From positions 1 to 39,789 of the forward strand of contig JABWCN010000041.1 of the NCBI GenBank assembly GCA_013359135.1: DNA of 39,789 nt. The letters run 5' to 3'. Below, in pieces: positions 1-39,789 of the stretch. This DNA comes from Pseudobdellovibrionaceae bacterium (GTDB taxonomy: Bacteria > Bdellovibrionota > Bdellovibrionia > Bdellovibrionales > Bdellovibrionaceae). Both the position numbers and the translations under genes were made by a program. The notes beneath the pieces were generated by a model that saw only the letters and a program-made list of their open reading frames with translations, was not told where the DNA came from and searched no databases. Position 1 is the first letter of the stretch; every line of letters begins with the position of its first letter.

Positions 1-94
1 CCTTTCCGATTTTAAGGCCCTCGATCATCGAAAAAATAAGACCAGTTTTATATTCACCCTCAAAAGATGGAATATAAATTACATTTTCTTTCAT
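1..94 (-). CDS. N-terminal fragment of a probable DUF2249-type protein (runs off the left edge)
   Basis: Thirty-one codons are visible, starting at the ATG at 94-92 with a good ribosome binding site (AAAGGAGCG) upstream; the rest lies outside the window. The segment IFSMIEGLKIGK resembles the start of DUF2249 domains, which usually continue into a conserved 'NDHDP' stretch that cannot be seen here. DUF2249 proteins often sit beside hemerythrin-like proteins and Crp/Fnr regulators in nitrogen-oxide gene sets, which fits the neighbours. It is divergent from the Crp/Fnr gene and shares the palindrome at 152-171. The family call is an inference from a short fragment and could be wrong; the reading frame itself is well supported. 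Confidence 0.5.
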   Translation of the reverse strand, partial: MKENVIYIPSFEGEYKTGLIFSMIEGLKIGK

Positions 95-126
95 CAAACG
101 CTCCTTTTGTAGTTTTTCGAATTCTA

Positions 127-196
127 ATGTTAGAGGAATAAATCTAAAGCACGTATGATCTAGATCATACGAACTAGATGATTTTGGCTCTAACAT
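127..196. promoter_or_regulatory. Symmetrical divergent promoter around an FNR/Dnr-type operator
   Basis: The palindrome centred at 161.5 is flanked by the same hexamer, TAACAT, on both sides: at 132-127 reading left and at 191-196 reading right. Each matches TATAAT at 4 of 6 positions. Each places a start site 41.5 bp from the palindrome centre (about 120 leftward, about 203 rightward), which is the spacing of class II FNR/CRP-activated promoters. The geometry is read directly from the sequence; activation is inferred. Confidence 0.5.
152..171. promoter_or_regulatory. Perfect 20-bp palindrome, FNR/Dnr-type binding site
   Basis: The sequence cgtatgatctagatcatacg is its own reverse complement. 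Its core ATGAT-CTAG-ATCAT differs from the FNR/DNR consensus TTGAT-N4-ATCAA only in the outermost base of each half-site. It lies midway between the divergent DUF2249-like gene and the Crp/Fnr gene. Near-identical cores occur at 3730-3743 and 15387-15400. Confidence 0.75.
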
Positions 197-203
197 CGAG
201 AGC

Positions 204-869
204 ATGAACACTCTAAACACAATAGTTTTAACTGAAGGAAGCCAACCTCCAAAAAAGCCACCGACAGAAGAGCTATCTCAAATTTGGAAATCCCTTATAA
301 AATTTGGAACAAAATTGAAATTGGAAAGAAAATGTTACCTATTTAGGGCGGGAGAACATAATAAACATGTGTATATTAGCCTCTCAGGCTACTTGATGCT
401 GACAAAAAATAAAACCCTACTGGACATAGTCGAGCCAGGCCAGTCCTTAGGCGCCGCACTTTTAAATTCAGGAAACTCTATCCAGACCTACCCAGTATCA
501 GCGATGTCTATCGATCAATCCGAGGTACTTCAACTTTCAGCCGAAGTCGCCTTTGATCTTATGAATTCAAATCCACTTGTAAATGAATACTTCATCCGCC
601 AGTTCAAAGATCGAATGAGTTATCTACAAATTTGTCGATCCATCGAAAGCCTGCCCGTAACAAATCGAGTTGCATTTTTTTTGCTGCAAAAAAAATCTTT
701 GCTAAAAAATACGACGATAACACGTAAAATGATTGCGCAGGCCGTAAATACTACGCAGGAAACAGTGATACGTACGCTGGCCAATTTTGAAAAGCAAAAA
801 ATAATTGAATACGCTGGGCGCAAAATAATACTTATAGACTCAAGTCATTTAGAAAAACTATGTCTCTAG
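204..869 (+). CDS. Crp/Fnr-family transcription regulator (Dnr/NnrR-like, no FeS cysteine cluster)
   Basis: This is a 221-residue cyclic-nucleotide-binding-fold regulator with a C-terminal winged helix. The sensor domain spans roughly residues 30-145, and the HTH (ITRKMIAQAVNTTQETVIRT) lies at about 171-190. Cysteines are few and scattered, with none of the N-terminal cluster that binds the [4Fe-4S] centre in FNR, so a heme/NO-sensing Dnr-like role is more likely than a true FNR role. The recognition helix keeps the Glu and Arg of FNR (ETVIR) but has Ile where FNR has Ser212. There is no alternative start codon near the N-terminus, and the predicted start site is only about 1 nt upstream of the ATG, so the mRNA may be leaderless. 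Its last 10 nt overlap the hemerythrin gene. The palindrome in its own promoter suggests autoregulation. The family is clear; the signal sensed is inferred. Confidence 0.85.
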   Translation: MNTLNTIVLTEGSQPPKKPPTEELSQIWKSLIKFGTKLKLERKCYLFRAGEHNKHVYISLSGYLMLTKNKTLLDIVEPGQSLGAALLNSGNSIQTYPVSAMSIDQSEVLQLSAEVAFDLMNSNPLVNEYFIRQFKDRMSYLQICRSIESLPVTNRVAFFLLQKKSLLKNTTITRKMIAQAVNTTQETVIRTLANFEKQKIIEYAGRKIILIDSSHLEKLCL

Positions 870-1426
870 AAAAAAATGCTCTTTTCAATAGAATTATTTC
901 CGAGCATGATGAGTGCCGCAAAGTTATAGAGCAGGCCCAATCTCTGAACGATAAAAAGAAAATATTGGATTGGCTTTGGAAAGTTGTCGAAAATGAACAT
1001 CATTTCAAAGAAGAAAAACTGATCTATCCAGTACTAGCAAAAAAAAAGAAAATTAACGAAGGCGGACCATTCTGCACTCTATACTTTGATGAACACATCA
1101 CGAATAGACCTTCTGAGATATGTAAAAAAATCACCAAGAAGGATGTTTCTTGGCAGGAACACCAGATCGATTTTAAGGCAAATCCGACATCCCTAAATAT
1201 TCCACTCGAGGAACATCGATCGCTGCACGATATTTTGAAGTTCTTGATCGAAAATAAAGAACGCCTTTCTGACGATGAGTTTCTTAAAAATTTTGGCATC
1301 TATGAAAATATGTTGAAACATCACAACGCGAAAGAAGAAAAATGTTTCTTTCGCGTTTGTGAGCTTTGCCTAAGCCAAGCCGAGCTAGATTATATTTATG
1401 CAAAATGGGATACATGGTCTCTTTGA
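860..1426 (+). CDS. Hemerythrin-like HHE domain protein
   Basis: This is a 188-residue soluble protein with the iron-ligand pattern of a hemerythrin-like four-helix bundle: H16, H47/H48 with E51/E52, H119 and H123, and H154/H155 with E159/E160. It also carries a GGPFCT-YFDEH insert around residues 68-79, which is seen in a subset of HHE proteins. A di-iron centre would fit oxygen or NO binding, or repair of nitrosylated FeS clusters as in RIC/YtfE proteins, though the typical N-terminal RIC domain is absent. It is translationally coupled to the Crp/Fnr gene (10-nt overlap), so it is probably its co-transcribed effector. Its 3' end overlaps the convergent nrdD 3' end by 31 nt. Confidence in the fold is high; the physiological ligand is inferred. 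Confidence 0.85.
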   Translation: MSLEKNALFNRIISEHDECRKVIEQAQSLNDKKKILDWLWKVVENEHHFKEEKLIYPVLAKKKKINEGGPFCTLYFDEHITNRPSEICKKITKKDVSWQEHQIDFKANPTSLNIPLEEHRSLHDILKFLIENKERLSDDEFLKNFGIYENMLKHHNAKEEKCFFRVCELCLSQAELDYIYAKWDTWSL

Positions 1427-3210
1427 CTTCGAGCTTTCATCAAATGGTACTTCCGGCTGGAATGCTCTATTCTTCGCCCGCTTCCAAAAGAGGAAATTCG
1501 TTTAAGGTAGCCAATAACTCGAGTGGCATAGTCAATATTTTTTGAATGACACTTTTGGCATTTTGTCTGAGTTTTTTTGTCAATATGATTGCAATCATTA
1601 CAGATTGTTATTTTTACGTTTGTGCAAAAATAATTGCATCCTGTCACTGCTGCGAGCTCGATCAACTTTCGATATTGGTTTTGAGTCAAATTTTCGTCGA
1701 TATTGAAATGTAGCGCTGATCCGCCGTCTAAAAAGCGAGTCACCTCTTCTCCGTGCATTTCAAATTTCTCCAATGGGTTGATCATCTCATCTTCGACACG
1801 GTAGAAATAGGAATTATAACAATCACGTTGAACTTCATATCCATCTTTTTTGTCCCACTTTGCATTTTTTACTCCTAAGTTTTCAGCTGGTACGAATTCC
1901 GTATTGAACTTGTAGCCTGTTTCCCGTGCTTTTGCCTTATTGGCATCAAATATTACTTTAAGGTTGTCTGAAATAAATTGAATGTATTTTTCATTATTTG
2001 AAATTTCAATTTTTAGAAATTCAGCAGCTTCAACCAAACCATTAATTCCAATTGTTAAATACTGCTTGTCGAGGGAAATGAAGCCCGCATCATAAACAGT
2101 CAGCATTTTGTAACTCATTAAATCTTCGATAATTTTGCGGTAAGCTATTTGGTAGTTTTGAATTTTAGAAACTTCGGTGAATAAGTCACGCCCATCTTGA
2201 ATAAGCCTATTCATATTCAAAGTTATGACATTAATGCTTCCCGTTGCGACGCCACCGGCGCCTAACGTGTACGAAAACTCTTTAACTGGGACTTCATTTC
2301 TGAGCCGACAACAACTCGCAAGGCTATCTGCGCTATCAGAAAGATACATGAAAAACGAATTTCCATTGGCGAGCTCTTTAGTGCAAAGTTCTAAGTAATC
2401 TTGATCCCGCACATTTTTATCTTTGGTTAACATGGCAACGGTAACTACAGGAAATGTTAGAATTGATTTTTCTCTTTCAATATTGAACCAGTTTAAAAAA
2501 TGTTTCTGAAGTAGCGAAACTGTTTTCCATTTTGGTTTTTCACCGTCTGGAAAAATGAAATTTTCAAAAAGAGCTTCAAAGTAATATTTGTCGTAGACCG
2601 AGATGTTCCAAAACACAGATTGGTATCCACGGGCAGCCGCGGGTTGATTAATTGAATAGACTACTTGCTGTAAATACGAGTTAACTGTTTTTATATTGGT
2701 TTTCAAATAGTCGTCACCAAATTCACGTCGAGCAAAATAGTCAAAATAAGTCAAAAATTCAACAGTTGCAACGGCTCCTGCAAATTGCGAGCTAACAGCA
2801 AATACGAAATTAATAAATGTTCCACAAAAAGAACCTAAATGTTTAGGAGCTAGCGATTCGCCACCAAGTTTACTAAGGCCATCTGTCAAAAGCGGATACA
2901 TGCTAACGGATACACAATAGGGCTTTAGAGATGTTTCATCGTGAACATAGATTTCATGATCCTCAATTTGCCGAATATATTCTTTGGCTAAATCAGCACC
3001 GAAAAGTTCTTCAACTTTATTGGACACTAGTTTTCTATTTATTTGAATGTTGATGTCCTTATTAATTTCGGCTTCTAGTGTCGCGATATTTTTTATGGTG
3101 ACATTGGCATTCGCATCCAATTTTGACCCATCCGCAGCATTCTGGGCGAGTTTGTAGTCTTGAATGTATTGTATTTTCTGTTCTATTTGGTCGTTAGTTA
3201 AGCGAATCAT
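1396..3210 (-). CDS. nrdD: Anaerobic (class III) ribonucleoside-triphosphate reductase
   Basis: This oxygen-sensitive glycyl-radical enzyme reduces ribonucleoside triphosphates to dNTPs when oxygen is absent. The chosen start, at 3210, has GGAGG seven bases upstream; a longer frame to 3246 exists but lacks support. The 604 residues contain the SCCRLRNEV active-site cysteine region. They also contain a four-cysteine zinc site (about C537, C540, C551, C554) and the glycyl-radical motif RVIGYL with Gly at about 567. Homologues generally end soon after the segment matching RRIEHSSRKYH; here about 15 more residues follow, reading into the end of the convergent hemerythrin gene. The start overlaps the 3' end of nrdG by 17 nt, so reductase and activase are coupled. 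An FNR-type site upstream of nrdG fits anaerobic induction. Confidence 0.95.
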   Translation of the reverse strand: MIRLTNDQIEQKIQYIQDYKLAQNAADGSKLDANANVTIKNIATLEAEINKDINIQINRKLVSNKVEELFGADLAKEYIRQIEDHEIYVHDETSLKPYCVSVSMYPLLTDGLSKLGGESLAPKHLGSFCGTFINFVFAVSSQFAGAVATVEFLTYFDYFARREFGDDYLKTNIKTVNSYLQQVVYSINQPAAARGYQSVFWNISVYDKYYFEALFENFIFPDGEKPKWKTVSLLQKHFLNWFNIEREKSILTFPVVTVAMLTKDKNVRDQDYLELCTKELANGNSFFMYLSDSADSLASCCRLRNEVPVKEFSYTLGAGGVATGSINVITLNMNRLIQDGRDLFTEVSKIQNYQIAYRKIIEDLMSYKMLTVYDAGFISLDKQYLTIGINGLVEAAEFLKIEISNNEKYIQFISDNLKVIFDANKAKARETGYKFNTEFVPAENLGVKNAKWDKKDGYEVQRDCYNSYFYRVEDEMINPLEKFEMHGEEVTRFLDGGSALHFNIDENLTQNQYRKLIELAAVTGCNYFCTNVKITICNDCNHIDKKTQTKCQKCHSKNIDYATRVIGYLKRISSFGSGRRIEHSSRKYHLMKARSQRDHVSHFA

Positions 3211-3667
3211 TTGTGTCCTCCTTGAAAAATGAATTGAGTTCTTCATTTGTTTTTAAATTTATCAGTCTTTGATTTGTTATTTCTGAGCTAAGTCCGCCCC
3301 GTTCATGTATGTAGGGACCATATTTTAGATAGTCTAGATTACTAATAAGTACTTGAGGGATTTCGTCGAATTGAAGTCCTGTGTAAAGCGCGATTTTTTT
3401 ATTATGCTTCTTTGCAACTTGAATCATTTCAATTAAGGAAGCGAGTTGCCATTCCCCACCCATGAATACAACACAGGAAATGTATTTTGAATATTGCGTA
3501 ACAATTTGATCAAATTTTAAAGCATCTAAATCAAAACCGCTGGCCGGATTCCACAGGTCATTTGAATGGCATCCTTTGCATTTTAAAGGACAGCCAGTGA
3601 AATGAATGGCAAGCGATATTTCATTTGGTATTTCTTGAAAGACTATCTGTAAACCACTATATCTCAT
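3194..3667 (-). CDS. nrdG: Anaerobic ribonucleotide reductase activating protein (radical SAM)
   Basis: NrdG uses S-adenosylmethionine and a [4Fe-4S] cluster to generate the glycyl radical on NrdD. The 157-residue length is normal for the family. The cluster ligands are C26, C30 and C33 in the motif CPLKCKGCH, and the VVFMGGEW segment around residue 70 is the usual GGE SAM-binding motif. The gene is first in a two-gene operon and its 3' end overlaps the nrdD start. The ATG at 3667 has only a weak binding site (AGGGC). The palindrome at 3730-3743 lies about 63 bp upstream of the start codon, between this gene and the end of the second Crp/Fnr gene. Confidence 0.95.
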   Translation of the reverse strand: MRYSGLQIVFQEIPNEISLAIHFTGCPLKCKGCHSNDLWNPASGFDLDALKFDQIVTQYSKYISCVVFMGGEWQLASLIEMIQVAKKHNKKIALYTGLQFDEIPQVLISNLDYLKYGPYIHERGGLSSEITNQRLINLKTNEELNSFFKEDTNDSLN

Positions 3668-3729
3668 GCCCTAATTGCGCCGCAGCCACTAGATATAGTC
3701 AAACAACAGGCTAAAACTTTTTATCGTAC

Positions 3730-3743
3730 ATGATGTGGATCAT
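3730..3743. promoter_or_regulatory. FNR/Dnr-type binding site upstream of nrdG
   Basis: ATGAT-GTGG-ATCAT has perfect five-base half-sites identical to those at 152-171. It sits between the stop of the upstream Crp/Fnr gene and the start of nrdG. The best -10 candidate for nrdG (TATATC, 3697-3692) would put the site near -51.5, one helical turn further out than class II spacing, so the exact promoter is uncertain. Confidence 0.65.
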
Positions 3744-3766
3744 CTTTCGAAACTCGAATCAGCATC

Positions 3767-4465
3767 TCATTCGTCGACTTGAGCTATAAGAAGGTCTGGC
3801 TTTAAAATTTTAATATGTTGGTCAGTTGTAACTATATAGCCTTTTTTGACCCATTCACTCATGACTCGAATGACTGACTCGACAGTAACACCAAGTGTAT
3901 CTGCAATTTCTTTTCGTGTAAGCGGCAATGGAACTTCAAGTTCATCTTTAGTTGTGTCCTTTGCGACCAGCTGTAACAACATAGCAGCCACTTTCGACTG
4001 AAGAGGCGCCCGTTGCATGATTTTTTGATTCTGAAAGCGAGCCATGCGTGTCGATAATAATCCTTGAATACGAATGATTAAATCAGAATTTTTCAACCAA
4101 TGTTGAAGATAAATGTCTCTGTGAATAAGTAGTAACCGGGATGGCCCCATGGCCTTAACATTGACCGGATACACAGGTTTAGTCTGCGGCATGACTAAGG
4201 CAGCCACAACATCACCAGGAGATGAAAAGTGAATGACTGACTCTTCACCTGAGATCGCAATACGTGAAAGCTTGTAAGCCCCAGACAAAACAATTCCAAA
4301 ATAAGAAGCGGGTTCTCCAAATGTGAAAACTTGCTCTTTATGTTGATGAACCTTTATTTCCGAATTGGCGCAAAGGTTTAAAATCAAATCGTCTGACAAC
4401 CCCGCAAACAAAGGAAATCCCTTAATTTCTGAAAGTGCACCGCCTAATGAATTTTGACTAAGCAA
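3767..4465 (-). CDS. Second Crp/Fnr-family transcription regulator
   Basis: This is a 232-residue regulator with an N-terminal cyclic-nucleotide-binding fold (about residues 15-130) and a winged helix containing PLTRKEIADTLGVTVESVIR near residues 180-199. It has one early cysteine (about C32) and lacks the FNR cysteine cluster, so it is not a canonical oxygen-sensing FNR. As in the other Crp/Fnr protein, the recognition helix keeps Glu and Arg and has Ile at the FNR Ser212 position. The start is a TTG at 4465 preceded by GAGG; no ATG is available nearby. It lies upstream of nrdG-nrdD on the same strand, separated by the palindrome at 3730-3743, so it could be transcribed separately or read into nrdG. 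Its sensed signal is unknown. Confidence 0.85.
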   Translation of the reverse strand: MLSQNSLGGALSEIKGFPLFAGLSDDLILNLCANSEIKVHQHKEQVFTFGEPASYFGIVLSGAYKLSRIAISGEESVIHFSSPGDVVAALVMPQTKPVYPVNVKAMGPSRLLLIHRDIYLQHWLKNSDLIIRIQGLLSTRMARFQNQKIMQRAPLQSKVAAMLLQLVAKDTTKDELEVPLPLTRKEIADTLGVTVESVIRVMSEWVKKGYIVTTDQHIKILKPDLLIAQVDE

Positions 4466-4468
4466 AAA

Positions 4469-4921
4469 AACCTCGGTCGTATTTTAATACCTTTTTCAAC
4501 CTATACACTCCTGTCAAAGAAAAATCACCTAACAAGTCTGGCAATCTCGCTTTCTTCGGTTTTATATTACAAATAAAAAGCCATCAATGAAAGTCTAAAT
4601 ACATAAAAACCGCTTTAATCTATATCAGAGAGGGAGGCATCGTTCTTAAGGGAGGAAAACTGTTCAAAATCGAACCTGAAATTACGCTAGATATGACCTT
4701 CATCTCAATTTATGAAAGAACTCTGATCGGGCTGCGTATATTGGAGCAGGTCAGAAAAGACAAGCAAATCAATTTATGGCACTACTTGGTTTTCTACTTA
4801 GTTGTCAAAATGGTCATAGTTGAAAATTTGATTGCGAATCCACAAAAGTGGATGAATGCTCTGATTGTCGCAAAAATGGCGAAATCATAAGAAGACTGAA
4901 CGGCATAAAGTTGGAGAGCAA
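4469..4921. other. Intergenic stretch with no convincing gene
   Basis: This 450-base stretch separates the second Crp/Fnr gene from the decayed FmdE-like gene. It holds a one-mismatch relative of the shared palindrome (TAAT-CTAT-ATCA, 4616-4627) without a sensible -10 at class II spacing. It also has a short open frame at 4693-4890 with no recognisable homology. A different frame here encodes a few closely spaced cysteines (about 4835-4870) but is broken by a stop. It looks like gene debris continuous with the pseudogene to its right. Confidence 0.4.
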
Positions 4922-5436
4922 ATGTACAATTTCGAAACAGTGAGTTCTAAAGAGTTTGAAAGTTTCACAATTAAAGTCCACGAGCCATTCGCGGAGTTTT
5001 TAATGGCTGATGAAAATGAGTACGCCTTTGAAATTTCACTACTTGATGTGTTCCATTTCGCCGGGCATGCCTGTCCCGCAATGGTGGGTGCCTTTTTGAT
5101 CTCACAACAAGCTACAAAAAAGCTCTTTAACTGAAAATAATATTTGCGTTCGCAGTAAGTATCGAGATTCCGACATCAGTCACCCAAGGGGTCACTGGTC
5201 CTATTACAACTGTCTTCTATATGATCTTTGGAGCCTGGGAAAAAAGTGGCTTTGGCGGACTGCAGGGACAGTTCGTTCGGAGAGGTCTTTTGAAGTATGA
5301 TTCTCAGTTAGTCTCGCCGGGAGCCTTTCGTTTTCGCAACCTAAAAACAGGAAACATAGTAGATGTATCTGTATATTTACGTGTAGACTTGATTTCCATG
5401 ATTTCCTCGTTTTCTGCTGCCTCTAAGCAGGTCTGA
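4922..5436 (+). pseudogene. Frameshifted FmdE-like (formylmethanofuran dehydrogenase subunit E-type) domain gene
   Basis: The reading starts at an ATG with a good binding site (GGAGAG) and runs 70 residues to a stop at 5132-5134. It includes FHFAGHACPAMVGAF, the GHxCP metal-binding motif of FmdE-like domains. The match then continues in a different frame from about 5135 to 5436: SVTQGVTGPITTV, then GFGGLQGQFVRRGLL and FRFRNLKTGNIVDVSV, all resembling the later part of the same family. One indel near 5120-5160 therefore splits the gene. FmdE-like domains outside methanogens are poorly characterised metal-binding proteins. The break is visible; whether it is a true mutation or a sequencing error cannot be decided here. 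The lack of any clear normal C-terminus favours decay. Confidence 0.65.
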
Positions 5437-5569
5437 TGTTTACATCAAATTCGTGTCCGTGCAATGGGGGGATGGTCATTTTGTCTTCGCAAGCCTTGCA
5501 CTACTGGATATGGATTCCGAAAAAAAACCTATGGATGGATATGATTGGCATTCTTCTGAAGAAATATAG
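5402..5569 (+). other. Orphan open frame of 55 codons, possible gene tail
   Basis: A frame open from 5402 to a TAG at 5567-5569 encodes a coding-looking tail (SDVYIKFVSVQWGDGHFVFA and on to DWHSSEEI) but has no start codon or ribosome binding site. It partly overlaps the end of the FmdE-like remnant in another frame. It may be the C-terminal end of that decayed gene or of a second lost gene. I do not recognise it. Confidence 0.3.
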
Positions 5570-5619
5570 TTTTGTAAGTTTCTACTTTAGATACCTATTT
5601 AAACTGTGCATTAGAATAT

Positions 5620-6726
5620 CTAAGATAAATACTCCTGCATTCTTTTATAGCTTAAATAGGCAAATCCAAATCCAATCGCAAATAGTGCTAAAATATTCTG
5701 GATGATGAAATAAGAAGATGCATCTTTTAGCATTAAGCCTCGCAAAATTTCGACATAGAATTTTAAGGGGTTTATATTAACCAACCATTTCATAATTGTT
5801 GGCATATTATCTATTGGAAACATAATTCCAGCTAATAAGTTAGCAACAAAAAGAAAAATAAATCCACCGAGCATTGCCTGCTGTTGGTTTTTTGCAAAAG
5901 TGGAAATAAATGTACCAACATTTACTGTCGAAAATACAAATGCAAAAACGGAAAGGCCAAGTAAAAAATAACTACCATTCATCGGAACTCGAAACACTAC
6001 TATTGCAAAAAACAAAATTGTAATGGCATTGATTATTCCTAAAATAAGAAATGGGATTGTTTTTCCTAAGATCAATTCAATACTGCTTATAGGTGAAACC
6101 AGGATCATCTCAAGGGTTCCCATTTCTTTTTCTCGAGAGAGCGACATGCTCGTTAGAAGTACAGTTATCAATCCTACAATCATTGCCATTGTACCAGGAA
6201 TTAAAAAATAAGGACTTCGCATCTCTGGATTGTATAAAGTTCTAATATTTAAAGAAAGAGGTGGTGTCACTAGGCCCATAATTTTAGTAGATAGAATAGT
6301 ATTAACATATCTTTCAACTGATTGTGCTCGAATTAAATTGGTTCCATCAACAATGAGTTGGTATCCTTTTTTGCTTCTTTCCTGGTCCTTAGCTGTTTTG
6401 TCCAATGGAGCAAAAAGAACAGCGTCTAGTTCTCCATTTTTCATTTTTAGAGAAATATCATCACCATGCTTCAAGGGTACAATGTTAAACCACCCACTTT
6501 TTTCAATATGATCTATCACTTGAATAAACTCTGCATCTGAAACAGAGTATTGAAATCCAATTTTTATGTTTTTAACCTCAGTTGATATCGCGACGGCAAA
6601 AACAACCATTTGAACTACTGGAAGTATAAAGAGCACAATTCTCATTTTTGTATCGCGAAGAATTTGTGAAAATTCCTTCTTGATAAAACCACGAATAGTA
6701 AATAGAGATTTATATAAATTATTCAT
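5620..6726 (-). CDS. ABC-2 type efflux permease, second of two
   Basis: This is a 368-residue inner-membrane permease of the ABC-2 (YbhR/YhhJ-like) type. One transmembrane helix near residues 28-48 is followed by a large periplasmic domain to about residue 170. A cluster of about five helices closes the protein, with the family segment REKEMGTLEMILVSPISSIE at the cytoplasmic turn. It is the last gene of the six-gene efflux operon. Its ATG overlaps the stop of the preceding permease gene in an ATGA, so the two are translationally coupled and probably form a heterodimer. The two paralogues are similar in layout but clearly diverged. The substrate cannot be read from the sequence; relatives export drugs, bile salts or envelope compounds. 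Confidence 0.9.
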   Translation of the reverse strand: MNNLYKSLFTIRGFIKKEFSQILRDTKMRIVLFILPVVQMVVFAVAISTEVKNIKIGFQYSVSDAEFIQVIDHIEKSGWFNIVPLKHGDDISLKMKNGELDAVLFAPLDKTAKDQERSKKGYQLIVDGTNLIRAQSVERYVNTILSTKIMGLVTPPLSLNIRTLYNPEMRSPYFLIPGTMAMIVGLITVLLTSMSLSREKEMGTLEMILVSPISSIELILGKTIPFLILGIINAITILFFAIVVFRVPMNGSYFLLGLSVFAFVFSTVNVGTFISTFAKNQQQAMLGGFIFLFVANLLAGIMFPIDNMPTIMKWLVNINPLKFYVEILRGLMLKDASSYFIIQNILALFAIGFGFAYLSYKRMQEYLS

Positions 6727-7841
6727 GAGTTCTCCAGATTTGACTTAAAGTTTTTAAGTGCTAACAAAACAAGAACTGATGAAAGTATAATGAGGGCAAT
6801 TGATGGAGCAATAATATTACTTATATCTGCCCCTTTAAGAAATATTGAGCGGCTAATTAATATGTACCATCGAGCAGGAAGAATAGAGGTTAGCATTTGA
6901 AAAAAAGTAGGCATATTTTCGATGGGAAAGATGAAACCTGAAAGCAAAAGAGATGGAAGCAAACCAGTGATCATTGAGATTTGCATCGCGAGTTGTTGGT
7001 TCTTGGCTAAAATTGATATAAGAATTCCCTGAGCAAGGCAGCTTACTAGAAAAACAATGCTTGTGATAATAAATGTTATTAGGCTTCCGTTAAATGGAAT
7101 TTCAAAAACCATAAAAGAAACTATCAAGACCAATACGAGTGCCATGATTCCAATAAAAAGATAAGGAACCATTTTTCCTAAAATGATTTCAATGGGTTTT
7201 ACAGGTGTAGAAAGCAACAGCTCCATTGAACCATTTTCCCACTCTTTTGCGACAGTAAGAGCTGTTAGTAAGATCGATATGAGAGCCAAGATTATAGCTG
7301 TAAGGCCAGGAACTACAAACCAAGAACTTAGTAGTTGTGGATTGTAGTAAAATTGTTCATTAACTTGAAAATTTTGCTTTACTCCAAAGTAATCCACATT
7401 AACAAAGGATCTAAACTTAGCAAGATATCCCATAATAACTCCAGCTGTAGAGTTATCAGCTCCGTCAAGAAGAACCTGAACTTGAGATGGTTTTTTTGAA
7501 ATAATATCTTTTTCAAAATCAGGTGGTATCTGTACAAATGCTTTTACATTACCATTTTCAATTTCTTTAAAAGCATCTTCAGTGCTATAAAGTTTTTCTT
7601 TGATTTTAAAGTATCCAGAATTCTCAAGCTTTTGCAGAAAGTCTCGTGAATGAGTTGATTGACTTTGATCCTGATAGGCAATCGGAATATCTTTTACATC
7701 GAAGTCGATTACAAAGCCGAATACTAATACGATGAAAAGCGGTACGACGATGGCTATTGCTAATGCATAGGGATCTCTTAAGATATGAAATTTCTCTTTT
7801 TGGGCGATAGATATAATTCTTTCGATAGGTTCATTTCTCAT
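6723..7841 (-). CDS. ABC-2 type efflux permease, first of two
   Basis: This is a 372-residue inner-membrane permease (YbhS-like) with an N-terminal helix (about 27-47), a periplasmic domain up to about residue 175, and about five C-terminal helices. It contains the ABC-2 signature region KEWENGSMELLLSTPVKPIE that contacts the ATPase. Its start overlaps the stop of the ATPase gene upstream in TAATG, and its own stop overlaps the next permease in ATGA. The pair of permeases plus the pair of ATPases matches the YbhFSR/RbbA-like layout in which an adaptor and an outer-membrane factor complete a tripartite exporter. The exported compound is unknown. Confidence 0.9.
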   Translation of the reverse strand: MRNEPIERIISIAQKEKFHILRDPYALAIAIVVPLFIVLVFGFVIDFDVKDIPIAYQDQSQSTHSRDFLQKLENSGYFKIKEKLYSTEDAFKEIENGNVKAFVQIPPDFEKDIISKKPSQVQVLLDGADNSTAGVIMGYLAKFRSFVNVDYFGVKQNFQVNEQFYYNPQLLSSWFVVPGLTAIILALISILLTALTVAKEWENGSMELLLSTPVKPIEIILGKMVPYLFIGIMALVLVLIVSFMVFEIPFNGSLITFIITSIVFLVSCLAQGILISILAKNQQLAMQISMITGLLPSLLLSGFIFPIENMPTFFQMLTSILPARWYILISRSIFLKGADISNIIAPSIALIILSSVLVLLALKNFKSNLENS

Positions 7842-8758
7842 TATCTATCTCCTTCAACTAATCTGACAAAGACATCTTCTAAATTGGGTTCGATTTCCTT
7901 TATAAAAAAAGAGCCTGCATATTTCTTTAAAAATGGCTCTAACGCATTTTGATTTTTTAGAATCAAATGATAACGTGAGCCGAAAGGCAGTAAGCTGATT
8001 ATATTTTCATCATTTTTTAGTATATCAATACTATTATTTGAAACATTAAGTTTTGAGATTTCAAGAAGAGGTTCTGGGAAAACATTATTTTTTAGATTTA
8101 CGGGTGAATCAAGTGCGATCATTTCGCCAGTTCTCATTAGCGCAATGCGATCACAGTACTCAGCTTCATCCATATAGTGAGTCGTAACAAAAACGGTTTT
8201 CCCTTTTTTAGAAAGCATACGGATGAGCTCCCAAAACTTATTTCTGTAAAAAGGAGTAACTCCAGCTGTGGGTTCATCTAGAAAGATTACTTCAGGATCA
8301 TGAAGCATTGAAACAACTAATGAAACCTGTTGCTTTATTCCTCCGGGAAGACTTGAAACCAGAGTGTCCAAAGCATAGTCGAATCCAATAAAATCCATAA
8401 GTTCTTTGATTCTTTTTTGAAAGAAAGACCTCTCAAGTTTTCTTAGGCTAGAATTGAAAGAAAGATTTTCATATACAGTTAAATCATCATATAAAGTGAA
8501 CTTTTGCGACATGTAGCCAATTTGCTTTTTTAATGCACCAATGTCTTTGTACGTCTCATTATTAACGCTTACATCACCAGTCGTTGGATGCTGAACTCCA
8601 CAAAGAACCTTGATTGTCGTAGTTTTCCCAGCTCCGTTTGCTCCTAAGAAGCCGAAAATTTCACCTTTCTTAACTTGAAATGAAATGTTTTTAACAGCAT
8701 AGAAATCACCGAATTTCACACTTAAATTATTAACGACGACGGAGTTTACGCTGTTCAT
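7841..8758 (-). CDS. ABC transporter ATP-binding protein, efflux, second ATPase
   Basis: This 305-residue ATPase has Walker A (GANGAGKTTT, about 40-49), a signature loop and Walker B (VIFLDEPTAG), followed by a C-terminal extension typical of drug-export ATPases. Two motif changes stand out. The signature is LPGG rather than LSGG, and the residue after TAGV in the D-loop is Thr (TAGVTP) where Asp is usual. The partner ATPase keeps LSGG and NGVDP, so the dimer may have one canonical and one altered site, as in asymmetric exporters. In E. coli YbhF and RbbA the two ATPase halves are fused; here they are separate genes overlapping by four bases. It sits fourth in the operon. Confidence 0.9.
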   Translation of the reverse strand: MNSVNSVVVNNLSVKFGDFYAVKNISFQVKKGEIFGFLGANGAGKTTTIKVLCGVQHPTTGDVSVNNETYKDIGALKKQIGYMSQKFTLYDDLTVYENLSFNSSLRKLERSFFQKRIKELMDFIGFDYALDTLVSSLPGGIKQQVSLVVSMLHDPEVIFLDEPTAGVTPFYRNKFWELIRMLSKKGKTVFVTTHYMDEAEYCDRIALMRTGEMIALDSPVNLKNNVFPEPLLEISKLNVSNNSIDILKNDENIISLLPFGSRYHLILKNQNALEPFLKKYAGSFFIKEIEPNLEDVFVRLVEGDR

Positions 8759-9483
8759 ACATTTTCCTTGGTATGATTTAAGTAGTATTCGTCAAATGTC
8801 TTAGCCTTAGCGCTTTCTAATAGATTTGCGGGAGTTCCTTTTGAAAAGAGTCTACCTTTATCTAGGAGATGAACAATATCACATCTTTCAGCTTCATCCA
8901 TATATGAGGTTGCATAGACAATAATGATTTCATCAGATATGAGGTGATGAAGTAATTCCCAGAATTCACGCCGACTAATGGGATCAACTCCGTTGGTTGG
9001 TTCATCTAAAAGAAGGACTTTTGGCGACTGTAGGAGGGACAGCATGAGTCCCAATTTTTTATACATTCCTCCAGAAAGCTTTCCAGCAGGTCGATCTAGA
9101 AATTTTTTAAGTCGAGTGATTTCTAATAGCTCTCGTGATTTTAATACAAAGTATTTTTCATCAAGACCATATAGTGATTTAAAAAAGTGTAAATGCTCTT
9201 CAATAGACAAGTCAGGGTATAAGCTTTGTCTTTGCGGCATATAAGAGATTTTATTTTTAATATGTTCAAAGGAGACTATTTTTGAATTTTCATAAAATTC
9301 AATATTTCCTGAGCTTGGCAATAACAATCCCATTAAATTTCGTAATAAGGTGGTTTTGCCTGCGCCTTCTGGACCGATGAGACCATGAAGTTTTCCAGAC
9401 TCAAAAACATCTTCAATATCATTAAGTGCTTTGATATCACCAAATTGTTTTTGAATTTTGTTAATTCGTATTTGAAGATTCAT
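8755..9483 (-). CDS. ABC transporter ATP-binding protein, efflux, first ATPase
   Basis: This 242-residue ATPase has Walker A at GPEGAGKTTLL (about 37-47), the Q-loop region near residue 84, a canonical LSGG signature, Walker B (VLLLDEPTNGVDP) and the switch region ending in ATSYMDEAERC. It corresponds to the first ATPase half of YbhF-type proteins. Unusually for a Walker A, the second residue is Pro-Glu rather than Pro-Asn or Ala-Asn. Its ATG overlaps the adaptor stop codon (TAATG) and its stop overlaps the next ATPase (ATGA), so the operon is tightly coupled. It should pair with the neighbouring ATPase to drive the two ABC-2 permeases. Confidence 0.9.
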   Translation of the reverse strand: MNLQIRINKIQKQFGDIKALNDIEDVFESGKLHGLIGPEGAGKTTLLRNLMGLLLPSSGNIEFYENSKIVSFEHIKNKISYMPQRQSLYPDLSIEEHLHFFKSLYGLDEKYFVLKSRELLEITRLKKFLDRPAGKLSGGMYKKLGLMLSLLQSPKVLLLDEPTNGVDPISRREFWELLHHLISDEIIIVYATSYMDEAERCDIVHLLDKGRLFSKGTPANLLESAKAKTFDEYYLNHTKENV

Positions 9484-10214
9484 TATCTCTTAATCTCCGT
9501 GTCTAAAGACATTCCAGGTTTAAGACGATTTTCTTTATTTTCTACCTTCACTTTAATGCCGTAGACTAATCTTGCTCGTTCATCGAAAGTTTGCACATTT
9601 TTAGGTGTAAATTCTGCATTTTCATTTATTTTAATTACCTTTCCTAGGAAAGTATCATTGGTTTCAGGTAGGATTAAATTTATTGAGTCACCAGTGTTAA
9701 ATTTATTTATTAGTGTTTGAGGAATATAAAAATAGACCCAATAATTATTCTTATCTAAAACTGATAATAATTTTGTTCCTGGAGTTACATATTCGCCAAT
9801 TTCATGAAAGATGTTTGTGATAACTCCATCCAAAGGAGATTTAATTTCACACCAGCCTTTTTTTATTTCAACTTCATTAAACAAAGACTTCGCTTTCTCA
9901 AAAGATTCTTTTGATCCAGCGCCACTGGTTGAAAGTTTTTTAGCACGATCATAGTCATCAAAAAGTCTAGCGAAGGTAACATTTATGTCTTCGCAATCTA
10001 GATTAATAAGGATCGTGTCTTTTTTTACTAATTCGCCCTCCTTTACCGCAATACTTTTAATGTTACTGTTAAGTCTCGATGAAATTACGATTTGAGTAGC
10101 TTCAACTGTGCCCGAGAATCTCATCGGAGAAAATCTGTCCTTTAGAAATTTAATGGTCGCTACTGAAATAATAAGTACAGGGATTATAAGTAAGTATTTT
10201 TTATTAAAATTCAT
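9483..10214 (-). CDS. HlyD/MFP-family periplasmic adaptor protein
   Basis: This is a membrane-fusion protein linking an inner-membrane ABC exporter to an outer-membrane channel. The start at the ATG at 10214 has GGAG six bases upstream; an upstream TTG at 10229 gives five extra residues without support. One N-terminal anchor helix (about 7-23) is followed by a lipoyl-type segment (GTVEATQIVISSRLNSNI, then VKEGELVKKDTILI). A short hairpin and the second half of the lipoyl domain (IKSPLDGVITNIFHEIGEYV) come next, and then a beta-barrel domain. At 243 residues it is shorter than most relatives because the coiled-coil hairpin is reduced to roughly 50 residues. The gene starts one base after the stop of the outer-membrane factor gene. 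Confidence 0.88.
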   Translation of the reverse strand: MNFNKKYLLIIPVLIISVATIKFLKDRFSPMRFSGTVEATQIVISSRLNSNIKSIAVKEGELVKKDTILINLDCEDINVTFARLFDDYDRAKKLSTSGAGSKESFEKAKSLFNEVEIKKGWCEIKSPLDGVITNIFHEIGEYVTPGTKLLSVLDKNNYWVYFYIPQTLINKFNTGDSINLILPETNDTFLGKVIKINENAEFTPKNVQTFDERARLVYGIKVKVENKENRLKPGMSLDTEIKR

Positions 10215-10215
10215 T

Positions 10216-11544
10216 TTATTCTCCGGCAATGTTAGCTAGTTGAATTAAGTTAAAAGTAATCTGATATACATTTGTGCTTAGATTTAGTTGTGCTTCTCTA
10301 CTTTTTACATTAGCCCGTTCGACTTCTATAAAAGTCGTGTGGCCCTCCAGATAACTTTTATAAAGTAGTTTTGATATTTCATTTGATTCAATAATCTTCT
10401 TCTGAATGATTTCGTTTTGTTCTGTTAAGTTATCAATTCTCTTTAGTAGTAATTGAATAGATTCATTTAAATTTCTTTCTTCGTTAAGGACTTGGTGACT
10501 CAATGCCAAGGCTTGATTTTGTTTTTCGCCTGCACTGTGAGATAGTTCGCCGCCGTCAAATATTGGCATTGAAAGCGTTATGCCAACTGCATTTTGATTA
10601 AACGGAGTAAGATCAGGTCCGTTTGGATAGTCAAGAGAGCTTTTGGCAAAAAAATTTACTTTCGGATACCTTTGTTTTGAAATAGAACTTGCATGATTTT
10701 CAAGTGATTCAGATTGGTCTTTGAGGCTTTTTATTCTTGCATTCTCAATTGTGATATAATTTCTACTTTTGTAGCTTATAAAACGATTTTTAATAAACTC
10801 TAATTTTTCTAAATAGTTTTGATCAGATTCAAAATTTATTTCCTTTATTTTTTGAGATGATGAAACTTTATATAGCTCGGATTTTTCAGCTTCAATGTTA
10901 AATGAAGTTTCTTTTAGGAGAGATTCTAATTCATGGACTTCTTTTTGAGCTGTTAATAAGTCAAGCCTTGATCCTGAACCAAAACGTTGTTTGGACGAAA
11001 CGTCCTTCAATTGTTTGTGGGCAACTTTTAAAGAATTTGCAATTAAGACTCTTTTTTCCAAAAGCAATGCTAGGTTAATATAGTGAAAGCGTGATTTAAA
11101 AAGAACATTAGATTTTAAATTAATTACTTCATTTTTCTTTGCTGAAACATTCATATTCAATGATTTTTGAAGCTGTGATTTTGCTCCGAAATCGAAAAGA
11201 GTCATTGTTAGAGTTGGACCAATACTATAATTAATATTGTCCCCAAATTTGAGTACTCGACCAGGGGCCATATTTATTTCAGGTATTTCAGATACGTATT
11301 TGTAACTTCCCTCTAATGACAGTTTTGGAATGTAGTTAGAGGTGAGGGAATGACTTTTTTCTTGAGTGGCAATAACTTCATACTCTTTAGACTTTATATC
11401 TAATGATTGGTTTAGGGCCACTGCCTCTAAATCATTTAAAGTTAAAACATTGTTTTTACTGTCTGGCTCCATGCCAAATACATGTAGAGGTGTGCTAATA
11501 ATATAAATAATAGCTAGTATTTTCATATGGTTAAGTTTCGACAT
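10216..11544 (-). CDS. TolC-family outer-membrane efflux protein
   Basis: This outer-membrane factor would form the exit duct of the efflux system. The start at the ATG at 11544 has AGGA six bases upstream. The longer frame to 11658 is rejected because it would run through the divergent marR promoter and into marR itself. The 442-residue protein begins with a signal peptide (hydrophobic run ILAIIYIISTPLHVFG, residues 8-23). Two OEP repeats follow, rich in long amphipathic helices, for example LTLNDLEAVALNQSLDIKSK near the start and GITLSMPIFDGGELSHSAG for the second repeat. It is the first gene of the six-gene operon and is divergent from marR across 55 bp. Confidence 0.9.
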   Translation of the reverse strand: MSKLNHMKILAIIYIISTPLHVFGMEPDSKNNVLTLNDLEAVALNQSLDIKSKEYEVIATQEKSHSLTSNYIPKLSLEGSYKYVSEIPEINMAPGRVLKFGDNINYSIGPTLTMTLFDFGAKSQLQKSLNMNVSAKKNEVINLKSNVLFKSRFHYINLALLLEKRVLIANSLKVAHKQLKDVSSKQRFGSGSRLDLLTAQKEVHELESLLKETSFNIEAEKSELYKVSSSQKIKEINFESDQNYLEKLEFIKNRFISYKSRNYITIENARIKSLKDQSESLENHASSISKQRYPKVNFFAKSSLDYPNGPDLTPFNQNAVGITLSMPIFDGGELSHSAGEKQNQALALSHQVLNEERNLNESIQLLLKRIDNLTEQNEIIQKKIIESNEISKLLYKSYLEGHTTFIEVERANVKSREAQLNLSTNVYQITFNLIQLANIAGE

Positions 11545-11565
11545 ATAGTTTCCTAAATTTAATAG

Positions 11566-11593
11566 TTGTATTAGTGCAATAATTGCATATAAT
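11566..11593 (+). promoter_or_regulatory. marR promoter with embedded inverted-repeat operator
   Basis: TTGTAT (11566-11571) and a perfect TATAAT (11588-11593) are separated by 16 bases. The spacer contains the inverted repeat TGCAAT-A-ATTGCA at 11575-11587, a typical position and size for a MarR-family operator. Binding there would block marR and, in the same 55-bp gap, the divergent efflux operon. The predicted start site falls on or next to the A of the marR ATG. Confidence 0.6.
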
Positions 11594-11599
11594 AAAACC

Positions 11600-12043
11600 A
11601 TGAGCAATAAAATAATAAACTCGCCGATAGAACGTTTCACAAGGATACTTTTTAGCAAAGTTATTGAGCGACTAGCAGTCGTCGTAAGTGAAGAGCATTT
11701 GAGCTTTTCTCAAGTGGCTGCTCTTCATATCATTGATCGCGATAAGACAGTTAATGTTAATGATATTTCAAATAAATTGAATCTTTCAATGTCTGCAACA
11801 AGCCGAATGATTGACGAGTTGGTCAAAAAAGAGCTCATTCAAAGAAAAGAAGATCAGGATAATAGGAGAGCTAAGATCATTTCTCTTACACCGGCTGGGG
11901 AAACGTTTATGAATAATCTTAGTGTTGAGCGTGTGAAAATAATTGAATTATCCGCAAGCACCATTGCAGATAAGATCCCTTTAAAAATATTAAAAATTAT
12001 CAGTGGAAAACTTTTTAAAAACAACAAAGAGGTAAAGCTATGA
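11600..12043 (+). CDS. MarR-family transcription regulator
   Basis: This is a 147-residue winged-helix regulator, probably a dimeric repressor of the divergent efflux operon and of itself. The HTH runs through VNVNDISNKLNLSMSATSRM (residues 51-70), with the wing at KEDQDNRRAKIISLTPAG, where the DxRR motif is characteristic of MarR proteins. No ribosome binding site precedes the ATG (aataaaacc) and the -10 box ends seven bases before it, so translation may start on a leaderless mRNA. The last four bases overlap the next gene (ATGA). Divergence from an efflux operon with a shared intergenic operator is the classic arrangement for ligand-released repression. The ligand is unknown. Confidence 0.88.
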   Translation: MSNKIINSPIERFTRILFSKVIERLAVVVSEEHLSFSQVAALHIIDRDKTVNVNDISNKLNLSMSATSRMIDELVKKELIQRKEDQDNRRAKIISLTPAGETFMNNLSVERVKIIELSASTIADKIPLKILKIISGKLFKNNKEVKL

Positions 12044-12330
12044 AACATGTATTAATGGAAGAGATTGCTCTAAGTGAAGATGGCAAAATAGTTAAAGTTT
12101 TATCAAACCCATCCTTCAAACTAATTGGGCTTGGTTTAAAAAAAGAGCAATCTTTAGATAAACATTCAACTTCGAGCAAGGCAATTCTGATTGTACAATC
12201 TGGGAATGTCGATTTTTTTATTAAAGGCGAAAAGTACAATCTACAAAGTGGTAGCTTTTTTGAAATACCTGAAAATGTCGAACACGAAGTCAAAGCTAAT
12301 ATAGATTCATATTTGTATTTAATTAAATAA
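12040..12330 (+). CDS. Small cupin-fold protein
   Basis: This is a 96-residue single-domain cupin. Motif-like segments are AILIVQSGNVDFFIKGEKY (about 50-68) and LQSGSFFEIPENVEHEV (about 70-86), giving a beta-barrel with few of the usual metal-binding histidines: only the H in VEHEV is obvious, so metal binding may be lost. Small cupins of this type often act as cytoplasmic sensors or small-molecule binders. It is translationally coupled to marR by an ATGA overlap, so it is made with the repressor and could bind the same signal. Its function is not known. Confidence 0.7.
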   Translation: MKHVLMEEIALSEDGKIVKVLSNPSFKLIGLGLKKEQSLDKHSTSSKAILIVQSGNVDFFIKGEKYNLQSGSFFEIPENVEHEVKANIDSYLYLIK

Positions 12331-12341
12331 TGGAGAAAGAA

Positions 12342-12773
12342 ATGAAAATTACATTAGTCGCTTTACTTATAGCTGTTACAAATATAGCAATAGCACAAAA
12401 TCATGATCATCATTCCGGTCATGGAAAACAGATTTCAAACAAAGCCGAGTCAAAAATTAAGTTTACTCCCACCAGTGATCTAAAAGTTCGAATGGAAAAA
12501 ATATTAAGTTTAATGAAAGAGATAAATCCAAAAAAGGATGACGTTAAGGTTGTTAAGTCTTACGGCGATAAGATTACAGAAACAGTTAACGACATTTTCA
12601 AAACTTGCAAGCTTGATCCTGACGCCGATGCCGCCATTCACCCTTCACTAGGTTTGATTCTTGATGGTGCCTCTGATTTTAAAAATGGTCAGTATGAGAG
12701 TGGTCATAAAAAAATACATGAGGCACTTCTAGGATACGAAAAGATGTTTAATCATGTTGGCTGGAAGCACTAG
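12342..12773 (+). CDS. Secreted histidine-rich small helical protein
   Basis: The start at the ATG at 12342 is chosen because GGAGA lies just upstream; an ATG at 12330 overlaps the cupin stop and lacks a site. The 143-residue product has a signal peptide (ITLVALLIAVTNIAIA, cleavage near residue 18) followed by a histidine-rich N-terminus (NHDHHSGHG). A mostly helical domain follows, with conserved-looking HPSLGLILDGA and GHKKIHEALLGYEKM near the C-terminus. The His cluster suggests metal binding in the periplasm. There is no CXXCH motif, so it is not a cytochrome, although the fold may be a similar four-helix bundle. I do not recognise a named family. Confidence 0.7.
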   Translation: MKITLVALLIAVTNIAIAQNHDHHSGHGKQISNKAESKIKFTPTSDLKVRMEKILSLMKEINPKKDDVKVVKSYGDKITETVNDIFKTCKLDPDADAAIHPSLGLILDGASDFKNGQYESGHKKIHEALLGYEKMFNHVGWKH

Positions 12774-12838
12774 TAAGATAAACTGATAAGACTTTAAATT
12801 AGGTTCGATTTTCATTAATTTTGAAAGGAAAGATTAAC

Positions 12839-13261
12839 ATGGGAAATCAAAATGAGGGTAGAAAAAATCTAGTAGTTGGGTTTTATGCAATGGCTGGATT
12901 TATGCTTTATGGTTTCTTATTAATATACCTAAGGGACTTTGCACCCAACGCTGCTGAATGGGCTGCCGCCTATGGCAATGGAAAACACTTTGAGGCTAGA
13001 TTGGCCCATGTGCATGGTAATCTTTTTGCATTCTTGAATATCGTCATTGGATATCTGCTGTTTAAGTTAGATATTAGTTTTAAGCAAAAACAACTTGTGT
13101 CTTGGTTAGCTATTCTAGGAATGTTGATGCCAGTTGGTATCTTATTAGAACTCTTGTTGTCAGCTTCTCCAGTCTTTGTTCTTATCGGTGCTATTTGTAT
13201 GACAGCAAGTGTGTTCATGTTGGGCTACTTTATAAGTAAATCGAAGAATACTGTCATTTAA
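12839..13261 (+). CDS. Four-helix integral membrane protein with AHVHGN motif
   Basis: The start is the ATG at 12839, with AAAGGA about nine bases upstream; a TTG at 12821 precedes that site and is rejected. The 140-residue protein has about four transmembrane segments (roughly 13-33, 60-80, 87-107, 113-133). A conserved-looking stretch, HFEARLAHVHGNLFAFLNI, begins near residue 50. The paired histidines at the membrane face recall small four-helix proteins of the styrene-oxide-isomerase type, which bind heme b, but this link is only a resemblance. The gene follows the His-rich secreted protein and precedes another small membrane protein on the same strand. Function unknown. Confidence 0.7.
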   Translation: MGNQNEGRKNLVVGFYAMAGFMLYGFLLIYLRDFAPNAAEWAAAYGNGKHFEARLAHVHGNLFAFLNIVIGYLLFKLDISFKQKQLVSWLAILGMLMPVGILLELLLSASPVFVLIGAICMTASVFMLGYFISKSKNTVI

Positions 13262-13299
13262 AGTGGATTTGGTGAAAAGAAACCTGAAAAGGGGGATAT

Positions 13300-13701
13300 G
13301 TGAATTTAAAAAAAAAGAATGTTTGGATAGGATTGGTTTTTTTGATTTTCGGATTAATGACGATTTTATCTGGTGGAAGATCTTTATTTACAGAAAGTGG
13401 AATTGCTACAAGAGGAAATATCGTTCCTCTTGTACTATGGTTTAATTTTATTGCGGGCTTTTTTTATCTTGTTGCAAGTGTTTCCATTTTTAAGATGAAA
13501 ACTTGTATTAAAAAGCTTTCTTTAGCAATTGCGGTATCTAGTGCATTTGTGCTTGCGTATTTATTTAATCATATTTTCCAAGGGCAACTTTATGAACTCA
13601 AAACACTTGTTGCTATGATTTTTAGAACCTCATTTTGGATTATATTTGCTATTTATTTCCACAGGTCAAATTTGTTTAAAAAAATTGAATGCAACTGTTA
13701 A
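13300..13701 (+). CDS. Small integral membrane protein, four predicted helices
   Basis: This 133-residue hydrophobic protein starts at a GTG preceded by a strong GGGGG site five bases upstream. Predicted helices lie at about 8-26, 43-63, 74-95 and 105-122. The C-terminus carries a short polar tail ending CNC. No motif allows a family call. It follows the AHVHGN membrane protein by 38 bp and is probably the last gene of the marR-led operon. The IS3 remnant begins shortly after it, so a further gene could have been lost. Confidence 0.65.
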   Translation: MNLKKKNVWIGLVFLIFGLMTILSGGRSLFTESGIATRGNIVPLVLWFNFIAGFFYLVASVSIFKMKTCIKKLSLAIAVSSAFVLAYLFNHIFQGQLYELKTLVAMIFRTSFWIIFAIYFHRSNLFKKIECNC

Positions 13702-13740
13702 CTTTTAAAAAGCCACTTAATATGGGAGGTCTTTGAAATT

Positions 13741-14032
13741 ATGAATCCAATGTATGTTTCACCACGTACACCGAATCGTAATGCGTATATCGAATCATTT
13801 TTTTTCAATATTTGAAAAAACAATCATCGAAATTAAATATTTTAATAGTTATCACGATTTTTATGAAGCGGTAATGAACTTTGTTGAGTTTTATAACAAT
13901 CGGAGATTGCATGGTTCTATCTGTAAACTAAGTCCTGTAAACTCTATTAAAAAATATGAAGCGGGTGAAATTAAAACTATGTTGTTTCAGCTTAAATTGT
14001 TCGGAATAAAAGGGTTGACGGGTATCTTATGA
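13741..14032 (+). mobile_element. IS3-family transposase (orfB) C-terminal remnant, frameshifted
   Basis: From 13741 one frame reads SPRTPNRNAYIESFF, the end of the integrase core including the catalytic Glu region of IS3-group transposases. At a run of eight T (about 13798-13805) the frame shifts, and the match continues as FYNNRRLHGSICKLSPVNSI, the classic IS3 C-terminal motif. The N-terminal two thirds of the protein and any terminal inverted repeats are missing. This is therefore a dead fragment, not an active insertion sequence. It lies between the marR-led operon and nnrS. Confidence 0.8.
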
Positions 14033-14132
14033 TCCTTCTACAGTAAAGGTTCCGGATGATGCCGTAAACCTACCTTTTCAAAAGATTTGGCGTTATAAAA
14101 TTGAAACTATTTTAAAGAGTCCTGCGGACTAA
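14019..14132 (+). other. Orphan 37-codon open frame, possible tail of a lost gene
   Basis: After the IS3 remnant a different frame stays open from 14019 to a TAA at 14130-14132 and encodes VKVPDDAVNLPFQKIWRYKI followed by ETILKSPAD. The amino-acid composition looks like real protein, but there is no start codon or binding site. It may be the 3' end of a gene removed together with the IS element, upstream of nnrS. I do not recognise the family. Confidence 0.3.
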
Positions 14133-14168
14133 ATTCAAAGTAATCGTGCGAACTCTTGCTAGGAGACC

Positions 14169-15338
14169 ATGATTCTTTTACAATTTTTATCCCACCGTCA
14201 TTCGCTTTGGCTTGCTGGCTTTCGTCCTTTTTTTACGATCGCTATAATGATGGGCCTAGTAATGCCGTCCATCTGGGGGGTATTATTTTCCGGAATACTA
14301 ACTTTGCCTCTCGGACTTACACCTATTCAGTGGCATGCGCACGAAATGTTATTTGGATTTGCCGGTTCTGTGCTCATTGGATTTTTGCTCACAGCAAGCA
14401 AAAATTGGGTCAATGTCCGAGGTATTCATGGTGCCAGCCTTATGGCCCTTGTGGGGCTATGGATTTTCGAAAGAGTTTTCATTTATTTTGGATCTAACAT
14501 TGGTCCAATTTTTAAACATATTGGGTTAAGCGTTTTTTTCGCAGCAAGTGGAGTATATATTGTCGGCACTTTGCTTAGATATCGCCACAACGACAATTTC
14601 AAGGATAACTATTTTTTTGTCATCTTATTGGGACTTATTCTTGTGGCCAAGAACCTATTAGTTACAGAAACTTACTACCACTATGGAGTGAGTATGTCAG
14701 TAGGCCTATTTAGGCTGGCCTTTGTAGTAATGTTTGAACGTACTATACCGCAGTTTATGAAAAATACTGAGGGGCTGTCCTTGTACAAAAATAGTCTTTT
14801 AAACTTTTTAATCAAATTATTGGTTTTGATTTCTGTCTTTCAGGCTATGTTTTTACCGCTTGTAGCCGCGACTATAATTGTTATTGCAGGTTTGCTACTT
14901 TTTCTTAGATGGATTCTTTGGAGACCTGATATTGGCTTTAAAAAATTTGGAAACACAACTATGTATTTTGGCTATTTGGGTCTCGTTTTACATTTAATTT
15001 TTGAAGCTTTACAGACCCTTGAGGTATGGAGTAGGGCGACAATTGCACTACATATATTCACCTTTTTATGCTTAGGAGTTGTTGTTCCTAGTATGTTGAT
15101 TCGAATTTCTCAAGGTCACACAGGTCGTAAGCCACTGTTTTTTACTTCTGACAAGATTGCTGTCTTTTTAATTATTTTTTCCGGACTAGTAAGACTTTTG
15201 TTTCCCCTAGTTTTTCCGGCACAATATTCTTTTTGGATTATGATGGCAGGTCTTTTGTGGTCGGTAGCCTATTTAATACTTGGGATTAGACTTTTGCCAT
15301 TTTTATTTCAGACTCGCATTGACGGTAAAGAGCATTGA
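14169..15338 (+). CDS. nnrS: NnrS family heme-copper membrane protein
   Basis: NnrS is a polytopic inner-membrane protein tied to nitrogen-oxide metabolism and protection from nitrosative stress. In characterised cases it binds heme and copper. This 389-residue copy has about twelve hydrophobic segments. It shows the family hallmarks RPFF near residue 19, WHAHEMLFGFAGSVLIGFLL at about 56-75 followed by TAxxNW, and the later HIFTFLCLG region. The ATG at 14169 has a strong AGGAG site. It lies 112 bp upstream of norE; that gap holds an FNR-type site, so nnrS and norEF may be separate transcripts. Its own promoter is not obvious, and an IS3 scar lies just upstream. Confidence 0.9.
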   Translation: MILLQFLSHRHSLWLAGFRPFFTIAIMMGLVMPSIWGVLFSGILTLPLGLTPIQWHAHEMLFGFAGSVLIGFLLTASKNWVNVRGIHGASLMALVGLWIFERVFIYFGSNIGPIFKHIGLSVFFAASGVYIVGTLLRYRHNDNFKDNYFFVILLGLILVAKNLLVTETYYHYGVSMSVGLFRLAFVVMFERTIPQFMKNTEGLSLYKNSLLNFLIKLLVLISVFQAMFLPLVAATIIVIAGLLLFLRWILWRPDIGFKKFGNTTMYFGYLGLVLHLIFEALQTLEVWSRATIALHIFTFLCLGVVVPSMLIRISQGHTGRKPLFFTSDKIAVFLIIFSGLVRLLFPLVFPAQYSFWIMMAGLLWSVAYLILGIRLLPFLFQTRIDGKEH

Positions 15339-15386
15339 ATTTGAGGGATCAGCCCCTTGGCTTAATATCAATTTTGATAGATGGGA

Positions 15387-15428
15387 CTGATATAGATCAT
15401 ACCGTTTCCTAAAAAAATCACTGATATT
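15387..15428 (+). promoter_or_regulatory. FNR/Dnr-type site and class II promoter of norE
   Basis: CTGAT-ATAG-ATCAT at 15387-15400 is the third copy of the shared motif, with one mismatch in the first base. GATATT at 15423-15428 matches TATAAT at 4 of 6 and would place the start site near 15435, which is 41.5 bp from the centre of the binding site at 15393.5. This is exactly class II spacing. The norE leader would then be about 15 nt and still include the AGGTGG ribosome binding site. Confidence 0.6.
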
Positions 15429-15440
15429 GATTTTTTTAGG
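15408..15440. repeat. Perfect 13-bp inverted repeat in the norE promoter
   Basis: CCTAAAAAAATCA (15408-15420) and TGATTTTTTTAGG (15428-15440) are perfect reverse complements separated by seven bases. The repeat spans the predicted -10 box and start site, and its right arm ends inside the norE ribosome binding site. On a transcript coming from nnrS it would fold as a hairpin masking that site. At the DNA level it could be an operator. Confidence 0.75.
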
Positions 15441-15449
15441 TGGTAGTTT

Positions 15450-16037
15450 ATGTCAGACACTAATTTAACGAAACAAAACTGGGAATTACCCGGTGGTTTA
15501 TTCATCTGGATTATTTCTGTTCACGAGACTTTATTATTTTTTATTTCATTGGCTATTTTCAAATATCAAAAATCAACAGACACAGTACTTTTTAGTCAAG
15601 AAAGCAGCTTCGTGAATCTTTCCCAGGGTACCTTTTATAGTGTCTTACTTATTGGCAGCGGTTGGGCTATTGCGGAAGCCCAATCGAAATATACAATATC
15701 TAGGAGAGGCACAGGAAGGGCTGCAAAAAATTATCACCTATTGGGTTTGGTTCTAGGAATTGCATTCTTAAGTCTAAAAATTTTCGACTTTGCAGATAAA
15801 ATCAAAATTAATAAAAAGTTTGGCGACGATGCTTTTTGGACCTTCTATTGGTTCTTAAATAGCTTTCATTTTTTTCATGTCTTAGTGGGTATAATTTTTC
15901 TTATTTTCCTATTCTTTAAACTAAGAAAAAAACCTGAAAATAAAGACATCGAGTTATTCAACTCCGTCGCCATTTTTTGGCACGCTTGTGACATCATCTG
16001 GATATTGCTCTTTGCAAGCCTATACATTGGGAACTAA
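15450..16037 (+). CDS. norE: NorE-type heme-copper oxidase subunit III-like protein
   Basis: This is a 195-residue membrane protein with five predicted helices, of the cytochrome oxidase subunit III superfamily. NorE members accompany nitric-oxide reductase and support its activity without carrying cofactors. The start PGGLFIWIISVHETLLFF matches the NorE N-terminus. The C-terminus contains WFLNSFHFFHVLVGIIF and FWHACDIIWILLF, the usual subunit III helices. The ATG at 15450 is preceded by AGGTGG. NorF-like follows after one base. No NorB or NorC gene is visible in the window, so the reductase itself must be elsewhere or absent. The subunit III superfamily is certain; NorE rather than CoxC rests on length, start motif and context. 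Confidence 0.82.
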   Translation: MSDTNLTKQNWELPGGLFIWIISVHETLLFFISLAIFKYQKSTDTVLFSQESSFVNLSQGTFYSVLLIGSGWAIAEAQSKYTISRRGTGRAAKNYHLLGLVLGIAFLSLKIFDFADKIKINKKFGDDAFWTFYWFLNSFHFFHVLVGIIFLIFLFFKLRKKPENKDIELFNSVAIFWHACDIIWILLFASLYIGN

Positions 16038-16038
16038 T

Positions 16039-16248
16039 ATGAAACTTAAACTAACTTTCTTATTTTTGCTTACTCTTTTGGTCATCAGTCTTTACACACA
16101 CTCTCTATTTATTTTAGCACTGATTGTCTTTTCAAAAATAGCACTTATCCTTTTCAATTTCATGGAACTTAATGAGTGTGATCTTCTAATTAAAATTAGC
16201 TTGATATCTTTCTTTTTCCTTGGAACCGGACTGATTATATTTCTATAG
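16039..16248 (+). CDS. norF: NorF / subunit IV-like small membrane protein
   Basis: This 70-residue protein has two or three hydrophobic segments. The position directly after norE (one base between stop and ATG) and the central FNFMELNE segment fit NorF or the prokaryotic cytochrome oxidase subunit IV family, in which two to three helices and an F-x-x-M-E turn are typical. It probably stabilises the NorE-associated complex. Such short hydrophobic proteins are easily misassigned, so the symbol rests mainly on gene order. Confidence 0.6.
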   Translation: MKLKLTFLFLLTLLVISLYTHSLFILALIVFSKIALILFNFMELNECDLLIKISLISFFFLGTGLIIFL

Positions 16249-16308
16249 CTTTTTTTTTAAAAAACAAGATGCCTTGATAAATTAACTTTCAAAAGATATC
16301 CTATCACA

Positions 16309-17379
16309 ATGAATCAAAGATGGTATTCACTAGGTTTTGTTTCTTTACTTTTAACTTTACTCTTGGGAATACTTTATCGTTTTCAATTTGCAGGTATCAG
16401 TTTTTCAATTTTAAATTCAATTAATTTACACCAGGCTCATACGCATATGGGCTTTTATGGTGCTATGGCCGCACTCGTTTTTTTTGTTCTATCGAAAAAT
16501 GTCACAGCCCTTGATAAAGCTCCCCATTTTTGGGCATATTTTTTCCTACTTTTTGGCAGCTTTTTAGGTTTTTTGTTTGATGGGTACAATATTTTTACGA
16601 AAATTTTTTCTTTTTTAATTTATCTCTACTGGCTTTATTTTGTCTATAATTTTTATAAATTCATGGCTTTAGAGACTAACTCCAAAAAATGGATGAAAAT
16701 TTCATTTTATTCTTTGCTGATAGCTGCTTTATTCCTAATTTTGATAATTTATATAGCTAGATACGAATCTACAAATTTAATTAATTCTATAGTTAAAGGA
16801 TTTTTATTGATGCTACTCCTTGGCTTTTTTACTCCAATAGCCTTGCGAAAACTTGATTACATGCCTCCACCCCCCTGGATATGGCTGACATTGACAAGCC
16901 TTGCCGCTATTGGCATTAGCTTTTCAATTTTATCAGTTTTGAATCCTTTGTCACTTGGAACTCTCGGTATACTTGTTTTAGTAAAGCAAAGAAAAAACTT
17001 TGGTAAATTTAACTTATCCAACTGGTCACATTATCTTTGGCTTCTGCAATCATTAGGTATGATTTTATATAATTTACCGATTTTAAAAAAATCGCACTTT
17101 GTTGACATTGCAAGTCTCCATTTTTTGATTTTAGGCCCAATAACAACAAGCTTTATAGAATTTCAAAGCGTAAAAATTAAAAATACTTACATATTAACTT
17201 TTCTATTTTTTATTTATACACTAATTACAATCGATCCGATTTTTCACAGATTACTATTTTGGAATCCGGACTTAAATCATTTCATTGCTGCTTGTGTGGG
17301 AATTGCTTTAATCCTTATTTTACTTGTAAATCTACTTTTAGTTTCAATCCAAAAAAAATATTCCATTAGCAAGTTGTAG
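16309..17379 (+). CDS. Polytopic membrane protein with HQAHTHMGFYG motif, nitric-oxide cluster
   Basis: This 356-residue, very hydrophobic protein has about eleven predicted helices. At the end of the first loop it carries H41, H44 and H46 in LHQAHTHMGFYG. Further histidines occur near the C-terminus (HFLILGPITTSF, and HRLLFWNPDLNHFIA). Similar L-H-A-H-x-H segments occur in uncharacterised multi-helix proteins and recall heme ligation in heme-copper oxidase and NnrS-type proteins. It follows norF by 60 bp on the same strand, so it is probably co-expressed. I do not recognise a named family; a heme-binding role is an inference from histidine placement and neighbours. It is too short and lacks the motifs to be NorB. 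Confidence 0.75.
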   Translation: MNQRWYSLGFVSLLLTLLLGILYRFQFAGISFSILNSINLHQAHTHMGFYGAMAALVFFVLSKNVTALDKAPHFWAYFFLLFGSFLGFLFDGYNIFTKIFSFLIYLYWLYFVYNFYKFMALETNSKKWMKISFYSLLIAALFLILIIYIARYESTNLINSIVKGFLLMLLLGFFTPIALRKLDYMPPPPWIWLTLTSLAAIGISFSILSVLNPLSLGTLGILVLVKQRKNFGKFNLSNWSHYLWLLQSLGMILYNLPILKKSHFVDIASLHFLILGPITTSFIEFQSVKIKNTYILTFLFFIYTLITIDPIFHRLLFWNPDLNHFIAACVGIALILILLVNLLLVSIQKKYSISKL

Positions 17380-17390
17380 GACGGGTTCAA

Positions 17391-17597
17391 CTATTCTTTT
17401 TTCTTTTTAGGTTTTGTTACATGCTTGTCAGAATTACGAAGAAAGAATCGGGGACTTTCCCATGTTTCTGTCCTCGACTCGTAAATTATTTTTGCTTGCG
17501 CGCGCCATATCAGTACCTGCAATTCTTGTAAGTTCATCGACAATAAAAGTGTTGCGACGATTCCGGCTGATATCACCATTAGTTTATCTAAGTTCAT
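17391..17597 (-). CDS. Small membrane-anchored protein downstream of the recombinase-domain gene
   Basis: This 68-residue protein starts at an ATG with a textbook GGAGG site five bases upstream. Its 5' end overlaps the 3' end of the recombinase-domain gene by 14 nt, so it is almost certainly translated with it. One hydrophobic helix at residues 7-21 (MVISAGIVATLLLSM) is followed by a charged cytoplasmic or periplasmic tail ending KPKKKKE. No family is recognised. Confidence 0.6.
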   Translation of the reverse strand: MNLDKLMVISAGIVATLLLSMNLQELQVLIWRAQAKIIYESRTETWESPRFFLRNSDKHVTKPKKKKE

Positions 17598-18120
17598 ACA
17601 GACCTCCGTTTTTGACTATTAAAATTTTCTGTTCAAATCGCTGCACGATATTTCTAACAGCAGCCCAGCTCCATTTTTTACCTTCACGCGATTTAACTTT
17701 ATGCTTATCTAATTCTTGATTTATCTGGTGTATGGTTCGACCGCCTGCCCACATGCGGTGAATCTTGAGCAACACAGGAAATTCAATTGGATGTTTAGTC
17801 AACGCCCCTTCGAAGTAACAGAACCCATAAAACGGTTTAGCACCCGATTTAGATCTTTGTTTCAACACAGCCGTTCTGGTTGTCACAACTATCGGTGGTC
17901 TGATGTTAATTTTCTGCTTTTTTAAGATCGCCAACACCTTCTGCTTTGAGCAGGAAAATAAACCGCCGATTTCCGAAGCGGAGCAGCCAGAGAGGTACTT
18001 TTCAACTATTTCCTTGGAATAATCAGGCTTTTCTGAGAGAGTGATCCTAGTGATTCCAAGGGGTTGCAATGGTTTGGATATTGGATTGCTTGGATCACCA
18101 TTTTTTGGGTTCTTACCCAA
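17584..18120 (-). CDS. HTH plus 'Recombinase' domain protein lacking a serine-recombinase catalytic domain
   Basis: This 178-residue protein has a HTH segment (YSKEIVEKYLSGCSASEIGG then LFSCSKQKVLAIL, about residues 34-66). A region resembling the Recombinase domain (Pfam PF07508) of large serine recombinases follows: KPFYGFCYFEG, then HRMWAGGRTIHQINQELDKH, then KKWSWAAVRNIVQ, at about residues 95-165. The catalytic N-terminal domain with its nucleophilic serine is absent, so it cannot cut DNA like a full recombinase. It may be a DNA-binding remnant or a repurposed regulator. The only start available is a TTG at 18120; just upstream, a short in-frame ATG-led stretch (six codons) is ended by a TGA, so the true start may have been lost. 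It appears less A+T-rich than its neighbours, which suggests transfer. Confidence 0.6.
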   Translation of the reverse strand: MGKNPKNGDPSNPISKPLQPLGITRITLSEKPDYSKEIVEKYLSGCSASEIGGLFSCSKQKVLAILKKQKINIRPPIVVTTRTAVLKQRSKSGAKPFYGFCYFEGALTKHPIEFPVLLKIHRMWAGGRTIHQINQELDKHKVKSREGKKWSWAAVRNIVQRFEQKILIVKNGGLYELR

Positions 18121-18193
18121 TTCTCAGTTTCTTCGCGAAACCATAACTGGTTCTCTGGTTCTTCTCATTAAACAGTATATCACGTAGCGCATA

Positions 18194-18292
18194 TCAATAA
18201 AAACAAGCATTTAGAGTTTTCAAACGATAGTTACCAAAGTTTTTAAATCCTCTTGCCCGCTTCTGCAGGGCTTTTGCATTTCCGTTAGTAGC
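18194..18292 (-). mobile_element. ISL3-type transposase C-terminal fragment (first)
   Basis: Reading leftward from 18292, the frame encodes NGNAKALQKRARGFKNFGNY followed by RLKTLNACF and a stop at 18196-18194. This pattern (NAKxxAL, RARGFKNFxNYR) is the C-terminal end of ISL3-family transposases. Only about 32 codons survive and no inverted repeats were seen. It is a dead fragment. Confidence 0.6.
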
Positions 18293-18353
18293 CTAAGTGA
18301 ACCCATTTGGCTCTTCGGCTCTTCTCCAAAGACAGGGGCAGTCAAGATTTCTG

Positions 18354-18506
18354 TTAGCTACAATATACTTTTACTCTGATTCTAAAGTTATTAAAATTAT
18401 GCATTTCGTAAGCTCGATTTTGTATCTCATCCATCCTTCGATGTAAACCCTCAGTTATTGAGGGAGAACCAATTTTTTGTCGGTTGTTAGAGTGATACTT
18501 GATCAT
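18354..18506 (-). mobile_element. ISL3-type transposase C-terminal fragment (second)
   Basis: A second frame ending at 18356-18354 reads SPSITEGLHRRMDEIQNRAY, then EMHNFNNFRIRVKVYCS, again like an ISL3 transposase tail (TEGLxxRMxxIQRRAYGxxNFxNFRxR). It differs from the fragment at 18194-18292, so two related elements or two copies have decayed here. Its upstream end runs into the 3' end of the acyltransferase gene, so that gene's stop codon may lie at a transposition scar. The short perfect hairpin at 18448-18464 (CCCTCA, loop, TGAGGG) lies inside it. Confidence 0.55.
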
Positions 18507-19251
18507 CAGCAAAAGCTAATGGATTAATTGATTTTACCCATTCTTTGTATTTATGATAAACTTCATCAACAGGACCTGGCTCACAGACTGGTCCTACATG
18601 AATCGTTAGTTTTCCGGGCTTGGCCCAGGGACTGCCCTTAGGCCACAGCTTGGTATTTCCATCTAGATAAAGAAATAAAATTGGTGTGTTGGTCTTTTCA
18701 GAGAAAATAGAGATACCTCTTTTAAATTCGTGAATTTTACCATCGGGGGAGCGTGTTCCTTCTGGGAATAGAATCATCCAAATACGATCTAAATTACCGA
18801 GTAAGTTTAAAATCAAATTAACGGCTTCACCTTTTCGATCTTTGCGATCAATGGGGATAGCGCCAAGACAGTGTTTAGAAAAAAAAGTAAAAAAAGGATT
18901 TGAAAAAAAGTAGTCTTTTGCAGCTGTAATGTAAAGGTTTAGCCAATATTGTGAAGGGATTGAGGCCGCAATTGAAGTTGCGTCCAAGTGGCTGCCGTGA
19001 TTAGAGATCAGTAATAGTTTAGGATATTTTTTATAGAGTTCTTGATAACTTGCACCTTTGGTTCTGAGTTGTATGTAGGTGCTAAAAACCACTTTCAGAT
19101 AAATGGACCAGGCAAAGCGAAAGAACATACTTGTCCAATCAATGGAACGAGTAAAAAGTGGTAAATGTTTAAGATAAGTGGGAAGTTGAGTCCATTGCTC
19201 GTTATCATACTTCCATGGTTTCATTTTTAGAGAGTCTTGATTATCCTTCAT
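18487..19251 (-). CDS. 1-acyl-glycerol-3-phosphate acyltransferase-type (PlsC-like) protein
   Basis: This 254-residue LPLAT-superfamily acyltransferase transfers an acyl chain to lysophosphatidate or a related lysolipid at the inner membrane. The catalytic motif I is NHGSHLD (HX4D, about residues 83-89). The acceptor-binding motif is FPEGTRS (about 163-169), with the later PILFLYLDG block present. The ATG at 19251 has AAGGG upstream. It lies 12 bp behind cdsA on the same strand, so consecutive phospholipid steps are probably encoded together: making phosphatidate, then CDP-diacylglycerol. The true substrate within the superfamily cannot be told from the sequence. Confidence 0.85.
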   Translation of the reverse strand: MKDNQDSLKMKPWKYDNEQWTQLPTYLKHLPLFTRSIDWTSMFFRFAWSIYLKVVFSTYIQLRTKGASYQELYKKYPKLLLISNHGSHLDATSIAASIPSQYWLNLYITAAKDYFFSNPFFTFFSKHCLGAIPIDRKDRKGEAVNLILNLLGNLDRIWMILFPEGTRSPDGKIHEFKRGISIFSEKTNTPILFLYLDGNTKLWPKGSPWAKPGKLTIHVGPVCEPGPVDEVYHKYKEWVKSINPLAFADDQVSL

Positions 19252-19263
19252 AGTTTTCCCTTC

Positions 19264-20184
19264 TTACTGAATCCAAAACATGACATAGTAATAAATGGGG
19301 GCTACAAAAATTAAACGATCCATTCGTTGTAAAAAATCACCTCGACCTAAAACAAAACCACCAACAATCTTAACTCCAGCATCACGGCGAACGACTGTCA
19401 TGACTAGATCTCCAAACATCCCTCCCAGAGAGGCAACAATACCTGCGGTGAGCCAGTATTTATCCGATTGATCAGGAAGAGCAAATCTCATGGCTCCAGC
19501 TAAAAAAAGAGTTAAAGCCATAGACATTAATGTTGACCCAAGGGTTCTCTTTGGATCGATACGACGAAACAAGCGATAGGATTTAAAATACCTACTGATC
19601 GCAAGATTAGTGTTGTCACAAAACTCAGTAAGTACGATTAAATATAGAATTTGATACAGACCATTTTGCAAATTCAAAATTAATCCAAGGTGCATGAAAG
19701 ACCAACCTAAGAAAATAAAAGACAGTAAAGTTATAGAAATATATTGAATCATTCGCTTATAGTTATTTCTTAGAATAGGAACCAAACAGCAACTTCCAAG
19801 AACTATCATGGGAATTTCGTTGTATAGAGTTAAACTATGAAAATAACTGCAAAGACCAAGAGCCATTATTCCTACGTAGCTAATAAGTACGAAATAGTTA
19901 CGATGATACATTCCCATAAGTTGAAAAAAAGCTTTCGCTCCGTATATGGACATGATTACGAGGACGATCAAGGGAGCTGGAAATGGAAATGAAAATATAA
20001 AAAATAAAAGAGGTGCTAAAAAAATCCAAGATTTAATGCTGGCCCATGCAGCTATAAAATAGTGATTTTTTTTTCTAAAAAAATAAACAATTAATCCAGA
20101 AATAAAAATAATACTCAAAACAATAATCGAAGTTTGCTTATAGATTGCATCAGTAAGTAATAAAGACGAAGATAAAAAGCCCAT
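19264..20184 (-). CDS. cdsA: Phosphatidate cytidylyltransferase (CdsA family)
   Basis: CdsA makes CDP-diacylglycerol from phosphatidate and CTP, the branch point for phospholipid synthesis. The protein has 306 residues and eight to nine predicted helices. The C-terminal signature is present in divergent form: FGDLVMTVVRRDAGVKIVGG, followed by GRGDFLQRMDRLIFVAP. The usual HGG preceding the DR is replaced by RGD, so it belongs to the divergent CdsA-like branch. Start: ATG at 20184 with AAAGGA. It lies between an NtrC-type regulator gene (17 bp upstream) and the acyltransferase gene. A second, canonical cdsA may exist elsewhere in the genome. Confidence 0.85.
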   Translation of the reverse strand: MGFLSSSLLLTDAIYKQTSIIVLSIIFISGLIVYFFRKKNHYFIAAWASIKSWIFLAPLLFFIFSFPFPAPLIVLVIMSIYGAKAFFQLMGMYHRNYFVLISYVGIMALGLCSYFHSLTLYNEIPMIVLGSCCLVPILRNNYKRMIQYISITLLSFIFLGWSFMHLGLILNLQNGLYQILYLIVLTEFCDNTNLAISRYFKSYRLFRRIDPKRTLGSTLMSMALTLFLAGAMRFALPDQSDKYWLTAGIVASLGGMFGDLVMTVVRRDAGVKIVGGFVLGRGDFLQRMDRLIFVAPIYYYVMFWIQ

Positions 20185-20201
20185 TTAAAATTCCTTTAGA
20201 T

Positions 20202-21581
20202 TTAACTCTCTTTACTATTGATTTGTAAGTCTTTGATCTTTTTGTAGAGATTAGACTTAGAAACCTTTAAAAGTTTTGCTGTATTCTCTATGTCTTGGGC
20301 ACATTGTTCAAGTGCTTCTTCAATGATGAATTTTTCAGCATTTTTTAAAAGCGTATCTAATCCCAGGCTAATTTCAGATAGATCCATCCCTAGAGGAATG
20401 ACAAGATCCTTAGTATTAATAGTCACAAGGGTTTTATTTAGAAGAGGAACCACGTCAATTTTTCTAATAATGGGCAGAGGTGAAGTTAAGCTCAGTTGTT
20501 CACAAATTCTTTTAAGTTCGCGCACGTTGCCAGGCCATGAGTACCTGGTTAACTCTTGTATTCCATCATCTGCAAAACTTTTGTTGCGTTTAGGTTTTTC
20601 CGTGCTTAAAAAATGAGTAGCTAATTCTACAATATCTTCCTTACGATTTCTAAGCGGTGGAAGTTCAATCTTTTGTGATGAAATACGATAGTAAAGGTCT
20701 TCGCGAAATAGTCCCTCTTGTATCATTTGCAATAAAGGTTTGTTAGACGCAGCAATGATACGAGTTTGTATTTTGATTGTTTCCTTAGCACCTACCTTTC
20801 TAATTTCACCGGACTCAAGAAAACGTAAAAGTTTAACCTGAAAACTCAGAGGCATAGCTTCAATTTCATCTAAAAATAAATCGCCTCCATGGGCAGCCTC
20901 GGTCAAACCAATTTTATTGCTATCAGCACCAGTAAAAGATCCTTTGAGGTGGCCAAACATTTCACTCTCGAAAAGAGTTTCTGGGATACTGGAAACATTA
21001 ACGGCAATAAAGGGGCGATCACTTTCTTGGTGATGCAAAAGTTTAGCGACAACTTCTTTTCCTGTCCCAGTCTCGCCCTCGATTAAAATTGGTTTTTTTT
21101 CTCCTTTAAGATCAGCTATCTGCTTTTTTATTTTTAGACTTAGCGGAGAACTTCCTATCCAGTGAATTAAGTGTTTACCGTGAGATTCGTGATCAAAATT
21201 ACGAATCATCCAGTGGGCTTGAATTTTTTCTAGAATGGAGTTGACCTCTTCAAGACTCAACGGCTTGGCCATAAATTTTTGAGCTCCAGCTAGAAGGCAA
21301 GCTTCCATAGTTTCACGATTAAGATCGCCAGACATAGCTACAATTTCTACATTTGGATCTTTTTTATGCAGATCTTCTATGACTCTGATACCAATAGGAT
21401 CTCTAGAGTTTTTGATCAAATGCATGTCAATAAAGGCAGCATGGAAAAACATATCCTTAGGAATTAGATTGGGGTCTTCAACACTCACTACTTTCCATGG
21501 TTTATTCAAGCAGGCTTTTAGCGCTTGATGTATTAAAGAATCATCATCGACAACAAGAAGTATAAATTCAAAATTTGACAT
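20202..21581 (-). CDS. NtrC-family sigma54-dependent response regulator
   Basis: This 459-residue regulator has three parts. The N-terminal receiver (about 5-125) has the phospho-acceptor Asp in AFIDMHL. The AAA+ domain (about 145-370) has Walker A GETGTGKE, Walker B GGDLFLDE and the sigma54-contact loop GSFTGA. The C-terminal Fis-type HTH contains IENTAKLLKVSKSNLYKKI. The GAFTGA loop has Ser at the second position, a change found in some working activators. No kinase gene is adjacent; the nearest are in the signalling island beyond serA. It probably heads the operon with cdsA and the acyltransferase, though I found no -24/-12 element for it to act on in the nearby gaps. Confidence 0.92.
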   Translation of the reverse strand: MSNFEFILLVVDDDSLIHQALKACLNKPWKVVSVEDPNLIPKDMFFHAAFIDMHLIKNSRDPIGIRVIEDLHKKDPNVEIVAMSGDLNRETMEACLLAGAQKFMAKPLSLEEVNSILEKIQAHWMIRNFDHESHGKHLIHWIGSSPLSLKIKKQIADLKGEKKPILIEGETGTGKEVVAKLLHHQESDRPFIAVNVSSIPETLFESEMFGHLKGSFTGADSNKIGLTEAAHGGDLFLDEIEAMPLSFQVKLLRFLESGEIRKVGAKETIKIQTRIIAASNKPLLQMIQEGLFREDLYYRISSQKIELPPLRNRKEDIVELATHFLSTEKPKRNKSFADDGIQELTRYSWPGNVRELKRICEQLSLTSPLPIIRKIDVVPLLNKTLVTINTKDLVIPLGMDLSEISLGLDTLLKNAEKFIIEEALEQCAQDIENTAKLLKVSKSNLYKKIKDLQINSKES

Positions 21582-21714
21582 ATTCTTAGAGTGTCTCAGG
21601 CAGAGACTTTATGCAAAGAATTAATGCTCGGAGTTAGTCATTTTTTTCTAAATAAAAAGTCAATTCAAGAGTTAAAATAAAAAACAGTTAATCTAACTAA
21701 AGCCTACAGTAGAA

Positions 21715-22962
21715 ATGGAAAATAAGAGTATGGACGTAAAAAAAAATCAAGATCATGAAAAAAATATTAAAATTCTATTAGTTGAAAATATTCATACCAT
21801 AGCTAAGACTCGTCTTGAAGAAGAGGGTTTTGAAGTTGATTTGATTTCCTATGCTCCTGGTGAAGACGAACTGATTGCAATGTTAAAAAAGTATCAAGTC
21901 CTTGGTATCAGATCAAAGACAGAAATCACCCAAAAAGTGATTCAAAATTCTCAACATTTGATTGCTATAGGCGCGTTCTGTATTGGTACTAACCAAATTC
22001 AATTACAAGAAGCAAAAAACTCTGGCATTCCTGTTTTTAATGCTCCTCATGCTAATACCAGAAGTGTGGCTGAGTTGGTAATTGCAGAAATGATTTCTTT
22101 ATCTAGGCAATTAGGTGACAGAAATATGAAAGCTCATGCCGGAGATTGGATGAAAACGGCAGAAGGTAGTAAAGAAGTCAGAGGTAAAGTCCTTGGAATT
22201 GTTGGTTATGGTCATATAGGGAGTCAATTATCAATCTTGGCTGAAGCCATGGGAATGAAAGTCATTTTCTATGACGTCATTAAGAAACTACCTTTAGGAA
22301 ATGCTCGAGCCATGAGAAGCATAGAGGAGCTTCTTGAAAATGCAGATTTTGTTAGTTTACATGTGCCAGAAACTCCCCAAACGAAAAATATGATAGCAGA
22401 AAAAGAATTATCCCTTATGAAAAAAGGAAGTTATTTGATCAATGCTAGTCGAGGAACAGTAGTAGTTATAGAGGATTTAGTAGAAGGTTTAAAGTCTAAG
22501 CATCTTGCTGGGTGTGCGATAGATGTTTTTCCCCATGAACCATCATCTAACAAGGAAAAATTTGAATCTCCACTTCAGGGTCTGAGTAATGTTATTTTAA
22601 CCCCACATATTGGTGGATCTACAGAGGAAGCGCAATACTCTATTGGGATAGAAGTTTCAGAAAGTTTTAGAAAATTTTTAAAAGTAGGATCAACAGCTGG
22701 AGCGGTGAATTTTCCTAATATTGATTTAATTCCTCAACAGGGTGTTAAACGAATTCAAAATGTTCATAAAAATGAACCAGGTGTACTTGGTGAAATTAAT
22801 GGAATTATTTCCAAGGCAGGAGCAAATATTCAGGGGCAATTTCTTTCCACTGATGAAAAAATAGGTTATCTTATTATGGATGTTGAGTCTGAGAATATAG
22901 AGAATTTGGTTAAAGATATTGAAAAATCATCTAGAAATATCAGAACGCGAGTAGTTTTTTAG
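21715..22962 (+). CDS. serA: D-3-phosphoglycerate dehydrogenase
   Basis: This enzyme catalyses the first step of serine synthesis, NAD-dependent oxidation of 3-phosphoglycerate. The 415-residue protein has the Rossmann motif GIVGYGHIGS (about 162-171). The catalytic trio is visible: Arg in INASRGT, Glu in DVFPHEP and His in LTPHIGGS. The C-terminal ACT domain (KNEPGVLGEINGIISKAGAN) binds serine as feedback inhibitor. The length matches the short E. coli-type enzyme. Two in-frame ATGs, at 21715 and 21730, are possible starts and neither has a strong binding site. Its 3' end overlaps the convergent hybrid kinase gene by 36 nt. Confidence 0.93.
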   Translation: MENKSMDVKKNQDHEKNIKILLVENIHTIAKTRLEEEGFEVDLISYAPGEDELIAMLKKYQVLGIRSKTEITQKVIQNSQHLIAIGAFCIGTNQIQLQEAKNSGIPVFNAPHANTRSVAELVIAEMISLSRQLGDRNMKAHAGDWMKTAEGSKEVRGKVLGIVGYGHIGSQLSILAEAMGMKVIFYDVIKKLPLGNARAMRSIEELLENADFVSLHVPETPQTKNMIAEKELSLMKKGSYLINASRGTVVVIEDLVEGLKSKHLAGCAIDVFPHEPSSNKEKFESPLQGLSNVILTPHIGGSTEEAQYSIGIEVSESFRKFLKVGSTAGAVNFPNIDLIPQQGVKRIQNVHKNEPGVLGEINGIISKAGANIQGQFLSTDEKIGYLIMDVESENIENLVKDIEKSSRNIRTRVVF

Positions 22963-24972
22963 GTCAGGTTTTACACTTATCATGGCTTCATTCAGAGTGT
23001 TGGTCAGAGCTTGCTTAGAAAAGGGCTTGCTCAAATAAAAATTGCAACCAGATTGTAGGCATTTTTCTTTATCTTCTTTCATAGAGTACCCTGTCATAGC
23101 AACTATAGGGTTGTTGAAGCCTTTAACTCTGAGTTGTTTGGTAACTTCATAGCCGTCAATAAGGGGCATCTGCATGTCCATCAAAATAATATCAAAGAGG
23201 GTTTTAGTAGTTTCTATTAAAGCTTCTTCTCCATTTGAGGCATTGGTAATTTCAGCACCTGATTTGAGTAAAAACATTTTAATTAAGATTTGATTTTCTA
23301 TGGTGTCATCAGCAACAAGAATTTTAGCGCCTTGAAGTAAATTAACATTTTTATCAGAATCTGCATGGGGGTACTTGGTGTCTTCTTCTGTTGATTGGGT
23401 TTTATTATAATCGATAGTAGCAAGAAAACGACTACCTTGGTTAACCACAGAATTTAAAATCACAATATCCCCTCCTAGTAAGTTTGCTAACTTTTTAGAG
23501 ATCACTAAACCAAGTCCTGTGCCTCCATATTTTTTATGTATAGAGTGATCTCCTTGAGAGAAAGGAATAAAAAGTTTCTCAAGCTGTTGTTCAGGAATAC
23601 CGATTCCTGAGTCTTCAATTTCAAAATTTAGCAATTGATTTTTAAATTCGTAGGTGACTTTAATGTAACCTCTATCTGTAAATTTGATAGAGTTTCCAAT
23701 CAGATTGTTTAAAATTTGTTTCAGTCGGTTTGAATCAGAATAAATATAATCAGAAAAGTTTCCTTTTTTAATAAACTTCAATTCTATATTTTTTTCTTGG
23801 CATTTTAAGCTTAGTGATTGATATAGGTCATCTAAGAGTTGTCTTAGTGAAAAAGGATTTTTTTCAATAGAAAGATGATCAGCTTCAATTTTTGATAAAT
23901 CTAAAAGATCACTTACGATGTTATTCAAAGTAATTCCAGTTCTACTTATAATATCCAAAAAATAATTTCTTTCGGTTTCAGAAAGTTGAGGATCTCGAAG
24001 AATTTCTGTAAAACCTAAAATAGAATTTAAGGGTGATCGAATTTCGTGGCTTATATTGGCTAAAAATAAGTTTTTATTTTGATTAGCATGTTCAGCTAAT
24101 TCTGTTTTATTGATCTGCTTGATTAAATTATCGGTCATTTTGTTTAAAGAAGCATTCATTTGACCGATTTCATCTTGATGAGTTACTTGCAATTGAATGT
24201 TTAGATTACCTTTACCTATGTGACTCATAGCTGCATTAAGTTTTTTGATACCATCTGTGAATTGGTTACAGAATTTATAGACTAAATAGAAAATTGTAGT
24301 TTCAATAAATAGAACAAAGGTGGTCATTAGTAGGATGAGTGTTTTCTCAAGCCATCGAGAAGCTTCCCCAAGTGTTTGTGAAAAGCTGTCTTCAACCTCA
24401 GTAAGTTGGTTATTTAAGCTGGAAACTTTGAGCATGAGATCTTGTATATCTTTGGTGTAAATGTTGTTTGTCGTGAACTGCTTTTTTATAATTTGAGCAT
24501 AATTAATAATATCTCCCAAAAGTGCATCAGCCACTTTCCAATCATTGATAGCCTTTGTTAGGAAAGGATTATTATAAAACATCGTAAGTAACATAATTAT
24601 TGGTTTGATGTCTTGTATATGACTACCTCCTTCCAGGAAAAAAATTGCAACATCATTGTAGTTAACATGTTTTTTTTCTAGTTCTAGACGTGCTTTGTAG
24701 TTTGCTGTGGGAACTTTTAAATCCTCTAGAAATAAATCATAATATTTTTCGTCATTGAGGCTGATATATTCTTGCAAGTGAATGATAGCATTTTTCTGAG
24801 ACTTAGACCATTTACCTTCGCCAGCAACCAGAGCTCTGAGAGATGAAAGGATATTCATAGCAAAAAATAAGGTCAGTAGTTCGAATGAAATGAGGATCGT
24901 TGTCACGCAAAAAAGAAGGTACATTTTTTTAGCTATTAGTAAGTTATTCCACCAGTTTCTAAGACGTCCCAA
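22927..24972 (-). CDS. Hybrid sensor histidine kinase with C-terminal receiver
   Basis: This 681-residue membrane kinase has several domains in order. Transmembrane helices at about 13-38 and 211-235 flank a helical periplasmic sensor. A HAMP-like linker (to about 290) is followed by HisKA with NISHEIRSPLNSILG. The HATPase region has NNLIGNSIKF, IEDSGIGIP and GGTGLGLVISKKL. The C-terminal receiver has the Asp in LMDMQMPLIDG and Lys in LSKPF. A receiver at the end implies a phosphorelay through an Hpt protein, two of which lie at 28002 and 31301. The start is a TTG at 24972 with GGAG upstream, overlapping the end of the lone receiver gene by 14 nt. The signal is unknown. Confidence 0.92.
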   Translation of the reverse strand: MGRLRNWWNNLLIAKKMYLLFCVTTILISFELLTLFFAMNILSSLRALVAGEGKWSKSQKNAIIHLQEYISLNDEKYYDLFLEDLKVPTANYKARLELEKKHVNYNDVAIFFLEGGSHIQDIKPIIMLLTMFYNNPFLTKAINDWKVADALLGDIINYAQIIKKQFTTNNIYTKDIQDLMLKVSSLNNQLTEVEDSFSQTLGEASRWLEKTLILLMTTFVLFIETTIFYLVYKFCNQFTDGIKKLNAAMSHIGKGNLNIQLQVTHQDEIGQMNASLNKMTDNLIKQINKTELAEHANQNKNLFLANISHEIRSPLNSILGFTEILRDPQLSETERNYFLDIISRTGITLNNIVSDLLDLSKIEADHLSIEKNPFSLRQLLDDLYQSLSLKCQEKNIELKFIKKGNFSDYIYSDSNRLKQILNNLIGNSIKFTDRGYIKVTYEFKNQLLNFEIEDSGIGIPEQQLEKLFIPFSQGDHSIHKKYGGTGLGLVISKKLANLLGGDIVILNSVVNQGSRFLATIDYNKTQSTEEDTKYPHADSDKNVNLLQGAKILVADDTIENQILIKMFLLKSGAEITNASNGEEALIETTKTLFDIILMDMQMPLIDGYEVTKQLRVKGFNNPIVAMTGYSMKEDKEKCLQSGCNFYLSKPFSKQALTNTLNEAMISVKPDLKNYSRSDISR

Positions 24973-25324
24973 TTTTGATATTCTCCAAAAGTTGTTCTAT
25001 TTCATAAGGTTTTTTGATAAATTCGTATTTATTCAAATCTGATCTCTTATTTAAAAGTTTGTTGTCAGCTGACATAAGAATTATATTGATATCACTGTAA
25101 AGTGATTTTTTTTTAACAACCTCTATAAAAGTTAAGCCATCCATCACTGGCATCATTAAATCTAAAAGAATTAGTTGTGGTAAAGAGGTAAGAGTTGAAA
25201 GAAGGCTTAGGGCTTCTTTGCCGTTATTAGCTGTAGAAACAAGGTAGCCTTCAGATTCAAGAAGTCCTTTTAAAAGCAGTTGTATATCAATAGAATCATC
25301 AACGATTAGAATGTGTTTAGCCAA
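24959..25324 (-). CDS. Single-domain response regulator (CheY-like)
   Basis: This stand-alone receiver has 122 residues: acidic pair in IVDDS, phospho-acceptor Asp in LLDLMMPVMDG, Thr/Ser in LMSAD and Lys in IKKPY. The frame is open to 25447, but the start is set at the TTG at 25324 because AGGAG lies seven bases upstream and the length is then that of one receiver domain. This start overlaps the stop of the upstream kinase gene (TTGGCTAA), so the two are coupled. With the hybrid kinase after it, this gives the order kinase, receiver, hybrid kinase in one leftward operon. It has no output domain, so it probably shuttles phosphate or binds a target protein directly. Confidence 0.88.
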   Translation of the reverse strand: MAKHILIVDDSIDIQLLLKGLLESEGYLVSTANNGKEALSLLSTLTSLPQLILLDLMMPVMDGLTFIEVVKKKSLYSDINIILMSADNKLLNKRSDLNKYEFIKKPYEIEQLLENIKIGTS

Positions 25325-27164
25325 TGCCCATCTCCTTTGATAAAAATCTGATTTCACTATAGTCAGATATGATAGGTAGTTCGATTTTAAACAAGCAACC
25401 ATTTCCTTTGCTACTGTAGAGTCGTATGGTACCTTTGTGTGCTTCAATAATTTTTTTGGAAAGAAATAAGCCTAAGCCTAGTCCTCCAATATTCTTTGAT
25501 GCTTTGGCTCTTTCAAATCGTTTGAATAGTTTTTTTTGCTCTTGTAAATCTATGCCGGGACCAAAATCCTGAATTTTAATAACAATCTTATTTTGTTCTC
25601 TAAGAGCTGAGATATTTACACCTGTACCAGGCGAGTGTTTTATGACATTATTAAAAATATTTGTGATTACTTGTTGAATTCTTTCTGTATCCCAAACACC
25701 TAAAAGATCTTTTTCTATATTAATTGTGAGGCTATTTTTCGAATTTTCAAAAAGAATCTTAAATTTACTTAAAGTGTCTTCCAAAAGCTGAGATAAGTTG
25801 ATTTTTGAAAAATGAAGATCTATTTTTTCACTGCGAATTTTAGAAACATCTAGAAGATCATCTACAAGTTTAATCAAGTATTCAATTTGTTTTAAACAAA
25901 AAACTAATTCTTTTTCTAGCTCTATGAATGTTGCACTGGTATCAACCTTAACGAGGTTTCTCTGAGTTATCTGAAGTTGTAACTTAAGTGTTGTTAAAGG
26001 CGTTTTTAGTTCATGTGAGGCAATTGATAAAAAATTATCTCTTACTTCGATAGATTTTTCCAATTTTTTTACAAGTTTAGTATTCAGTAATGCTTGTGCG
26101 CATAAATGAGAGTATTCTTCTATAAACTCTAAGTCTTTAACTGTATATTTCTTTCCTGACTTTTCGGCCATGAGACAAAGAATGAAACCAAAATTTTTTT
26201 CGTCTGTAATCTTAAGTGGAATAATGATGCAAGAATTAAAAACTATCTTAGTTATCAAAGTATTCAAAAAAAGATCATTTTTGAAGTTTTTCAAATTTCT
26301 AAGAGGAATAATATCATCAAATAATTGTGGCTTTTTAAGATTTGAAACAAACTTTTTACAGAAAGGGTTTTGTATAACCCCTTGTTTAATATTTTTGTTA
26401 TAGTTTTTAACTAGTTCAAAACTAGCAAAAATATCACTATCAATAGCCATCTCAAAATCATTGCTAACTTCATCAAATGTAGACAAAATAACTAGGTTCG
26501 CAAAGTTGGGAATAAGAGAAGTCGTTATTGTTTTTAGTATAGTGTTAATTTCGCGATGTTGAAGCTGCTTGAGAAGGGCTTCTTTTTCTTGTAAAAGAGC
26601 AATTTTTTCTTTTAATAAGATTTCTTTGCTACCTAGAGAATCATCAATTGGGGCTTCATTTTTTTTTCTCTCAGTTATCTCTCTAAGGGTAGTGATCACG
26701 AAAAATTCTTTTTTAATTATGAACCGACGGCAGTTAATCTCAATAAGAATTTGTGGTCTAATGGTAGTTTTTACTGATATGTTTTTCTCATGACTCAAGT
26801 TTTGCTTTTTTAAGGAAGAAAAAACTTTTTTTATTTTATTAGCGTTATCCAGCTGCGACTGAGTTGATATCAGATTTTCTATTTTCGTTCCTAATAATTC
26901 AGTTTCTTTACCAAGAAACAATTCTTCAGCTAGTTGATTTAGCATTACTATGTAGCCTTTAGAATCTGTTACAATAATAGCATCAGGAACAACATTTAAA
27001 AAAAAATTGAAACTCTTTTTGAAGCTCAAAGGGAGTTGTTTTTTTCTTTGATAAATGCTTTTCTTAATTTTCATTGCAGTAACGAATTCTATCTTAAAAA
27101 AATATAAAGCACTAATTGAAATCTTTGTGTGAAGAAAGTCCGACATAAGAAAGTTAAAGTTCAT
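25317..27164 (-). CDS. Cytoplasmic PAS-GAF sensor histidine kinase
   Basis: This is a 615-residue kinase without obvious transmembrane helices. A PAS domain (VVPDAIIVTDSKGYIVMLN, about 53-160) is followed by a coiled coil (about 180-205) and a GAF-like region (about 210-365). HisKA follows with SIASHELKTPLTTLK, then HATPase with NIFNNVIKHSPG, IQDFGPGID and GGLGLGLFLSKKI. PAS and GAF domains suggest sensing of a small molecule, redox state or light. The start is uncertain: ATGs at 27164, 27146 and 27074 all lack a clear binding site. It is first of three coupled leftward genes and divergent from an OmpR-type regulator gene across about 137 bp. Confidence 0.9.
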   Translation of the reverse strand: MNFNFLMSDFLHTKISISALYFFKIEFVTAMKIKKSIYQRKKQLPLSFKKSFNFFLNVVPDAIIVTDSKGYIVMLNQLAEELFLGKETELLGTKIENLISTQSQLDNANKIKKVFSSLKKQNLSHEKNISVKTTIRPQILIEINCRRFIIKKEFFVITTLREITERKKNEAPIDDSLGSKEILLKEKIALLQEKEALLKQLQHREINTILKTITTSLIPNFANLVILSTFDEVSNDFEMAIDSDIFASFELVKNYNKNIKQGVIQNPFCKKFVSNLKKPQLFDDIIPLRNLKNFKNDLFLNTLITKIVFNSCIIIPLKITDEKNFGFILCLMAEKSGKKYTVKDLEFIEEYSHLCAQALLNTKLVKKLEKSIEVRDNFLSIASHELKTPLTTLKLQLQITQRNLVKVDTSATFIELEKELVFCLKQIEYLIKLVDDLLDVSKIRSEKIDLHFSKINLSQLLEDTLSKFKILFENSKNSLTINIEKDLLGVWDTERIQQVITNIFNNVIKHSPGTGVNISALREQNKIVIKIQDFGPGIDLQEQKKLFKRFERAKASKNIGGLGLGLFLSKKIIEAHKGTIRLYSSKGNGCLFKIELPIISDYSEIRFLSKEMGIG

Positions 27165-27170
27165 ACAGAG

Positions 27171-27272
27171 TAAACTGTTAAGAAAATTGAATTTGACAAG
27201 AAATCTGAATGACTTACCATTCTAACGTGTATAGCTAAACAGTTTAATTTAATAATTTGTTTTTAAACAGAT
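27171..27272. repeat. Three TAAAC-type repeats in the divergent promoter region
   Basis: TAAACTGTT (27171-27179), TAAACAGTT (27236-27244) and TAAACAGAT (27264-27272) lie between the PAS-GAF kinase and the OmpR-type regulator. The first two are also inverted relatives (AACAGTTTA against TAAACTGTT). They may be binding sites for the OmpR-type regulator; the region is A+T-rich, so chance is possible. Confidence 0.35.
27193..27220 (+). promoter_or_regulatory. Probable sigma70 promoter for the OmpR-type regulator
   Basis: A perfect TTGACA (27193-27198) is followed after 16 bases by TACCAT (27215-27220, 4 of 6 matches to TATAAT). The start site would be near 27227, leaving about 75 nt of leader before the ATG at 27302. 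Confidence 0.45.
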
Positions 27273-27301
27273 GGTAACTTTCTAAATATGAGGTGCAGAT
27301 C

Positions 27302-28036
27302 ATGAAGATACTTTCTATTGAAGATTCTAAGGAATCTCAAGTTTTAATAGACCTAGCCTTGAATAAACAATTTGAAGTTGATTTTGCAGATGACTACACA
27401 ACTGGAATAGGCAAGATTTCAATTAGCCATTATGATTGCATTTTGATGGATATAAATCTTCCAGATAGTAATGGATTTAATATTTTTAGCCAGCTAAACC
27501 GTCAACAAATTCGTAAGATTCCGATTATTTTTCTTTCAGCTGAGGCGTGTGAAATGACAATAGCTAATGCTTTTAATATGGGAGCCGATGACTATATTGT
27601 TAAACCTATAAAGCCAATTGAGCTAGCTGCCCGAGTAGCTAATAGAATTATAAAGAGTAACAGGGTTTTTGAAGCCGAGTATACCACAGGCCCATTCAAA
27701 TTTAATTTACAAACCTCAAGAGTTTATTTTTGCCATAGTAATAATTCACCAGAGATTTTACTAACTCCTATAGAGTTTAAAATTCTATTTTTATTGGCAA
27801 AAAACCATCATAGAATCTATTCGAGAACAATGTTAATTAATGAACTTTGGGGGAATGATTACTATTTAGAGTCTAGAAGTGTAGATAAACATATTTCTTC
27901 TCTAAGAAGAAAAATTAATCCTTATGGAAACTTAATAAAAACACAATCTGGTAAAGGCTACTGTTTTGAATTACAGGCAGATTTGAAAGAGGATTTTTCA
28001 TATGAAAACAGAAATTCCAGTTCAAAGAGAAATTGA
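27302..28036 (+). CDS. OmpR-family response regulator (first)
   Basis: This 244-residue regulator has a receiver (about 1-115; SIEDS acidic pair, Asp in LMDINLPDSNG, Lys in IVKPI) and a winged helix (about 130-225) containing LLTPIEFKILFLLAKN and SRSVDKHISSLRRKI. The ATG at 27302 is preferred over a GTG at 27293 because AGGTG is correctly spaced for it. It is divergent from the PAS-GAF kinase gene and overlaps the following Hpt gene by 35 nt. Kinase or Hpt-derived phosphate is the likely input. Its targets are unknown, but the repeats in its own promoter make autoregulation plausible. Confidence 0.92.
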   Translation: MKILSIEDSKESQVLIDLALNKQFEVDFADDYTTGIGKISISHYDCILMDINLPDSNGFNIFSQLNRQQIRKIPIIFLSAEACEMTIANAFNMGADDYIVKPIKPIELAARVANRIIKSNRVFEAEYTTGPFKFNLQTSRVYFCHSNNSPEILLTPIEFKILFLLAKNHHRIYSRTMLINELWGNDYYLESRSVDKHISSLRRKINPYGNLIKTQSGKGYCFELQADLKEDFSYENRNSSSKRN

Positions 28037-28283
28037 AGCTCTAAGTGATTTTTTCATTAATTCTAGAAAGAAAGATATTGTTTCTATGGAAGCCTATCTA
28101 ATAAAAGAAAACTATGATGAACTTGAAAAGATTTTTCATAACATAAAGGGTATATCGATGCCTTATGGATATCCCACAATTGGTGATTTGGCTAAAGCGT
28201 TAGAAGAAGCTTGTGTCAAAAGAGATCGAGAGTCCTTGACAAGAAATCTTAATAAGTTAAAAGACTTTCTTTCTAAGTATTAA
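28002..28283 (+). CDS. Small Hpt (histidine phosphotransfer) domain protein
   Basis: This 93-residue all-helical protein has the phospho-histidine motif HNIKG (His at about residue 47) in the expected context KIFHNIKGISMPYGYP. That is the usual Hpt pattern of HxxKG followed by a turn and a second helix. Hpt proteins carry phosphate from a hybrid kinase receiver to a response regulator. The gene starts inside the OmpR-type regulator gene, with AAAGAGG as binding site, so the pair is co-translated. The hybrid kinase at 22927-24972 is a natural donor. The domain call is good although the protein is short. Confidence 0.75.
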   Translation: MKTEIPVQREIEALSDFFINSRKKDIVSMEAYLIKENYDELEKIFHNIKGISMPYGYPTIGDLAKALEEACVKRDRESLTRNLNKLKDFLSKY

Positions 28284-28406
28284 ACCTTTAAACTAGTATA
28301 GTATTAAAGTAGATTAGTATAATAAAGAAGATAATAATAGTGAAATATTTTTATATTCTTGGTTTCTTCACTGTAAAATTTAAAATTAAGTGTTATTGAG
28401 TTTTTC

Positions 28407-29165
28407 ATGACAACAATATTAATTATAGAAGACAATGTAGAAGTTCAGTTACTGTTAAAAAAGTATTTAGAGAATAGTAGACTTATTGTTTGCTATTCTC
28501 TCTCTGAGGCATCAGCCTATTTAAGCTCAGATGATGTTGATTTAGTAATATTAGATTTACTGCTGCCTGATGGGAATGGTTTAAGTTTTTTATCAAAACT
28601 CTGTATTGATAAAAATATTCCAAAATTCCCAGTCATTGTTATTTCAGCAAAAAATGATATTGAATCACAGATATCGTGTTTAAATTCTGGAGCAGATGAT
28701 TTTATCTCTAAACCATTTAATAAAGAAGATTTAATTGCTAGAGTTAATTCAGTTTTGAGAAGGGGGCCATTGCGCCATTCTTTGGAAAAATTAACAATTG
28801 GAAATCTCGCGCTTAATGTTGTTCAACAAACTGCTAAGGTGCTTTTAAATAATAAATATCTAGATTTATCATTAACTCCAATTGAATTTAAATTGCTACT
28901 AAATTTTTGTAACCACATTGATATGGCTTTTTCTCGTCAAGATTTAAAAGAGATTTTTTGGAGTGAAACATATATTTCTTCTAGAAATATAGATACTCAT
29001 ATATGTAATCTAAGAAAAAAGCTTGTATTAACCAACTTAGATATTATTAACAAAAGAACAAGGGGATATTATTTAACAATAGTGCCACATAAGCAAAAGA
29101 TGGAATTCACATACTTTAGTGAAGAGCCTCAATTGCCTACATCAAAAACGATAAACTATACTTAA
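28407..29165 (+). CDS. OmpR-family response regulator (second)
   Basis: This 252-residue regulator has a receiver (IIEDN, Asp in VILDLLLPDGNG, Ser in VISAKND, Lys in ISKPF) and a C-terminal winged helix (SLTPIEFKLLLNF and SRNIDTHICNLRKKL). It is paralogous to the regulator at 27302 and shares the same domain order, which suggests a local duplication. It lies 123 bp after the Hpt gene in an A+T-rich gap without a clear promoter; the ribosome binding site is weak. A short basic tail of about 25 residues extends beyond the winged helix. Its partner kinase is not fixed by position. Confidence 0.9.
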   Translation: MTTILIIEDNVEVQLLLKKYLENSRLIVCYSLSEASAYLSSDDVDLVILDLLLPDGNGLSFLSKLCIDKNIPKFPVIVISAKNDIESQISCLNSGADDFISKPFNKEDLIARVNSVLRRGPLRHSLEKLTIGNLALNVVQQTAKVLLNNKYLDLSLTPIEFKLLLNFCNHIDMAFSRQDLKEIFWSETYISSRNIDTHICNLRKKLVLTNLDIINKRTRGYYLTIVPHKQKMEFTYFSEEPQLPTSKTINYT

Positions 29166-29306
29166 GCTATTTTCTGTTTCGATAATATGTTTAGTTTTAA
29201 AAACAATTATTTATTTTATATTCTTTTCTCTTTTGTGGGTCTAAATTTCATACTATAGGTAGTGAAAAATTTTAGATCAAATGTGATTTAATTAAATGGA
29301 GGGAGA

Positions 29307-29798
29307 ATGAAGAATAAAATATCAACATTAGCCATTTCAAAAAAAACTCATTTTGATTTTGATAGAGAAATTGATATTGAAAGAGATCTAGCTTCAGATA
29401 GTACTTCATCTTATGAACAAACTAGTTTTATGATTGTTGAGGATGATGTCGCAACTTCAAAGTTTATAAAACATGTGATTAAAAAGTCAGTTAGTAACCC
29501 TGTTAAAGTTAGATCTTTTAATACAGCAGATAAAGCTTGTGAGTACATTTATTCTCTTAAAGAATTTAATTTGCCAGGACCTGATGTGGCGATCATAGAT
29601 TATATTTTGACAAGTAATAATGAGGGAATTTGGCTTTGTGATCTTTTGAAAAAGCGATTTCCGGAAACTCATGTTATACTTATGTCTTCATTTAGTAGTG
29701 ATCAAATGCGTGAAATTATCGAGAGAAGTGAAACTAAGCCACTTTTTATACAAAAGCCATTTGAGATTGATACTTTAAAAAAAATTTTATTCAACTAA
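29307..29798 (+). CDS. Receiver-domain protein with N-terminal extension
   Basis: This 163-residue protein has a polar N-terminal extension of about 40 residues before a single receiver domain (about 41-163). The domain has MIVEDD, the acceptor Asp in AIIDYIL, Ser-Ser in LMSSFS and Lys in IQKPF. The ATG follows a very strong GGAGGGAGA site. It appears to be the first gene of a five-gene operon that continues with a small membrane protein, a CBS protein, a PRC-barrel-like protein and an Hpt protein, with gaps of 9-28 bp. It has no DNA-binding domain, so it probably acts by protein contact, perhaps on the operon's own products. Confidence 0.85.
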   Translation: MKNKISTLAISKKTHFDFDREIDIERDLASDSTSSYEQTSFMIVEDDVATSKFIKHVIKKSVSNPVKVRSFNTADKACEYIYSLKEFNLPGPDVAIIDYILTSNNEGIWLCDLLKKRFPETHVILMSSFSSDQMREIIERSETKPLFIQKPFEIDTLKKILFN

Positions 29799-29815
29799 TT
29801 AACAAAGGGGGAGTT

Positions 29816-30034
29816 ATGTTATTATTAGCTACATTTTTTTGTGCCGTCGGTTTCTTCACTTTCGTGATGATCAAAATTATTCTAGGAACCTTTAATTTCA
29901 TAGGAGCTTGTGGTGATGATGATTTTTATTGTAGTTATTACGAATATTTGAATAGAGGAACCGAACTTATACAAGAAAGGTCAGATTTTGTTAATAAGCA
30001 AAAGGTTTTAATTCGTTACCCTATGGCAGCTTAA
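29816..30034 (+). CDS. Small membrane protein, unknown function
   Basis: This 72-residue protein starts at an ATG with an AAAGGGGGAG site. A single long hydrophobic segment (residues 2-30) is followed by an acidic, Cys- and Tyr-containing stretch (GACGDDDFYCSYYEYLN) and a charged tail. The two cysteines (about 32 and 39) could form a disulfide or bind metal if the tail is outside. It is not recognised as a known family. Its tight placement between a receiver gene and a CBS gene suggests it serves the same signalling operon. Confidence 0.6.
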   Translation: MLLLATFFCAVGFFTFVMIKIILGTFNFIGACGDDDFYCSYYEYLNRGTELIQERSDFVNKQKVLIRYPMAA

Positions 30035-30062
30035 TAAAAATAAATTTTAAAAAGGATTTTTT

Positions 30063-30605
30063 ATGAAAAAAATTAAGGATTTTATATCGATAATTTCTGC
30101 CTCGAAAAAACATTGTGTTGATTCCAATCATTTAGTTGCAGATATTTTAGCTACTTTACCTCAAATGTTGTCAAATCATCTTTTTGTTTTGGAAAACAAC
30201 TATATAATTGGTGTATTTCCATTTAAAGAATATTTATTAAATACAGTGGCTAGTTCATCTCAATTACATGGTGTAAAAGTTAGAGAGTTTATTAGTAAAT
30301 TTGTGCCGACAGTTTCAAGCGATTTGAGTCTTGAAGAGTGCTTAGGGCTTATGAAACATAAGGGGACTACGTGTTTAGCTGTTAAAGATAATGAGTCAAT
30401 TATTGGAGTTGTGGATTTAGCTTTTTTGATTGAGAAAGTTTTAGATGAGAAGAATTTTTTGATTGATCAATTGTCGACATATATTAATGGAACTTCAATG
30501 TATCAAGAAAAGGAAGTCACTCAAGAGGAAGTGTTCTTTTGTGAATCGAATGATATGGAAGCTCCGTTGAGATTTGGAGATGATGGCCTAGTTAAAGCAG
30601 CGTGA
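30063..30605 (+). CDS. Tandem CBS-domain protein
   Basis: This 180-residue protein has two CBS repeats: about residues 3-60 (motif HLFVLENNYIIGVFPFKEYL) and about 73-130 (VREFISKFVPTVSSDLSLEE and then TTCLAVKDNESIIGVVDLAFL). A CBS pair (Bateman module) usually binds adenine nucleotides such as AMP, ATP, SAM or cyclic dinucleotides and passes the state to a partner. There is no attached enzymatic or channel domain; the last 45 residues are an acidic tail. The ATG follows AAGGA. Its place inside a receiver-Hpt operon suggests it reports energy or nucleotide state to the phosphorelay. Confidence 0.8.
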   Translation: MKKIKDFISIISASKKHCVDSNHLVADILATLPQMLSNHLFVLENNYIIGVFPFKEYLLNTVASSSQLHGVKVREFISKFVPTVSSDLSLEECLGLMKHKGTTCLAVKDNESIIGVVDLAFLIEKVLDEKNFLIDQLSTYINGTSMYQEKEVTQEEVFFCESNDMEAPLRFGDDGLVKAA

Positions 30606-30614
30606 GGTGATAGT

Positions 30615-31283
30615 ATGCTAACTTGGAAAAATTTGAAAAAATTAAGTTCTTATACTAAAGATGGATTTCGACTTGAATTAGCTGATTTTTATTTTAATAA
30701 AAATTCAAGTCAATTGGCATCTTTTCAATTTGTTCTTTTTGGACAATTTAGTCTGGCAAGTTATGAAGTCCCAATCAGCTTTGTAACTTATATTGCAGTG
30801 GAGAATTGTATAAGTATTAATTTAAGACAGAGTGAAATAGAGGAGTTCCGTCAAGAGTTTTTATTGCCAATGTCCGAACAAAGAATAGATTTTGAGCCAA
30901 GCTATACAGAGTTTATTGAGTCTCACAACTATATTGATCTTTTCCAGTTCAGTGAAGGCGCATACAAACCAAAGGTAAATTTTGAAACTGTTTGCGGTAT
31001 TGAGGTCTGCTTTGCTGATAGCTCGAGAGGAATTGTTTACGATGTGTGGTTTCATCTTGATGATTGGAAATTAGCTTTTCAGGTTCTGTTTAAGAATAAT
31101 CCTGAAAGAAGACTTTCTTATTTTCTTGAATCCAAGGATATAGAGAATATAGATTCAATCCAAAAAAGAGCATTTAGTCCTCTTAGGGCAGAAGTATTGA
31201 AGTCTGTACCGATAACGCAAGATCCACATCTTTTTAAAAATAAACTAAAGGAATTAGTTCAGCATATATCAATGGCTATTTAA
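30615..31283 (+). CDS. Probable double PRC-barrel domain protein
   Basis: This 222-residue soluble protein has two segments resembling PRC-barrel beta-barrels. One is near residues 10-75 (DGFRLELADFYFN, then LASFQF and VPISFVTYI). The second lies near 125-185 (CGIEVCFADSSRGIVYDVWF then HLDDWKLAFQVL), matching the pattern G-x-V-x-x-x-D-x-x-x-G-x-V-x-D-x-x-x-D-x-x-W. PRC barrels occur in photosynthetic reaction-centre H subunits, RimM and many stress proteins, where they mediate protein or RNA contacts. The start has GAGGTGA nine bases after the CBS stop. The fold is suggested by motif spacing only, so it is moderately secure. Confidence 0.6.
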   Translation: MLTWKNLKKLSSYTKDGFRLELADFYFNKNSSQLASFQFVLFGQFSLASYEVPISFVTYIAVENCISINLRQSEIEEFRQEFLLPMSEQRIDFEPSYTEFIESHNYIDLFQFSEGAYKPKVNFETVCGIEVCFADSSRGIVYDVWFHLDDWKLAFQVLFKNNPERRLSYFLESKDIENIDSIQKRAFSPLRAEVLKSVPITQDPHLFKNKLKELVQHISMAI

Positions 31284-31300
31284 TCCCAATAGGAGGGGGT

Positions 31301-31708
31301 ATGGAATTATCTAATTTTTTAGATCCAAGTGCAAAGAAGATTAACAATATAACAACTATTGGATTGATAGACATTAAAAACCTTGAAAATCGTTTTTTTA
31401 AAGACCCTGATTTCTTGAAGGAAATGCTATCAAATTACGTGATCACTTCAAATAATTGTCTTGAAGAAATGAAACTAGCGGCTAGAAATCAGAACCCGTC
31501 GATTTTGGCTAACTCTTGCCATAAACTGTTGGGTTCAACATTGAATTTTTCTAGTGGTTATATTGCTCGATACCTTGAGGATATCGAGTTTAATGCTAGA
31601 GAGGAAAAAAAAATCATAGTCTCGGTCGAGGAACTTAATAAACTAGAAGAAACTATAAAAATGTTGCAAGATCAGATTTCTGAACTAGCTAACTCGTGGA
31701 GTGAATAG
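31301..31708 (+). CDS. Hpt-domain protein (second)
   Basis: This 135-residue helical protein is preceded by a strong AGGAGGGGG site. The central segment NSCHKLLGSTLNFSSGYIAR has the phospho-acceptor His (about residue 71) in the HKLxGS form of the Hpt motif. Before it, FFKDPDFLKEMLSNYVIT is the usual first helix pair of Hpt domains. It ends the five-gene operon started by the receiver at 29307. With the other Hpt at 28002 and the hybrid kinase, two transfer routes are possible. A hairpin with T-run follows directly. Confidence 0.8.
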   Translation: MELSNFLDPSAKKINNITTIGLIDIKNLENRFFKDPDFLKEMLSNYVITSNNCLEEMKLAARNQNPSILANSCHKLLGSTLNFSSGYIARYLEDIEFNAREEKKIIVSVEELNKLEETIKMLQDQISELANSWSE

Positions 31709-31730
31709 AGCACAGAAGAGTTAGTTTTTT
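31689..31730 (+). terminator. Possible terminator at the end of the signalling operon
   Basis: CTAACTC (31689-31695) and GAGTTAG (31718-31724) pair perfectly and are followed by six T (31725-31730). The 22-base loop is long and the left arm lies inside the Hpt coding sequence, so strength is uncertain. It sits between two convergent genes. Confidence 0.4.
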
Positions 31731-32254
31731 ATTTTAAAAAGATAGTAAGTTTTAAGTTTGTCTTGGTCGTAGCGTTCGTAGATTTCGATGACATCTTCTT
31801 GCATCGACCACTTGTGTTCAACGAAATACTCTTTAGCGGTACCATAGACCTTAAATGGGCCAATAGCGGGGGATCCCAAGAACTCTGCGACTATGTATTT
31901 CTGGCCAGGTAGAATTTTTCTTTGTAGAGGGTCTGGAAGGGGCAGGTTTTTTGCCTCTTCAATCCAACAACCAACATGACTTTTTAGCCGGCTGTGTTCT
32001 TTGATTCCTGGATCATCCAGAAAATGTGCAAAGCTTTTTTTACAATCGAGTTTGTTTTGTTCCGCCCATTTTTCAACTTCTTCCAGAGTTGGAAGGATTT
32101 TGTGATAGGGGCCAATATGTTCTTTAAATATTAAGTTAAGTTCAGGATACGTAGCTTCTTTGATGGTGACTTCTTTGAAAAATCCAAGACTGATGAGTGC
32201 CCAAAAAGAAATAATGATTAAAGAGATAATGATACCTAAGAATATTTTTCTCAT
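31721..32254 (-). CDS. GyrI-like small-molecule-binding domain protein with membrane anchor
   Basis: This 177-residue protein has an N-terminal hydrophobic helix (about 5-25, a membrane anchor or uncleaved signal). It is followed by a GyrI-like/SOUL-type domain: FKEHIGPYHKILPTLEEVEK near the start, the VGCWIEE segment in the middle, and FKVYGTAKEYFVEHKWSMQE before the end. GyrI-like domains bind small hydrophobic or cationic compounds, as in the BmrR and Rob effector domains. It is the last gene of the leftward nadC-birA operon, five bases after the thioredoxin-fold gene. Its ligand is unknown. Confidence 0.7.
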   Translation of the reverse strand: MRKIFLGIIISLIIISFWALISLGFFKEVTIKEATYPELNLIFKEHIGPYHKILPTLEEVEKWAEQNKLDCKKSFAHFLDDPGIKEHSRLKSHVGCWIEEAKNLPLPDPLQRKILPGQKYIVAEFLGSPAIGPFKVYGTAKEYFVEHKWSMQEDVIEIYERYDQDKLKTYYLFKIKN

Positions 32255-32259
32255 TTAGC

Positions 32260-32808
32260 TTATTTCCACTTGATAGAGCATCCCATTGAGGGGGTTTGCT
32301 TTTCTGTTAAAGGTTCATTTTGAAGGAGTTTTAGAACGGCATCATAAAGCTCTCTTTTTGTGACCTTGGTATCGTCTTTCCAAGAATCGTCGAGTCGCCC
32401 CCTGTAGGCTAAGTGAAGTTTGCTATCATAGACAAAAAAATCAGGAGTGCAAACAGCACCAAATTTTTTTGCGACCTCTTGTGAATCATCATGAAGGTAA
32501 ACAAAGGGATATGATTTCTCTGTAGCTCTTTTTTTCATATTTTCAAAAGAGTCATCAGGATAACGGGAACTATCGTTAGATGAAATAGCAATCACATTTA
32601 CTTGATGTTTTTTTAAATCATGAGCCAATTGAATGAGTCTGTCTTCAATGGCTTTGACATAAGGACAGTGATTACAAATAAACATGATAAGTAGAGGCTT
32701 GTTGTTGCAAAAATTTTGTAATTGATAAGTTTTGCTATCTACTCCTGGTAATTTAAAATCAGGACACTGGCTATCTAATTCATTCTCTGGGGTGTAGGTT
32801 AAGGCCAT
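32260..32808 (-). CDS. Thioredoxin-fold redox protein (AhpC/TSA-like)
   Basis: This 182-residue protein has a thioredoxin fold of the peroxiredoxin-like/ResA-type superfamily. The hallmark is FICNHCPYVKAIEDRL (about 43-58) with a CxxC pair, as in the 'thioredoxin family protein' group with CNHCPY. DFFVYDSKLHLAYRGRLDDS, carrying a TPDFFV cis-Pro loop, lies around 119-140. There is no signal peptide, so it is cytoplasmic. It follows birA by 24 bp. The likely role is thiol-disulfide exchange or peroxide reduction; the specific partner cannot be told. Confidence 0.85.
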   Translation of the reverse strand: MALTYTPENELDSQCPDFKLPGVDSKTYQLQNFCNNKPLLIMFICNHCPYVKAIEDRLIQLAHDLKKHQVNVIAISSNDSSRYPDDSFENMKKRATEKSYPFVYLHDDSQEVAKKFGAVCTPDFFVYDSKLHLAYRGRLDDSWKDDTKVTKRELYDAVLKLLQNEPLTEKQTPSMGCSIKWK

Positions 32809-32832
32809 AATTTTTCTCTCTGGGGTTTAGTT

Positions 32833-33579
32833 TTAAATTTGAGTCCAAGGGATTTTTTTTCCGCTTAGGGTTAAAAGCTCGGCATTAGGGAAAACTTTTT
32901 GGTAAGTTTCCTGTAAGCCTTCGAAATGATTTAACGCTAATTTTAAATTTTCGCAATCGGTGCTAGAGAGCTCCTCATCGCAACTTGATATGGCGTCAGT
33001 GATTTCAAATAAAAATCTGTCCACAAAGCGAATCCAATCTTGTCCATGTAAAGCCAGATCTTTGGGGAAGCATTGAATGAGGGCTGTTGCTGTGGATACA
33101 TTTTCAGGCTTTGAAAGCACATTTAAACCAATCCCAATGTGAGCTACAATCTCTGTCCCTTGGGTGACTGTTTCTACTAAAATTCCAGCTAGTTTTTTAT
33201 CATGAACGTAAATGTCATTTGGAGCTTTTAATGAAAAAGGAATAAAGCTCCAAGTGCTGGACAGAGCTCTCCAGAGAGCTAAACCCACACGACTTGTAAA
33301 AGAAGAATTTGGTGTGTTAGGTAGGAAGAAAGTCCATGTGCTTAGTAAGGCACCACCTTTGGGGCTCATCCACTGATTTGTTCCACGCCCTTTGCCCTCG
33401 GTTTGAAAATCTGTCAGGTAAAGACAAAAATCTTTATCCTCAAGGTCAGATGATTTTGACAGTAAGTTAGTACTATTGATTTGTGGGTGATAGACGACTG
33501 GAATTTGATTATTGTCGGCCCATGCTTTGGTCATTTTTCCTATAAAAATATCTTTTAATGGACTATCTTCGTGGTTCAT
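32833..33579 (-). CDS. birA: Biotin-[acetyl-CoA-carboxylase] ligase
   Basis: This enzyme attaches biotin to carrier proteins through biotinyl-AMP. The 248-residue form has only the catalytic and C-terminal domains and lacks the N-terminal HTH of E. coli BirA, so it is not a repressor. The biotin loop appears as EGKGRGTNQWMSP (about 71-83), and the catalytic segment as KAPNDIYVHDKKLAGILVET. The ATG at 33579 has GAGGT upstream. It sits 18 bp behind nadC, as in many genomes where nadC, birA and coaX cluster. Confidence 0.9.
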   Translation of the reverse strand: MNHEDSPLKDIFIGKMTKAWADNNQIPVVYHPQINSTNLLSKSSDLEDKDFCLYLTDFQTEGKGRGTNQWMSPKGGALLSTWTFFLPNTPNSSFTSRVGLALWRALSSTWSFIPFSLKAPNDIYVHDKKLAGILVETVTQGTEIVAHIGIGLNVLSKPENVSTATALIQCFPKDLALHGQDWIRFVDRFLFEITDAISSCDEELSSTDCENLKLALNHFEGLQETYQKVFPNAELLTLSGKKIPWTQI

Positions 33580-33597
33580 CTGTACCTCATTTTCAGG

Positions 33598-34422
33598 TTA
33601 TTTACGCCATTCAAATTGCAAACTAACATCGGCAACTGGCGCTGAGTGAGTCAACGCGCCAACACTGATAAAGTCAATGCCAATGGCTGCAACTTGACTG
33701 ACTCGTGAAAGAGTCATGTTACCACTAGCTTCGGTTTCAATACTTTTTGGAATTAACTTGCGGGCTTCAGTCAACAATTCATTGTTCATATTATCTAGAA
33801 GAATTCGATCAACTTTTAGTTGGATCGCCTCTTTTATTTGTTCTAAATTGGCAACCTCAACTTCAATTTTTAAGTCAGAATTTTCTCTAACTCGATGAAC
33901 CGCTTTGGTAATACCCCCCATAACAGCAATGTGATTGTCTTTAATCAGTATGGCCGTGGAAAGATTCATGCGATGATTGACTCCGCCACCATGGACGACA
34001 GCTTTTTTTTCTAAATCACGGAATCCTGGTAAGGTTTTCCTGGTATCAAGAATTTTTGTTTCAGTGCCTTTAACAGCTTCAACAAAGCGACGGGTGTAAG
34101 TAGCTATTCCAGAAAGATGTCCCAGAAAGTTTAAAGCGACACGTTCTGCTTTTAAAATTTGTAATAAATCACCCTCTAAGGAGCAGATATTTTGCCCTTT
34201 AAGAATCGACTGTCCTTCCTCAAAATTCCACTTGATTTTAAGTGAAGGCTCAACAATCATCATGGTGTTTTCAAAAGGGAGCAATCCTGATAAAACTAAA
34301 TCTTCTTTAGCCTTAAGAACGGCTTTACCCTGTTGCGGTAGTAAGCCAAGAGATTCTGTAGTGACGTCTCCCTGGGGCATATCTTCTTTTATAGCAGCTT
34401 TAATAAGTTCACTTAATATCAT
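33598..34422 (-). CDS. nadC: Nicotinate-nucleotide diphosphorylase (carboxylating)
   Basis: This enzyme makes nicotinate mononucleotide from quinolinate and PRPP in NAD synthesis. The 274-residue length is standard. Signature segments are DTRKTLPGFRDLEKKAVVHG (residues about 127-146), the following GGVNHR and IKDNHI, the EVEVANLEQI strand and DRILLDNM, and the closing ETEASGNMTL and ISVGALTHSA of the phosphate site. First gene of nadC-birA-thioredoxin-GyrI-like, 65 bp after the receiver protein gene. Confidence 0.95.
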   Translation of the reverse strand: MILSELIKAAIKEDMPQGDVTTESLGLLPQQGKAVLKAKEDLVLSGLLPFENTMMIVEPSLKIKWNFEEGQSILKGQNICSLEGDLLQILKAERVALNFLGHLSGIATYTRRFVEAVKGTETKILDTRKTLPGFRDLEKKAVVHGGGVNHRMNLSTAILIKDNHIAVMGGITKAVHRVRENSDLKIEVEVANLEQIKEAIQLKVDRILLDNMNNELLTEARKLIPKSIETEASGNMTLSRVSQVAAIGIDFISVGALTHSAPVADVSLQFEWRK

Positions 34423-34487
34423 TGTTAGCCTTGGTCATCAAAGACCACTCCTTGATAGTTTATAGAAATCTTTGCAGCACTAATAAA

Positions 34488-35666
34488 CTAAATAGACTTT
34501 TCGGCTTCTTGAAGCAACTTTTTTATTTCTTCTCTGACAACACGCTCGGCAATATCAGGAAGTAATGTCCAGCAAATTTTTTCAATGATAGCTCTGGATT
34601 CTTCGCGAATAATTTTTTCTTGAGCTTTCAAGTCAAGATACAGCGGCTCTTTAACCGTTTGAATACGGGGAACTTCCATTTTCCCAGACTCAGTCGTAGA
34701 GAAAGATTCTCCTGTTGTGTGGTTTAAATGGGAATTAAGTTGTGGAGTTTTTGGAGTGCCTGCTTCGTCCAGATCCTCATTGAAAATGATCTCTTCAAAG
34801 TCATCTGTGATTTGAACCTTGGCTTTTTTAAGATCTTCTTCAGGAAGAGAGTAGTTTTCTAGTGTATTAATTTTCTGTTGTGACCACTCGTCCTTTTCGT
34901 TGTTATCGGAATCAGGACGAAGAAAATCTTCTTTTTGTACGTTTAACTTGTTGGGCAAAGAAAAATTAAGTCCCGCTGGTGCATCCATGGAGGAGGAACT
35001 ATTCGTTTTTTCCAAAATAGAAGACTTAGATTTGCTGGTTGTGATGTGAGAAGATTCAAAGGGGTTTGACGAGGAACTGGTTAACGGAACTTGAGCAAAC
35101 TCTTCATCATCTACTTGTAGAGATAATCCTTCGGGAGTTCCTGGAAGGTTAAAATCAGTTGGAAGTCCTAAGCCTGGGATAGCTTCATCAAGTGCAGAAG
35201 AGCTCATCTCTGCTTTTTTTTGCTGTATTTCTTTGTTTAAATCCTTGAAAGATTCAATTTCTCCAAAGTTTAAAAAGGAACTAATCGGATTTGTGGCCGT
35301 TTTGGGAGCAAGTTCCTGAACCATTTGTCTTAAAGTTTCCACCTCAAAGGGTTTTTCCAGGCGACGATCGGCCTTGCTTTCAAGAGCTTTTTTCTCGTCA
35401 ATCCCCATAAGGCTATTCCACATCAAGACAATAGGAATTTGTGAGGTCTCTGAATTATTTTTAAGTTCTTTGCTGACATCATAGCCAGATTTTTTGGCAA
35501 GTAAGACATCGGCAAAAATGATGTCGGGTTGAAAAACTTTGGCAATAGGAAGCACATCGATACCTGAATGCACGGGTTTCACTTCAACAGAAAAATCCTG
35601 AAGAGCCAATTGAATCACTTTTTTAATTGTCTGACTCTCATCAGCCAGTAAGACGCGTAAAGCCAT
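34488..35666 (-). CDS. Receiver-domain protein with long linker and conserved C-terminal helix
   Basis: This 392-residue protein has an N-terminal receiver (1-120) with acidic pair LADES, acceptor Asp in IIFADVLLA and Lys in EKPFE. The usual switch Thr/Ser position is a Trp (IVLMWNSL), so signalling through the normal aromatic switch is probably altered. A Ser/Asp/Asn-rich disordered linker (about 130-340) follows. The C-terminal helix (REESRAIIEKICWTLLPDIA and then ERVVREEIKKLLQE) is typical of a receiver family common in Deltaproteobacteria and Bdellovibrionota. It is divergent from the LptF/LptG-type gene across 49 bp. Proteins with this layout include polarity and motility regulators, but that role is not shown here. 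Confidence 0.75.
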   Translation of the reverse strand: MALRVLLADESQTIKKVIQLALQDFSVEVKPVHSGIDVLPIAKVFQPDIIFADVLLAKKSGYDVSKELKNNSETSQIPIVLMWNSLMGIDEKKALESKADRRLEKPFEVETLRQMVQELAPKTATNPISSFLNFGEIESFKDLNKEIQQKKAEMSSSALDEAIPGLGLPTDFNLPGTPEGLSLQVDDEEFAQVPLTSSSSNPFESSHITTSKSKSSILEKTNSSSSMDAPAGLNFSLPNKLNVQKEDFLRPDSDNNEKDEWSQQKINTLENYSLPEEDLKKAKVQITDDFEEIIFNEDLDEAGTPKTPQLNSHLNHTTGESFSTTESGKMEVPRIQTVKEPLYLDLKAQEKIIREESRAIIEKICWTLLPDIAERVVREEIKKLLQEAEKSI

Positions 35667-35715
35667 ATATCAAGTTAATAGGGATTTTTTTAATGAGTCA
35701 AGTCATAATGATCCC

Positions 35716-36822
35716 ATGCTAAGAATTGATCGCTATATTGCTAAGTATTTTTTGGGATTTTTTTTAGGTGGAATGTTGGTCTTCTTGACTGTTTTTTTGG
35801 CAGTAGATGTCCTCTCTACCTTTGTGAGTTACAAGGGAGTAGCGGCGTCTTCATTGATTCAGTTTTACATCCTTTACATTCCCGACATAGTTCAAAAGTT
35901 GATTCCAGTTTCTTGTTTACTAGCAACAATTCTAACACTTTCTTCTTTGAATAAGGCCAATGAGTTAGTGGCACTTTTTGCTGCCGGTTACTCTTTGTTA
36001 AGAGTTGCGACCCCAATTTTGGTCATTGTCTTGGGGATTTCTTTTTTTAGTTTTTACTTGAGCGATCGAGTGATTCCTTCTTTGACTAGGCAAAAAAATT
36101 ATATTTTCTATCATGAGATAAAGAAAACACCCTCACAGTTTTCCATCGTTAAAACTAACCGTATTTGGTACCGCTCCAAAAATGAAATTTTCAATATTAA
36201 AACTTTAAGCCTAGATGGTTCCAAAGCCCAAGGATTAACCCTTTATACTTTTGATCCTGATTGGGAGCTACAAAGGATGATTGTTGCCGAAGAAGTGGAT
36301 TTAAAAAATAAACAGGCCAGAAATGCTTCCGGGCAATATCAATGGTTTTTGAAAAAAGGTTCGGTGACAGTTTTTTTTAAGGATTCAAGCTTTCCTATGA
36401 CAACTAATTTTAAAGAAAAAACAATTATAATGAATGAAGAGGCCAAGGATCTGCAAAGTAGTGGACAAACCTCTGAGATGCTTTCTCAAAAAGAACTTGA
36501 GAAGTTCATAGAAAAAAATAAAGAGGCAGGTCTAGATACGATTCGTTATGAGGTGGATTACCACTCTAAGTTTGCCTTTGCTTTTGCAGGATTAGTCATG
36601 ACCATTTTAGGTATTCCCTTTAGTGTCTCCAAGGGGCGATCTGGTGGGGTAATGATGAACGTTGGTATTGTTATTGGCTTGGTCTTTTTTTATTGGATTT
36701 TTTATAACTCATCAATAACTCTGGGGACTCATGGGCATCTGCAACCCTTACTTGCGGGTTGGATTCCAAATCTGGTGATGATGGTTTTGGGGATTTTCTT
36801 TTTGATAAAGTCAAAAAAGTAA
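35716..36822 (+). CDS. LptF/LptG family lipopolysaccharide export permease
   Basis: This 368-residue inner-membrane permease is of the YjgP/YjgQ family; it works with LptB and LptC to extract LPS from the membrane. Six helices are arranged three and three: about 14-34, 55-80 and 95-120, then three after residue 275. A jellyroll periplasmic domain lies between them (about 130-270). The N-terminal LRIDRYIAKYFLGFF and the GMLVFLTVFLAVDVLSTF segment match the family. The C-terminal KFAFAFAGLVMTILGIPFSV is equally typical. Whether it is F or G cannot be decided; a second copy should exist elsewhere. The ATG at 35716 has no strong binding site. Confidence 0.9.
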   Translation: MLRIDRYIAKYFLGFFLGGMLVFLTVFLAVDVLSTFVSYKGVAASSLIQFYILYIPDIVQKLIPVSCLLATILTLSSLNKANELVALFAAGYSLLRVATPILVIVLGISFFSFYLSDRVIPSLTRQKNYIFYHEIKKTPSQFSIVKTNRIWYRSKNEIFNIKTLSLDGSKAQGLTLYTFDPDWELQRMIVAEEVDLKNKQARNASGQYQWFLKKGSVTVFFKDSSFPMTTNFKEKTIIMNEEAKDLQSSGQTSEMLSQKELEKFIEKNKEAGLDTIRYEVDYHSKFAFAFAGLVMTILGIPFSVSKGRSGGVMMNVGIVIGLVFFYWIFYNSSITLGTHGHLQPLLAGWIPNLVMMVLGIFFLIKSKK

Positions 36823-36920
36823 ATACTTATTAAAATCAATAGGTTAGTTTGGTTTTTTTGATGGTAAAAACGGGCTTTATATTTGTTGGAAAAAAAATGA
36901 AAATAAGCTATAGGTAAATC

Positions 36921-37505
36921 ATGTCTATACTAAAAATATTAAAATATCCAGATCCAACACTTAGAGAAATTTCTGAACCTGTAGAAATTTTTGATGAAAA
37001 ATTAGCTCGATTAACCGAGAACATGATCGAGACTATGTACGATGCTAAGGGGATTGGATTAGCAGCCCCTCAGGTTGGAGTGTTACAGAGAGTCGTCGTT
37101 ATAGATACCCGTCCCAAAGATGAAGAGGGACGCAGATATAAATATGAAGAAATGGCAGAGTTTGAAAAGCAAGTCACACAGCCTTTGTTGTTGATCAATC
37201 CTAGAATCATAAAAGGTCAGGGGAAAACAACTTTTGATGAGGGCTGTTTAAGTATTCCCTCCTTCTACGAAACTGTGAATCGCCATGAGGTGATTGAGGT
37301 AGAGACCTATGACCTTAAAGGAAATAAGAAAACATTTAAAGCGGATGGGTTGTTGGCTATTTGTATTCAGCATGAGCTAGATCACTTAGAGGGAAAATTA
37401 TTTATTGATCATTTGAGTTTTCTAAAAAGTAGCAAAATAAAAAACCAAATTAAAAAAAGTGGATATCCTGAAAAACCTAAGGAAAAGGCAGAAAAAAAAT
37501 CATGA
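36921..37505 (+). CDS. def: Peptide deformylase
   Basis: This metalloenzyme removes the formyl group from the N-terminal methionine of new proteins. All three motifs are present: GIGLAAPQVG, EGCLSIP (Cys metal ligand) and QHELDHLEG (two His ligands and the catalytic Glu). The 194 residues exceed the usual 165-185 by a basic C-terminal tail of about 20 residues. An insertion around residues 75-90 (DEEGRRYKYEEMAEF) is common in some groups. The ATG at 36921 has AGGT upstream. The stop overlaps the fmt start in ATGA, coupling deformylase with the formyltransferase. Confidence 0.96.
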   Translation: MSILKILKYPDPTLREISEPVEIFDEKLARLTENMIETMYDAKGIGLAAPQVGVLQRVVVIDTRPKDEEGRRYKYEEMAEFEKQVTQPLLLINPRIIKGQGKTTFDEGCLSIPSFYETVNRHEVIEVETYDLKGNKKTFKADGLLAICIQHELDHLEGKLFIDHLSFLKSSKIKNQIKKSGYPEKPKEKAEKKS

Positions 37506-38527
37506 GTAAAGTCAGAGTTTGTTTTCTAGGAACACCTGAGTTTGCAGCTGTCTCATTAAAAGAGATTTTAAATGATGAGCATTTTGAAGTAGTCGGTGTA
37601 GTGACTCAACCGGACCGACCTGCCGGTAGAAAGTTGATTTTAACTCCAAGCCCTGTCAAAGAACTGGCTCTTCAATACGGTCTTAAGGTTCTGTCTCCAG
37701 AAAGTCTAAAGGACAATGTTATTATCTGTGATGCAATCAAAAGCTGGGGTGCAGAGGTCGCTGTTGTCGTTGCTTTCGGTCAAATATTGACTCAAGAATT
37801 TATGGATTCATTTACGTTTGGGGCTGTGAATATTCACGGTTCTTTGTTACCTCGTTGGCGTGGTGCTGCTCCCATTCAAAGGGCCATTCAGTATGGTGAT
37901 AGAGAAACAGGTGTTGCTCTTCAGCGGATGGTAAAAAAATTGGATGCTGGGGATGTTTTAGGTGTCAGAAAAATGGAAATTCCCATTGATATGACGGCTA
38001 TGGAGCTTCATGATAAGCTGGCTTTTTTGGGAGCTGACCTATTGAGAGTGGAATTGATGGATTTCCTTCGAGGTCATTTAGTTGGGGTGAAGCAAGATGA
38101 AGCTTTGGTTACGGTAGCAAAAAAAATTGATAAACTGGAATCCGAAGTAAAATGGAGTCTGAAGGCTATTGAGATTCATAATCAAATCAGAGCTTTGACC
38201 ATGGGCCCAGGATCATTCACCTGGTTAGAGGGTAAAAAGATAAAAATCCATAGGACACGCTTAGCTACTACTTTCCAGGGTGATACGAATTGGAATATTA
38301 AGACTCAGGCGGATTTAAATAACTATTTACTAGATTACCAGCGTAGAAAAAAAAGTGAAGTTTCAGAGGCTGGAAAAATTATTAGTATTACCGAAGAAGC
38401 ATTAACAGTAAAGTGTGGCGATGGAAATTTAGAAATTTTAGAGCTACAACCAGAGTCCAGAAATCGTATGAAAATTAAAGACTTTTTATCTGGAAGTAGT
38501 TTAAAGGTTGGAGATAGATTTCTTTAA
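37502..38527 (+). CDS. fmt: Methionyl-tRNA formyltransferase
   Basis: This enzyme adds a formyl group to initiator Met-tRNA using 10-formyltetrahydrofolate. The 341 residues include the N-terminal Rossmann start VCFLGTPEFAAVSL, the catalytic region VNIHGSLLPRWRGAAPIQRA (His and Asn of the active site) and a DAGD loop. The C-terminal OB-like domain begins near residue 215. The length is slightly above the usual 310-320 because of an insertion around 265-285. It follows def with a four-base overlap and is followed by rpe. Confidence 0.96.
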   Translation: MSKVRVCFLGTPEFAAVSLKEILNDEHFEVVGVVTQPDRPAGRKLILTPSPVKELALQYGLKVLSPESLKDNVIICDAIKSWGAEVAVVVAFGQILTQEFMDSFTFGAVNIHGSLLPRWRGAAPIQRAIQYGDRETGVALQRMVKKLDAGDVLGVRKMEIPIDMTAMELHDKLAFLGADLLRVELMDFLRGHLVGVKQDEALVTVAKKIDKLESEVKWSLKAIEIHNQIRALTMGPGSFTWLEGKKIKIHRTRLATTFQGDTNWNIKTQADLNNYLLDYQRRKKSEVSEAGKIISITEEALTVKCGDGNLEILELQPESRNRMKIKDFLSGSSLKVGDRFL

Positions 38528-38544
38528 TTAAAAAGGTAGTTGAT

Positions 38545-39180
38545 ATGAAAAAAATTGCTCCCAGCATTCTTGCTGCAGACTTTGCTAACTTAGAAAAGGA
38601 AATTAAGGCTGTAGCCTTAGCTGGAGCTGATTATCTTCACGTCGACGTTATGGATGGTCATTTTGTTCCTAATTTAACTATAGGAATTCCTGTGGTTGAG
38701 GCGATTAAGAAAGTGTCTCCCATACCTTTGGATGTTCATTTGATGATCGATCAGCCTGAAAAATATATTGATGCTTTCCTTAATGCTGGAAGTGATATTC
38801 TTACCATTCATTTTGAATCCTCTTCGTTGCAGAAAATAAAAGAATCTTTAACTAAGATTCGTTCAAGGGCTAAAAGTGGTTTGACTTTAAAGCCAGGAAC
38901 GGATGTTACCAATTTAACTTCGTTACTGCCTCTATGTGATTTGGTCTTAGTAATGACCGTAGAGCCTGGCTTTGGTGGACAATCGTTTATGCAAGACCAG
39001 GTAAAAAAAATAGAATGGCTTTTTGAACAAAGAAGACAGTTAAAATTAAATTTCCTAATCGAAGTGGATGGTGGAGTTAACCTTGAGACCAGAAAATATT
39101 TGGATCAGGCGGATATACTGGTTGCTGGTTCTTATATATTTAAAGGTAATTACGCTGAAAAAATTCAATCTATTAGGTAA
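38545..39180 (+). CDS. rpe: Ribulose-phosphate 3-epimerase
   Basis: This enzyme interconverts ribulose-5-phosphate and xylulose-5-phosphate in the pentose phosphate pathway. The 211-residue TIM barrel has the start APSILAADFANLEKEI, HVDVMDGHFVPNLTIG with metal-binding His and Asp, DVHLMI, MTVEPGFGGQSF and EVDGGVN, all family hallmarks. The ATG at 38545 has AGGTAG upstream. It lies 17 bp after fmt on the same strand. Its 3' end overlaps the convergent MFS remnant by eight bases. Confidence 0.96.
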   Translation: MKKIAPSILAADFANLEKEIKAVALAGADYLHVDVMDGHFVPNLTIGIPVVEAIKKVSPIPLDVHLMIDQPEKYIDAFLNAGSDILTIHFESSSLQKIKESLTKIRSRAKSGLTLKPGTDVTNLTSLLPLCDLVLVMTVEPGFGGQSFMQDQVKKIEWLFEQRRQLKLNFLIEVDGGVNLETRKYLDQADILVAGSYIFKGNYAEKIQSIR

Positions 39181-39789
39181 ATTTCTGATCAGGCTCGGAA
39201 GTTTTTAATGTAAGTATAAGGGCAGATGCGAGCAAGGCCCCTAAGGTTCCAAAGAAAAAAGTATACGAAGAACCAATGGAATCCCAAATAATTCCTGCCA
39301 AAGAACTAGCTATGATAGTGGCAAATCCAGTACTTGTACCGAGTAGTCCCAGTGTTGTGGCTTTTTGATGTTCTGGACTTAAATCAACTGCTAGAGCTTT
39401 TCCTACGCCATCGGTGGCTCCCATATACAAGCCATAGAAGATAAACAAAATCCAGTAATGCCAGGGTTCTGAAGATAAGCCAAAACCTAAATAGACGAAT
39501 GAATAGGTGAGTAAACCAAAAAACATTAAGTATTTCCTTGGTAGTTTATCGGACAGAGAGCCAAGGTAGGGACTTGAAAGAGCATAAATCAGGTTGTAGG
39601 CACAGTAAAGAAACACGATCATGTTCGTAGAAAATCCAGAATTTTTTGCCTTCATGAGAATGAAAACATCACTAGAGTTTGTAAGAGAAATGTCCCGCTT
39701 TTTTGTTAATCAGACTTTTGACGCAATAATTTAAGAGATGTTTTAATACTGAAACTCTTCTTAAAATAGGCGAAGAAAGAGGTCATTAT
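39173..39789 (-). pseudogene. MFS transporter, C-terminal half, frame broken upstream (runs off the right edge)
   Basis: The intact stretch (39173-39655 and its extension to 39709) encodes a C-terminal half of an MFS protein. Helices begin at NMIVFLYCAYNLIYALSSPY, with the loop GSLSDKLPRKYL (MFS motif G-x-x-x-D) and GLYMGATDGVGKALAVDLSP. Upstream residues in the same frame read SLTNSSDVFILMKAKNSGF, the natural continuation of MFS proteins, but a TGA at 39712-39710 closes it. The preceding stretch (39789-39706) continues in another frame and itself ends at a TAA. No binding site precedes the ATG at 39655. The gene therefore looks frameshifted or deleted near 39700; the N-terminal half, if present, lies outside the window. 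Assembly error is possible. Confidence 0.6.

Follow-up and report, generated by a model that had tools for sequence, protein, structure and literature searches.

In the heme-copper oxidases, as known from the structures of cNOR and the aa3 enzyme, the low-spin heme is carried by helices II and X, and CuB or FeB by helices VI and VII. NnrS, for its part, reportedly carries heme and copper. It has been called a postulated NO sensor (PMC9409073), and is said to protect cellular iron from dinitrosyl complexes without removing NO (PMC9246220); the membership of nnrS in a regulon has also been described (PMC1274295). In addition, joint regulation of norE and norCBQD has been observed elsewhere (PMC6710368).

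In this work we analyzed a stretch of 39,789 nucleotides (the window) from a Pseudobdellovibrionaceae bacterium, in which nnrS and the norE- and norF-like genes are followed by a gene encoding a 356-residue membrane protein, here called Q. We consider it fairly probable that Q is an NnrS-like, catalytically degenerate accessory protein of NO metabolism, likely to bind heme b and encoded in a nor/nir cluster that is cut by the contig end.

Genes and putative control sites around norE and norF

The genes for the NorE-type protein, the NorF-like protein and Q have the coordinates already given by a first-pass annotation made from the sequence (Table 1). The norE gene is distinct from the one that encodes subunit III of the aa3 oxidase in the same genome (C88), and a small NorF-like protein behind norE is an arrangement also present in another genome, G085. 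The norF-like gene and Q are separated by 60 bp, in which no terminator-like site was seen. The core TGATNNNNATCA has five exact sites in the window versus 1.26 expected, a number reached by 2 of 100 shuffles; the cores at 156 and 3731 are close to the two genes for CRP/FNR-type regulators.

Table 1 Features of the window around the norE, norF and Q genes and at the contig end
Feature	Position	Strand	Basis
FNR/DNR-type box, 5' of the crp/fnr gene and, in the divergent direction, of DUF2249-norCBQD (runs off the contig)	155..168	+	
CRP/FNR-family regulator at the contig end	204..869	+	Counterpart in G062 flanks DUF2249-norCBQD
Second CRP/FNR-family regulator	3767..4465	-	
nnrS, directly upstream of norE	14169..15338	+	PF05940, E 2e-63
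FNR/DNR-type box CTGATATAGATCAT, 49 bp 5' of norE	15387..15400	+	Box search
norE-like gene of the COX3 family, 195 aa	15450..16037	+	PF00510, E 1.3e-10, above cut-off
norF-like small membrane protein, 69 aa	16039..16248	+	COX4_pro match, E 9e-4, below cut-off; position behind norE
Q, membrane protein of 356 aa	16309..17379	+	ORF call, family alignment, AF2 model
Helix II motif of Q, L-H-Q-A-H44-T-H46-M-G-F-Y	16426..16461	+	H44, H46 and G48 invariant
His271 of Q, helix X (S-L-H-F-L-I-L-G)	17119..17121	+	Invariant; helix comprises residues 263-283

Other genes of this region were also noted. Positions 4466-14150 of the window (about 9.5 kb) are absent from the sister genome UBA2316, in which an FmdE-like gene and nnrS come after the CRP gene (L011). 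These positions include genes for an ABC-2 type exporter, HlyD-like and TolC-like proteins, a MarR regulator, a cupin and small membrane proteins, as well as a transposase fragment, and they look like an insertion in the denitrification cluster. Within them, 12821-13261 encodes a 146-residue membrane protein without family, whose motif RLAHVHGNLFAFLN is similar to that of helix II in Q, NnrS and the oxidases. A protein of about 210 residues that is not recognized by Pfam, and which we take to be FmdE-like, is encoded near norEF in two genomes: with nnrS in G062 (L011:5211-5855) and upstream of norEF in G085 (L126:2782-3405); no ORF for it was seen in the window. The anaerobic ribonucleotide reductase genes nrdD/nrdG are found in two copies in one genome (window 1396-3667 and L043:3541-5818), both with a CRP/FNR gene on either side and denitrification genes nearby.

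The nor block and the contig end

According to the first-pass annotation, norE and norF stand without NorB and NorC. This is true of the assembly: queries with norB and norD gave no match in its 94 contigs, norCBQD was not found elsewhere in the genome by DNA comparison either, and PF00115 is matched only by CtaD of the aa3 oxidase (C88) and a fused cbb3 subunit I/II (C23). However, base 1 of the window is base 1 of contig C85, which stops inside a DUF2249 gene. In the nearest genome, the sister UBA2316 (G062), the order is Q-norF-norE-nnrS-(FmdE-like)-CRP-nrdG-nrdD-hemerythrin-CRP, and the second CRP gene is followed by DUF2249-norC-norB-norQ-norD-nirK-nirV-SCO-nnrS. Only 252 bases of this nor block were found on C85, with 97% identity, and they end in DUF2249 at the contig end. 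The genome of the window has a single nirK (C88), which shares only 73% identity with its counterpart in the G062 block, whereas G062 has two. From the comparison with G062, the point where C85 stops and the low identity of nirK, it can be deduced that about 10 kb (norCBQD-nirK-nirV-SCO-nnrS) are missing at the contig end. The norCBQD block most likely lies beyond it, and a gap of assembly or binning is the simplest reading. Since the window starts where norCBQD follows in G062, a real absence of norB is not established, and the notion of accessory genes standing without their reductase is not supported. The case illustrates how a contig end can mimic a missing enzyme.

As a separate observation, the nirK genes at L042:5824-7239 and L043:9176-10609 encode NirK that carries a cytochrome c domain fused to its C terminus, and are followed by genes for a sulfatase-modifying-factor-like NirV, SCO and NnrS.

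Distribution and gene neighborhoods of Q

Relatives of Q were found in 7 of 369 Bdellovibrionota genomes, belonging to four genera. They form a small and coherent family with identities of 25-28%, apart from a near-identical pair and one fragment. One scan of genome contigs gave the sister UBA2316 as the sole match, and no relatives were found on plasmids or viral contigs. No match for Q was obtained in Pfam, NCBIfam or the PDB sequences, and Pfam assigns no family to its relatives; Q is a previously unnamed protein. The copy of G062 is split across two contig ends, and that of G064 (L017:1-522, G064:C25) is a remnant that borders a contig end and has stops in frame ahead of residue 220; this fragment was left out of the family alignment.

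The neighbors of Q are nor, nir and nnrS genes. G063 and G068 share the order nirK-nirV-SCO-nnrS-Q, and NirK of G063 scores above the curated cut-off (373 vs 296 bits); in G085, norCB is divergent from Q; in G032, which has no nnrS in the whole genome, Q adjoins qnorB and the gene of an Rrf2 regulator (nsrR). Genes of the norB type are present in 71 of the 369 genomes and in six of the seven that carry Q, the seventh being the genome of the window. The Fisher p value for this co-occurrence is 2.5e-4 when the latter is counted as norB-negative and 4e-5 when it is left out; by genus it is 0.0025. G060 and G061, of the same genus and without Q, also lack norB. Conversely, Q is not essential to NO reductase, given that 65 of the 71 genomes with norB are without it (e.g. 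G004, G303). An ortholog of NorE is encoded in only three of the seven genomes with Q (G000, G062 and G085); NorE and NorF adjoin Q in the genome of the window and in G062, and are located elsewhere in the genome in G085. Together, the gene neighbors and the frequency of norB (6/7) compared with NorE (3/7) connect Q with the reduction of NO and nitrite more closely than with NorEF. The association of this family with nitrogen-oxide genes that had been anticipated is therefore borne out, whereas the case for a specific partnership with NorEF is weak.

Predicted fold and conserved histidines of Q

The AlphaFold2 model of Q, obtained with a five-sequence family alignment, has 12 helices, one more than was counted in the first-pass annotation, with a mean pLDDT of 71 and a pTM of 0.71; residues 1-220 are mostly at pLDDT 70-90, and the C-terminal third is near 50. 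When this model was compared with 985 realigned chains, heme-copper oxidases and NO reductases filled the first 49 places with Z values of 15.0-22.9; their matches span as many as 331 of its 356 residues (3.3-4.5 A), and a receptor comes next, at Z 7.9. For cbb3 (8smr_E) the values were Z 22.6 over 291 residues at 3.3 A, and for cNOR (3o0r_B) Z 21.9 over 324 residues. Foldseek placed cbb3 at ranks 1-4 with probabilities of 0.99-1.00, but with E-values of 0.1-0.3. A control prediction for NnrS (12 helices, 7 sequences) gave a pTM of 0.42 and a pLDDT of 49, indicating that the oxidase fold is not imposed by the method on every such protein. Q has no PF00115 match, and profile comparison gave no significant match with NorB, CcoN or CtaD; given that the accepted homologs NorB and CtaD also fail this test, its negative outcome decides nothing for Q. 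From the structural comparison, Q is predicted to have the fold of subunit I of the heme-copper oxidases and NO reductases.

The motif HQAHTHMGFYG pointed out earlier is present in Q, and the only invariant histidines of the family alignment are H44 and H46, in helix II of the predicted model (40-62), and H271, in the tenth helix (263-283). His41 is replaced by Arg in the other four members of the alignment. As for the C-terminal histidines that had been emphasized, His271 is invariant, but His313 and His324 are not conserved. The location of the conserved residues on predicted helices II and X fits the suggestion that the motif could ligate heme. The local motifs are R-Q-A-H-T-H in the relatives of Q, R-A-T-H-T-N in NorB, R-P-L-H-T-N in CcoN and R-Q-A-H-A-N in cluster-type NnrS; by sequence, His44 appears to line up with the residue that ligates heme b in NorB and CcoN, and the profile alignments agree, with scores that are not significant.

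Q resembles subunit I (CcoN, NorB) in its predicted fold, in having histidines on predicted helices II and X and, apparently, in the pattern R-x-x-H-[TS]-[HN] at the low-spin heme b ligand. In contrast, it is about 90 residues shorter than NorB, and its family alignment has no invariant histidine for CuB or FeB on helices VI and VII nor for a high-spin heme. Judged from these residues, Q is without the catalytic metal site, which would make the usual reduction of NO or O2 impossible. NorE and NorF are different from Q, being COX3- and COX4-like proteins of unrelated fold.

Relation of Q to NnrS

Q gave a full-length profile match with NnrS from these clusters, at scores of 41-47, the maximum for block shuffles being 16-26; NorB, CcoN and CtaD scored low in the same comparison. 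With 25 canonical NnrS proteins added to the profile the score was 27.0, versus a shuffle mean of 19.4 and a maximum of 28.4, a result that weakened the claim of a strong homology. Because the score falls to the level of the shuffles with the richer profile, the kinship is not proven; Q is probably a distant relative of NnrS.

Both are 12-helix membrane proteins of NO/denitrification regulons encoded by adjacent genes, and both have an invariant histidine in an H-x-H motif of helix II and another near helix X. In NnrS, H56, H295 and R312 are invariant and H317 nearly so (numbering of NnrS from the window); the invariant H44 and H271 of Q align with H56 and H295. On the other hand, the R312....H317 motif is absent from the Q family alignment, no Q protein matches PF05940 or any other Pfam family, and the profile link is gone against canonical NnrS. 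With the NnrS model (7 sequences), the top VIA ranks are mostly cbb3 and NOR (286-320 residues, Z 8-10), and Foldseek gave no clear match for this model of pLDDT 49; its resemblance to cbb3 and NOR is suggestive at most.

Discussion

Two alternatives concern the data on which our reading of the locus is based. If norCB had truly been lost in this strain, NorEF and Q would form a separate module that handles NO without a reductase, a picture close to that of the first-pass annotation and compatible with an assembly rated 99.98% complete in which norB, norD and norCBQD DNA are all absent. We regard this loss as improbable: the contig stops inside DUF2249, exactly where the nor block starts, with 97% identity to a sister genome that has the whole block, and a completeness based on markers is compatible with one absent piece of about 10 kb among 94 contigs. 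Even less probable is a reading of Q as a transporter or sensor of the ordinary 12-helix kind, to which a prediction from few sequences lent an oxidase fold. The alignment has only five sequences, the C-terminal confidence is weak and the oxidases have no sequence match to Q; nevertheless, above Z 8 only heme-copper oxidases and NO reductases were retrieved, the invariant histidines are on helices II and X, and the NnrS control, with seven sequences and also 12 helices, did not go beyond a pTM of 0.42.

With respect to function, Q could be a maturation factor or auxiliary subunit of NO reductase that works with NorE and NorF, e.g. a second subunit I-like protomer or a heme b donor to NorB. Its position behind norE-norF with no terminator-like site in between, the presence of norB in six of the seven genomes and the fact that COX3-type proteins normally pack on the subunit I fold speak for such a role. 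We nonetheless think it unlikely, considering that most genomes with norB (65/71) have no Q, that NorE accompanies it in only three of seven, and that its partner in G063 and G068 is NnrS rather than NorE, its neighbor in G032 being the one-subunit qNorB.

As an NnrS-like accessory protein, Q would keep the positions of the low-spin heme b on helices II and X, with the ligands of the high-spin heme and of CuB/FeB lost, and one heme b might be bound through His44 (or His46) and His271. Q would be made together with the denitrification enzymes, as suggested by the FNR/DNR-type boxes 5' of norE and of the cut-off nor block, and would not be the reductase; without itself removing NO, it may serve to limit nitrosative damage at or within the membrane during NO production by NirK. 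What the analysis shows is the gene order, the family, its co-occurrence with norB, the predicted fold and the conserved histidines; that Q binds heme, through which ligands, and that it acts like NnrS are inferences, the function being deduced from gene context and from NnrS.

A wider idea, which we offer tentatively and hold to be possible although rather doubtful, is that Q, and perhaps all NnrS proteins, are pseudo-NO-reductases in which the oxidase fold and the low-spin heme b would have been kept, the binuclear center lost and a new role in protection against NO acquired. The literature search found nothing that joins NnrS with the heme-copper oxidase superfamily or with AlphaFold, an absence that is no proof of novelty. 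If true, this idea would explain the old report of heme and copper in NnrS. Proteins of the NnrS type occur widely in regulons that respond to NO, and how they work is still debated; a predicted subunit I fold without the catalytic site, in a protein of denitrification, leads to a testable idea on the role and the origin of these proteins.
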